A DNA stretch of 64,000 nucleotides from the NCBI GenBank assembly GCA_947034885.2, contig OX344752.2:19863386-19927385 (forward strand), given 5' to 3'. The position numbers were made by a program, and so were the translations under genes. Under the pieces are notes generated by a model. The model ran no database searches. It had not been told where the DNA came from and was given only the letters and a program-made list of their open reading frames with translations. How positions within the stretch are numbered: the first letter of the stretch is position 1; every line of letters starts with the position of its first letter. Positions 1-64,000 of the stretch are shown here, one piece after another. This DNA is from Thuidium tamariscinum (taxonomy: Eukaryota; Streptophyta; Bryopsida; Hypnales; Thuidiaceae).

Positions 1-300
1 TCGCCGGTGCCAATTTGTTACCGACAGACCTTCATTTGCTTCTGAGTGCGGAACCGACTAGAAATTGATTCTGAAGCAACTGCGGATGAGAGTGACGAGA
101 AAAAACTTGTCCATCATGGGCAGCGCGTTTTAATTTAACAGTAAACTGCACAAGCCTTCACAACACTGGCGCAATTCTGGGAGGAAGCAGTGTTACATGC
201 ATTATACGATCTCTTTGAATAGGGAGAGATCTTGCAGTGGTGCGCAATTAAAAGCCTACCTAACTCATCATTGACAGTGATACATATTTCAAACATGCCA
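1..300 (-). other. Upstream flank of a fourth PBB-family gene copy lying left of the window
   Basis: The first ~120 bases match the region directly upstream of the three PBB membrane-protein genes (near 35620, 40720 and 59385): the same TCGCCGGTG start, the ACCGACA block and the GAAGCAACTG/GAAGCTACTG block, in the same order. The gene itself would lie beyond the left edge on the minus strand. No coding region is seen here. Confidence 0.6.
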
Positions 301-1810
301 CTTGTTCCTAGATAGTGTCAAATTTAGAACACAGTCGTGTGGCAACAACACAAGGCAAACTTGTTCATAATTATGTTCACATAATTGTACAGAAAGCGGA
401 CTTGAGACTCCTACTCCCATCGTTTCAGAGAAGACCTCTCTCTCATCAAAGCTTTGTAAAGCCCATGCCCCAGCCATACATTCAAGGCATTGAGAGCCAC
501 CATGCTTGTGAGGCCCAGTGGCCATTCAAACCCATTTGGGAACTTCGAAGCATCCCGAAGAAGCTTGGCCGTTATCCAAAAATGACAAAAGAAACGGGTC
601 AAGAAAAACGCGATCCAGTTCAGCGCCCAGTTGATGAAACTACTGCACCAAGTGCTGTTCGATTTCGTCGTGGAAGAGAGCTTCCTCACTTTGCGCAAGT
701 GCAGAAATACAGAATGGACCTGGTGCACACAAATCCAAGAATTAACTTTAGGGTTTCCAAAAGGGGCAAGGTTGAAATCACACAAGCAGCAGCAAAGCAA
801 TTCAGGCATTCAATTATTCACACAGTCCGGCTAGTCTGCATTGCAGAGGATCTGGAGGAAACCCAGTACGCTACAGGGTTTCTTCCTCCAGACCCTCAAG
901 TTTGGAAGAAACTGCTAACCTTCCCGGCCTCAGGATGCTCTTCAAGACATTCACAAAGCACAAAGCCTACAAGGCAGAGTATGCAAGGTTTGAGATTGCG
1001 AAGTCGAACAAATAGCGATTCTGATGTAAAAATTACGAAAAAAGAGGTCCCACAAGGCTTGATTTCGTTGACGTCTGGTTTTTACAAATGCACCAGACTA
1101 GTCCAGACTACTCTTGTCCCAATACTCCGAATTGCAAAAAATTCTAATGATTTCCGGCATCATCGCTCGTACCTCGCAGAGGAGGGTGAGAATCAAGTAG
1201 TTGATGCACGAGTCTCGCTGAAGAGCAGGAGCGAAACAGGCGAGCAGAACTGCATGATGAACGAGCCGGTAAGGCACCTTGGCACTGTAGAGATGCTTCC
1301 GTAACAAGTCCCATTGATCATAAACGAAGAATCCGCTGGAAATCGCCAATGCAGTGTAAGCTCCAGGCCATGTCCGGTGGAAAAACACGTCGTGGGACTG
1401 CATGTTCGTCAATCCTGAGATTCGCGCTTCCTTCACCAGCAACCCAACCACTGAAAACGCACACTTGCAATTAGGCACAGCGCTATCCAGCTATAATATC
1501 AATGCAGGAGAGTTCTCCTGTCATGGCATGCTTCAATTGGTTAAGGAGAGGCAGATTAAGACTGATAATGCTCAGTGCTTGCCTTATGCAAATCTTCAGC
1601 AAGGTGGGTATGAAGTAGAGATTTCATTGGTATAGAAATGAGAGAAATCTAGGAGAAATCTCTTCCTCTACCAACCAATATTAACTCAGTAAGTGCAGAT
1701 TCATGTACCTAACAAAATCTAAATCTAAATGGAGGAGACTATTACTGTTGTGGCATGTTTTGATTGGTTCAACAATCAAAGAAATCAAATAGACATTGAC
1801 ATTATGTCCG

Positions 1811-1936
1811 GTAACTGCAAAGTAGTCCAAGTTACCAAAAATAATCGCTAGTCAGTACCAACCTTGCCGCCCCGCGGCTCGGTAGGTCCTAACCGGCGAT
1901 TATTTTCGATAACTTGGCCTGCTTTGCAATTACCTA
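1811..1936. repeat. Hairpin MITE (~126 bp) inside TLC copy 1
   Basis: The left arm beginning GGTAACTGCAAAGTAG pairs with the right arm, which reads GGTAATTGCAAAGCAG on the minus strand. The arms are ~54 bp with few mismatches and a short GC-rich loop (CCCCGCGG). It lies in the insertion that splits exon 2 of TLC copy 1 and is absent from copy 2. Confidence 0.75.
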
Positions 1937-2040
1937 GTCCATTTCTAGAGGACTGTAGAGCACTATGCACTTATTTGTTTTGTCATTTGTATCTACCAGA
2001 TTCATTGCAAACAAAAATAACAAAATGTAGATTGAAACAA

Positions 2041-2186
2041 ACACAAGGAAATTATTTGGGTTTACTAGGTGCTAAACTCACTATCATTACCACCTCCGAA
2101 GCCTCGGTAATGTACTGATTTTACCACTTCGGATGTGGTAATGGTAGTGAGTTCACTACATGGTAAATCCAAATAATCTCCTTGTG
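2041..2186. repeat. Hairpin MITE (~146 bp) in TLC copy 1 intron region
   Basis: The arm at 2041-2101 (ACACAAGGAAATTATTTGGG...) is the imperfect reverse complement of 2128-2186, so the single strand would fold into a ~58-bp hairpin. A half-site resembling the TTAA/CCCTTAAAGG terminus of the window's piggyBac-like family follows at 2279, but I found no matching right end for it. The rest of 2190-3110 is AT-rich and shows nothing else. Confidence 0.7.
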
Positions 2187-3444
2187 AAAGGGAACACCTC
2201 TAGCAACGGCAATCTCAGGTTGGCATTGGGCTGGAAGGTAGAGCGGGTGAGTGCCTCTTGGCCCACCTCTGTGACAATTTAACCCTTAAAGGACGGACCT
2301 ATATCCACTGTCCATCACTCAACTTGTTGCTATTTTGGTACTAGATATGTTTGAAAATTTTTATATTTATTTTACAATGATGAAATTACATGTCTTCTAC
2401 ACTTCACAAAAAAATTTAGATTTTTTTGAGGGAAAATTGATTTTTATCAGCATTTTTGAAGAGAAAGTGAAAAAAAATCACATCAAATAGAAAATTATTT
2501 CAAAAAATCTGAAAATTTCACCATGTGTGTACATTGCAGTGACAAACATTGCAATGTAAACTCTATTTCCATGTCCTTCTATGATTAGAATACAATGGAC
2601 ATTGAAAATACATCCAAAGTTCAAACTGCAATAAAATATTCAATACTACAAATTTCTCCAAAATTTCAAGTGGAGTAGAAACTAGAGTGGATGACCTTCA
2701 TTTTATTAGTGGGTTCAAACTCAAAAAAATGTCATTTTCAAGGGGAAATTTCAGATTTAAAGCAAGGAGCAATTTGCCATCCTTTTTTTTTACTTACTTC
2801 TCATTCACGTGAAGGCAAATACTAGCAAGACTACAAACTCAATTAAGTACTCTTCATAACTCTCCATGAAAGGTCAACCAGCAAAAAAAATGAATGAAAA
2901 AATGCTTTCAGTCTCTCTCAATCAAGATCACCATCAGGTCATCCAAACACCACGAAGTGGCAGTGGCAGCGGCAGCGTTGAGGGGTTAAGATACAAAGAA
3001 ACAAAGGACATGATCATGCATATGCCGCCTGAATTTGTTCTCGCCCACGTAATTATTAAGAGTATCATTCTTTCGCTGCTTTGTAATTTTCCATGGCACG
3101 TACATATAGACCTCACCTAATAAGGACATGAAGGAGCAATGTACCAGCGACACGGACATGTTTACCAAATCCGCTGCCACCTCGGGTGTGAGTCCAGCAG
3201 TGATCTCAGGTCTCCATCGTAAGAAAAGGCTGAGAGACTGATTGAGTCCTTCAAAAAATGCGAGAGCAGCAAATACTTGCCACAGCCGTGAATTCCCTTC
3301 CTTGATCTGTACTGCCACCAACACAACCCAGATGGCGAGCAATAGCGAAAAGAAAACGCCAGGCGCGTCTGCTCTCCATGTGCTTGCTGGGGGTTTGGGT
3401 TTAGTCTCCACCACAATCTTCTGCGCACCCTCCATGGGTACCAT

Positions 3445-4066
3445 ACCAGACTGCCCAACAACGAATCCAACAATGAGTTCATCTGTTAAACAGAGCTTCT
3501 ACGCGTCAAATTCGATCGCGTTTGGCTTAAATCTCCGGTCCTTGCAATTAAGCAGGAACGGGGCTGGTATCACTTGGATCTAGAGAAGCCCCCTCTCGCT
3601 CATTCATGTAGCTAGGCTGTCTCTTGTTTTGGTTTCTTTTTTGTTAGCGCAAATCTCATCAGCGTCCAGCCGTCTGTCTTGTTGTTTGTGTACCCAGGTT
3701 ACTTGTTTTAATGCAATGGTTCTTTCCGTTTGTTCAAAAGAAAAAACAAACAGACCGAGCCTCTACCAAATCCAACTAATGAAAGAAAGCACATGCGGCC
3801 ATTCTCTCTCGCCATTACTCCACAAACAACAAGAGCGCGAAAGCTTCGGGATGACCAAAATAACACAGAAATGAGAACTGAAAGCAACCCAAATGAACGA
3901 AAGATCGAACACTGGTCACGGTTTGGACACCAGTCACTTGAGCAAATCACAGATTGAAAGCTAAAGAGGCACAGACCCATTCGAAAATTTTGCCTCAACG
4001 GAAGTTGACAGAATTCCTTCGAACTTTTGAAATAACTTGCAAAGAGTCGAAAATTTCTTCATACCT
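3445..4066. other. Upstream region of TLC copy 1, no gene
   Basis: It aligns in patches with the region upstream of TLC copy 2 (44.33-44.6 kb): the ACAGAATTCCTTCGAACTTTTGA block matches one near 44535 apart from a few substitutions. Overlapping open frames on both strands are short and not conserved between the copies. It probably holds the promoter and 5' leader. Confidence 0.5.
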
Positions 4067-4798
4067 GGGTGAATGCAAGAAACATTTGTACTATTTGTTG
4101 CGTTTTACTACAGTACTCATGACTTTTTTTGGAGTATTAGAAAATTAGAAAATTAATTTGAAAAAAATCTGAAAAATCTGAACAATGTATAGACCTCTAA
4201 GATGAAGGTTTTCACCGAAGGAAATTGATAGAAAAATTCTCTAAGTAGGAGAATTTAAAAAGTGCCAAACCTCAAGAAATATATATCTTCATGTTTTAAT
4301 TTGGGAAAAATAGCAAAAATAAGTAAATACAAAAAATAAAAAGTGGCCATTTGCAACAACTCTATGGAGATGGTCATCAACCAAAAAAATCACTAAAATA
4401 ATATTTTATATGTTTCAAAATTCAAGCAGAAAGGAGCTCACTTTGTAGACTTTCACACCACATAAAAATAACTTTTTTCAAAATCCCTCTCGTGGAGTGA
4501 TGTAAAACTACTAGAAGACCATCTCATCCAAATTTCATCTCAAAATCATTAAAAAAAGGTACTCCTTAGTACTAAAAATCTCCAAATTGGCATTTGTGAC
4601 ATTTAATCACTAGTACTATTTTAGTATTAAATTATTTTTGAAAATTATGAAAAAATTATGTAAGGTGTATGATAGTCATGAGTACCTTCTTTAGAAATCT
4701 TGAGTCATTTCGAGGAAAAATGCAAAAGTTATGGCCAAAAAACAAATCAGCACTTACGTGGTGACGGGAAATAGTACAAGTGTTTCTTGCATTTACCC
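4067..4798. mobile_element. Non-autonomous TIR transposon, family GGGTGAATGC, copy a
   Basis: The left end is GGGTGAATGCAAGAAACA and the right end is its near-perfect inverse, TGTTTCTTGCATTTACCC. It is flanked by ACCT and ATCT, a 4-bp target duplication with one change. The matching site upstream of TLC copy 2 (near 44575) has no insertion. The body is AT-rich with no transposase frame. Confidence 0.85.
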
Positions 4799-4802
4799 AT
4801 CT

Positions 4803-5274
4803 GCAATGCAGCAAAGCGCAACTGCCATGCACCAGGAAACACCATTGTATTGTCGAGAACTCGTGATCGGTTTCAGTAGTTGACGGAACAGTGTGAAGGG
4901 AGTCAGTGCAGTGAAATCTACGCGGTCCACGTCACCCACTTTGAAATCGCCAAAATATTGGTTTGGAACGGAGCCAATACTTTACATAAATTTGACCATC
5001 TTGCTGTAAAGGTCTCCCTTTTTTGTGTCAAATATATTAAAAAATTAAAAAAAAATTAGCCTTTCTTGCTTCCAAAAGAATAAGTAGCCAATTAAGATTG
5101 GAATTGATAGGCAAGGTGTAAACAAGATGGAACCACTTTGAAATTTAAATGTAAAAGTTATGGACGAAATTTAAGGAACATGTTGGAGGGGACTTTTCTT
5201 TTAAAAATTTGCAATCATGCTCCTTGAATTCTGCTCGTAACTTTAGATTGGAGTCTCAAATTTATAAATAGACT
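4803..5274. other. Intergenic, no gene seen
   Basis: The first ~170 bp continue the upstream homology to TLC copy 2 (the AGGAAACA block). The remainder is AT-rich with homopolymer runs. No open frame or structured repeat stands out. Confidence 0.4.
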
Positions 5275-5278
5275 CTTG

Positions 5279-6019
5279 GATGGTTGCAAGAAACACTTGT
5301 CTTTTTTTTTGGTCCCCTTGACCTCCAACAGGTAGTCTTTTGTTCATAACTATTGTACCTTTTTTTTTGACATGAAATTCGGAATGAAGGTGAACAAAAA
5401 AGTTTTACACATTCTGTAATTTTTTCAAATTTTTTCAAATTAGTTTATTATTTTTAAACTGCCCCTGATTGGGTGTCTACCTTGGCCATTTTGGAGGTTT
5501 TTAGTCCTATTTTTAATTCAAAAATCTAAATTTGAAGCCACAAATTGGACAACTAGAGGTCTATTAACATTTCAAGAATTGACAATGAGTTTTTATGAAA
5601 ATAGTAACATGTCTATTGTACACATGGGGTCAAAGTGACCTTCCTTTGCACAAAGGCTATAAAGAGGGAAAAAATTTCTTGTAGGAATTTTTTGTTGCAA
5701 TGTGAGCACAATTTTGTTTAGAAAAATGAATTTTTTTTAAATTATAAAAATGAAAAGGTCCACAAACCATCAGACCCCCTTTTTTGCTATTTTTTGCTCC
5801 AATGGCTTGAGTAGTATTTCATAGCACTCTATAGTACAATATAGTACTACATAGTACTAAATTGACAGCCCAAATTTACAGGTGCGCGAAATCAATGGCT
5901 GACATTGATAGGCGCAGTGCAGACACACAGTACTGATAGGATCGCGTAGGACTATTAGTCCTATGTCCAAAAACTGTGTTTTTGAGACAAAAACATAAAG
6001 TGTTTCTTGCAATGATTCT
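5279..6019. mobile_element. TIR transposon, same family, copy d
   Basis: Terminal motifs are GGTTGCAAGAAACACTTGT at the left and the inverse AAGTGTTTCTTGCAATGATT at the right. It is flanked by CTTG at 5275-5278 and 6020-6023, a 4-bp target duplication. The inside shares blocks (for example GTCCCCTTGACCTCCAACAG) with the copy at 60450, so the two form a subfamily. Confidence 0.8.
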
Positions 6020-6431
6020 CTTGGAAATGAAAGTTCACTTGATCTACCAACTTTTCAAAGTTTAAATTTTTTTCAAAAGATTTATTCTACTATGTCCAAA
6101 TGAGGTTTGAAATTCTGTGCATTTCCTACTTCTTACTTAATTTACTATTAATAGTTGAGCTTTTACTAATTCTAATGTGCACATCCCACGTGGGTTATTT
6201 TACATCCTACCTCTTTTTTAGTATAAATAACTTCTCTTAGCTCTTCTAAAGTTGCTTTCAATACACAAATCAAGTGATTTTTGAGGTTGTTTGAAATAAT
6301 TGCTAAAAGTACAATTTCTCTTAATGAAATTTTGAATTTTCTAAAATCAATGGGATGAATTTCTATTGCTAGCACCTCCATGTACATTGTGAGGAGTTTA
6401 TGAGTCTAATAAATTTGTTTGAAAAGTACTA

Positions 6432-7162
6432 GGTCATTGCAAGAAACACCGTCCATTTTCTATAGCATTTTGGAATTGGACACTGTTTTCTTTGTGAGAC
6501 TATTTAATTAGAAAAACAATTTTTTAAAATATAAAAAATATGCTCAATGTATACACCTTAAAGAAGAAGGTACCTATGAAGGACAAGTTTAGGAAAATTC
6601 TCTAAATAGGATAATTAAAAAAGTGGAAAATCTTATGAAAATGGGCATATTCACATATTAATTTCTAAAAAATTGGAAAAGTTATTTTTCTTGAATCTAA
6701 AAATTTTCCATTTAGAAGGAGTTGATGGTGATGAGATTTCACCAAAAAAATAATCTTAGCACCATCATCAATGTTTAGAAATTGCGTACAATGGGAATAT
6801 TGTTTGCACGCATATGGAGGATATAAAATAATGTATTTTTAGATTTTCTTTGGTAGGAATATGCTTTCCTACTATGCAAATGTACTATGAAAATTTCAGC
6901 TTTAGACCATTAAATTTGGGGACTCCTAATGTAGTAAAAACCCCTTAACCTTAGTTTGTGATAAATTAACAAAAATGAATTTTAGATATAAAAATGATTT
7001 TTTTAATTTCTAAAAGATAAAGAATGTGAAAATCATCAAGTTAGAGAGGTTCACTAATAATTTCATATTCTTAGATCTTTTAATTAAAAAATTATAGCAA
7101 AAAAGAACAACATCATATCAAATTGTGATGGAAAATAGGACTGGTGTTTCTTGCAATCACCC
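6432..7162. mobile_element. TIR transposon, same family, copy e
   Basis: The left end GGTCATTGCAAGAAACACC and the right end GGTGTTTCTTGCAATCACC are inverse to each other, ~730 bp apart, as in the other copies. I could not define the target duplication. There is no coding capacity. Confidence 0.7.
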
Positions 7163-7518
7163 CACAAAACTTGCCTATATTGCCATGAGGTCCTTTTGAA
7201 TGGTCAATTTTCAATTCTTTTGTAATTTTTTTCCTAATTTTTACAAATTAAATTATCAAAGTATGTATTTTCTTGCAATTTTGCACTTTTCTAGTTCACC
7301 TACTTAGAGAAATTTTCAATGCTTTTCCTTCTTAGAATACCTTCTCTTTATAGTCATATAAATTGTCCATATTTATAATGTGTTTCAAAAAAAGTCATTC
7401 TAATTTTTTGGTAATTTAAAAAAAAAATAGAAATTGCCATTGATTTGGAAAAAATTGACCACTTATTCTTGCAACAACCTTCAAGTATCAATGTAAGTAT
7501 TCAATGTCCCCTTATGAC

Positions 7519-7702
7519 ATCTACAATATATAAGGTAAATCATCCCATTATGGACCAAATGAGAGTAGACCCATTGTGGGTCAAATTGCACTAGTGGTTT
7601 ACATTTAAGAACTTGAATGTACACCACTACTACAATCTGACCCGCAATGGGTTTGCTCCCATTTATTTTGTCATGAGGTAGTTTACCTTATCTTGTAGGT
7701 CT
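7519..7702. repeat. Hairpin MITE with ~85-bp arms
   Basis: The left arm from ATCTACAATATATAAGGT through GACCCATTGTGGGTC pairs with the right arm ending GACCCGCAATGGG...ACCTTATCTTGTAGG. The arms are separated by only ~10 bases, so the element is almost entirely palindromic. It sits alone in AT-rich DNA. Confidence 0.8.
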
Positions 7703-8475
7703 CCAAGAAGTATTGGAGAACCACCTCACAAACATGTAACAAACAAATCCACAGGCAAATCATGTGATGTAGAAGTTATCCAACAAAATCATTCGATCCA
7801 TTTGATCTTCGCATAAGAAGATTTATACTAGAGATCAAATAATGAAAAACACCCAAAGTTGATTACTCTTACTCTTGCAATGAAACATGACAAGACTTAT
7901 GAGCAAGTTGCATCATTGAAGCAAATTGAAGTTGTAATGACATTCTACAATTGCATGCATTGTCATCGTTAGATCCACTCTAGTTACAAATGTTAATTTT
8001 GCACCATGTGGTTAAAAACTATAAATTTTGACATATCAACCTTGGACAACAAACGGTCACGAACTCAAGGAGTCAAGGTGAACTAACTTAGTTCCCCTCG
8101 CTCAACCCTTCCAAGTCATTCTAGGGTTGCAAGTAAAAAAAGGTCCCCTATTCTGTGCTTGATTAATATACGATCAAATGTGGGGCCTCTGATTATTTGC
8201 AAATATGAATTCAAAATTAGCAATTTTTTTCATGCGGTGGAAATAAAAAAATTCAGCGTTTTCCTGAGGGGCTGAGCGCGGTTTAGGGTCAGTTCACTCT
8301 GATCAGGGTCACCGGGGTCACCAATATTATGAAGGTCACCAATCCCACCAGGGGCACAAATCTCACATAAGAGTGTAGGAACTTTAGTTTCGAATCGAAG
8401 AGGAGAGGCTCGGGCCCTACTTTTCACCCTAAATCCATTGGGAGGCAGAGAATGTAGATTGCCTGAAGAGGAGAA
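7703..8475. other. Intergenic, no gene seen
   Basis: AT-rich DNA grading into more GC-rich sequence from ~8240. A minus-strand open frame at 8230-8514 overlaps the candidate coding remnant below in another frame and shows no family features. Nothing else is supported. Confidence 0.35.
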
Positions 8476-8479
8476 TTCA

Positions 8480-8905
8480 ATTGTCTGTTGGCTTGACGAG
8501 TTTTTCGATGGCATGTACGGCTAGTAGCACTGTTTGCTTGACTGTTTTCTTTTCGGAGAAGAAGATTGTTTGCCCGTCGTCTATTTCAACTGTGGAAAAC
8601 TTCGCAGCGGCTTGGCTAGGGGTCTCGAAGTCGAGGACGAGGACGGTGTGCTCTTGCTCTTCTTTGAACCCCTCAATGATGTGGTTGAGGAAGGTCGTTG
8701 AGTGATGCAAGGTGTACCAAGCCTCATGCCGGGAAGTTCACGGACGACATCACGGTATTGCTTCAGTTCATCGTCTGTGAGGGTGACGTGGGGCGAGAGC
8801 GCTACGGAGATCGGGGTCGTGAGGATGCGGGAGAGCGCGGTGGCAAGAATTGGGGGTTTTGGTCTTGTAGCTCGTGCTTTGTCGGGTTGGCGACTACACC
8901 ACCGT
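8480..8905 (-). pseudogene. Unidentified coding remnant or exon, frame-shifted
   Basis: Two minus-strand stretches read like real protein but lie in different frames. Upstream (8905 to ~8720) is a segment containing PHVTLTDDELKQYRDVVREL. Downstream (8710-8480) is one containing FLNHIIEGFKEEQEHTVLVL and DFETPSQAAAKFSTVEIDDG. The regular polar/hydrophobic pattern and higher GC than the surroundings suggest an exon, with either a frameshift near 8715 or an intron I could not place. I do not recognise the family, and flanking exons were not found. Confidence 0.35.
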
Positions 8906-8952
8906 GGGGTGGTCCGGTAAAGAGAGGGAAGGAGAGGAGATTGCTGAGCTAG

Positions 8953-11900
8953 GTTTGCGGTGCGACTCGATCAGAGCAATTTTTGCTCGCGTCTCCTTCA
9001 ATTGCAGTTCCTTGTGGGTAATCCTCATGACAAGCAAGTTCGACAAGGGAGAAACGTCTACTCATTTCGATCTACGGAATGGCAAGCTTGTGCTGCTGCT
9101 ACACAGTACAATTATCAACAAGAGGTAAGCAGGGTCTGATCCGGAGCATGCAAATGCTTGCAACATGTGCACAAAAAACGCACTAACTTAATTAAGCAAG
9201 ATCGAACTCGTTACAAAGCCCTCAATCTGCATACCAGGAGACTTCCTCAAGCAAGATCTGATCTACCAAGAAGCACACAATTGTTTGCAATGTGCTTACA
9301 ACAAGATGTATACTTACTCAGCAAGATTTAACATTGAAACGCCCAGTCTCTGACCTCCAGTGCTCTGCATGCTCACATGTAGCAACTCTGATGAATATGA
9401 AGGAATATTTTTATTTTCATTTGTCAGAGATAGGTAGGAGAATCAAATATTTCATTTTAAAGTGTCAGATCGGTAGGTTAATTGAATATTTTTAACTTGA
9501 TTTATCAGAGATGGGTAGGATTTTTGAAACTGGCTAGCTTCTCAGATTTTTCTTAGACTTTTCCTAGAATCGTGTACCAGTGACCCATTTCTCATAGTAA
9601 GGTAGGAGGTCCTTAAATGGAGTGGGCATTAAAATGGAGCCCTATCTTAAATGTAGACAGTTTGTACATGTTTTCTTTTCATAGCCTTCAATGGTGTAAA
9701 AACTGTGTACATTTTAGGCAATGCTCCATTTTAGAGCCCTATAGCACTTCAACTTCAAAATTTGATAACTAATTCCATAAAGCTCCAAAAAATACAAAAT
9801 GAATTGGGTTAGATGTCAATTCTACTTGTCTTTCAAGGAAAATTTGCTGAAAAATATTTCTAAAAATTTTACCTCCCTGAAATTCAGTTTCAGCCCTTAG
9901 ATGGTCCTGAAAGTCTTACACGTCTAAATGTGATTAAGGTATAGAAATCTCAACCAAACAATCTTGTAGTGCATGTATTGCAGATGATTTAAATCAAATT
10001 TGGAGTCATTTGATCACATAGATTGTCAAATTATAATGTTCTAGTGTTGAAAAAAGGTGCTGAAATATTCTTGGCAACACATTTGGAGGTGCATTTTGAT
10101 TTCTGAACCTACTCAAATGAAAAAATTCTAAACTATAAATTGATCAAAAAACAAAATACAAACACATTGGTGAAAAAAATATCATTCAATTGACTTGTAT
10201 GTTTACAAAATGGCTTTGAATTGTCAAAAAATAGCAAAAAAAAGTTGCAAAAAATACATGTTGAATCTCCTTCTACTAAAATGCTCCTTTTTCACTTGTA
10301 ACTTCTTTGATTGACATGAAATTTTAACCACATAAACAAGACTTGAATCAAACATTGTATGAAGAAGAAACAAGCCGCAAAAGTTGATTGTGATCCAATA
10401 ATGTTGGGATTTGAACTTTGAAATGCTCCCAAATATTCAAAACTACTTGGATTGCCATTAAATTCTTACCACAATAATTAGACTTCAAAAGAAACAAAAT
10501 CCAATAAATTTTATTCAAAACTAACATTGGATGAAGGAAATATAAGCCTTCAAAGTCGCAACCATCAAATGTAGTTTGGTGAACTAAAATTGAATGTGTG
10601 AACTATGATTGCCTTCCAAAAAATCAGTACATCTTATATTCTTATATCATTTTGAAAATTTTATCACCAAAACTAGAAGATATTGCACAAGTTTTCCAAC
10701 AAGTTTCATTGAAATTGGAAATCAAATGCAAAAGTTATAACACTTTGAATTGGACTTGAAACTATGTGAGGGCACTTTTGGTCCCCCAAGGCATTTAGGG
10801 GTTAAGTTATAAACTTAGCCCCTCTTAAATCCTAGATAGGGAGGGCATAAGGTGTACAATGAAGGATTTTCAATATTGTAACATATGTTGCAATGACAAA
10901 TGGTCATATTTATCCATCATCTCTCATTTTTTAATAAGTAATTCTATGGATGGTAACCAGAGTGATAGCCTAAGAACATTTTAAGGTATAAGCAAACTAT
11001 CCATATATGGTTGGTGGCTTTTATTTGTTTTATTTGTCAGGTTAAGATCTCTTAGAACGTATATCCTTTCATTGCATTCTTCATGCTGTCAATAGCCTTC
11101 AATAGAGAGGGGTTCAAAAACTTTGTTTTGTGGTGTTTAGACTTAGTCCCAGGGAGATCACTCCTTGTAATTTTAAGTATACACCTGAGTTAAGAGGATA
11201 TTTAACATAGGGCTATTTACCTTCATTTTAGTAATTAAAATGACCGTATTTTTACATATAAATTCAATCATTTGGTTTTTACAGTTAGGCTATTTTATAT
11301 ACAAAATTTATGTGTCTAATTTTTTCATATCCATTTACAACACTCTATAAAAGTAGTGTCTTCCATATATACTATTTTTTTAATATATACACTACTTGTA
11401 TTTTAGTATAATTTCAAATGACAAATAAAAATGTAAAATGCAACAATAGTTTTAAATATTCTAAATTCTATGTCATGTATTCTAAACAACCTAATATGAT
11501 AAATAATAAACATCATAGAAGCATTAAATATAGTTATGATACTAAAACTAAGAAAAACGCCAATACTAGCAATATAACATGAACAACATGAGAAATTGAC
11601 ACTCTAAAAACATTGTAGATTAACCCAAGAATATGACTTCTATTGTAATATAGAGACTATATATTTTATTTTTATATATGCATTTACAATGGTTTTGAAT
11701 TTAGAATCAAAAAATAAAAGAGTGTTTATTAAACACTAGTAAAAAGAAGATGATTTTAAACACTTACAAGTATATGTTCAAGTAGTTGAGGCAAATCTAG
11801 AGTTTGTAGTGTCAAAGTATAGAAAAGATTCCATGCAAATGTTGCACACTCTACACCAATTTCTTAATGGGTAGTTTGTGCACTACAAGAGAAAGGGGTG

Positions 11901-12150
11901 TTTTAAGTGGGATTTTAAGTCAAAAAATGCATATTGAAAGATCATGTACTTTAAGTAAAATTTACTTAAAATCATGTGTCTAGGACTTGCATTAAAATAC
12001 CTTGCTGAAAGGTCAACTCAATGAATTTTGCATATCTTTTCAACATTCTTAAAAGACAACATTAACTACAAAAATGAACTCTCTAAGAGACATTTTGCTT
12101 TGCAAAAATTTGTACATTTAAGAGAGCTGAATCAACAAGGACTTTCATTT
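8953..12150. other. Intergenic AT-rich repeat-like DNA
   Basis: No gene supported. 9370-9530 holds a degenerate ~40-50-bp repeat around GATAGGTAGG / GATGGGTAGG. At 10793-10805 the sequence GCATTTAGGGGTTAA looks like the right terminus of a TTAA-flanked element of the family seen at 20216, but its left end was not found. The region 9.9-10.8 kb resembles the other degenerate AT-rich repeats in the window. Confidence 0.4.
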
Positions 12151-12154
12151 CTTA

Positions 12155-12365
12155 TAAGAAGTCTAAATCTATATATGATGAAATATAAATCTAAAAGAAA
12201 TCCCAAATCTATGAAAAAATGTAAATATACAGAAGAAATTCTAAATCTATAAAAGAGGTTAAAATCTATGAAAGAAGTCTAAATCTACAAAAGAAGACAA
12301 AATCTATGAAAAAAGTTTAAATCTACAAAAGAAGACTAAATCTATGAAAGAAGTCTAAGTCTATG
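12155..12365. repeat. Degenerate ~18-20-bp tandem repeat
   Basis: Roughly a dozen variants of AAATCTATGAAAGAAGTCT and AAATCTACAAAAGAAGACT follow one another. The alternation gives spurious short open frames on both strands. Confidence 0.75.
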
Positions 12366-12899
12366 AACAATTCTGAACCTAAAATTCTAAATTTTGAGAC
12401 CCAGCTGTAGCATACTGTCCACTTGTGCACATACTGTGACCACTCATATTCCTCATTTGTAAAAGAACGCACAATCTCACTGCACCCAAAGACTCTTGAC
12501 ATGATATGCAAACAAAAGATTTCCGTACATACAATATACTCACAATCAAAGAAAGTATCAAGACGCAAGGAAATAAAGAACATTTCAAAAATACAGAGAA
12601 TCTTGTCAATTTATTCACAAGTGTAGGGACTCAACTTCACCTTAGCAATGGAAGCTGCTACTGCAACGACAGCCTGTGTCTTTTGTAAAAGCTCGTGCAA
12701 ATATTTTCAAAAGCTTGAATGCCAAGCGATATGGCTAGATCAATTGAAACTGCTAGTACTGCGTGCAATTCAATCACAAGAATCAAAATGTTAGAAACTC
12801 AGAAACCTCACAAATAATATAATTGTAAAATTTTTGGTGCCTGAAGTAGCTTATGTAAATCTAAAAAATTAACACAGCATCAAGGCTCTAACCATTAAG
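12366..12899. other. Intergenic, no gene seen
   Basis: Several overlapping short open frames occur on both strands, none with recognisable features. No repeat or signal is supported. Confidence 0.3.
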
Positions 12900-13165
12900 G
12901 TAGGTACACCCAAAAGCGCCAGTTTCTCTACTGTGCCTAATTCCTGTTATTATGTTGTTCAAATTTTTTTACAATCTTGTTGATGAGTGAAAGCATGTTC
13001 CAACGCACCAAAGAACAGTGGATTTGGATACCGTATGCAAAAGTTATTCAGTCAAAGTGTGTTTCTGAAAGCGCCATCTACAGTCTGGGTACATGACTGA
13101 TTTTGAAAATCTATGCACGTTGTACAGAGCGCTTTAAGGTCAAGAGCCATTTTGGGTGTACCTAC
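12900..13165. mobile_element. Short TIR element with TAGGTACACCCAAAA ends
   Basis: The left terminus GTAGGTACACCCAAAAGCG is matched by the inverse terminus CATTTTGGGTGTACCTAC, and TTA lies just outside both ends. If TTA is the target duplication, the element would be PIF/Harbinger (Tourist)-like. A second element with related ends lies at 59841. No coding capacity. Confidence 0.6.
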
Positions 13166-14424
13166 TTTACTACATGATGAAACTACTGATAACAGAAAAC
13201 TATGGTGACTATGACAACAAGCAAATAGTCACATAATAGATCACAACATCCATAGGTAAGGTGCACTGAGGTTTGCAACATAAACCCAATGCCTATTATT
13301 GAACTCACCAGACTTCGTAAAGCTTTTGAGAAGTTGATTGTAGTAGCATTCTTGATCACCTGATTGTCGATTCAGCAATTCTCCAATTCTTGTCATGTCA
13401 AAAAACACAATTTTTTAGGAACCAACTTTATCAATTCATTATTAAAATGAAATAACTATATTAGACTTCAACTGACTCTTGGTTACAACAAAGTCATCAA
13501 ACTACCCTGTATTAATAGCACCACAATCACCTACACCAGACTTCAAGTGGATCAATTCATTAATAAAATGAAAGATATCAATTCATCAATAAAAGGAAAG
13601 ACTGACTATCAGAATTTACTGCCTCACCTCCAAATCATCATCTTCCCGTTGAAACATCAAACAGTTGCGCCTCCAGGTCTTCACTACTCTACTATTTCCT
13701 ACCCTCGCCTTTGCTTCGAGAACCACGAAAACGAAGTCAAAAATTTTAAAGGTTCGAAGTTTAGGGTTTACGGTACTATGAATTGTATAAGCCAGGTCTA
13801 TGAATGGAAAATGGAAAATGGAATATGCTTACTTAGAGATTCGATCTAGGATTAAGAGAAGCCCTGTTTCACCAAAAAATTCACTAAAATAAGGCCCTGT
13901 TGTCGTCTATTATATGTACAACATCAATTCCAACTTTTTTGTAAAATGGTAGACCACAAATAAGCTCAAACACATGTTAGATTGTACCTTGTTTCCTTCT
14001 CTTGGTCGAATTCTCCCAACCCATCCGCTTGCTTCCTTCCAAAACGAAGATCACTCAATCGAAGTCTCTCCAATTGACACTGGCGGCAATTCTGCACAAC
14101 CCCCCACTCCACCCCCCTTGCAACTTCGCTATCGCCATGGGTGGAACCCAAATTGCAAAAACTCCAAACAATCGAGCTTGGTTACAAAAACCTAAGAATC
14201 TGCCAATTACTCCCAAGCTCTCTCCCTCTCTCTGTCTTTGCAAGTCAAGCTTCAGCTGCCACCTTCATAGTGGCAAGCAAAGTGCTGGCCCTGTTGCTTG
14301 AAGAATGATAACACTGAATTGCCTCCCTGCTTGGCCGGATCCCGAAGGCTGATGAGAGTTTTCATACATAAGAGAAAAAAAGAACTGATTGCTTTACGCT
14401 ACCTCGTCAACTGCCGCCCGCCTC
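13166..14424. other. Intergenic, weak open frames only
   Basis: A plus-strand open frame at 14139-14301 begins in good context (CGCCATGGG) and could be an organelle-targeting-like N-terminus, rich in S/T/K/P. It has no homology I recognise and no clear continuing exon. 13547-13849 is likewise open but unconvincing. Confidence 0.25.
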
Positions 14425-15043
14425 TCAGGGGGAAATCCTCAAGAAATTAAGTACTAAAAAACAAACAAAGTCAACAATTAACAACAAGAGGGCACTGTAC
14501 TTACCTGACAAAGTGTAAAAGGCATGGCGATCATTGATGGTAAGACTTTCTGGATAAGTCCAGCATACTGGTGGCTTGCACATGCACAACGAAATTGAAG
14601 AAAGGTTCACAAACAGAAAAAAGCAATTGAGTCTTACCAATACAAGTAGCCGTAGAGGAATAGCGACAAAGGTGATCAAAATAATAAAGATTTTCAAAGA
14701 TAATGTCTTCCATGTGCTCAAAGCGCGAGAAGATTAATCTAGACATACCTTCATTGAATCTTGTAGCTCCGTGTCTGAATTCAGTCCTTGCAATTTGCAC
14801 CAAAGGCTGGTGATTGCATGTAAAGCCCTACCGAAAGAGAATCACGTTCAAGTCTTGTTTTGACGCCCCCAAAGCAAAACAGTTCCTTCCCTTGCTCCGG
14901 CCTATATATAAAACCCTAATATTGTTAGAACTCCAATAAGCAATCCAATCATTCACAAGTCCCTTCCTCTTTAAAAGGACAACAGAATCACAATAAAAAC
15001 ACTTCACTTTCAAAGAGATACAAAAAGAGCTCACACTCACCAT
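14425..15043 (-). CDS. Possible small spliced gene, about 61 codons
   Basis: Intron signals on the minus strand line up into one transcript. The ATG at 15043-15041 is followed by donor gtgagt; intron 15040-14916; exon 14915-14832 ending at gtaggg; exon 14574-14505 with a pyrimidine-rich acceptor and the strong donor CAG|gtaagt; a 51-bp intron with T-rich acceptor TTTTTTAG; and a last exon 14453-14425. Spliced, the frame stays open and reads like protein (segments YRPEQGKELFCFGG and CWTYPESLTINDRHAFYTLS). I do not recognise it. Alternative readings exist: a 46-residue frame that skips the second splice, or a non-coding spliced RNA. A TATATATA sequence inside exon 2 might instead mark a promoter for a shorter transcript. 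Confidence 0.3.
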
Positions 15044-15894
15044 AGCACCAATCCAACTCTACCTACACTTTTCTCCTTCTAGCAACCTAGTTGCTCCTCG
15101 ACAGGTTTTTTTCCTTCTCACACCTCCACCACTGCTGCATCAACGCTCTCTACAAGCTCCCTCGATACTTTCAAAACTCTCAAAAATAATCCTTACACTC
15201 GGCATCACGAAACCTCAATTGAACGCGACAAATACTAAACCAAAAAAGTCAGATTATAACAAACAGTGCTTCCAACATTTCCAAAAAACAACTAGAGAAG
15301 CTCTCAATCTTACTGCAATCTTTCCTTTACGCTCAAAAACAACATCAAGTTGAAATTCAACATCTACTTGAACTAACCCTACCTCTCAAAAAATCACATG
15401 TTGTGTTGTACGAGAACGAATGAGAGAGGGAGAGAGTGGAGAGAAGAAGAGGATAAGGATGCGGAGGGATGAGAGGTAGAGTACAACCGCGTGAAGAAGA
15501 GCAGATATCCAGACAACCGCGCGACCGCGCGACCGCGCGACCGAAAATGACATGTTTTGATGCATTGCCATGATCGATCAGTACTTTGTTCCTCAATTCA
15601 TTTATTTCCTCTTTTCAACATGACCTTCCAGCACTATGAAGCGGTTTTAAATAATTTCTTACTAATCTCTCTTCCTTAAAATACCTACATCTCTTGTAGT
15701 GGTGTAAACACAAATCTCCATGGTACAAACTCATTGTAAATTTACAACTCAATTTTTTGTCTTGAAACAATAGTTTTTTACATTTTGTTACATAATTGGT
15801 ATACTTAAGGAAAGATTTGTATGTATAGGCTAGAATTATTTGATGGTAACAACAAATCTCCAAAAAACATCTTTAGATTTATTAAATTGTGTAA
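15044..15894. other. Intergenic, contains a (CGCGAC)n tract
   Basis: A GC-rich microsatellite of about four CGCGAC units lies at 15517-15544. The C/T-rich stretch 15060-15190 could be the leader of the small minus-strand gene. No other gene is supported up to the hAT insertion site. Confidence 0.4.
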
Positions 15895-15902
15895 GTTTTA
15901 TC
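15895..15902. repeat. Left target-site duplication of the giant hAT element
   Basis: GTTTTATC lies immediately outside CAGGGTTG. The identical 8-mer lies immediately outside the other end at 32821-32828. Eight bases is the target-duplication length of the hAT superfamily. Confidence 0.95.
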
Positions 15903-15927
15903 CAGGGTTGTCTATCCTGACGTGACG
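15903..15927 (+). repeat. Left terminal repeat of the giant hAT element
   Basis: CAGGGTTG is the perfect 8-bp outer repeat. CTGACGTGACG at 15917-15927 recurs inverted near the right end. Between these the two ends diverge, which is usual for hAT elements with short TIRs. Confidence 0.9.
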
Positions 15928-15952
15928 TGGGCTTTTCCCGTCGGGATGTCAT

Positions 15953-16465
15953 GACGCGTCAGTCGTGACGCGGCAGGACGCGTCAGAGGCCGTCCCGAAT
16001 GCTGACGGCGTCGTCGACAGCGCGGATGAAGTCCGTCGACAGCGCGCAGACGGCCTGTCGGCCGCCTCGACGACTGGCCGTCGCGTGGATGGACAGAGCG
16101 TCTGCGGCTTTAGGGTTTAGGCGCGACGGCCAGGCCGTCGCCTCAACAGTTTTCTGTTCAGCGGACGGTCACGGCGTCCAGAGTTCGTCCACGCAGCGGG
16201 GACGGTCAGGCCGTCGTCTGGACGGCCAGAGCGTCCGCGGCTTGTGCACTTCGACGGGACGGCCAGGCCGTCGCCTCGACAGTTTTCCGTTCAGCGGACG
16301 GTCACGGCGTCCAGAGTCCGTCCACGCTGCGGGGATGGCCAGGCCGTCGTCTGGACAGCGGGACGTCCGTTGGACGGCCAGAGCGTCTACGGGGACGGCC
16401 ACGACGTCCCGTCCGTGGCTGTCCACAGTGCGCCAACGGACAGGCCGTCGACTGGACGACTGCTG
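15953..16465. repeat. CCGTC array A: left subterminal and transposase promoter
   Basis: GC-rich DNA densely packed with GGCCGTC, CCGTCGA, GACGGCCA and GCGTCCA. It begins with GACGCGTC palindromes (15953-15990) and includes a ~133-bp near-tandem duplication (units starting at 16125 and 16258). It ends ~15 bp upstream of the transposase TATA box. The long open frames in it on both strands come from CpG-rich, stop-poor composition. Confidence 0.85.
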
Positions 16466-16479
16466 CCAAGCCTTCACAG

Positions 16480-16486
16480 TATATAG
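16480..16486 (+). promoter_or_regulatory. TATA box of the transposase gene
   Basis: TATATAG, directly downstream of array A and ~220 bp before the chosen start codon. Transcription would begin near 16510-16520. Confidence 0.7.
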
Positions 16487-16615
16487 CACGAGCCGTGTAT
16501 TTGAAGGTCACTTTTCCTTGTTGATCTCTGCTCTTATGACCTGGTTGGCACACAGCCATTGTACTAGAGTGAAGTCCAAGAAGAGTGTATGGGAGGAACA
16601 CTTGCTGTGAAAGCA

Positions 16616-16673
16616 GTAAGTGTTATTTCCACATCACATCCAAACAGAATACTAACCTGTTTTGTTTGTGCAG
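16616..16673 (+). other. 58-bp intron in the transposase 5' leader
   Basis: The donor GTAAGT follows AAAGCA, a CTAAC branch-point match lies ~20 bp before the end, and the acceptor is TTTGTGCAG. Its length is not a multiple of three, so an ATG at 16589 upstream of it is not in frame with the transposase after splicing. This supports ATG 16700 as the start. Confidence 0.75.
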
Positions 16674-16699
16674 TTTCAAGTGAAGAACCAGTGGGAGCA

Positions 16700-19600
16700 A
16701 TGGGAGGGGGGAGGACACAATGGGAACCCTGGTATAGGCTACAACAGGATGGGAAAGTGGAATGCAAGTTCTGCAAAACGAAGATTAGTTACCGCAAGGA
16801 TTGCTTGCTTTTCCACTTGGGTTATAGACGAAATGACACCCTCCCCGGAGTGAGAATGTGCAACAAGGCCAGTGCAGCAGTGAAGGCTATGTTTTTCAAT
16901 TGTGGGGGGAATGTTCCTACAGTCTCCGAAGACGAAGAGGAACATGATGTGGAAGTGACATCACCGTCATCGAATCCAACGAGGGTGGTACGTGATCAAG
17001 AATTACCCAATGCTTCAATCTCAATTAGTGGAGGGGGAGGAAATACTTTGGGCCAAAATTCTCAAGTTCGATCATCAGAGGCGCCTGTCCCTTCTTCGAC
17101 CCATAGTCGACCGCTGAGGCAATTATCCGTACAAGAAGGGATGGACACATCCAAAAAGCAAGTACTAGACAAGAAGTGGGCGAAGTTTTTCTACGAAGCA
17201 AATATCCCATTCAATGTGGTGAGACACCCCGCTTTTGTGGATGCCGTGAAATCAACCTCCGAGTCCAGAGTTCTTTACAAACCTCCACCTTACAATGCCA
17301 TACGTACGAAGCTCATGACATCAACAAAGGAGGAAGTGGCTGCACTGGTAGCGGAGAAGACAAGGGGGCCTATCCACAAGTACGGTGTCACTATATGTTC
17401 TGACGGATGGGACAATGTCAGCCATCGGCCATTGATCAATGTAATGTTGTCGTGCACGAGTGGAGAAGTATTTTTGGGATCGGTGGACACTATAGGCGAA
17501 AGCAAAGACGCTGTTTATGTGGCTAATCGCATGATCGATTACATTGACGCGGTGGGGGGACAGAATGTGGTGCAAGTTTGTACGGACAATGCGCCAAACA
17601 TGCGTTTGGCTGGTACTCAAATTACTCGCGAATTCCCTCACCTATATTTCCAAGGTTGTTCCGCGCATGCACTTGACCTTCTACTTGAAGATTGGGGCAA
17701 GCAACTTTGGGTGGTCAAAATGGTAAAGAAAGCAAAATCAATCGTGAAATTCATTCGCACGCATCACATGCCACTCGCCATTTTCCGACGACATTCTCCT
17801 AACCTCATGTTGAAGAATCCCATTGAGACACGTTTTGCGACCATGTTCCTCATGATCGAGCGTTTGGCCGAGGTCAAGGAAGCCGTGGAATCTACAGTCC
17901 ATGATCCGCAGTGGAACGAATATGTGAGGTCCTCGAACGCTGCAATACACAATAAGGCAGAAAAGGTTCGACGTAGGGTTCGAAAGGACGAGTTCTGGAG
18001 GAGGTGTCTCAACTTTGTGCATATGGTAGAGCCTGTGTTGGTGGCTCTTCAAGAGTTTGATGGAAAACATCCGGTCATGGGCAAAGCATGGATCGTGATG
18101 AAAAAGCTAGAAAAGCATGTTTTGGCTTTGAGGAATCGACCATTTTCATTGGAGGCAAATTATGCGGATCGTGCTGAATACGCGTTTTACGAACGATGGG
18201 ATTTGATGAAGACCGATTTGCACTACGCAGCTGCCCTGCTCAATCCATTCCTCCTTGATGAAATTATACTAATAGACGATAACGAGGCAAAGGAGGCCAT
18301 TCTTAGAGTACTACGCAAATTGGCAGTTGGAGGGTTGGGATATGCAGCCGCTTTGTTTGAGTACCAATCCTTTCGAGACTGCCGAGGCATGTTCGCTGGA
18401 CTTCCCGATGTGAATACTTTGAATTTGGAGCCGCATGAATGGTGGGATCTTCTCGGAGCTGGTGCTCATACGCTTACACCTATTGCAAGAAGGATCCTTG
18501 CACAAGTATGTTCCGCATCATCATGCGAACGCAATTGGAGCATGTATTCATTTGTCCACAGCAAGTCTCGCAACAGATTGACATCTGAGCGCGCGGAGGA
18601 ATTGGTTTACATTTATACCAATTCGAGGACTCTCAGGGAAAGGGGTGCGGCGGATGTAGTACGATGGTACACTGAGAACATGTTGTCCGAAGATTCCATG
18701 ACAACCGAATCAGATGGCTTGGATCGTGGTTCGGTTATGTCAGACGCTAACAACGATGACTCAGACGACAGTTCCTATGGCGATGATGATCCACCATTTC
18801 GGCCTTTGGGTGAAAGGCAAGAAAGGGGTCCCCTAATTGACGAGTCCGTATTTGACTTTGATGGCGCGGATAATGATGGAAATGACCACGGGGGAGATGA
18901 GGATGGAAATGACAACGGGGGAAATGATGGCAGTCCGTCATGGATGCCACGTACATCGATTGCGGGGTCAAGTGGTGGAAATCAAAACGAAGGGGTTGAA
19001 GCCCCACCTTCGCCGGTTATAGGGCCGATTGAAGAAGAAATGCGTACCCGGAGACATGAACATGTCGTTGTGGTAGAAAGACAAGGCGAAGATGAGGTCG
19101 TTGCCACAGATCCCCGAGTGGCGCGGAACACTCGTAGCCACAGATCCCCCATTGGTGTCGAGATAGACTTTCGCACATTGCGTCGAGACACGATCGGCGT
19201 GCGACCACAAGCGCCTAGCTTGGATGATCCACCCGTCCAAATTTCAGCACGGCCTTCATCTTCTAGAGTCCGCCCCAACCAAGAAACTCCATCAGTCGGT
19301 ACACGATTGGCCGGTCTCTTCCCAACTCTAAATATGATCGAGCGAAGGAATGCACCTCCATCCTCAGAACAACCCGTTGCACCGCCTACACGCACTACTA
19401 ATCGATGCCCGCGGCCACGTGAAGAAGGCCCTACCAATGAACGAGTGAGTAGAAGAACACGTAGAAGGCTAAGAAGGGAAGAAGCGGCGAGTATACCATT
19501 TCTCCGCGAAGGTCTTCTCCCTGGACCAACGGGGCCCAGTGTGGATACCGCTGGAGATGGAGTAGGAGGGCGAACAATCCGCAGATTGGCTTCTATAGTA

Positions 19601-19834
19601 GGTGAAGGCTCAGACAGCCCTGACAACTCACCAAGCGAAGTCGGTAGGGCAACGTCCAATCATGATGATGAATCCATGGGTCCTAGTATAGGTGAAGATG
19701 GTGAAGTTCCGGGAGATAGTGATTATAGAGGGACTCGTAGAGGTCCTCCACCTGCACCTCAAGACAATCAAGCAACCACGCGAGAGGCTGCTGCAAGGAG
19801 CATGGCTCTTAATCGTACACGTGCAAGACGTTGA
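16700..19834 (+). CDS. hAT transposase: BED finger, DUF659-type RNase H fold, hAT dimerisation region
   Basis: A protein of 1,044 residues counted from ATG 16700 (the frame is open upstream to 16589, but that ATG is separated by the leader intron). The BED-type zinc finger lies at residues ~8-54 (C22, C25, H39, C54), for DNA binding. The catalytic core follows from ~155: SDGW with D235 and CTDNAPN with D296 are the two expected aspartates, then QGCSAHALDLLLEDW. The C-terminal hAT dimerisation region around 600-640 has CERNWS with E610 in the place of the catalytic glutamate. All three acidic residues are present, so it is likely active. Residues ~665-1044 form an unusual tail: acidic Asp/Asn/Gly-rich, then Arg- and Pro-rich, with no fold I recognise. 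It acts in the nucleus, cutting and joining element ends, and its gene follows array A and a TATA box. Confidence 0.93.
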   Translation: MGGGRTQWEPWYRLQQDGKVECKFCKTKISYRKDCLLFHLGYRRNDTLPGVRMCNKASAAVKAMFFNCGGNVPTVSEDEEEHDVEVTSPSSNPTRVVRDQELPNASISISGGGGNTLGQNSQVRSSEAPVPSSTHSRPLRQLSVQEGMDTSKKQVLDKKWAKFFYEANIPFNVVRHPAFVDAVKSTSESRVLYKPPPYNAIRTKLMTSTKEEVAALVAEKTRGPIHKYGVTICSDGWDNVSHRPLINVMLSCTSGEVFLGSVDTIGESKDAVYVANRMIDYIDAVGGQNVVQVCTDNAPNMRLAGTQITREFPHLYFQGCSAHALDLLLEDWGKQLWVVKMVKKAKSIVKFIRTHHMPLAIFRRHSPNLMLKNPIETRFATMFLMIERLAEVKEAVESTVHDPQWNEYVRSSNAAIHNKAEKVRRRVRKDEFWRRCLNFVHMVEPVLVALQEFDGKHPVMGKAWIVMKKLEKHVLALRNRPFSLEANYADRAEYAFYERWDLMKTDLHYAAALLNPFLLDEIILIDDNEAKEAILRVLRKLAVGGLGYAAALFEYQSFRDCRGMFAGLPDVNTLNLEPHEWWDLLGAGAHTLTPIARRILAQVCSASSCERNWSMYSFVHSKSRNRLTSERAEELVYIYTNSRTLRERGAADVVRWYTENMLSEDSMTTESDGLDRGSVMSDANNDDSDDSSYGDDDPPFRPLGERQERGPLIDESVFDFDGADNDGNDHGGDEDGNDNGGNDGSPSWMPRTSIAGSSGGNQNEGVEAPPSPVIGPIEEEMRTRRHEHVVVVERQGEDEVVATDPRVARNTRSHRSPIGVEIDFRTLRRDTIGVRPQAPSLDDPPVQISARPSSSRVRPNQETPSVGTRLAGLFPTLNMIERRNAPPSSEQPVAPPTRTTNRCPRPREEGPTNERVSRRTRRRLRREEAASIPFLREGLLPGPTGPSVDTAGDGVGGRTIRRLASIVGEGSDSPDNSPSEVGRATSNHDDESMGPSIGEDGEVPGDSDYRGTRRGPPPAPQDNQATTREAAARSMALNRTRARR

Positions 19835-20215
19835 GAGCATCTAGGGAAAAAAATGTCTCCATGTCATCTTATGTAATATTGTGTAAGGCTGAATACCTTG
19901 CATGTGAAATTCGGCATTAATTATAAATACTACACATGCTTCCTGTGCTCATGTAGGGCGCATGGGTAGAAATTTTTTATCTTCACATGTCACAAATTCT
20001 ACAACGCAACAACGGATCCATTTATGCATATTTGTCCCAAGAAATGGAAATATTTGCTTTGTCGTTTGCCATGTATTCTATACTCTTAAATTTGGATTCA
20101 TTCTTCGAAGCTGGTTACCTACATGCTTGGATATTTTGAGATCATTATGGATTTTGCCCTGTACAAGAAAACAAATGTAATCTGGAATATGGAGAAAATG
20201 ATTGAAAGTACTGAA
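19835..20215. other. 3' flank of the transposase gene
   Basis: AT-rich; AATTATAAAT and AATATTGTGTAAGG near 19870-19930 are plausible polyadenylation context. No gene is seen before the nested TTAA element. Confidence 0.4.
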
Positions 20216-21152
20216 TTAACCCCTAAAGGACCAAGAGTCCCCTCGGGGAACTTTAAGAATTAGGGCAGGTACTTGTGACTTCAATTTTCAATGAATTTTA
20301 TTGAAATTTTCACATAATATAAAAAAACTGATTAGCTCCGTGGAAATATTAATTTTTTTTTCAATTGGTGACCGGGAGCAAAAGTTATGCCATCGTAAAC
20401 ATAATTTTCATGTTGCCGGGCAGAAAAAAAAATCTACAAAAACTTCAAAATTAAAAAAATAATTTTTTTTTCTTATAGATTATATTTTTGTCTACAAGTA
20501 AAGCTTTGATTCATTCCATTTGGATTAGTAATGTGAAAGTTATGAACAATCTTGTTTTTCGGGCAATCTAAGCATCTTCTTGAAAAAATAACTTCTAGGA
20601 TTCATTTGTGAATGCAATTTCCACAATTTAAAAAAAAAAATTGTTGGACAAGGTTGATTTTGTTTTCTAGAAGACTAGAACAATCTCACCATTGGGATTA
20701 TTGTGTTTCAATTCCATCTATGAGATATTTGCAATTTAGTTTTTCTTTCAATCTTGGACCTACATCTACTTGACAATTTTTTAAAGAATGACAAAAAGTC
20801 TTTATTTTGTGAATTTTTTTTCCTAAGCTCTTAGCTTAATTTCTCAATAAAAAAATTTTAATTCAAGGTCTGTAGTGCAAAAAGATTACATAAATGGAGG
20901 ACAAAGTCATTTGAAGTTGCAAACTAGTGTTTAAGAAAACTTTGTTTTCCAACTTTGAATGCTCATATCTTCCTATCTATACGGTCAAACTTCATGAAAT
21001 TTTCACCACATCATCTTAGTTAAGTAAAGTTCAAGATCCTATGGTTAGATTCTAAAAATTTAGTTTTTTTGTTTTTCATGGATGAATGGAACAAAAATGG
21101 CAGTTTTGAGTGGTTTTGGGTTGAAAAACGGCCGTGGTCCTTTAGGGGTTAA
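20216..21152. mobile_element. TTAA-flanked TIR element (piggyBac-like), nested in the giant hAT
   Basis: TTAA at both edges, then inverted ends CCCCTAAAGGACCA and TGGTCCTTTAGGGG, enclosing ~930 bp of AT-rich DNA without a transposase frame. TTAA duplications with C-rich ends are the hallmark of piggyBac. Relatives lie at 47723, 56725 and 61797. It separates the transposase from the kinase-like gene. Confidence 0.85.
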
Positions 21153-21364
21153 CATGGCATTCAGTCCAAAATTTACGAAGGGACAGAACTACTCACAAAT
21201 CCACTCACCGGAATCATACTCGAATGGAACAAAAAGATTTACATATATTTATTTCAAAAAGGAGTTAGTACAAAATTCAGTGACGCAAAGTTTGTGGACT
21301 ATACTGTGGTAAAAGCAAGTACTAAGGTACGTCTACGATTACATTGCCACTAAAATACTATTCT

Positions 21365-23026
21365 CTAATCTTCATTCCTTGCTTGTTCTTGTAGAAGTGC
21401 TTGCTCCTTGCGGGCCTCGCGGTAGCAATCCACGGGTGGAGTCCAAAATAAGGGGGCGCGACTAATTCGTCCCACAGCGTACGTTACTGTGCGTCGTTGT
21501 AGTGGGTCCTCTTTGCACAATTCGCCCAATGTGGCTTGAAATGTACCAAACGCTGTATGGTCGGGAAGCATTTGCGTATTTTCGCGGTCTTTCTTCCATA
21601 TCTTCTCCGCAAGCTTCCCAACAGCATATCCGTCTGTATGTATACTAACACACGGTGCCCCATCTGCACGAGTGGGGGATACCGAAGTGCCCGCCTCTCC
21701 AGGAACATACATCAATTCAGGGGCCACCCACCAACGTTTCTGACGTGTAGCCCGCATTTGGCTTCCACATTGAAACTGGTACAAAGAATGGGTTTCTTCA
21801 TTGATACGACTAGCCATTCCCCAATCACATAGCCCAATCCACACTGTTCGCCCATCATCATTCGGAAAATGCAACATGATGTTTTCTGGCGTGATGTCGT
21901 TGTGGAGCACCGAAGATTGTTGCACCGCATTCACGATGCAAATTAACGCCCATGCAAGCTCGGTGCGGTTTCTACGATAAGCCAAGAGTCTTTTGGCTTC
22001 TTGCATCGTCTGTGGAGTTGCATGGTAGGCAAGCTCCCCGATCTCAGCATAATCTCGGTTTTTCTGGTCCAATGCGAACATGGCTCCCAATGTTCCTCCA
22101 TTCCACCATTGAGAATAACACTCCATGGTCATGTCATTTATAGCAAAAATTTTTATGACCCCTGGATGATTACATGGACAAACCAAAGCCTCGATGGACA
22201 ACTTCTCCCGCGACTTCTTCAATTGATCCACATATAGGGCTGTCTTGCCCGCCAATTCCATCATGGGGGGAATGTGCCTTGAATTTTGGAGGCTCACTTT
22301 ACGCACCCTCCCGTGCCCCCCTTCTTTGTTGTGGCCTGACAATGGAACCACCACCACTCCTCGTTCAAGAAATACCACTCCTCCCGCACCCGCTTGGCCT
22401 AGGGACAAGCTTTGGCTCTGTTGAAACCATGGGGCAGAGCGGATATTGCTGGAAGACAGCGCTCGCATTGCGTCATGCCACCAATACACCTTTTTGTGCA
22501 ACAAATGCAATGCTTGTTGCTTCGGCGCTACATCTCGTTTGAAGCCCTTTACCGATGCGGCGACTTGGGCGATGTTGAAAACACAAGTTTGCACTTGTTC
22601 GTCAAGCCAACGACGGAAGTGTTCCTTTGTGCGATCTTCAAGCCACTCATCCTCGCCCATTGTTGTCCAAAACATGTGGGTGAATTTTTTTTTAATTGTC
22701 TCCACCCCTTGCAATCCACGCGAGACGTAGGTCGTATTCAATTGAGTAATCGTATATTGCTCCAAAAAATCCAATGCCACTTCCTGCACTTTCCTGGTCG
22801 CAGCCTTCCTTGGCCAGTCGTCTGTATTCGTAGCCTTGTGCCTCCGCCTGCTCTTTTTTTTCTTGGCCCCCGAAGATTCTCCTCCAGCCGCACCACCGAC
22901 CCCTTCTCCGGCCAATACTGCCTCTGATACACAGTCAATGGATTCTGGAGACTGCTCACCAACAGGATCTCCGATGCCTGAAAACCACTCATCAACCTTG
23001 CGCTTCGACGCACCTCGCCCGTCCAT
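21365..23026 (-). CDS. Protein-kinase-like cargo protein of the giant hAT
   Basis: An uninterrupted 553-residue frame. Residues 55-64 are a strongly basic stretch (KKKKSRRRHK), likely nuclear targeting. Residues ~70-200 form a helical region I do not recognise. From ~220 the protein-kinase fold is visible: Gly-rich loop-like GHNKEGGHGR (231-240), NHPGVIKI, catalytic loop HNDITPEN (375-382, with D377 and N382), DWG for DFG (401-403), APE (435-437) and a D465xxxxG helix-F motif. The catalytic-loop lysine is Thr379, and the usual beta-3 VAxK lysine appears to be Tyr265, so it may be a pseudokinase or an atypical kinase. The start ATG directly follows a 52-bp leader intron. Codon use is GC-rich like the transposase. 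It is oriented towards the transposase and has its own TATA box and CCGTC array. Confidence 0.85.
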   Translation of the reverse strand: MDGRGASKRKVDEWFSGIGDPVGEQSPESIDCVSEAVLAGEGVGGAAGGESSGAKKKKSRRRHKATNTDDWPRKAATRKVQEVALDFLEQYTITQLNTTYVSRGLQGVETIKKKFTHMFWTTMGEDEWLEDRTKEHFRRWLDEQVQTCVFNIAQVAASVKGFKRDVAPKQQALHLLHKKVYWWHDAMRALSSSNIRSAPWFQQSQSLSLGQAGAGGVVFLERGVVVVPLSGHNKEGGHGRVRKVSLQNSRHIPPMMELAGKTALYVDQLKKSREKLSIEALVCPCNHPGVIKIFAINDMTMECYSQWWNGGTLGAMFALDQKNRDYAEIGELAYHATPQTMQEAKRLLAYRRNRTELAWALICIVNAVQQSSVLHNDITPENIMLHFPNDDGRTVWIGLCDWGMASRINEETHSLYQFQCGSQMRATRQKRWWVAPELMYVPGEAGTSVSPTRADGAPCVSIHTDGYAVGKLAEKIWKKDRENTQMLPDHTAFGTFQATLGELCKEDPLQRRTVTYAVGRISRAPLFWTPPVDCYREARKEQALLQEQARNED

Positions 23027-23027
23027 T

Positions 23028-23079
23028 CTGAAAAAAAATATGCGATGGTAAAACCAAGGAATTAGGGTTCAGTACTCAC
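23028..23079 (-). other. 52-bp leader intron of the kinase-like gene
   Basis: On the minus strand the donor GTGAGTACT and the acceptor TTTTTTTTTCAG lie one base before the ATG. A TAATTC/CTAATTC branch-like sequence lies inside. This mirrors the leader intron of the transposase gene. Confidence 0.7.
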
Positions 23080-23221
23080 AAATGTGAAAACTATCCCCCC
23101 TTCCTCAACCGAGCCTCCTCGCAAGCACCCGCGCTCCCAAGCAAGGACTGCAACCAATCCAGGGCAAGAGAGCACCGTCAGAGCAGGAGAGACTCGTGCA
23201 GAGTGGGGGACCTGGCCCACC

Positions 23222-23228
23222 TTATATA
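23222..23228 (-). promoter_or_regulatory. TATA box of the kinase-like gene
   Basis: TATATAA on the minus strand, ~195 bp upstream of the ATG, with array B beginning immediately upstream of it. Confidence 0.7.
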
Positions 23229-23234
23229 GTCGTT

Positions 23235-23672
23235 GGCGAGCCGTCGCATGGACGGCCGATCCGTCCAAGGAACTCGAAAGCCGTCGAGGGGTGTCGGGAA
23301 CTCCAAGACCGTCGAGGAGACGCGCTGAAGCCGTCGAGGGGAATGTCGAGGACGATGAGGCCGTCGACGGGACGCACCCATCCGTCCCGGGAATTTCAAA
23401 GTCGTCGTGGAGACCGTCGAGGAACTGCGAGACCGTCGAGGGGACGCGCTCGCCGTCCTCAGAATTCGGAAGCCGTCGAGGGGAATGTCGAGGACGATGA
23501 GGCCGTCGATGGGACGCACCCATCCGTCCCGGGAATTTCGAAGCCGTCCAGGAAACCGTCGAGGAACTGCGAGACCGTCGACAGGACGCACAAGCTGTCC
23601 TGGGAATTCGGGGGTCCGTCGTGGAACAAGGCCGTCCACACGACCCCACAGGGCGTCCCGGGAATTCTGAAC
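23235..23672. repeat. CCGTC array B: kinase gene promoter
   Basis: Dense GCCGTCGAGG, CCGTCC and GACCGTCGA motifs. A 142-bp unit is duplicated in tandem (units from 23331 and 23473, each containing GGAATGTCGAGGACGATGAG and ACCCATCCGTCCCGGGAATT). Open frames on both strands here are a by-product of composition. Confidence 0.85.
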
Positions 23673-23861
23673 CATTAAAGGAATCGTCGGGGAAGCACAG
23701 GGCGGTGAAGATGCCAGCGAAGACTTAATGGCAAGCCTCGTGCAACTGAAATTCCTCTACAAGGTAATAAGATAACAGGCCAGAAACCGCCCATCTAAGG
23801 GCTGACACTGAATTTTGAGAAGGTCAAAAACACAGCCTAAAGCCCTTGCCCAACCGAAGGT

Positions 23862-23896
23862 TTTAGGATTTAGGGTTTAGGGTTTAGGGTTTAGGG
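23862..23896 (+). repeat. Interstitial telomere-type repeat, five TTTAGGG units
   Basis: One TTTAGGA followed by four perfect TTTAGGG heptamers, the plant-type telomere sequence. It lies inside the giant hAT, ~190 bp upstream of array B relative to the kinase gene, so it is not a chromosome end. Confidence 0.9.
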
Positions 23897-25120
23897 TTTA
23901 AGTTCCTTTTTACTTTTGCGTAAATGAGGGTAAAATGTCTAGTTTAGTAATTTAATAACTTAAGAAGTGCATTATAATTTGTATTCGGTAATTGATCTTT
24001 ATTTTCCTAGCGTCAATCTAATTTTGCAAATTTTGAAGTAAATAAAAGAAATAACATGAAATGATTAAACTTATTGGTTCTAGTCTAAACACATACCTCT
24101 TCGGTTGATGCGTATCCGTTCTCAGTTGTGTCGTCAAAAAGCTCTACTTCCTCCCTTTCCATCTAATTTCATTCTCCCCCGTAAATTTAGGAAATAGGAG
24201 CTAATTTTAATAATTTAATCCGGCTTAATTAGCATTTGCTATTTGATGGTCACACTATAACTCCTTGAGGAACTTAAATCATTTCCGTACAATGACTTTG
24301 CCTAAATCTAATTCAAGCGTACATACATCTATTTTACAAAATGGGGTCATATAAAATGCCTAATTGAATTCTTCAACCCAATTATATTGTTGTAACTTAC
24401 TAGGAATCTAGGATGTTTTTTGGTATGAAAGATGTGCATATGGATGTTTCCTACATATCTCCTCTTTGCAAATTAATGCTAATTCATCACCAATGTTTTA
24501 TAATCAATTATCATGCTAAACCATGAGTTTTGAATGAAACAATTCACCAAATACTGAATTTGACTTATGTGAAATCCACATTTGGTATGCTTGATTATAT
24601 TATGCAAAATTCGTTTCAATGGCAGAATTGGATGATCCTAAACTTGTTGGTGGGTAGTGTGTAATGTACACGGCTAAAATTTTACATTGCCTTCCAGTGC
24701 TTCATCTCATATCGAGAATGGCTGAAGTGATGGACCCTAAATTTTAGAAGTTGCCCTACGGATATGTAGGGATTTAAACTTCTCAATTTTAAATTCGGGA
24801 GCCATCCGACTAGGCATGTATTTTTTAGGAAATTAGATTAGTACTACATGTACATATTAGTATATTACTATATTGCATAATATTCTGGTCATGTAGTCAT
24901 GTACTCTACTTATGAGTTATGAAACTATGAGTTATGAAAGTATAAGTGAATGGCGAGCACTAATTAGGAATTTAGGACGGGGGCACTGGCAAGCAAGACT
25001 CCGTTAGTGGGCACCAACCAATTTTCAGAATTCAGACTCTTCTGCGGAACCCTAAACCGCTCTAATCCTCTCTTTGCCGAAGTGTATGATAAACCCTAGA
25101 AGAAAGAGTTAGAATTCCGC
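23897..25120. other. Non-coding interior of the giant hAT, left part
   Basis: AT-rich with no open frame of note. CCCTAA boxes occur at ~25050-25097 (GGAACCCTAAACCGC, AAACCCTAGAAG), as in many plant promoters, but no gene follows on either strand. Confidence 0.4.
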
Positions 25121-25123
25121 AAG

Positions 25124-25540
25124 TGTGTTAATGGTTTGAACCAAAAAAACACGTCAAAGGGTTAAAAAAGTTACCCCAAAAAAATATAGAAAGGGTTTGG
25201 AAAGAAATTGTCAAGCCCTATTCGAATAAAAAAAATGTGGAAATGGGTTGGAAAAAAATGTGTTAATGGTTCAATTAAAAAAAATAGGGAAAAGGTTTGA
25301 ATCCCCAAAATGGAAGTGGTGTGAATAAAGCAAAACGTTAATGGTTTCGGGTGTTGGGCAAAAATATATAGAAGGGATTTGGACCAAAAAATGGGTTAAT
25401 GGATCGACTAAAAAAATATGGAAATGATTCGGTTTGGAAAAAAATGTGGAAATGGTTTGAATAAAAAAAATGGGAATGGTTTGAATAAAAAAAATGGGAA
25501 AGGTTTGAATAAAAAAAATGGGAATGGTTTGAATAACAGA
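25124..25540. repeat. Satellite block 1 (GGTTTGAATAAAAAAAATGG type)
   Basis: Degenerate tandem units of ~20-50 bp built from GGTTTGAA, AAAAAAATGTGG and TTAATGG. They are the reverse complement of the motif in block 2 at 30.94-32.18 kb. Confidence 0.8.
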
Positions 25541-25555
25541 CTCGGGGGTTCACCC

Positions 25556-27130
25556 CCTTTATCTTTTGGTAACCACGTGCGATAATGGGGTATTTAATGG
25601 GGGGGTATTTATGTCCTTCTCATGTTTTTTTCCCTCCCTATTAGTAGAAATAAAGCTACCGGAGTGTATTTTAGAGTACCCTATTTTCTTTTGTAAATTC
25701 TTTGAAGGACTATTTTTGAACACCCTATTTTTTTTCTACATTTCATAATTACAAAATATTGAGAAGATCAAAAACATTGTATACAAGGAAACATGTGAGC
25801 TTCAAGGATTTTGATGAACTAAGAACATGGTGAAACGCACAGCATATGCTATCTATATGCCACTAAAGAGTTTGAAAATCAAAAATCAAAGCTACAACTA
25901 TTTATATTTCACCATTTATAAGAAAACAAAGCACACAATAGAGAAATTAAACTATAGTATACAATCCTAATTAATGCAATATTTAAAACCAATTTAAAGG
26001 CACAAGAGCATATTCACATTCATTTATATAATAAGAAAACTTAGGGAATTTAATAAGCCGATTGTGTTTAAAAACACAAGTATCAGTAAGTCTGCAAATC
26101 CATTCTAACATCTAAAATGAAGAAGTTCAAGGACCTCTTGCTCTCAAATCAACTATTATGGTAGGAAGCTCACACGGAGGTTCATAAACTATGCAGGCTT
26201 TTTTATCTGCCTAATAGGACTATAGGAGGGTCTGAACTCTGAATTGGAAAGCTCATTGTGAGGAAACTAATTGTGGATTATATTGAAGCATGCTAAGATT
26301 TGATTTTTACTATATGAATGGATGGTTTTAGAGTTACAATGGATTCAATCGTAACTAAGTGTACTTATAGGTGTCTACTAATTTTATTCAAAATAAAAAA
26401 TGGTTGTTAAACTACCTTCTTTCAAATGTGAAATTGTTTTGAAATAATGATTAATTGAAGAATTCATTTCAGTTTTTGAAAGGGACACATTTAGAAACCA
26501 TTTCAAACCATTTTTTACATGTTGCATTACTAGTTTATTCACCAAACCAGATTCTTTTAGAAACTGTGCATGTATAGATTTTCAAGGCTTACTGATCACA
26601 AATAGGGTCCTATGACAAATTGTGTTTGAAAACTAATAATTAATTCAATTTTTCTTCCAAAAAATATGAAACAACTTGTATTAGATTCCTCATCTATTTC
26701 TCCTTGACTGAAAAATAAACTAAAAATATTTTCATCTAAAGACATACACGAAAAAGGCAAATCAACTCTTAATTTAAATAAGTGCAATCTTTGCCTCCTA
26801 CCATGCATACATGGCTAACACACTTGTCACAATCATGAATCCCAAAAAAATTTAAAAAGAAATACAAGATCTGAATGAGTCACACACTTGTCACAACCAT
26901 GAATGAATCCCAAATTTTTTTAAAAAGAAATGCAAGCTATGAATGTTAACTCACTGAGCTCCAATAAAAATTATAGTATACAGGTACTGCATTGGCAATC
27001 TTCACCAGTTCACCCACATTAAAATTCTGCTGTCTTACAGCTTATTGCATCTCAACTGCCTAAATGAATACCAATTGCGTAATTGGATCCTGGCTGTCTA
27101 ATTGGATTCCACTTGCCTAATTGAAATTCA
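25556..27130. other. Non-coding interior of the giant hAT, middle part
   Basis: AT-rich. Short direct repeats at ~26815-26940 (CACACTTGTCACAA...CATGAATCCCAAA, two copies). No gene or promoter is supported until array C. Confidence 0.4.
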
Positions 27131-27150
27131 GTATATATTGGGCCCACCTA

Positions 27151-27930
27151 TTGGGCCCGTCCAGGACCTAGGCAGGCCGTCACGGGGACGGAGAGCGTCC
27201 AGAAAACCGTCCAGGAAGACGGGCCCGTCCAGGACCTAGGCAGGCCGTCACGGGGACGGAGGGCGTCCCTAAAACCGTCCAGGAAGACGGGCCCGTCGAG
27301 GACGGCTAGGGAGGACTGACCCCTCTATTGCCCCTTTTTTACCCTTGCAGAAAACCCTGGAATTTCTTTTATTTTTCACACAAATTCTTTTTTGCAAATT
27401 CTGAATTCTTATTTGGAATCAGAGACCTCGATTTAGCTAGGGGACGTGTTGAAATCTAAAATTTAATCGGCACAAATTAGGGGGGGATTTTTTACATTTA
27501 CCCTCCGGAGGGGCAATAGAGGGGTCAGTCCTCCGTGGCCGTCGAGGACCTAGGCAGGTCGTCACGGGGACGGAGGGCGTCCAGAAAACCGTCCAGCAAC
27601 ACGGACCCGTCCAGGACCTAGGCAGGCCGTCCGCAACGAATTTGGTTGCGGGCCAGAGCGTCGACCTGTCCGGGTAGGCTGTCCACAGCGGAACAGTGGC
27701 CGTCCAAGACCACGGGCAGGCCGTCACGAAGAGCCATTTTGGGCCATCGAATTTGCAATTCGGCGGAGTAATTATGGATTTTCGAACTCATGAGTGTTTT
27801 CGAACTCGTTGACGGCGCCGGACCTGTGGACGGCCTCTGTGACGTCATCCCGAAGCTATCGACGACCTCCCGAACCTCCGTCGACGCTCCCTGGACGCCC
27901 CAGCCGTCGATGGCTGTCCGCATCAACGGC
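27151..27930. repeat. CCGTC array C: RING gene promoter
   Basis: A 68-bp unit (GGGCCCGTCCAGGACCTAGG start at 27153, 27221 and a truncated one at 27289) is tandemly repeated, and part recurs from 27538. A 26-bp perfect inverted repeat (27310-27335 and 27509-27534, containing CCCCTCTATTGCCCC) frames a ~170-bp AT-rich spacer. Motif-rich DNA continues to ~27930, ~70 bp before the TATA box. Confidence 0.85.
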
Positions 27931-27998
27931 TCCAGGTGGTGCATGGCGATGTGATTAGACACAAATTAACACTCCTAACGAGGCTTGGTAATGGGGAG

Positions 27999-28005
27999 TA
28001 TAAAT
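27999..28005 (+). promoter_or_regulatory. TATA box of the RING gene
   Basis: TATAAAT, ~200 bp upstream of the start codon and just downstream of array C, as for the other two cargo promoters. Confidence 0.6.
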
Positions 28006-28205
28006 CCCAAATTCAGCCACAATTAACCTTGCTTTCTCTCTTGAGTTGCTCTGTCCTAGCTTGAAAAAAGCTTTGCATTGCAATTCGGGAGGAAGTCAAG
28101 CATTTGGCTATTGCTTTGCCACATTCCAGTTGCCCTCACGCAACAGGAGGCAGAGCATAGTCATTTGTACATACATACCGTATTGTGGCATTGTGTGCAA
28201 GTACT

Positions 28206-30569
28206 ATGGCCTTAAACCCTGGAGAGATGGTACTACATGTAGAGAACCCCCCCATGGCAGAGAACCAGGAGGTGGTAATTGCTGGAAATCACCCCCCAGT
28301 GGTAGAAAACCAGGAGATGGTAACCCATGAAGGTGAACCCCCACACAGGAGGCGTCGTGGGAACAGGAGCACTGTAGACTGGGCGACTTTCAACACTGGA
28401 GAAGTTTTGGCCGGGCACGGGTGGGAACAGGCGCTTGAGCCATGGACCCGCACCACATGTCAGAGATATGTGGACTGGGCCCACATCAACCGCCATTTTC
28501 CACGGGAGAGAAATGAGACGCAAGTGCGATCTGGCGTTGCATTGATCAAGTATTGCGTACACCCAACGTTCAAGAAGCGGTTGACCGAGGTGGCATTGGC
28601 ACTTTGGGGGACCCTCTCGAAGAAGGATGGGACCCTCGCATTGTGTCAAATGGCGTATGCGGTGGTTTTTTTGGGCAAGGACGTGGATTGGAACACGTAT
28701 CCGGCAAAACAACGGGGCGGCCGTTTCCCTGCTAAAAGCCGTAGAATTCCACCAAATCCTGAAGTGCAATTGGAGGGCGAAGGAGTGGCTGGGGCACAAG
28801 GGGACGAAGCGGCGGCCGTGGACCCCATGGAGGTCGACAATGCACCTCAAGGCGCCAACGAACAAAATCCGGTGGCTCCCGAATTGGAGGCGCCCATTGC
28901 CGGTCCAAGCGAGCCCATGCCACTCGCCATTCACCCAATTCCCCCGTCCATGACAATTAATGAAGTATTTGGAGCAAATGGGGAATTAGAGGCATTACGT
29001 GCATTGGTGATTAAGCTGCGTGAGGATGGTGCAGAAGCTGAGCGAAGGCACGAGATGGAGGTACAAGCCCACAACGCACGAGTGAAGGCTTTGGAGGAAA
29101 CGAATGCTAAGTTACTAGCAAGTAACATTGACTTGCTTGAACGTGAACGTCGCCAAAGCACGAATGGCACTCCACCATTGGATGAGGTCGTGGAGCGGGC
29201 CACATATGGTCTAATTGAGCCAGCTGATCCGTTGACGGTGCGCCGGGTGCGGCCTCGTGGTATATTCCCAACACCACATTTTCGTGGTGAGAGTTCAAAT
29301 GCGGCAACCCAATCAACAGATGCATTGGGCCAAGAGTTCATAAGCGTTGAGCGCGTGGCATACGATGCCCTTGTGGCACGAGCGGAGCGTGCAGAGGGCG
29401 AGTGCAATGAGGCCAAGGCCAACATGGAGACTGTATCAGCAGCTTTGGAGGGACTACAGGACGAGTTGGCATTTGTAAATGCCATGAAGGATAGATTGTT
29501 GCAACAAACGTCAACTACGAGGGAGCAAAAGTTGCTTGCCATGAGCAACATGAGATTGGCATGCACTTTGGCTATGAACGAGGTCGCACAACTGCAGCTT
29601 GAAGTCAGGAGAATAGCTGCACAATTTAGAGATGGTAGCCAACGTTATTTTGGCTTGAGATCGTGGGCCCGACTGGAGGATATGTTTCCAGTTACATTGC
29701 CCCAAAATCGCGATAATGAAAGCATTGATTGGGACGGGCATCCGCATCTAGACTTCCAATTCAACACCGCGAGATATCGATACGGGCCCGTGGATAGAGA
29801 AGGCAATGCCCCCTTACTGTGGCCCATAGTTCCCGAGTTTGTGAAGGATGGAACAACGTGCACGATTTGCATGGAACCGTTTGGACCCGAGGGTGGATTT
29901 TGCCTTGGAACGTGTGGACATATGTACCACCCCGGATGTCTCATTCCGCACATGGTCACAAGAAAGCGGTGCGCACAATGCAAGGCTCCTTTGCACCGGC
30001 GGTTGTACGTCCAATTTGGGTTGGAGGATTACATGCCCCCACACTTCGAGTTGAACGAAGAGAACTTGCCTGGCGATGAGAATAGAGGGAGTTGGGGTAA
30101 TGACATGATATGGATGTGGAAGTGGGGCCATGACAGTAGACACCTCGCCGTGTGCAGCGTGCAAGACATTCCATGGAACGATGATGCGGAGATTACGGAG
30201 GTGTGCAAGAAGCTGATTAGTGCGGGCGATCCAGGGCGGCGAGTATTTTTTGGCCAACTTGCTGGTGGCCATTGGGACTTGGACCGATAGGAGTTCGTGC
30301 GCCGACCACATCCAGAGAATGTGGTTTTTGACTCCAGTGGAAATCCTATCGGAATACTCCAAGACATGGATCATGAGGTACAAATGAGGTTCATCGAAGA
30401 CAATACGTTCAATGAGGTGCAAATGTTGTCAACCATTTCTTCCTACTTGCACGATCGATATGATCGGACCGTAGTGGCTACGTTGAACAGTTTGCAATCT
30501 AGAGAAGGATTGCAAGATTTTTTGAGAAATAGTATAGGTAGAGGCATTGTAGAACCAGAACAAGGTTGA
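28206..30569 (+). CDS. Coiled-coil RING-finger cargo protein, interrupted by one in-frame TAG
   Basis: From ATG 28206 the frame runs 694 codons to TAG 30288-30290, then continues in the same frame for 92 more codons to TGA near 30567. The N-terminal ~60-200 region is a compact, Trp-rich domain I do not recognise (WATFNTGEVLAGHGWEQAL). Two long coiled coils follow (about 255-320 and 380-475). A RING finger starts at residue 552: C-x2-C, then CLGTCGHMYHPGC and RKRCAQC, giving the eight metal ligands of a C3H2C3 finger, typical of E3 ubiquitin ligases. Residues after the RING are Trp/Asp-rich. The TAG is probably a nonsense change because the protein-like frame continues after it; a shorter product or readthrough is possible. 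It is expressed from its own TATA box and array C. Confidence 0.85.
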
Positions 30570-30940
30570 ATACCTTCTGGTGATGAGTTAGGCCATTAGA
30601 CGGATGTATAGTATATTAGTATTGTAAATAGTATTTGGCTATGACGACCATTTACGAGCGTTTGTTGCTCATGTTGCAAAAGTACATTTTTTGGGCAATG
30701 AAGCATTTTCATTTTTCTCGTACAACTGTATTGTCTGTTAAACACTTAAACTGAAAACTTAACCATGAACAAATGAAAAGAATACTCAATACGTTTGCTT
30801 GAAATGTATGTGCAACAAGTTCATTTAAATCCAATGCCATACTTTCACTTAAAGTAGATTTTGTAAGTTCACTTTTAGAAATTGCCAAAATTCTATTTTT
30901 TACATATGCCACAAGTATATATGCTTTTGTTTTTGATTCC
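30570..30940. other. 3' flank of the RING gene
   Basis: AT-rich; AGTATTGTAAATAG near 30617 is a plausible poly(A) region. No gene seen. Confidence 0.4.
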
Positions 30941-32180
30941 CACCATTTTGACTTTTTTTAATCAAACCATTAACCCAAGTTTTTCCCACCGCATTTTTCC
31001 ACATTTTTTTTTTCCACATGTCAAACCATAACCATTTTTTTACCCTAACCCATTTCCATTTGTTAGATTCAAATCCTTTCCATATTTTAGATTGAATCCA
31101 TTTCCATATTTTTATTAGTCGAACCATGAACACATTTTTTTAAATCATTTCTATATTTTTTTGTCGTCCACATTTCAAACCATCAACGTTCTTTTTTATT
31201 CAAAGCATTCCCATTTTATTGATTCAAACTATTTCCAATTTGAGCCTTAACCATTAAGGCATTAACATTTTTTTTCCAAACCATTTCTAAATGTTTTTTA
31301 TTCAACATTTCAAACCATGAAAGTTTTTTTTTTCAAACCATTTCCATATTATTTTTAATCAAACCCTGAACACATTTTCTTTCCAACTTATTTCCATATT
31401 TTTTTTAGTCAAACCATTAACACATTTTTTTTCACGACCCTTTCTATAAGTTTTTTTCCAACCTTTCAAACCATTGCCTTTTTTTTTATTCAACCCATTT
31501 CCATTTCTTTTTTTATTCGAAGCATTTTCATATATTTTTTAGTCGAAACATGAACACATTTTTTTTCCAAACCATTTCTATATTTTTTTGTATTCAACAT
31601 TTCAAATTATTAACTTTTTTTTAATTCAAAGCATTTCCTTTTTCTTTTTCTTTGATTCAAACCATTTCCATATTTTTTTAGTCGAACCATTAACCCATCT
31701 TTTTTCCAAACCATTTCTATATTTTTCTTTCTAACACCCTATACCATTACCGTTTTTCTTTACTCAAAACTTGGCCATTTTTTTACCCTAAACCATTTCC
31801 ATATTTATTCTAGTCAAACAATTAACACATTTTTTTTCCAAACCATTTCTAAATTTGTTTTTCCAACATTTCAACCCATTTCCATATTTCTTTTAGTCAA
31901 ACCCTAATCACATTTTTTTCCCAACCCATTTCCAAATTTTTTTGGTCGAGCCATTAACACATTTTTTTCCAAACCCTTTCTATATTTTTTTTTCATTCAA
32001 CATTTCAAACCATTAACGTTTTTTTTTATTCAAACCATTTCCATAATTTTTTTATTCGAACAATTAACACATTTTTTTTCAAAACCAGTTTTACATTTTT
32101 TCTTATTCACAATTCCAAACCATTAACGTTATTTTCATTCAAACCATTTCCTTTTTTTTGATTCAAACCACCAAAACCTT
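30941..32180. repeat. Satellite block 2 (AAACCATTTCCATATTTTTT type)
   Basis: About 1.2 kb of degenerate ~50-bp units combining AAACCATTTCCATATTTTTT, TAGTCGAACCATTAACACA and TTTTTTCC. It is T-rich and inverted relative to block 1, so a transcript spanning both could fold back. Confidence 0.85.
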
Positions 32181-32344
32181 TTTTTAAAATACAGAATATA
32201 TATTATATTTAGACTATGGAAGGCCTAAAATACAAACCATGGGAAATTATTTTTTGAGAGATGGTTAAACCTCATAGACTAATGAGAAAATTTTGATTGC
32301 GAATATGAACTCAGACTTTTAAGTCTTACAAATAAAGAGTTCCA

Positions 32345-32705
32345 GTCCACGGAGCCCAGGCCGTCCATCCTGACCGTCGACGGCACGGCCAGGCCGTCCA
32401 TCGAACCCAGGCCGTCCAACCTTCCTCTTAATCCAAGCCGTCCTTCCCAAGCGTAGACCGTACCCAGACCGTCGATCTGGAGGCGTTCGTCCAGGCCGTC
32501 CACTGGACGTCCTGTCCATCGGGGCCGTCCATACCCCGCGAGCGGGGCCGTCCCCTAAAACCGTCCACCGGATCCGGACCGTCCGCAGAACCCAGAGTGT
32601 CCATCCAAGCCGTCCAGTCAGCCAGGACCGTCCATCAGAACTGTCCACCGAGCACGTCCTTCCAGGCCGTCCACGGAGGTCGTCCGTGAGGGCGTCCACG
32701 ACCGC
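32345..32705. repeat. CCGTC array D: right subterminal region
   Basis: CCGTCCA, GGCCGTCC and CCGTCGA recur about every 15-25 bp up to within ~115 bp of the right terminus. No gene start lies next to it, unlike arrays A-C, so a role at the element end is more likely here. Confidence 0.85.
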
Positions 32706-32773
32706 TGTCACGATTTTTCATCCTCTGTCGCGGATTCTGTCGTGAATTTCATCCTGACGGACGCTCGGCTCCC

Positions 32774-32820
32774 CGTCACGTCAGCGGACGGACGGACGTG
32801 ACGCAACGGAAGCAACCCTG
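32774..32820 (-). repeat. Right terminal repeat of the giant hAT element
   Basis: It ends CAACCCTG, the inverse of the left terminus, with CGTCACGTCAG at 32774-32784 inverse to the left CTGACGTGACG. Confidence 0.9.
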
Positions 32821-32828
32821 GTTTTATC
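32821..32828. repeat. Right target-site duplication of the giant hAT element
   Basis: GTTTTATC, identical to 15895-15902. Confidence 0.95.
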
Positions 32829-34065
32829 ATTCAATTAAAAAAGTTTGTTTACATCTATACTCATTGTACTACAAACTTTTTATATGAACCCTATTTGTAA
32901 AGGCTAATTTATTAATAAAAATTTCTACTAAATGATGTTTATACATAGCCTAATTTATATATAATAGGATATGTGACATTTCAAGAGCCCTATAGTAGTT
33001 CTACATATATATAAAATTTATCCCCTTTGAATTAAATAGACCCTATCTTTTAACTCACGTAGCTTTCTAAAAATCACGAGTAATCTCCCCAAGGACTTAG
33101 TTTGTAAAATTTATTTAATTTCGAAGGTTTTATGAACGAAAAAATTAGAAAATTATTGTTAATTTTATTTTGATTGTGGCAATTTATGGCACACTAATTT
33201 GTACTTTAAGTTGGATTGTTTAATTAATTGTTTTGATTTGTTTCTTACAATGAGATTTTCTAGCTTGTGTGTTTTCTAATCATGTTTGCACTTTGCAGTA
33301 TTGTGGAAAAGACCTTTGTGAAGAGGTGTGCTCAAGTTTTGCTTTGTGGTATTTCAACTAATAATAGAAAATATTGAAGCACCAAAATTTTAAGATTAAA
33401 TTTTTTTTAAATTCCAATTACTTTTATTTTGGTTGTGGCAATGCTACAAAGTGCACTAGAAGATTTCCTAAAGTTCAAGCCAAAACAAAAGGAAACCACC
33501 AGATTTCCTAAAGTTCAAGCCAAAACAAATGGAAACCACTGTGACCTTGTACTACAACATGGCTTCAACATGCCCATTGAGATTTATAAATAACTTGAAC
33601 TTCTATGAGCTACCTTATCGAAGTGTAAAGTTGAGTGTACGACCATTGTGAATAAGTAGGCAAATTGAGGCAGTTCTTGGCAGTTGCCTGTATGACCTTC
33701 ATAAGCTATTCTAAGAGAAACTTTATGAGAAGACAAGTCCTACATAACTCATTACTACTACTGTAGTAACTGTTTCTAGGAAACTGTTTCTCAATTACAC
33801 TAGCTGATTGTTCAAGAGCTAAAAGTAAGATTTACCCTACACCACTCCAGCTTCATAGATTTACACAACGGGAGCATCAAAAGATCGAAGCTTCTGCATG
33901 ATGTTGACGATCGATCAACGGGTTCGGCGACCTAAGATAAACCTAGCAACAACAGAACACTGTCAACTTCATCACACAATTCAACCAACCACATGAAATC
34001 CAGCAGCAACGCACGGAATTCAATCCTATCACTCAAAGTTTGATGCACCTTCAGATCATCATTCA
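32829..34065. other. Downstream flank of PBB copy A, with a 40-bp tandem duplication
   Basis: From ~33230 it aligns with 38550-39340, marking the left limit of the duplicated unit. A 40-bp segment beginning AGATTTCCTAAAGTTCAAGC is duplicated in tandem at 33461-33540 and is single in the paralogous flank. No gene is seen. Confidence 0.55.
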
Positions 34066-35509
34066 TCAGTAAGCAATCACAGCAAACAGTTCCAGAGTCT
34101 TCAACTTACGTAGGTTACTGAACCCTTTCCCGGTCTCTACAATCGGGTCAAGCAAACGCTCCGCCGAATCAATTCGCTGGGGCACCGGGACCCCCACACT
34201 CCCAGCACCAACATCAAACCTCGCTTTATACACGAAATACATCACCACCAACACCAACCCAGAGTACACACTAAACACGGCCTGCAACCCCCCGACGACT
34301 ACTTCGAGAACAACCTTCGCCCACACGGGCATTCCCGTAGTCATAATCCCGTTCTTCGGGAAACTGAACACCACCGCCGATACCACCATTGAGTACACAC
34401 TAAACACCGCATCCAACCCCGTGATGACCTCTCCGAAAACAATCTTCGCCCACACGGGTATTCCATGGAACATCATCTCAGGTTTCGGGAATTCGAAACT
34501 CAACACCACGGATAGTACGATCCCAATGAGCGTGACAGTGACAACCGTCCACACTCTTCCGTTTCGCACCAACTTCGTACTCCGTTTCAGCGCTTCTCTT
34601 CCGTAGTTTCCAGGCTCCAGTACGGCTATGACTAGCCCCAGTGCAAAGACGATGGAGTAGTAAACGAAGGCAGCGAGGAAGAGAAAAAGACAGAAAAGAG
34701 AAGCGAAGGGAAGAATGGGGTGCGACCAGTCCGCATCGGTGAACGTGCTTACGTAGAGGAAGCCGGCAAAGAAGGAAATGAAGAAGAAGCAGAGGACGAA
34801 GATAGATAGGGATATCCAGAGTTGGGTTATGAACATGCGGAGATAGGCGTAGGGGAGGAATTTGAAGACTTTGGGGAAGGTGAAGCGGTCGGCGGCGGCG
34901 CGGGTGGAGGTGTAGAGGTAGCCTATGATATAGAAGACCGCGCCTGCGCTGAGAGTTTCCACTACCGCAATCAAGAAGAAGAGGAAGAGTCCCGCGACGA
35001 ATATCCATGTGAAGGTCATTGTGAGTGAGAGGTCGCCTAGTGCCAGGTCGGTAATCTACAGAATTGAGAGCCAAAGAGTTTTAGGTACACAAGCAAGGCC
35101 AATTCTCGAATTGAAGCTAGCATGGGGAAACAGTTCCCGAACTCTTCCAGAATTGAAGCATGGCAAATAAGTTCCCAAGTTTGGGAATATTAAATATGCA
35201 AGTGTTCCGAAATCTTGAACTTGGGGATAGAAAGTTCCCGTACTCTCAACTAATTTGGACGTGGGAAGAGAGGAGGAACGTCGGTACCTGCGTAGTGTTG
35301 ACAGAGCCCTCGACCGTGCTGTTGACGGGAAGCGGCGTAAAGGATGGTGAACTGAACAAAGTTGGAAACACTGAGAAAATCGAGAGCGGGAGGTAGAAGG
35401 CGAGGTAGAATGGCAGAAACAGACGGTAGTGCTTGTGCAACAGTCTCGCTGATTCCTTGAAAATGGATGTCGCGCCCCATCTCTCCATCTCCTCCGGACG
35501 CATCTCCAT
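34066..35509 (-). CDS. PBB-family multi-pass membrane protein, copy A (with internal 43-residue duplication)
   Basis: Two exons. Exon 1, 35509-35288, gives 74 codons with MEMRPEEMERWGATSIFKES, the family's 'IFKES' N-terminus, and one membrane segment. The donor is CAG|gtaccg. Exon 2 is 35055-34066 (acceptor TTCTGTAG, phase 0), with the stop at 34066-34068. Total about 403 residues with six to eight hydrophobic spans and the conserved patch LEPGNYGREALKRSTKLVRNG. Copy A carries an in-frame tandem repeat of 43 codons (129 bp; GAGTACACAC at 34262 and 34391) around PVWAK...AVFSVYS, single in copy B, which adds a membrane segment. A gtaagt near 34109, kept in all copies, could be a last donor, leaving the C-terminus uncertain. 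Plant relatives are annotated as polyadenylate-binding protein 1-B-binding protein; the biochemical role is unknown to me. Confidence 0.8.
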
Positions 35510-35699
35510 AGCTCAAAATCGACCAATTCGTCTACAAAACTGCACGATGAGATCGATTGATGTGTACGCAAACGCCAGCTTGTGAAATGATCGAAGGATT
35601 GGGAAGGAGAAATACTCGCCGGTGTCAGTTCCTTACCGACAAACCTTTGCTTGTGATCGAGGACAGGGACTACTCGACACGGAAGCTACTGTGCATATG

Positions 35700-35924
35700 T
35701 ACTAGATAACCTTCCAGCCGCAGTAGCGGCAAGGTTATCAGACATAACCGGTTGTTCACTTTTCAATTTAACCTTCGATCTTCATGATCTAAGGGTGTAG
35801 GAAGCAAGTTGAAAGGAAAGAAGGTTATGAGTTAGAATTTGTGATGGTGATAGTGATGGGTAGCCTATGGCATAGAGCCACGTTAGCATTGAGCCACGTT
35901 AGCATTGAAAAGTAAACAACCGGT
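35700..35924. mobile_element. ~225-bp insertion with nested hairpins, upstream of PBB copy A
   Basis: Absent from the matching place in copy B, where CATATG/GATATG runs straight into AGTGACGGAG. It is flanked by TATG on both sides. Inside are a GATAACCTT...AAGGTTATC hairpin and an inverted pair ATAACCGGTTGTTCACTTTT / AAAAGTAAACAACCGGTTAT. A 17-bp direct repeat, GAGCCACGTTAGCATTG, is also present. Confidence 0.75.
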
Positions 35925-35928
35925 TATG

Positions 35929-37035
35929 AGTGACGGAGAAAATAATGTCCATCATGGAAGTAGAAATCACTCAAATTACGGAACACTTGTTGACCCGTAG
36001 AGTATTTTAATCCTTGGGGAAAGGGGAAATGCACTTTTGCAGCTTCTAGTTGTACAGACAAATTATTAAGGGTAGTCACGACTCTTTCGAGAACCGGATT
36101 TTTGTGAAGTCGGAGAAATTAGTGACACAAAAGTGGAGCTAATCGTGAACTGTTCTTGTAAAGTCAAAGAAATCAGCGACGTAAAAGTGGAGCCAATCGT
36201 GAGCTGTTCTATGTGAAGGAGCCATGACAACCCTTCCTACTATTTGCAACGATTATGTAGGAATTTTTGACCCTAGATACGTAACTCCTATATTATATGG
36301 CCTTGATTATAATCACTTTAAATGCATTTTAATCTATTCTCAAAGTATATAATTTGTTCCAATGTAGGAAGTTCTTGTAGCCCTTTTAATAAGGAATCCA
36401 AAAATATAATTATATATGTAAAATGAATATTTTTTGAGGATAATAATAGCATTAAAAATCTAATTATATGAGTTTCTTAATACATATATTATTGGTTGAG
36501 CTATCCAAATTTTAGAGCTTTTTAATAAAAATTTAATTTTAATTGGAGAGAATTTTTTATATGGATTTAAAAAAACTATGCATAGGTGTTTTAATTCTTC
36601 ATATATATTGTCAGGTTTTTTTTCCAAAATATATATAATGCAACATTTTGTACATAAAATTTTCTTTTAATTTGACCTTCACCTAACATTTTGGTCTTTT
36701 TAATTTGATATAATTTTAATAAAAGCCATCTTCTAAGCTGTTTTAATGTTGATGATCCCTATATATAATACAAAAGTCACGTACCCAGGTTTCTAACTTA
36801 CACAGCTGGGTGGGAGCTTAGATATTTGCGTCTAAGTCAAGGACTTCAAGAAATTCCATGAGAATTTTTTCAAAAATGCCGTTTCTTCACCCACAAAAGA
36901 GAAGAAACAGCACTCCAATTTCTTTGAGAATTTCACATCCACCTTTTGCTCTTGGTGCATCACATACTTTTTTTCACAAAATTTTAAGGACTTGAGAAGT
37001 ACTGTAATAAGCCCTATTGATTCATTTTTGATTGA
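35929..37035. other. Upstream flank of PBB copy A expanded by AT-rich DNA
   Basis: The first ~140 bp and the last ~25 bp align with the copy B flank around 40800-40956. The stretch ~36070-37010 is extra, AT-rich and has no clear termini. It contains no supported gene; 36832-37143 is open on the minus strand but overlaps the next transposon. Confidence 0.45.
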
Positions 37036-37748
37036 GGGTGAATGCAAGAAACACTTGTATGGAGCAGTATTTTGCATCACACATGACATGTATTGATCTG
37101 TTTTATGGTCATAACTTTTGTCTTTTGACTCTAAATGATTCAAGATTTATAAGGGAAGGTTTTCATGACTATTATACACCCTGCCTAATTTTTTGGTGAC
37201 TTTAAAAATAAATTGACTATTTAAAAATAGACCCCAATTGAATGTCACACTTGTCTATTTGGAGGTTTATAGTACTATTTAGCACCCACAAAAACAAATT
37301 TGGAACTGAAATTTGGAAGAGATAGTCTTCTAGTAAACTTGTAGCTAAAAGACAAAGGAATTTTAAAAATATTTATTTTTATACAGTATAAAAGTCCACA
37401 AAGTGAACCTTCTTTTGTGTGCATTTTGAAACATGTAAAAAATGATTTTGGTGAATTTTTTCGTGAATGACCATCTCCATAAAATTCTTGCAAATGGCCA
37501 ATTTTTACTTTATTTTTTTTTTTTAAATCCTATTTTTTCTTAATTAAAACATCAAAATATGTATTTTTTAAGGTTTGGCACTTTTCAAGTTTTCCTACTT
37601 AGAGATTTTCTTGGCCAAATTCCCTTAGGGGATTACCTTTGTCTTAAAGGTGTATACATTAGTCATATTTTTTTTCATTTAAAAAAATTATTGTTCTAAT
37701 TTTAAAGTACTCCCAAACAAATAGAACAAGTGTTTCTTGCATTCACCC
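37036..37748. mobile_element. TIR transposon, family GGGTGAATGC, copy b
   Basis: Ends GGGTGAATGCAAGAAACAC / GTGTTTCTTGCATTCACCC are perfect inverses, with TTGA on both sides. The paralogous segment near 59641 has a single TTGA and no insertion, which proves the boundaries and the 4-bp duplication. Copy c sits at the same place in the next duplicated unit, so insertion came before that duplication. Confidence 0.92.
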
Positions 37749-37904
37749 TTGAGTGGAATCTACACATATAATCGTCACTCCTTGTATCCACTAGGAGAGA
37801 TTTAGCTCTAGACAATGCTAGATGGCTCAAATGTTTAAAATTTTATCATACTTCACTCCCAAAATCACCCTCCCCCCCCAAAAAAAAACATATAATACAA
37901 CTCA

Positions 37905-38515
37905 AAAATACACACCGATGGACAATTTCCTGGATGAATGTCAGCACCTAAAGGTTTAGCACATCAATGCTCGACATGACTTCTGGCGACCTTCACGCCC
38001 CGAAAAAACGAAGTTTCACAAGCTTGCCAATCCAAAAAGAAACCACGTTGCCTGAAACATCAAAAGGACCTTGATAGATAAACAATCACTCGCCATGCTG
38101 AATTACGAAGTACACAGGTCAGTTGTAGACTCGAAATCAAGGGATCGGTACAAACGCACAAAATAATCACACCTGCTTCACTGTTCTACTCACACCTAGT
38201 GTCACTCGAAGAATAAGAATCAGTCTGGCCTTCGAGACCAACGCGCATCAAGAGTCCGGTGGGAAGGTCGACTAACTACACCAAAAGCACACAGAGAACA
38301 ATCGTTACACTTGGTGCGGCTCAAAATAATAAAATGGGGAACCTAGTTCTGCCACTATTTCCAAGAATCAACCCAAACTGTTTTGATGGATAACAAGCCG
38401 TACTTGAGCAAAGAAATGCTCGTAAAGCTCCGGAAGAGTATTCAATGCACTCACACGATGCCGGAAATCAATCAATCTGCGTCAGAAAACAGGCTTTCTC
38501 CTTCGCAGGGCATTG
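37905..38515. other. Conserved spacer R, copy 1
   Basis: About 0.6 kb, strongly conserved with 41857-42489 and 63419-64000. It starts ACACACCGATGGACAATTTC and includes CATGACTTCTGG and a stretch ending GTAAAGCTCCGGAAGAGTAT. In copy 2 it lies directly downstream of the TLC gene, so it may be that gene's 3' end. A plus-strand open segment (NKPYLSKEMLVKLRKSIQC) survives in all three copies except for its ATG, which is GTG in copy 3, so coding is doubtful. Confidence 0.5.
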
Positions 38516-38549
38516 GGACAGGGCACACTAGTCTCTACTTTAAGTTTGG

Positions 38550-39349
38550 GTGGTTTGTTTGTTTTGATTTGTTTCTTACAATGAGATTTTCTAGATCGTG
38601 TGTCTTCTAGTCATGTTTGTAGTATTGTGAAAAAGCCCTTTGCAAAGAGGGGTGCTCAAGCTTTGCTTTATGGTGTTATACCTAATAATAGACAATATTG
38701 AAGGACAAAAATTGTAAGATTTTAAAAATTACAGTTACTTTTATTTTGGTTGTAGCAAAGCTACAGAGCTCACTAGTAGATGTCCTAAATTTGAAGCCAA
38801 AACAAAAGGAAACTACTAGCCTTGTACTACACAAGGCTTCAACATGCATTGAGATTTTGTTTGAAACATTATTTACAGATAACCTCAACTTCTATGAGCT
38901 AAGATAACTTACTGAAGAGGTTCCTTATTGAAATGTAAAGTTGAGCATAAGACCATTGTGAAGCAGTCGGCAAACTGAGGCAGTTCTTGTAGCCTGTATG
39001 ACTTTCACAAGCTATTCTAAGAGAGAAACTTTATGACAAGACAAGTAACTCGTTATTAGTAGTAACTTAGTGTAGGAACTGTTTCTCAATTACACACTAG
39101 CTGATTGTTCAAGAGCTAAAAGTGAGATTACCCCACACCAGCTTCTGCATGATGTTGAAGATCGATCAAGGTTCGGCGACCTAAGATAAACCCAGCAACA
39201 ATAGAACACTGTCAATTTCATCACGCAATTCAACCAACCACATGAAATCCAGCAGCAACGCACGGAATTCAATCCTATCACTCAAAGTATGATGCACCTC
39301 CAGATCGTCAGACATCAGTAAGCAATCACAGCAAACAGTTCCAGAGTCT
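38550..39349. other. Downstream flank of PBB copy B
   Basis: It aligns with 33230-34065, the downstream flank of copy A. It marks the junction between adjacent duplicated units, since spacer R copy 1 ends just before. No gene is seen. Confidence 0.55.
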
Positions 39350-40616
39350 TTAACTTACATAGGTGACCGATCCCTTCCCCTCCACAATCGGGTCAAGCAA
39401 ACGCTCCGCCGAATCAATTCGCTTGAACACTGGGATCCCCGCGCTCCCAGCAGCAACATCAAACCTCGCTTTATACACGAAATACATCACCGCCGACACC
39501 ACCATTGAGTACACACTAAACACCGCATCCAACCCCGCGATGACCACTCCGAGAACAACCTTCGCCCACACGGGCGTTCCCGCAGTCATAATCCCGTTCT
39601 TCGGGAAACTTAACACCACGGATAGTACGATCCCAATGAGCGTGACAGCGACAACCGTCCACACTCTTCCGTTTCGCACCAACTTCGTACTCCGTTTCAG
39701 CGCTTCTCTTCCGTAGTTTCCAGGCTCCAGTACGGCTATGACTAGCGCCAGTGCAAAGACGATGGAGCAGTAAATGAAGGCAGCGAGGAAGAGAAAAAGA
39801 CAGAAAAGAGAAACGAAGAAAAGAAAGAGGTGCGACCAGCCCGCATCGGTGAACGAGCTGAAGTAGAGGAAGCCAGCTAAGGAGGAAATGAAGAAGAAGA
39901 AGATGACTAAGATGGATAGGGTTAACCAGAGTTGGGTTATGAACATGCGGAGATAGGCGTGGGGGAGGAATTTGAAGACTTTGGGGAAGGTGAAGGGGTC
40001 GTCGTCGGCGCGGGTGGGGGTGTAGAGGTAGCCTGTGATGTAGAAGACCGCGCCTGCGCCGAGAGTTCCCACTACCGAGGTCAAGACGAAGACGAAGAGT
40101 CCCGCGACGAGTATCCATGGGTTGATCGTTGTGAGTGAGAGGCCGCCTAGTGAGTCGATAGTCTACACAATTGAGAGCCAAAGAGTTTTAGTTACACAAG
40201 CAAGGCCAATTCTCAAATTGAAGCTAGCATGGGGAAAAAGTTCCCGAACTCTTCCAGAATTGAAGCATGGCAAATAAGTTCCCAAGTTTGGGAATATTAA
40301 ATATGCAAGTGTTCCGAAATCTTGAACTTGGGGATAGAAAGTTCCCGTACTCTCAACTAATTTGGACGTGGGAAGAGAGGAGGAACGTCGGTACCTGCGT
40401 AGTGTTGACAGAGCCCTCGACCGTGCTGTTGACGGGAAGCGGAGTAGAGGATGGTGAACTGAACAAAGTTGGAAACACTGAGAAAATCGAGAGCGGGAGG
40501 TAGAAGGCGAGGTAGAATGGCAGAAACAGACGGTAGTGCTTGTGCAGCAGTCTCGCTGATTCCTTGAAAATGGATGTCGCGCCCCATCTCTCCATCTCCT
40601 CCGGACGCATCTCCAT
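39350..40616 (-). CDS. PBB-family multi-pass membrane protein, copy B
   Basis: Exon 1 is 40616-40395 (74 codons, nearly identical to copy A), donor CAG|gtaccg. Exon 2 is 40162 to the stop at 39350, entered in phase 0 after acceptor TTGTGTAG. Total about 344 residues: one hydrophobic span in exon 1, then the spans WILVAGLFVFVLTSVV, QLWLTLSILVIFFFFISS, FVSLFCLFLFLAAFIY and others, with the conserved LEPGNYGREALKRSTKLVRNG patch. It lacks the 43-residue internal repeat of copy A and so probably shows the ancestral form. Its tail differs from copy A because of a small length change near 39380. Both exons are open, so it is likely functional. It sits ~2 kb from TLC copy 2 and is transcribed in the same direction. 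Confidence 0.82.
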
Positions 40617-40956
40617 AGCTCAAAATCGACCAATTCGTCTACAAAACTGCACGATGAGATTGATGTGTGCGCAAACGCCAGCTTGTGAAATGATCGAAGG
40701 ATTGGGAAGGAAGAAGTACTCGCCGGTGTCAGTTCCTTACCGACAAACCTTTGCTTGTGATCGAGGACAGGGACTACCCGACACGGAAGCTACTGTGGAT
40801 ATGAGTGACGGAGAAAATTGTGTCCAAGATGAGCTGGAAGTGGAAATCAGGGAACAATTGTTGACCCGTAGAGTATTTTAATCCCTGGGGGAAAGGCGAA
40901 ATGCCCTTTTGCAGCTTTCAGTTTTGCAGACAAATTATTGATTCATGTTGGATTGA

Positions 40957-41683
40957 GGGTGAATGCAAGAAACACTTGTACGGAGCACTATTTTGCATCA
41001 CATGGAACATTTGTTGAATGATGTGTTTTTTTTTCATAAATTTTGTGTTTTGACTCTAAATGATTCAATATTTGCAGAGAAAGTACTCGCGACTATTATA
41101 CATTGTGCCTAATTTTTTGGTAATTTTTAAAACGAGTTAACTATTTAAAAATAGACCTCAATTGAATGTCACATTTGCCAATTTAGGGGTTTTTAGAACT
41201 ATTTAGCACCTATAAAACCAAATTCTGAGCTGAAATTTGGAGGGGGTGGTCTTGTGGCTAATGGACGAAGGAATTTTATAAATAATTATTCTTATGTGGT
41301 GTAAAAGTCCACAAAGTGAACCTCCTTTTGTGTGCATTTTGAAACATGTAAAAAATGATTTTGGTGAGTTTTTTGGTGAATGACAATCTCCATAAAGTTG
41401 TTGCAAATGGACAATATTTATTTTTTATTTTTTAAGAAAATTTACTATTTTTTCTTAATTAAAACATCAAAGTACGCATGTTTGTAAGGTTTGGCACTTT
41501 TCAAGTTCTCCTATTTGAGATTTTTTTAACCAAATTTCCTTTGGTGGTTACCTTTGTCTTAGAGGTGTATACATTAGTCATATTTTTTTTCATTTAAGAA
41601 AAAATTATTTTTTGAATTTTAAAGTACTCCCAAAAAAATCATGCAAACACAACAAATAGGGCAAGTGTTTCTTGCATTCACCC
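40957..41683. mobile_element. TIR transposon, family GGGTGAATGC, copy c
   Basis: Perfect inverse ends with TTGA on each side, in the same position as copy b relative to the neighbouring PBB gene. The body is ~727 bp, AT-rich and non-coding. Confidence 0.9.
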
Positions 41684-41856
41684 TTGAGTGCAATCTTGAC
41701 ATATGATTGTCATTATCTGTATCCACAAGGAGAAATTTAGCTCTAGAAAATGCGAGATGGCTCAAATGTTCAAAACATATGTTCAAATGTTCAAAACTTT
41801 ATCATATTTCACTTCCAAAATCACTCTCCCCCAAAAAACATGTATGGTACAACTCA

Positions 41857-42489
41857 AAAATACACACCGATGGACAATTTCCTAGATAAATGTCAGCACC
41901 TAAAGGTTTAGCACATCAATGCTCGACATGACTTCTGGCTACCTTCACGCCCCGAAAAAACGAAGTTTCACAAGCTTGCCAACCCAAAAAGAAACCATGT
42001 TGCCTAAAAGACTCATTACCATCAAATCACTCTGAAACATCGAAAGGATCTTGATTGATAAACAATCACTCGCCATGCTCAATTACCAAGTACACAGGTC
42101 AGTTGTAGACTCGAAATCAAGGGATCGGTACAAACTTACAAAGTAATCACACCTACTTCACTGCTGAACTCACACCTAGTGTCACTCGAAAGAATAAGAA
42201 TCAGTCAGGCCTTCGAGACCAACGCGCATCAAGAGTCCGGTGGGAAGGTCGACTAACTACACCAAAAGCACACAGAGAACAATCGTTACACTTGGTGCGG
42301 CTCAAAATAATAAAATGGGGAACCTAGTTCTGCCACTATTTCCAAGAATCAACCCAAACTGTTTTGATGGATAACAAGCCGTACTTCAGCAAAGAAATGC
42401 TCGTAAAGCTCCGGAAGAGTATTCAATGCATTCACACGATGCCGGAAATCAATCAATCTGCGTCAGAAAACAGGCTCTCTCCTTCGCAG
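41857..42489. other. Conserved spacer R, copy 2
   Basis: Matches 37905-38515. It leads directly into the 3' end of TLC copy 2 at ~42500, suggesting it is part of that gene's 3' untranslated or termination region, or an exon of an unrecognised gene. Confidence 0.5.
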
Positions 42490-42620
42490 GGGGCTACCAA
42501 CTTCTAATGAAAACCCACCCTCAAGCAGCTTCCAAAGCAGTTGAGATCGATTCCTCATCCTCTTTTCGACAACTGCGTCCACATGTACAGAAAAGTCGGA
42601 TGAAACCGGACTTCAGACTC

Positions 42621-44325
42621 CTACTCACGTCGTTTCAGAGAAGACCTCTCTCGCTGCAAAGCTTTGTAAAGCCCTTGACCCAGCAACACGTTCAAGACGT
42701 TGAGTCCCACCATGCCTGTGAGGGCCAGAGGCCACTCAAACCCACGAGGAAACTTCGAAGCATCCCAAAGAAGCTTGGCCGTTATCCATAAATGACAAAA
42801 AACACGGGTCAAGAAAAACGCGATCCAGTTCAGTGTCCAGTTCATGAAACTGAACCAACTGCTCTCGGATTTCGTCGCGGAAGAGAGCTTCCTCACTTTG
42901 CGCAAGTGCAGAAATATAGAATGGACCTGGTGCACACAAATCCAAGAATTAGCTTTAGGGTTTACAAAAAGGGCAAGGTTGAAATCACACAAGCAGCAAC
43001 AGAGCATTTCAGGCATTCAATTATTCATGGAGTCCGGCTAGTCTGCATCACAGAGGCTCCTAAGGAAACCCAGTATACTACAGGGTTTCTTCCTGGACCA
43101 GACCCTCAAGTTTTGAACACCCTGCAACTCATCCCGACCTCAGGAGGGTCTTCAAGATATTCATTTTGTTCTTTTTCTGAAACAAAAGAAACAGAATCTC
43201 CCTCCGAAAGGCAGAATACATCCCAACAGGCACATGGCCTGGCGGGAGACAAACCGGAACAACCAAGACCGCTTCAAGACATTCGGAAACCACAAAGCCT
43301 ACGAGGCAGAGCATGTACGGTTTGTGATCGCGAAGCCGAGAAATTAGGGTTTCCGATGTAAAAAAATATACGATAAAAAAGAGGTCCCACAAGGCTTGAT
43401 CTCAGCGATGACGTCTGGTTTTTACACATACACCAGACTGGTCCACACTACTTTTGTCCCCATAATCCGAATTGCAAACAACCCTAAAGATTTCCAGCGT
43501 CATCGCTCGTACCTCGCAGATGAGAGTCAGAATCAAGTAGTTGATGCACAAGTCTCGCTGAAGAGCAGGAGTGAAACAGGTCAGCAGGACTGCATGATGG
43601 ACAAGCAGGTGAGGCACCTTCGCACTGTACAGATGCTTCCGTATCATGTCCCATTGATCATAAGCGAAATATCCACAAGACGACGCCAATGCAGTGTAAG
43701 CTCCAGGCCATGTCCGGTGGTAAAGCACGTCGTGGGACAGCATGTTCGTCAATCCTGAAAATTGCGCTTCCTTCACCAGCAACCCAAGCACTGAAAACGC
43801 ACACTTGCAATTAGGCACAGCACTATCCAGATACTTCACAAGGAAAGCTAGAAGAGGAATATAGAGCAACTCTTCAGTGAATGCACTCAGTCGTTTTGTC
43901 ACTCGTGTCTACCAGAGTCATTACAAGCGCAAACAACAAAATGGAAATGGAAACAAAGAGTATCATTGTGTCGCTACTTTGTAGTTTTCCATGGCACATA
44001 CCTCACCTGACAAGGAGATGATACAGGAATGTACAAGCGACACGGACGTGTTCAGAAAATCCGCTGCCACCTCGGGTGTGAGTCCAGCAGTAATCTCAGG
44101 TCTCCATCGCAAGCAAAGGCTCAGAGACTGATTGACTCCTTCAAAAAATGCGAGAGCAGCAAATACTTGCCACAGCCGTGAATTCCCTTCTTTGATCTGT
44201 ACTGCCACCAACACAACCCAGATGGCGAGCAATAGAGTAAAGAAAACGCCAGGCGCGTCTGCTCTCCATGTGCTTCCTGGGGGTTGGGGTTTGGTCTCCA
44301 CCACAACCTTCTGCGCACCCTCCAT
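42621..44325 (-). CDS. TLC-domain (TRAM/LAG1/CLN8) membrane protein, copy 2, intact
   Basis: Three exons: 44325-44007 (ATG of MEGAQK; donor CAG|gtgagg), 43901-43513 (phase 1 entry; donor GAG|gtacga) and 42926-42621 (acceptor GTGCACCAG, phase 0, stop included). The product is about 337 residues. An N-terminal hydrophobic span, FFTLLLAIWVVLVAVQI, is followed by the TLC region: LSHDVLYHRTWPGAYTAL, the conserved His-His in LLVHHAVLLTCF, then across the exon junction LTLICE-VHSIFLHLRKV, the family's typical acidic-to-FLHLRK segment, and a final WIAFFLTRVFCHLW span. Joining the exons restores this motif, which supports the splice choices. TLC proteins act in endomembranes on or with lipids (ceramide synthase relatives); the substrate is unknown here. 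Confidence 0.82.
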
Positions 44326-44345
44326 GGGTACCAAACCAGACTGCC

Positions 44346-47338
44346 CAACAACAAGAGCACAAAAGCTCCGCAGTGACCACAAAATACGAAAATGAGAACT
44401 GAAAGCAACCAAAATGATTGCAAGAACACCACGGTTTGGACACCAATCACTTGAAGAGGCACTGCAAATCACAGTTTGAAAGGCGGCATAACTTATACAC
44501 ACTTGGCACCGTGAATTCACTTCGACGGAAGTTGACAGGGTTCCTTCGAACTTTTGACAAGGAGTTGGAAAATTCTGCAAATCTGCAAGTGCGCAACTGC
44601 AATGCAATAGGAAACAGTATTCGTGAAAATTTGTAAGGAGTTGATGAGACAGAGTGAAGGGATTGCAGTGAGGCTCATGTGATCTTTACGGACCGCGTCC
44701 CCGGCGCTGGAAGCGCCGTAAAGGATTGGATCAGTGGCTGGAGGGCTTTTGGTTTTTATTCCAATCAAGCAATTGTGAGCTTTTCTTCAGGTGATGAGGC
44801 CGACAGGACCACGAAGTATCCAAAGCCACCAGTGGAAGACCAACTTATGAGGTCAGCATTGGGTGGGCAGGCAGTGTTTTTACTTTCATTTATTTTGGGC
44901 AATGCAGAAAGCAATTTTCAGAGGAATTGAGTGTCCATGTTAGATTTGCAATGGTCCATGTCACTTCAAACCACTCTCAAGATGACACATGTCACTTTTT
45001 TTTTCATAAATGACTTAATTTTTGCTGAATCTCTCCTTCATGTAAAATATGAATGGAGAATGCAAAATATGGTTGAACTTTAACTAATGCATTCAAAGGG
45101 TGTACAATAATTCAATGTTTTTTGTTTGGCTATCCATTGGACAAAGATTGTCACATTGACCCTTGCATTGACTTTGGTCTCTAATTTCATGTTTCCAAAT
45201 TCAAGTTTTCAAAATCCTATCTACACCAAAGCGTTTGTACATGACAGAAAACCTTACAATGTGTTTTTTCAGCATTACTTATTTTTAAAATTAAAAATTA
45301 AAAAAAAATACTATCAACATTCATAGTCACACTACACAAGACAAGGGTTGGTCAGACTAGTTAAATCCCCCCCCCTCCCTCCCTATCCAATTGGTTGGAT
45401 AGAAGTATTTTGATTTTAGATTTTTTAAAATTTAATTTAAATTTTTGTTTGTTTTGCTTGTGTATTATTGATTCAATGTTTTGTTTTTGTTTGATTTCTT
45501 GACCATTCACTATCTATAAACTAACATTATTGTCTACCTAGGATAAAGCATCATAGTTATACCATTTTTATTTCCATTTATTTTAGATAATGCAAAATGC
45601 AATTTTCAATGGAGGGATGAAGTTGTTTACATCTATCAAATACACATGAAATATGTAAAATATGGATGAAATTTAAAATTTTCATTCTAGAGGTGTACAT
45701 TTATCTAAAAAAGAATAGAATTGTCTTTAAAAAAACTATAGCAGTGTAGCAATTTCATTTGCTAAGAAAGGAAAAACAATTTGTCATCTATTTCTTTACA
45801 AGAAATTCTATCATTTCTATATGATAAGGCTAGTCAAGTAGTTATTGCTTTTTTTGAGATGATAGTGTATAGGTCATCAAACTTGTATATAAATTCTGGA
45901 AGCAGTACATGTGCTATCTTTTTTTATTTGAAGAAACTCAAAGCTTTGAAAAAATCATGAGAATTAGAAAAGATGAGAACTAGCATTTTCTAAGAAAAAA
46001 TTTGTTTTGTATTTGCACATCAAATGCAAAAGATTTACAAACTTGAATTCTCCTTCAATTCATACAACTCTCAACCCTAATCCAAAATTCAAATTTAATC
46101 AAAAAAAATCATGACAAGGGATTTTAGGCCTCTAATAGTTTTAGGAATGTTTCCTATAATTGTTTCAATGTTGTAGAGTAGCCACTATGAGTTTGAATTT
46201 TCAAATCTTAAAATAAATTTCAAAAATTTCAAAAGTATTCAAAAATTTCAAAAAGTATCCAAAAACTTAAAATATTTTTTTCTTTATTATTTTTTAATAG
46301 TTAAATTTTTTTTTATGATATAGCAATCTCTTGAGGCAACATCATCTAATTGCTAATGTAGAAAGTTCCCACAATCCAAACTCAAGGTCCCTTCTAATGA
46401 GGCTATGTATTTTGTACATTATATCCAAAAGAATCACATGATTATCTGAACTTTCCTTGAAATCAAGTAGATCTCAACTTCTTCTTCTCCTCTTTGGAAC
46501 AAACCACATAAAAGAATGAAGAAAAAGATACCCCTCAATACTAAAAAATCAAGATTTTCAATGGACATCCTTGTACAAAATCTTTAATAGAAAAATCACA
46601 ATCAATCATTTTCAAGATCAAATTTTTGATGCTAAAACTAGACTTCAAAAAGAATTTTTCAAAAATATAAACTACTAAAAATTGTAACTAGAAAAGGTTT
46701 TATTTAACTTCAAAGTATTGTTGACAACCAAATTTGGTGCCTTGGGCATTTAGGAATTAACCTTAAAACAATGAACTAGTCACTTTAGAAATCATCTATT
46801 TAGACACAATCTAAAAACTTTGCTTTAAAAAAATCTATAATCCCTTCATTGGAGATCAAATAATTATACAAGATCTCCCTATTTTGTACAAAATTCTAGT
46901 GATGAACATTTGCACCCTCGTTTTAATCACTAGTAGAAAGTGTTGTGTTTTTAGACAAGGGCGTGAATATGTGTTATGTTGAATGAAACATCACACACGT
47001 CTATTGTGCATGTCTAGAGAAATCCATCAAGTTTGACAAGCTAAAAACATAAGAAATTCTAGAAAAACATGCCGTGTTTTTAGAGCAACATCTTAGAAAA
47101 CATGAACAAAGAAGTTGTCAAAAGTAAGCCATTTGGCAGCCACGTAAGCGCCACGCATGCAAATAGTGCTACATGGGATTTTTGTTCACCTCACAAAAAT
47201 TTTAATATTGTTTTTAGCAATGTCAATTGAGACGTCTAGAAAAATTTTAGCTTTGTTTTTAACAACATCAACTTAGACACCTAGAAATTTTCTAAAACAT
47301 CAATTGGTGCATTCCACGGAGCAGGCAAGATTGGTGCA
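44346..47338. other. Upstream flank of TLC copy 2 and AT-rich repeats, no gene
   Basis: 44346-44650 aligns with the copy 1 upstream region. A short palindrome, CTTTACGG...CCGTAAAG, lies at 44685-44725. A segment around TTATTTTGGGCAATGCAGAA (44880) recurs degenerately at 45575. A terminus-like TTTAGGAATTAACC occurs at ~46750. Open frames are short and unconvincing. Confidence 0.4.
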
Positions 47339-47490
47339 AATTAATTAAATAATAATAATATTTTTTTATTATCAATTAATTAATTATGATTTAGTTCATT
47401 ATCAATTAATTAATCATTCAATTCATTCAATTAATTAATTATTCAGTTCATTATTAATTAATTATTAACTAATTAATTTGTTATTTACTT
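47339..47490. repeat. ATTAATTA-rich low-complexity tract
   Basis: Repeated TTAATTAATTA and TTCATTATCAATTAATT units. Confidence 0.8.
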
Positions 47491-47722
47491 GTAAGAATGA
47501 AGATGAAAGAGGTCATATTTATATCTATGGTCCGCCCTTGTGGAGACAAAAGATATGGGATAACTAGAATGAACTCAATGAAGAAACTTAACCATTGTAA
47601 ATGTTAGATGTTGTTATAGACATTGTTTCAAATGTTGTTTTAGATGTTGTTGCAAATATACGGATGTTGTATTTAACATATGGGTGTTTTTTCAAACAAT
47701 CTACTTTGAATTCAGTTCTTGT
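47491..47722. other. Short intergenic spacer
   Basis: Contains a small repeat around GATGTTGTT (AGATGTTGTTATAG, AATGTTGTTTTAG, GATGTTGTTGC). No gene. Confidence 0.35.
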
Positions 47723-48657
47723 TTAACCCTTTAAAGACCAACTGAAGTTGTGTTGTTTCAGCAACATAGTGATTTTAGGTAGCTCACTATAAATAGATTT
47801 TTCTTTTGTTTTCTTTAAAATTTTCAGGCTATATGAAAACAAGGTTTTTTCTTAATGCCTAGCACTTTTCAAAAACTTTGACTACATGGTTAAAAAATTC
47901 TTATATGATATGTAATTTTTTTTAATCAAGCAATTTGGGCAAATAAACAAAAATCACTTTTTTCATAAACAAAAATTTGGAATTGTTTTTTCAAATTTAT
48001 ACACGAGAGGAAATCTTTGAATCATTCTATTTTGATCAATGAGATGGAAGTTATGAGTTTTAGTTTTGGATAGTTATAGATTTTCTACTTTAAAATAAAC
48101 TTTGAAGTTCTTTATTTAACTCAAGTTTTCAATTTATCTTGAAAAAAATTTATTTCTTAGAGTTAGATTGTTTATTAAAACAGTAAAACCATTGGAATTG
48201 ATTTTTTAAAATTCCATAACTAAATTTTTAACAATGTATTATTTTGAATTGTTCTCTACTTCTTTTTATTTACTATTTTTTTCCTATATGTTGTACAATT
48301 CCAAATGATCTTAAAATTTTCAAGCATGTAGATAGCTTGCCTTTAAAAATGAATCCAAAAAAGCACCAACAACATGGAGAATTTTTCTTACAAATGTGAC
48401 CTTGGAAACCGTAGCTTCTTTGTTTTTTGGGGGGTCAAAAAAGAATTTTTATCAATTCAAATGCTAATATCTTGCAATCTAAATAGTGGAATATTTTGAA
48501 TTTTTTTCCCCACATCTTCTCAAATCAACACACAACAAGATTGTATGGTTACATATTTCTAAAAATATTTTTTTCCTAAAATTTGGTATTTGTACTAAGA
48601 ATGGCTAATTTTAGAGAGGTTTTGGCAAAAACATAGTCAAGAAATTTTAGGGGTTAA
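47723..48657. mobile_element. TTAA-flanked piggyBac-like element, second copy
   Basis: TTAACCCTTTAAAGACC at the left, TTTTAGGGGTTAA at the right, ~935 bp as in the copy at 20216. The inside shares the degenerate AT-rich body. No transposase. Confidence 0.75.
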
Positions 48658-48719
48658 TATATCCCATATGAGTTATTGCACAATGGGGTCCCAATGAAAA
48701 TGGCATTTTGGGATTCGCA

Positions 48720-49250
48720 GTGAAAATAATTTCAGCTTTGTCAACTTTGATAGCCTTCCAAAGATCCGAGACCTCAAAAATTGATATTTTCCTATGAAAT
48801 TTCTTACAACATCATTTGTAAGTGAATAACATGCATGTCAAATTTCAATGCCAAAATTTTTTTTTAAAAAAATTCAAAATCTACCAACATGTGTAGCGGT
48901 GAAAAACATTTTACTACTTCCAACTTTGATACCCTCCCAAGGATTGAGTTTTTCTTTTAGCAATGAAATTATTGGCATGAAATAAAATCTATGTTTTTAA
49001 TATGTGTGAAAAATTTCAAGGTCAAAAGATTAATTTAAAAAAAGATCTTTGAAATCTCCCAATATGCATAGTTTTGAGAAAATTTTAACAATTGCCAACT
49101 TTGACACCCTCCCATGGGCTAAAAAATTGGTTTCTTACCATGAATTTTTATTTTGTGAAGTTAGCTCTATGTTGATAATACGTATTCTAAATTTCAAGTT
49201 CAAAAGATTAATTTACATCTACAATCTTAAGAACCTCATGATGAAACATT
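48720..49250. repeat. Degenerate ~175-bp tandem repeat, three units
   Basis: CAACTTTGATAGCCTTCCA (48742), CCAACTTTGATACCCTCCCA (48920) and CCAACTTTGACACCCTCCCA (49095) each head a unit that continues with CATGAAAT-like and AAGATTAATTTA blocks. Confidence 0.7.
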
Positions 49251-50971
49251 AAAATCTTTCAATCCATAGGTGGTATGTTGTGTTTTCTTCTCCTAAGTAA
49301 TATCTAACATCTCATTGCTTAGTTTGTATGGATACATAAATAAAAAATTTAATGTAGCCTATTATAAAGTGAAGTTGTTGTACACTTAAAAGGCAATACC
49401 TAGAAGCTTAAGAAGGCTTCAGCCAAAAAACTGTTCAAGTGGGTCAAAAATAGGGAATAATTTTGAAATTTTACCTTTTGTGCCCATCCATGTTATTTCA
49501 GAAAAAGAAGATGCGTAAGAACTACCCCTCTACAGTGTTGGAAGCTTGATCAGCGTTTTACCCCCCCCTCCCTAGGTGCTTTTCTGAACTTACCTGTAGT
49601 AGAGGCAGCCCTGCTGCCGACGTGGCAGTGACCTATTCTGAAGTGCGTTAAAGAAAACACAACTATATTTTAGCATGTGTTGTGTGCAACAGGGATGTTA
49701 CACAGAACAGAAACTCGTTTTTCTAATGACATGCAGTCGTTCAAGAAAACATCGAACTGAATTATTTTTTTTGAGTCCAATATTCCATCTTCCACATTAT
49801 GTCTTCATAAATTGCCTTGTTTTCTTCAAACATCCAAAAAAGCAGGGCTTTCTACTAGTGATCATTGTGTGATACAACCACAAGATGATAAGTGTCTCTT
49901 TTCAAAAAAAATTGACTTAAAATTATGTGGAATCTAACCTTCATGGAAGATTACCTACATTTTAGAGTTATCTTCATCTTTTCATAATTGCAAACATCAA
50001 AATATAAATTATATGATTTTCTTAATTAAATGTAGATAAATAAGTTTGTCAATTAATGGTCAATATGTCCTTTGCAAGTTATTAACATCCAATTGAATTG
50101 CTCTTAGATGACTATTGTTGCTCTAATTCCTAAAGTTCCAAAGTCCCTACAACAAAGTCTTGGGATTTCAAGCATGCCTATGTAATCACAATTATTGACA
50201 TAGTTTTTTGAATTTTCGTTAAAGATAGAAAATGAGACTAGCTTCTAGAGATTATATTTTTTCTTCAATCAATGCCTAGAAGCAAAGGTTATGTCATTTC
50301 AAGTCCATAATGTCACTCAAAGGACACACCTAAAAAAATCATGAAAGATTGAATTTTTTGTAATTATTAAATTTTTTTCCAAAGATTATATTTTTGTCTA
50401 AATTTGAAGCTTTAATTCATTCTATTTGGACTAGTTCTTAGAAAATTATGGACAATCATTCTTTTAGGCAATCTAAGCATCTTTAGGATAAATTAATCTA
50501 TGAAATTTGTTTTTGAATGAAAATTTTAAAATTATTCAAAAAAAATTGTTAGACTAGACAAGGTTTGCTTACTAGAGCAATTTCACCATTGGTATTATTG
50601 TGTTGTGATTCTATCTTAAAGCTATTAATGGTTTAGTTTTTCCTTCAATCTTCAACCTCCTTCTACTTAATAATTTTTTAATGAGTGAAATTTTTTCTTC
50701 AATTTTTAGCTTAATTCTTCAAAATAAAAAATTAGAAAAACAAATTTAATAGTGCAAAAATTTGAAGTTAAGAAGATTTCAAGCCAAAAAATCCAATTGA
50801 ATAAAGTATAAAAAAAACTTCTTTTCTTCACTTCAAGTACAAATATCTTGCAATCTATACAGTCAAAGTTTTCTTGAATATTCTTCCACATATTTTAATA
50901 CTAGCCTAGTACAAGACCCAATTGTTAGATATGTAAAAAAAAAAAATTTAAGTTTTTTGCCCTTCATGATA
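49251..50971. other. Intergenic; carries the left part of a degraded TTAA-type element
   Basis: 49480-49660 has a GC-richer patch (TACCCCCCCCTCCCTAGG) with no gene. From ~50280 the body matches the interiors of the TTAA elements at 20216 and 61797, continuing to the copia insertion point and resuming at 56020. So the copia element sits inside an older TTAA-type element. Confidence 0.45.
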
Positions 50972-50976
50972 GAAAT

Positions 50977-51178
50977 TGTTGCGAAGGAAGCAGAGCATAG
51001 ATACAGAAAATATATAATGCAAATAAGAAGTTCTCAAAGTAATAATCATAAGTGTTACATGATCATACATTTATATAGGAAGTATCACTAGTAGTGTCAC
51101 TAGTAGTGAGATCTACTCTTATCTTATCCTAAGTCTCACTTAACCTAAGTTAACTAGGATCGTTATCTTATCTCAACA
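50977..51178 (-). repeat. 3' LTR of the Ty1/copia element
   Basis: 202 bp bounded by TGTTG...CAACA. It differs from the other LTR at two positions (near 51002 and 51079). A purine-rich tract, GAGGAGGAG on the minus strand, abuts it internally and is the likely polypurine tract. Confidence 0.95.
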
Positions 51179-51269
51179 CTCCTCCTCGATCCTGGGTTAC
51201 CTCATTAAAAAACTTAACTGTGACAAAAACCTTTATAAGGAAAATTCACAAAAAGAAAAAGAGCGTAAC

Positions 51270-54200
51270 CTAATGTGTAACTAGATCTTGAAGAGATCTC
51301 ATGCCAGCTTCTTGAACCAATCGTCTGTGAGTGTAAGCAGGGAGTGCCTTTGTAAGTATGTCAGCAATATTGTTGGAGGATTGAACTTTCTTCACTTCAA
51401 TTTCTCCTGATTCAATAAGGTCTTGGGTAAATCCAAAGATTTGTGGACTAATGTGCTTCGTTCGATCAGCCTTGATGAATCCACCTGTAACTTGCGCCAC
51501 ACATGCTGCATTATCTTCAAAAATCGTTGTTGGTTGTGTATTGTGGCTGAGTTCACATTGATCTGAAATGATCTTGTCAATTGTCCGCAACCAAACTACT
51601 TCTCTTGTCGCTTCATGGAATGCGATTAACTCCGCATGGTTGGTTGATGTTGCAGTCACTGTTTGTTTCACAGACTTCCATGATATGGGTGCGTTGTTAC
51701 GTAGGAAGATATAACCTGTCTGGGACTTGCCCGTGTTTTCATCTGACTTGAAACCAGCATCTGCATATCCAACTAAATTTGATGGTCCAGTCTTTGTATA
51801 ATGAAGTCCTAAGTCTTCTGTTCCGCGAAGATACCTAAACAAATGTTTGACTCCATTCCAATGTCGCATCGTGGGCCTCTGACTATGCCGAGCTAACACG
51901 CTTGTTGCAAATAATATATCTGGTCGAGTATATGTAGATAAATATAACAAAGCTCCGACTGCTGTGAGGTACCGTTTGCTATCATATACCTCCTCCTCCT
52001 CGCAAGGTCGGTATGGGTCATCATTTGTCTTGCTTCGACCGATCATGGGAGCAGATAAAGGATTTGCTTGGTCCATCTTGAAATTCTTGAGCAACCGTTG
52101 AGTATACGCAGTTTGGTGAAGAAATATACTTCCATTGGGCAAATGTGTAATCTCTAAACCAAGACAAAAAGAAGTGCGGCCAAGTAGTTTCATTTCAAAA
52201 TGAGTTGTTAGTAATGTTACCGTTTGGCGGCAAGTGGAGGGCGTACCTATAAGGTTGAGATCATCAACATAAATGGCAATTATCACAAATTCGTGAGCAT
52301 CCTTCAAAGTGAATATACACGGAAGGGTAGGGTCGTGCCGGAACTTGTGGTATAGCAAGAAATCTCTCAAATGTTTATACCACATGCGACCTGCTTGTTT
52401 TAATCCATAAAGAGCTCGTTGTAGCTTGAGGCCAGAATACTTGCCCGAAGAATCAGCCGAAGGGGGCGTAGGCAAGAAATCAAGAGGAGGCCTTATATAA
52501 ATTGTGGCATCTAAATTTCCATAAAGGTAAGCTGTCACAACGTCTAGAAGCGTGGTTTCCAAAGAATGTTGTACAGCTAGGCCAAGTAGATATCTAAAGG
52601 TAGTGGCATCCATAACAGGAGAATAAGTAAAGGTAAAATCAATGCCAGGACGTTGATTGAATCCTTGAGCCACTAATCGTACTTTGAATCGGACTATTTG
52701 TCCTTGGGTATTACGTTTCCGAGTAAAAATCAACTTGTATCCTATGGGTTTAGTAGGAAGGTTGGTCAACAAAGGACCAAAGACTTCATGTTTTCTAAGG
52801 GAAGAATATTCGGCAGCAAGTGCAACTTGCCACTTTGGCCAGTCAGGGCTAGATTTTGCTTCATCTAACGTGAGTGGATCAGGATCATCACTAAGTATCC
52901 GAGTAATGAAGGCGGTCACGGATGAACCATCTTCAGGGAAAGAAGAAAATTGTGAATTATCATCAGGTGAGAAAAGTGCATCACTATGTAAGGTGACATG
53001 ATGAGGGCGAGGTTTCTTAGATATAGAAGCAGTAGGATCAATCGTACGCTTAGAAGGAATGACACTAATGGGGATAAGTCCTGTGCCAGGGAGAGGATTT
53101 CGAGTAATTCGGGGACCATCACTAAAGCCATCTGGTAGTTTGTCTGCAAGGGATTGTAAATGAATAAGTTTCTTGACCTCAGACTCAACTAAGGCTGTGC
53201 GGGGGTCAGGGTTTTGAATGATGGTTTCAGGTGCCCAAAAATCTAAAGCAGGGGACTTGACATTGGGTAGAGAAGGGAAACTATACTCTTCAAAATGACA
53301 ATTGGAAAATCTAGCATGTAGGAGAGTGCCTGATGAAGGTGAAACATATCGAATGATGCTAGGGGAATCAAAACCAACATAGATCCCTTCCTGACGGTGA
53401 CTACCTATCGTTTTCCTATGAGGTTCAGAAACTGGAATCCATACTCTACAGCCAAATACACGAAAATGGAAAACATTGGGGACGCGTCCAGATATTAACT
53501 CGAAAGAAGACTGAGTATTGAGCAAGGTAGGACGAAACCTGAGTAATGTAGCTGCATGTAGAACTGCATGTCCCCACATTGTAGGAGGCAACTTGGCATG
53601 GATCAATAAAGGCCGAGTGATGAGTTGAATCTTCTTGATATATGCCTCCGCCAATCCATTTTGTGAATGTTCATATGGGACAGAGTATGTAAGTGAAATC
53701 CCATTAGTAGTACAATAATCCTCAAAGGCATGAGAGCGAAATTCTTGGGCATTGTCCATCCTCAAACTCTTCACAGGATAGTCCGGATGATGAGTCCGAA
53801 ACTTAATAATTATAGCTAGAAGCTTTGAAAACACCATGTTTCGGGTGCTAAGCAGGGATACCTCCGAGTGTTTGCCTAAAGCATCAACAAGCACAAGAAA
53901 ATATCGAAATGGTCCAGAAGATGGAGTAATTGGTCCGCATACATCACCTTGTAGACGCTGTAACATAGGAGGGAGTTCCGTTGGTAGCTTCCAATGTGAA
54001 GGGCGCTTAATAAGCTTTCCTTGTGAACATGCCGCGCAGCTCCCAACCTTGTCAGCATCACTGGTGCACAAATTGTGTCCTTCCAACAAAGGTAACATCC
54101 TCCTCAACATAGTGGTGCCTGGATGGCCCAACTAACTATGCCACAATCCAGTCTATGCTGTAGAGGGGGGTATCAAAGCAGAGTTGCTCTCACATACTAG

Positions 54201-55730
54201 TCCATCGACTCCTGCTTTCGCAGTGGCAAGGGACTGTCGGCCTTGCCTGAGTTCCCGGTACTCTTCATCATCTCCTACCGAAGTAGAGAAGTGGAAAGCT
54301 GACTCCTTAGGAGGGCTTATCAATAACTCGTATAGGCCAGTAACTCCTGCGTTAGCGGTGGCAAGGAGTTGCTGACTTTGCCTGAGTTCCAATACTTCTT
54401 TATGGTCATCCAATGCAGTGGAGACATCCATCCTATTAGCCCGTAAATCACGGTAGCTGATCAGGCTCCGGGGGGCATCAGGGGCATACATTGCTTTTTC
54501 ACACACGAGGGGGGTCCTCCCAGGCAATACTATAGTTGCCTGGCCCTCTCGGAACCAAAAGTTCCGACTTCCAGCAATTGTGACGATATCACAAGTCTGC
54601 CAGGTTCTATCACGGCTAGCAAACGTGAAATATTTCGGATCTCTAAGAATTGTATGTGTCGTGGCACTATCGATAAGAGCTATATCTGTAGGAGCTAACT
54701 CTTTGGAGATATGCACCATGTAATTTTCGATATTTACATTGGAAGAGGAAGGAGCGTCGAGCGAATGAGCCTCTCTCTTTTCATTTCTAAACTTCTCTAA
54801 CTCTTTGTACATACTAACGTAGTACTCAGGAGTGCGGCAGTATCGAGCAATATGCCCTTTACGACCACACTTGTGACAAGTACGATCGTCACATGAAAAT
54901 GATGACTTCCTATCGAAGGTTCTATCAGAAGATCTATCATTCAATTGAGAAGAGCGATAATCACGATTAGAAAAACGATCTGAGTATCGAGAGACTCTAT
55001 TAGAGGAGGGTCTATAAGAGTTTGACTTATCTCTAGGGTGTTGCCGATTTGGCAACCGTTGTTGTTGTTTCCTTGTTCCTCGTGGTTGTTGCCTCGAGAT
55101 CTCAGAAGTGTGAGCCTCTCGAGCGGGTTTTGCTTCTGCGTTTTTAAGTAGAAGCTGTTGCTGTTTTTCAGCAAGCAAGAGATAAGACATTAGTTCGGAA
55201 TGTGTCGTAAACTTTATATTCCTATACTGCTGAGCTAAGAGGGCAGAAGCCGGAGGAAAAGTGGATAGGGTTTTATCTATGAGCTCCCTATCTGTAATCC
55301 TATCTCCACAAAGACGAAGTTGAGCAGTAATACGATGCAATTCAGCATTGAAGGAAAGGAAATCAGGGAAATCAAGAACACGAAGAGCAATCCAATCATT
55401 TCGAGCTTGGGGAAGAAAGATAGTGCGTTCATGATAAAACCGAGCATGAAGTTGACGCCATAGCTCCGCCGGGTTGTCAACTTGGATGTATTGCTGTCGA
55501 AGAGAGGTGTGAAGGTGGCGGCGAAGAACAAGCAAAGCTTTCCACTTGGATGACATTGGAAAATCCGCCTCTGGTTCATCATCGATCGCATCGTCCAACT
55601 CCTTCGAATAAAAGTACGCTTTCACATCTATACTCCACTCCATGTAATTGCTACCATCGGCTTCAAGAGCATCAAACAAAAGTGGTTGTACCCGGGAGCT
55701 ACTCTCCCGCGCTGACTTCTTATCCGCCAT
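51270..55730 (-). pseudogene. Copia gag-pol polyprotein broken by two in-frame TAG codons
   Basis: A single frame starting MADKKSARESS at 55730 (an upstream ATG-less extension is ignored). In order: gag with zinc knuckle CHKCGRKGHIARYC (C2HC), aspartic protease with IALIDSATTHT, GAG-pre-integrase, integrase (GDVCGP, RMDNAQEF and SQNGLAE carrying D, D, E), reverse transcriptase with YVDD, and RNase H with GYADAGFK and STNHAELIAF. The order integrase before reverse transcriptase defines Ty1/copia. TAG at 54155-54153 and TAG at 54134-54132 interrupt it, 21 bases apart, inside the pre-integrase LWH...LGHPG motif. The rest is open to the stop near 51270. This copy could move only with help, unless the stops are read through. 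Confidence 0.9.
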
Positions 55731-55812
55731 AACTATCGTAGCTAAAGACAATAGCAAAAAAGAAAAGAGAAAAAGAGAATAGCAAAACGAGAGACAAATC
55801 GTGCTGATAACA

Positions 55813-56014
55813 TGTTGCGAAGGAAGCAGAGCATAGACACAGAAAATATATAATGCAAATAAGAAGTTCTCAAAGTAATAATCATAAGTGTTACATGATC
55901 ATACATTTATATAGAAAGTATCACTAGTAGTGTCACTAGTAGTGAGATCTACTCTTATCTTATCCTAAGTCTCACTTAACCTAAGTTAACTAGGATCGTT
56001 ATCTTATCTCAACA
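55813..56014 (-). repeat. 5' LTR of the Ty1/copia element
   Basis: 202 bp, TG...CA ends, ~99% identical to the 3' LTR. It contains the direct repeat CACTAGTAGTGTCACTAGTA and AT-rich ATTTATATAGAAAG, a possible promoter core (opposite strand). Confidence 0.95.
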
Positions 56015-56019
56015 GAAAT

Positions 56020-56724
56020 GGTAGTTCTAAGTGTGTTTTTAATAGAAAAAAGGCCTCAAGACTTGAATGTCTAAGGTAAATACATCCAATTGTGACACTT
56101 TTTGCTCTCAAACCTTTAATTTTGAATTTAAATGAACATTTTGATGACTTCTAAAAAAGCCCTACAACTTCTCAAAAGTTATTAATGAGAAGTGAAGTGT
56201 AGTTCTACACAAGATGCCTTACATTTTCCACTTAAAAATTTCAAAAATAGTATTAAAGAGTTGGAAAATTACAAAACCATTACAATATTGTTGCATTTTA
56301 TAAACCATCTCACCAAATGTTTTTATTCATTTGACCATAACCCATGAACAATGCGGCAGACATATTATGTCCGATGGATGACAAAAGTATATGTTGTTGA
56401 ATGAAGAAAAGACGTTTTTCATCCAATTTTTTTTGGATTGGAATTAGGAAGATGTATACAATAGTAGGGAGTAAGAAATAGCCTCATTGATTGTGGTATT
56501 ATTTTTGGGTAATCCAAATTCTAAGAAGATGGCTGAGAGATTTAGAAGACAATGTTAGGATGTTATATTGCCCTCCTTCCAATTTTCAGCAAGGCATCAT
56601 GCATTGTTGGATTTTCCATATTTATACAACCATTTTATATTCTCCGGGCACTATGCTTGTTCATCGACGTGGACACTGTGTGCAGAATGCTTTATCCCAC
56701 AGTGATCGGTCTGTTGTTCAAGGG
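56020..56724. other. Right part of the split TTAA-type element, then intergenic
   Basis: 56020-56090 continues the sequence interrupted by copia (AATGGTAGTTCTAAGTGTG, as in the element ends near 21100 and 62665). The rest is AT-rich. No gene supported; a short plus-strand frame at 56491-56772 crosses into the next MITE. Confidence 0.45.
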
Positions 56725-56953
56725 TTAACCCTTAAACGATGCCCAAGCCATTTTTTGGTCGATGAACTTTAGGGAATCTTTCTATGTAGGACAGAATTGC
56801 AATCATTCATCCTCAGAATTAGAGGTGGAAAAGGAAGATCTTCTATAGTACTTTGACTTCCAACGTGTGTTTTTAGATTTTTTTGAACCAATGATTCCCA
56901 CGGTATCAAAATTCCTCAATTCCACGGCCACTGGCTCGTCTTTTAGGGGTTAA
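56725..56953. mobile_element. 229-bp TTAA-flanked MITE
   Basis: TTAACCCTTAAACGATGCCC at the left, GTCTTTTAGGGGTTAA at the right. A short relative of the ~0.93-kb TTAA family, with a different interior. Confidence 0.75.
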
Positions 56954-57890
56954 CCATTGAGATTTTGTGGGACCAGGAAAAGCGCCGCATTTCAGGGATT
57001 CTACCTTTGATTTCAACAGTAATTTACAATGCTACCTCTACTTTACCCTAAATTCTCAGTGCATCACTCGAGCAATTCTCCGAGAACGTCTCCTTCACCA
57101 GCCTCGCCTCCACCACAACCAGAGTCTTCTCGATGCGCATCAGGTATGCTTCCATTTCCTCCTTCTCCAGATCCTCTACACTCAAGCTCGCCGCAACCTT
57201 ATTCTCTGTCCCGACCTCTTCAACACAAACGCTCACATCTCCTTCATCGTCAGACAAAATTGAAACCTAAATGCGCCCACGAGTCCGTCAGGAACCACCT
57301 TTTTAATTGGACAATCTCTACAGAAAAACTCTAGAGAAGCAAAAGACTAATTCTCCCGTGCAGTTGTGAAGGCGACAATAGTTTTCAATGGCATGCTACG
57401 ATTAGGAGCGAGGCATTTTGCAGGACCTCCGTCGACCAGGGCAACCCTAATCGGGAGCGGGGTGAAGAACGCGCAGAGGAGTTGTGTCGTGGTGATAACT
57501 TGCTGTCTTTCTCTGGATGCTCCGGCTCCTCGTGAAATCTTAGACAGGGTCACAAATCTCACGAATCTCACGAATCTCAATGATACACTAGTTTATAACT
57601 CGATAGCTAGAAAGGAGATTACCCTACTCCATTGCTACTTCGTAGATTTACACAAGAGGAGCATCAAAAGATCGAAGCTTCCAGAAGATGTTGAAGATCA
57701 ATCAAGGTTCACCAATCTAAGCCCAGCAACAACAGAGCATTTTCAGGACACATTCCATCACTCAATTCAACCAACCACACAAAAAACAACATCAATGCAC
57801 GGAATTCAATCCTCAAACTCAAAATTTGAAGCACCTCCAGATCGTCATTCATCAGTAAGCAATCACACAAACAATTCCAGAGTCTTCAAC
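56954..57890 (-). other. GC-richer intergenic DNA with two possible small exons
   Basis: Minus-strand frames at 57257-57048 (acidic, SLSVEDLEKEEMEAYLMRIE) and 57580-57347 (SRERQQVITTTQLLCAFF) have protein-like composition and higher GC than their surroundings. I recognise neither and found no splice junction joining them, so I do not call a gene. From ~57590 the region aligns with the downstream flanks of PBB copies A and B. Confidence 0.35.
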
Positions 57891-57923
57891 TTACATGGGT
57901 GACCGAACCCTTCCCCTCCACAA

Positions 57924-59280
57924 TTAGGTTCTACGAATGCTCCGCCGAATCAATCCACTTGAGCATCGGGATCCCCGCACTCCCAGCAGCATCATCAAAC
58001 CTTGCTCAATGTATGAAATACACCACCAACGCCACCTTAAATCCAATCCCCCGATCACAATCCCGTGCTTCGGTACCGTCAACACCGCTGCTAGTACAGT
58101 CCCAGTGAGCGTGACAACGACGTACAGTCGTCCCCGCGCTTCCGATTCTCGCCAACTTCGTTTCAGCACTTCTCTTCCGGAGTTTCCTTGCTCCACTCTG
58201 CCGTGGTTTTCCTCCAGTAGACCAGTAGGACTATGACTAGCACCAGTGCGACCAAGATGGTGAGGGACCTGATGGTAGCGAGGACGGGAAAGAAAAAACC
58301 ATAAATGAAGAATGACTTGGGGTCCGACCAACCAACGGTGACGAAAATGATGGCTTGGAGGATGCCGCCGATGATGAAGGAGAGGAAGAGGAAGGCCAGG
58401 GCTACATAGCAGTGGGTTATGGACTTGAGGAGAAGGAGGTGTGGGGGGAATTCAACAACTTTGGGGACCATGGAACGGTCGTCATCGGTGGAGGTGGGGC
58501 TGCGGGTATTCTGGCAGGCCGTAACGGCGGATTCCGCGTCGAATTTCGCGCGTTCGCTGAAAGCTCTTAATACTAAACATAAGACAATGATTGTCCATCG
58601 GTAGATATGTGGGTATGAGTGTGAAAAGGCGTCGTCAAATGGGTCGGTAGTCTGCAGAATCGGGACCCAAAGAATTTCAGTTACAACGACAGGCCCATTC
58701 TCGAATTGAAGCATGGAAAAGAAATCCCCAAACTCTTCAAGAACTGAAACATGAAAAAGATCCCGAAGTCTTCAAGCATCGAAGCATAGACAAAGCTGCC
58801 GAACTCTTCAGGAATCGAAGTACGGACACGTTCCTGAACTCTTCAAGAATTGAAACGTAGAAGGGTTCCCGAACTCTTCTAGAATTCATTATTAAAGCAC
58901 TGAAAAGTTCCCAAACATCTCAAGAATAGAAAGTCTCTGATTTCATGAACTGAAGCATCAATGGGTTCCCGAATTCTTGGAGCGTAGAAACATTCCCGAA
59001 TTCTCTACTAATTTCCAAGTGGGAGGAGGGAGGGGTCGGGGACTGTCGATACCTGCGCAGTGTTGACAGGGCCTTTGACGACGCTGGTGTCAAGAAGCGG
59101 CGTAGAGGATGGTGAAAAGGACGAAGTTACACTCACGAAGAAGAACGAGATCGGGAGGTAGTAGATGAGGACGAATGCCAGAAGCAAACGGTAGTGCTTC
59201 TGCAGCTGTCTCGCCGATTCCTTGAAAATGGATACCGCGCCCCATCTCTCCATCTCCTCCAGCTCCGGGCGCATCCCCAT
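57924..59280 (-). pseudogene. PBB-family membrane protein, copy C, frame-shifted
   Basis: Exon 1, 59280-59053 (76 codons, MGMRPELEEMERWGAVSIFKES, donor CAG|gtatcg), and exon 2 starting at 58651 (acceptor ATTCTGCAG, phase 0) follow the same plan as copies A and B, so this is a true paralogue. It is more diverged. The exon 2 frame ends early at ~58163, while the continuation equivalent to GREALKRS...VVVTLTGTVLAAVL runs in another frame (58331-57924), so a frameshift lies near 58190. Only about 150 bp of the usual C-terminal region is recognisable after that. It is probably non-functional. Confidence 0.75.
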
Positions 59281-59840
59281 AGCTCAAAATTGATCAACTC
59301 GTCTGCAAGACTACACGATGAGGTTGATAAGTGCCCAACGCCAACTTGCGAAATGATCGAAGGATTGGGAAGGAAGAAATACTCGCCAGCTAGTGTCAGT
59401 TCCTTACCAACTAACCTTTGCTTGTGATTGAGGACAGAAAACTACCCGCCTCCGAAGCAACTGTGGATGTGAGTGACGAGAAAATGGTGTCCGTAACGGA
59501 CCAAGGACAACTGAAAGTGGAAATCAGTGAACAATTGCTGACTCGTAGGAGTATTGAACTTCTTGCCAGAAAGGGAAAGTGCACTTTTCAGAGCTTTCAG
59601 TTATGCAGAAAAATTATTGACGTCAGACTTTCATTTTCGATTGAGTGGAATCTTTCAGTAGACGTATGATCTTTCGGTATTTCCTGTATCTGCAGGGAAA
59701 GGGAGACTTAGCGTCAGACATTGCGCAATGGTTGACAAGTTCAGAAGTTATGGAGGTAAATGAAAATGAAACAAGTGTTACAAAGGAACAGTGGCATGGG
59801 AAGGTCATTATTTATAAGAATTCAGCTTTCTACGTCTATA
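59281..59840. other. Upstream flank of PBB copy C with an empty transposon site
   Basis: It aligns with the flanks of copies A and B through GAAATGATCGAAGGATTGGGAAGG and beyond. At 59641-59644 a single TTGA marks the uninterrupted site where copies A and B carry the ~0.72-kb TIR transposon. No coding sequence is supported. Confidence 0.7.
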
Positions 59841-60425
59841 CTAGGTACACCCAAAATCACTCAGTGTCTTAAACCGCCACCTAAAAAAAGCTGTGAAATG
59901 GTTTTCAGTTGTGGTTGAAGTTGTCAGTGATTAGTTTATGGTGGTTAGTGATTACAACACAGTGTTTACAGGTTCAAGGCAATTGTTAATGAGGTACTTA
60001 TTGGAGATTGTTAAGATGGCAGTGGAATTATTATGGGAAAAAGAGCTGAAATGAACTTGTGTCATAGAGAACCATCCTAGTAGTTCATATTGAATACGGA
60101 ATATTAAATAAAAATGGCACAACTGTCTTCACACTTTGGAACAGTTTTCAACTTTTTCTCTGTCACTTCTGCCAACTTGAGCATGCAACTTCTTCAATGC
60201 TATTGCTCCATTTCAGTGCAACCTACAAATGCTTTGAAACACTCTATTGCCAAAACTTTGTACCCCTATTGTTGTGTCATATTTTAGAAAATCAAAAAAT
60301 TGACTGCAGTTCCATTCCCTATCTGCAATTCTCTTCCACTTCTTCAATTCAATCTTTACCATTATGTCTTGAAGATACCCATAGCCCAATTTCTGGCGCT
60401 TTTGGGTACATCTACCTTACAAGAA
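59841..60425. mobile_element. TIR element with TAGGTACACCCAAAA ends, second copy
   Basis: Left CTAGGTACACCCAAAATCAC, right GGCGCTTTTGGGTACATCTAC, imperfect inverses related to the element at 12900. The ends are less well defined and no firm target duplication was found. Confidence 0.45.
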
Positions 60426-60449
60426 TAGTGATGTGTGGATATGTTGTTA

Positions 60450-61178
60450 GGTGATTGCAAGAAACACTTGTCCTATTTTTTGTCCCCTTGACCTCCAACA
60501 GGTAGTTTTTTGCTCATAACTTTTGCATAGTTTTCCCTATCAACTTGAAATTTGGAATGAAGGTGCACACAAAAGTGTTATATGTTGTGTAATTTTTTCA
60601 ATTTCTTAAAAATTAGTTTACTATTTTTAAATTTCCCCCAATTAGCTGTCTACCTTAGCCATTTTGGGGGTTTTTAGTCCTATTATTGACCCAAAAATGC
60701 AAATTTTGAGCTAAAAATTGGCATTCAAGGACCTCACCTAAAGTTACACAAGACCACGAAGAGATTTTTTGAAAATACTATACTGTTCAACCTCCACATG
60801 TCGTCAAAGTGGCTGACTTTGCGCAAGTGTAGAGAATAGAATTTATTTTTTCCAAAGATGAAATTTGTTGGAAAAGAAAGACCTTTACTTGAAGAAAAAA
60901 CGGATTTTTCATTTTTATTTTCTGAATTTTTTTACTATTTTTACCAAATTAGTGAAAAAAGAGCTATTTTCATTGTATTTTCCATTGTCTATAACATTTA
61001 GAGAAAAATTTTCTTAGGTCTGAATTTCAAGAGACATAATATTCTCATTGCTCTTCAAATTATCCATATTTTTTTCAATTTAAAAAAAATTTATTTCAAA
61101 GGGTCATAGGACTCACAGGACTCATTGATTTTGAGCCATTTTGAGCCAAAACCGGTAAGTGTTTCTTGCAACGACCCT
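60450..61178. mobile_element. TIR transposon, family GGGTGAATGC, copy f
   Basis: Left GGTGATTGCAAGAAACACTT, right AAGTGTTTCTTGCAACGACC, flanked by GTTA (60446-60449 and 61179-61182). It shares internal blocks with copy d. Confidence 0.82.
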
Positions 61179-61182
61179 GTTA

Positions 61183-61796
61183 GATAGTGGTTTTAATATC
61201 GTCAATCAATAAAAATCAAATAGAAATTTTACTTAAAATTATATTTAAAGAGATGTAAGAAAGTAGCACATGTAGCACATGTCCATACAAACTTTTCTCC
61301 CCTTTGGTCTCAAGCACAAAAAAATGAAATTGCATAAATTATTATACATTCAAAACTTCGAAGGTATAATTTCAATTGTTCTTATCTCACATAGAATAAA
61401 CCAACCTATCTCCACCATCTAACTATTAGCCTCATCTAGATCTACTTTAAAATACATCCAAATCCATTCTAAATTCTGACAATTTGAGTGCATTAAATCC
61501 AACTAGGGTAAGATGTTAGTCTTTGAATGGTAAATAGTTAAATGCTAATAGGTACAAGGAATGGCGGTTATAGTTTTCTTACAAGATGTTTATGACTCTA
61601 ATTATGAACAATTTTGTAATTTCACAACAAATCACTTCAAAAATTGATAGAAATTAGAATTTTAATCGAAAAATTGTCATTCCATTTGGGATTGATTTGT
61701 GAAACGAGTACAAACCTCCATGAAATATGTGCCTATCCTACTATTGGCCCCTAAATATTCAAATTCCAAATCAAGGTGGTAATAGGTTGATTTGGC
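61183..61796. other. Intergenic, nothing seen
   Basis: AT-rich, without open frames of interest or repeats that I could define. Confidence 0.35.
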
Positions 61797-62719
61797 TTAA
61801 ACCTAAAAAGCCCATTGTCCCCTCGAAGGACAATTTGGAGTTCAAGCAAGTTCCAATGACTTCAATTTTTAGTGAAACTTTTTGAAACTTTCTCATAAAA
61901 TAAGAAAACTAATTAGCTATGTGGGAATATAATTTTTATTTCAATCGGTGCTTGGGAGCAAAAGTTATACTACAAAAAGCTGAAATTTCAACTTGGTAGG
62001 CAAAAAAATTAATCCTCAAAAAATTGAAATTGAAATTGAATTTTTTTATCTTATAGATTATATTTTTGTCTACATGTAAATCTTTTATTCATTCAATTTG
62101 GATTAGTTATGTGAAAGTTATGAACAATCTTATGTTTTGGATAGTTTGAATATCTTCTTGGAAAAATAACTTATAAGATTCATTTCAAAATTGAATTTTC
62201 ACAATTTAAAAAAAAATGCTTCACAAGGTTAAATTTTTTTGCTAGAACAATCTCACCATTGGGATTATTGTGTTTTGATCCCATTTTAGAGCTATTAACA
62301 ATATAGTTTTTCTTTCAATCTTGGATATACCTCTATTTAATTATTTTTTAAAGAATGAACTAAAGCATTTTTTATTTTTTTTAAATTCTTGGACTTTCAA
62401 CTCAATTTTTCAATATAAATTTTTTTTTTCGTAGTCCATAGTGCAAAAAATTTCAATAGATGGTAGTCAAAGTCATCTAAAATTGCAAGGCAATGTTCAA
62501 AAAAACTCTTTTTCCAACTTTGAATGCAAATATCTTCCAATCTATACAATCAAACTTTGTGAATATTTTACCACATGATCTCAAACAAATAAATTATACT
62601 AAGATACTCAATTAGATTCCAAAAAATTACTTTTTTTTGTTCTCTTGACTGAATACAACAAAAATGGTAGTTTTCAATGGTTTTTGATAGAAAAATGGCC
62701 TTGAGCTCTTAGGGATTAA
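61797..62719. mobile_element. TTAA-flanked piggyBac-like element, third copy
   Basis: TTAAACCTAAAAAGCCC at the left, CTCTTAGGGATTAA at the right. The body aligns along its length with the copy at 20216 (shared CAAAAGTTAT, GATTATATTTTTGTCTACA and ATTGGGATTATTGTG blocks). Confidence 0.8.
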
Positions 62720-63418
62720 TAGATGCAAAATGTAAACACCAATGCACACTAGTGTGACATAAGTATACTATTGCCATAGCCAAAATAAATGTAGAAGAAA
62801 ATTTCTAAAGTTTCAGTTCATAAAAACTTTGAAATTCAATCACTTTCACACTTTAGATCCCAACACCATGAAACAAAGCTTGTGCACCCCTCCTCACTGA
62901 GGGCTTTCCGACAATACCAAGAACATGACTCAGAGACACAAAATCCTAGAAATCTCAACATAACAAACAAAACAAAACGAATAGAGGCCTGATTGTATAC
63001 AGTACAAAAGAAGAAACTGTGCAGACTCTCCAAAGCTTCAAAGCATTTCAAAGCATTCTAATCATCCCTACCATTATCAAGATTTACATATTTTCAGTTA
63101 ATCTTTGTATGAGCTGTGTCACAACTACCAGAGCCTTAGCACGTTATCAAGTGATAAAAATCAACAATTTCCACAACTACAAAACATAAAAGATTTATTA
63201 GAAATTAGGTTTCAAGTAATTCAAACCAATGATTCACAGAAGTACAGAACTTACAAGAGTCTTTGGAAAGAGAAGGAGAAGTCTTCAAAAAAACCACACG
63301 GACAAAAAAACATATCGTTCTTAAATTTGTGGAGTGAAATACGACCACTAATATACATTTGTGTTGTACTTCACTCAAAATATCACCCTCCCCCCAAAAA
63401 AACACATATAATACAACT
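62720..63418. other. Intergenic, no gene seen
   Basis: AT-rich; short frames on both strands without features. The last ~50 bp begin to align with the left flank of the R spacers. Confidence 0.35.
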
Positions 63419-64000
63419 CAAAAATACACACCGATGGACAATTTCGTAGATGAATGTCAGCACCTATAGGTTTAGCACAGCAATGCTCGACATGACTTCT
63501 GGCGACCTTCACGCTCCGAAAAAACGAAGTTTCACAAGCTTGCCAATCCACCATGTTGCCTGAAAGACTCATTACCCCCAAATCACTCTGAAACATCAAA
63601 AGGACCTTGATTGATAAACAATCACTCGCCATGCTCAATTACGAAGTACACAGGTCAGTTGTAGACTCGAAATCAAGGGATCGGTACAAACGTACAAAGT
63701 AATCACACCTACTTCACTGCTGAACTCACACCTAGTGTCACTCGAAAGAATAAGAGTCAGTCTGGCCTCGGAGACCAACGCGCCTCAAGAGTCCGGTGGG
63801 AAGGTCGACCAACTACACCAAAAGCACACAGAGAACAATGGTTACACTTGGTGCCTCCCTTCACACGCGGCTCAAAATAATAAAATGGGGATCCTAGTTC
63901 TGTCACTACTTCCAAGAATCAACCCAAACTGCTTGGTGGATAACAAGCCGTACTTGAGCAAAGAAATGCTCGTAAAGCTCCGGAAGAGTATTCAATGCAT
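63419..64000. other. Conserved spacer R, copy 3, running off the window
   Basis: Matches 37905-38515 and 41857-42489 with small differences (CTCCCTTCACACG added near 63860). By analogy with copy 2, a further TLC gene may lie just beyond the right edge on the minus strand. Confidence 0.55.

Follow-up and report, generated by a model that had tools for sequence, protein, structure and literature searches.

Elements of the hAT superfamily (Ac/Ds, Hermes, and Tol2) are usually a few kilobases long and carry one gene. The window analyzed here (i.e., the whole 64,000-nucleotide stretch of Thuidium tamariscinum DNA) contains a far larger candidate, in which a transposase gene is accompanied by a kinase-like gene and a RING-type gene. 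This locus raises the question of whether the three genes move as one element and, if so, what a kinase and a RING protein would do for a transposon.

The element (family 1) occupies positions 15903..32820 of the window (plus strand; 16,918 bp; ends CAGGGTTG/CAACCCTG), with CAGGGTTG as inverted ends at 15903-15910 (+) and 32813-32820 (-). It is flanked by an exact 8-bp target-site duplication, GTTTTATC, read from the sequence at 15895..15902 and 32821..32828 (both plus strand). By themselves, these 8-mers are unremarkable in the window (GTTTTATC, 4 found versus 3.7 expected; CAGGGTTG, 2 versus 1.7). The borders are nevertheless settled by other copies: the termini of all 10 fetched from the host genome fall at these two positions, with a single base change at one end of one copy. 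The 8-bp duplications of these 10 copies were exact in seven, had one mismatch in one, and were absent from two. The features tested (8-bp duplication, short CAGGG-type inverted ends, DUF659 region, and hAT C-terminal dimerization region) place the element in the hAT superfamily; it differs from the usual members in its length (~17 kb), its three genes, and the arrays of a single word that also lie upstream of internal genes. The sequence-only reading had delimited a hAT element by its duplication, CAGGGTTG termini, and transposase, and had placed its size and two cargo genes far outside the usual hAT form; the fetched copies support the former, and the latter is upheld. No hAT with a conserved kinase, a RING gene, this size, or internal arrays was found in the published literature that we searched, and these features are new relative to it.

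We searched the host genome (363 Mb; 19 contigs) and scored the best 43 of 756 candidate transposase loci, the window included, from which the 10 other copies were fetched. All 10 were collinear with the window copy, 15.7 to 17.1 kb long, and ~98% identical to it, and all contained the transposase, kinase, and RING regions; one had a deletion of ~0.9 kb. Thus, a transposase alone between the same ends, which had been named as evidence of chance capture, was not seen in any of the 10 copies traced to both ends. The RING gene lay 10.4 to 11.6 kb downstream on the same strand at 33 or more of the 43 transposase loci (0.018 expected by shifting; best 64 of 1,319 RING loci scored). Over the 11 copies, the transposase frame was stop-free in 9, the kinase and RING frames were intact in 7 each, and all three were intact in 4. 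We are nearly certain that this is an element whose three genes move as one unit; its dispersed, nearly identical copies are best explained by an autonomous, recently active giant hAT. At least 96 loci carry some part of family 1 (union of 5'-end, transposase, and RING matches), corresponding to ~1.6 Mb of the genome if all were full length. Seven further 5'-end loci were detected, six of which continue into the transposase and one of which does not; the locus L003/L037 retains 656 bp of the 5' end, followed by other sequence. Nine of the 10 other copies have a short additional unit close to the 3' end (window 32740-32820), which the window and the remaining copy lack; this divides the family into two subfamilies.

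The differences among the 11 copies bear on their age. C-to-T changes (ranges over arrays, genes, and other sequence, each class pooled) affected 1.3 to 1.6% of CG sites, 1.6 to 2.1% of CHG sites, and 0.2 to 0.4% of CHH sites, compared with 0.06 to 0.10% for A/T transitions. Such a pattern is what CG and CHG methylation would be expected to leave, and the copies accordingly look methylated. The low rate of change at the other sites suggests a recent burst. The dN/dS values of the three genes over the 11 copies (0.47, 0.46, and 0.50; mostly singletons) gave no sign of selection on any of them.

The transposase coding sequence (16700..19834; plus strand; 1,044 aa) comprises a weak N-terminal BED finger (under the cut-off) and two regions with Pfam matches above cut-off, DUF659 (2e-35) and the hAT dimerization region (Dimer_Tnp_hAT; 6.7e-10). 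Its start is most likely at 16700, rather than that of a longer frame given before, because in most of the other scored copies a stop falls within the longer frame and the long frame opens at 16700. A probable 5'-untranslated region intron (16616..16673; plus strand; donor GTAAGTG, acceptor TTTGTGCAG) was predicted from the sequence alone. The match to Hermes-type transposases was weak (E, 5e-4 to 1e-3) and confined to residues 578-639; ICSDGW, VCTDNA, and SSCERNW can be seen in the sequence and may contain the D-D-E catalytic residues. Between this gene and the kinase gene lies a nested piggyBac-like nonautonomous element of 937 bp (20216..21152), flanked by TTAA and bounded by inverted ends of 14 bp (CCCCTAAAGGACCA). 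It is present in 11 of 11 copies and was therefore inserted before the burst. A stretch at L037 (116 bp; 80%) is related to it.

The kinase gene (21365..23026; minus strand; 553 aa) encodes a Ser/Thr protein kinase-like product matching Pkinase (9e-9; 35.5 bits versus a cut-off of 31.7). In an alignment of 11 rows, K261 and E279 were present in all 11, D377 in all rows reaching that position except P0007 (N) and P0011 (broken frame), and D401 in every row reaching that position; we take these to be the catalytic Lys, Glu, HxD, and DxG residues. Public protein data (genomes and metagenomes) yielded 10 relatives of the kinase (32 to 86% identical) and three of the RING protein (47 to 49%). The RING-H2 gene (28203..30290; plus strand) is truncated in the window by a stop at 30288-30290; a 787-aa frame is found in 7 of the 11 copies. 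Its product scored 27.2 bits against RING_2 (cut-off, 27.3), all eight zinc ligands (C3H2C3) were invariant in 4 of 4 aligned sequences, and a low-confidence model predicted long helices. At E values up to 1, no Pfam families other than DUF659, Dimer_Tnp_hAT, Pkinase, RING, and the weak BED were detected in the three proteins. Starships, Mavericks, and Teratorn resemble the element in their large size and cargo genes and use other recombinases or viral genes; no recombinase or viral domain of these kinds was among the Pfam matches of the three large frames.

The most distant long relative of the kinase in the public data (P0012; 32% identical over 88%) was run against the host genome and identified a second kinase type there (best 84 of 658 candidates scored). 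The one such kinase that was read (locus L040) shared 31% identity with the window kinase across 506 aa. When the genome was searched with Pfam DUF659 (best 150 of 547 scored), a DUF659 locus was found 15 to 22 kb downstream, on the same strand, at no fewer than 9 of the 84 second-type kinase loci (0.10 expected). The transposase core beside the kinase at L042 was 52% identical to that of family 1 over 231 aa and defined family 2. Among the matches listed in a search with this core (best 150 of 560 scored), three groups were distinguished: 84 to 100% identity (48 loci; family 2), 61 to 75% (81 loci; family 3), and 47 to 53% (21 loci, including family 1). The matches at 47 to 49% in this search include a further group of DUF659 transposases, some with frames of >1,000 aa.

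With pairing windows that were fixed after the offsets were seen, at least 75 of the 84 second-type kinase loci lay at a family-typical distance from a transposase of these sister families (0.18 expected). At 30 or more of them, a family-2 transposase followed downstream on the same strand at 11.8 to 23.5 kb (21 of 30 at 17.4 to 17.7 kb; 0.07 expected by shifting), and at 45 or more, a family-3 transposase lay upstream on the opposite strand at 10.1 to 17.4 kb (42 of 45 at 10.1 to 11.9 kb; 0.11 expected by shifting). Four further kinase-transposase pairs within 25 kb had other orientations. The length of the kinase frame followed the transposase family: a 529-aa frame went with family 2 at 29 of 33 loci, and a 557-aa frame went with family 3 at 42 of 46. 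For family 3, both genes were placed by search rows only. Gene order and orientation thus differ among the three families, while the kinase has been retained, and the two sister families appear, from these sequences, to carry a cousin of the family-1 kinase. The sequence-only reading had allowed that the kinase might turn out to be an ordinary host gene; in partial answer, 75 or more of the 84 loci of the related kinase are linked to hAT transposases, and nine are unlinked among the matches listed. Very probably, the kinase is a long-kept core accessory gene of a giant hAT clade.

A short word, GCCGTC, is concentrated in four GC-rich blocks that total 2.6 kb. Counted in either orientation, it appears 44 times there, once in 47 kb of flanks, and nowhere in the remaining 14.3 kb of the element. 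Two of the blocks form the ends of the element, and the other two immediately precede the kinase gene and the RING gene. The 5' array, upstream of the transposase gene (15903..16500), holds 14 words (1.28 expected; largest of 1,000 shuffles, 7), and the other three hold 10 each: the kinase upstream array (23040..23720; two 142-bp tandem units; 0.83 expected; largest, 5), the RING upstream array (27150..27960; 68-bp tandem units; 0.63 expected; largest, 5), and the 3' array (32340..32820; nine in the same orientation; 0.78 expected; largest, 4). These expectations apply to words and array borders picked after the data were seen. All 11 copies had 41 to 53 GCCGTC each and zero outside the blocks. 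That the three genes by themselves lack the word counts for little (2.93 expected; 6% of shuffles also zero).

The arrays also vary in length. The kinase block was 681 bp in seven copies, 662 bp in one, and 539 bp in three (exactly one 142-bp unit shorter); the 5' block ranged from 541 to 804 bp, being ~200 bp longer in 4 of the 11 copies, and the RING block ranged from 674 to 811 bp. Coding lengths did not change over the 11 copies, except that two genes of a single copy each differed by one base. Noncoding stretches outside the blocks also differed in length, so length change is not special to the arrays; an exact whole-unit difference was seen in the kinase array only. Upstream of the one family-2 kinase that was read, eight GGCGAC on one strand formed an array of ~200 bp, where 0.41 would be expected and 300 shuffles gave at most 3; this array lacked GCCGTC, and a low-complexity coding-like stretch (L041 200-780) adjoins it. 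The RING upstream array contains a 243-bp hairpin-like insert (window 27301-27543; 35-nt arms, 94% complementary; 11 of 11 copies), and four perfect TTTAGGG plant-telomere repeats (window 23869-23896) stand beside the kinase upstream array.

The ends of hAT elements commonly hold transposase-binding repeats, which are needed there, so the two end arrays call for no new explanation. The same word upstream of the cargo genes would be superfluous for cut-and-paste and would place all three genes, as a single regulon, under the end-reading protein. We favor, with modest confidence, the view that the GCCGTC arrays are binding sites of an element-encoded protein. The BED-finger transposase would be the most likely reader, or else a complex with the RING protein. 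Reading of the arrays would pair the ends for cutting and would also switch on or de-silence the three promoters, within its own family only. The kinase and RING protein might adjust this process through modification of the transposase, or of silencing proteins of the host that are recruited to the arrays. Taken whole, this explanation (a giant hAT clade with a core kinase, an array-reading element protein, and tuning by kinase and RING) is in our judgment evenly balanced between right and wrong. A role in which the cargo acts on proteins had been proposed from the sequence; the arrays that precede each gene are just as suggestive of shared regulation or of anti-silencing.

The nearest precedent is found in the VANDAL elements of Arabidopsis. 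The motif bound by VANC21, YAGTATTAY, is densely arrayed in one orientation in noncoding parts of VANDAL21; these arrays grow and shrink by tandem repeats, and the motifs of VANDAL6 differ (PMC5735166; PMC10398659). The transposon proteins TnpA and MURA have been linked to demethylation (PMC10398659). VANDAL21 and VANDAL6 (VANA, VANB, and VANC) resemble the present element in having three genes that include a transposase, dense motif arrays, and motifs that differ between related families. Short-motif arrays varying by tandem repeat were found here as well, with the exact unit seen for the kinase array (3 of 11 copies). VANDALs differ in being Mutator-like non-TIR elements with another transposase and other accessory genes, and VANC activity has been demonstrated, whereas the present element is known as sequence. 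VANDAL membership was rejected, the transposase being a hAT transposase and no Mutator-type transposase or VANC appearing among Pfam families at E values up to 1. Ulp1 is a protease of the ubiquitin-like pathway. Some VANDALs, including Kaonashi elements, carry an Ulp1 domain (PMC13317346), by analogy with which a RING gene would seem less odd in a transposon.

Because the same word precedes the cargo genes and VANDAL21 offers a precedent, we would favor regulation or anti-silencing, with the kinase and RING protein as tuning enzymes. That anti-silencing is the purpose of the arrays is, by this analogy, a tentative proposal. In the resident copies, decay in arrays was similar to that in genes (CG, 1.52% versus 1.28%; CHG, 2.07% versus 1.59%); the arrays decay like the rest of the element and are therefore not protected at present. 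A broader and somewhat more doubtful proposal is that a giant plant hAT clade evolved self-recognition independently of VANDALs. Each family would mark its ends and promoters with tandem arrays of its own word, to be read by a complex that the element encodes; within this complex, a kinase and a RING ligase would act on host silencing proteins, so that a family activates itself alone. The usual picture of a plant hAT is one gene; this clade makes sequence-specific escape from silencing testable outside VANDALs, as well as the use of phosphorylation and ubiquitin by transposons for that escape.

Other explanations account for parts of these data. One is posttranslational self-control without anti-silencing: the transposase would be stimulated or held back by the kinase and marked for degradation by the RING protein as dosage control, with the internal arrays serving as ordinary promoters that the genes share. 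This agrees with the kinase residues, the complete zinc ligands, and frames intact in 7 of 11 copies for each gene; it leaves the recurrence of the end-array word upstream of both cargo genes unexplained, and we regard it as unlikely. Less likely again is a host transcription factor that drives the arrays as GC-rich promoters, with the kinase and RING protein acting on host physiology (growth or stress) in favor of the carrier. The position of the internal arrays directly upstream of genes and the telomere-type TTTAGGG tract near the kinase promoter would fit, but GCCGTC is also present at the 3' end, a region without a gene start, and one factor should keep one word, yet the family-2 locus that was read has GGCGAC at the same place.

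An origin by fusion of three smaller elements, with the internal arrays as relic ends, is improbable. Fusion of neighboring elements has been described for Pack-TYPE elements (PMC8903248), but exact CAGGGTTG is absent from the interior, and the near-terminal CTGACGTGAC (at most one mismatch) is confined to the vicinity of the two outer ends. That the kinase and RING genes are passengers captured by chance in a recent burst is very improbable indeed: Pack-hAT elements capturing gene pieces exist (PMC8903248) and within-family dN/dS is not low, but further families have a related linked kinase, both proteins have public relatives (RING, 47 to 49%; kinase, 32 to 86%), and both frames are intact in 7 of 11 copies. 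For the kinase, chance capture is disfavored because at least 75 of the 84 diverged-kinase loci are linked to sister hAT transposases; for the RING gene, the three public relatives are the sole argument. Pack-hAT and other Pack-TYPE elements are alike in having hAT ends with extra coding sequence (PMC8903248). They are nonautonomous with captured gene pieces, whereas here transposase and cargo are intact in many copies and a related kinase is linked to two sister hAT families; Pack-TYPE membership was rejected because 9 of 11 copies have a transposase frame free of stops.

Some further features were noted in the element and the window. An AT-rich degenerate minisatellite with 24- to 26-nt units (window 30920-32180) has an inverse-orientation copy 6 kb away (25121-25540), and this inverted pair could give rise to hairpin RNA. 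Outside the element, Ty1/copia-looking polyprotein frames of 953 and 534 aa were seen by eye on the minus strand at 51270-55757, as were two similar membrane-protein-like frames at 34066-35019 and 39350-40084, seemingly a local duplication.
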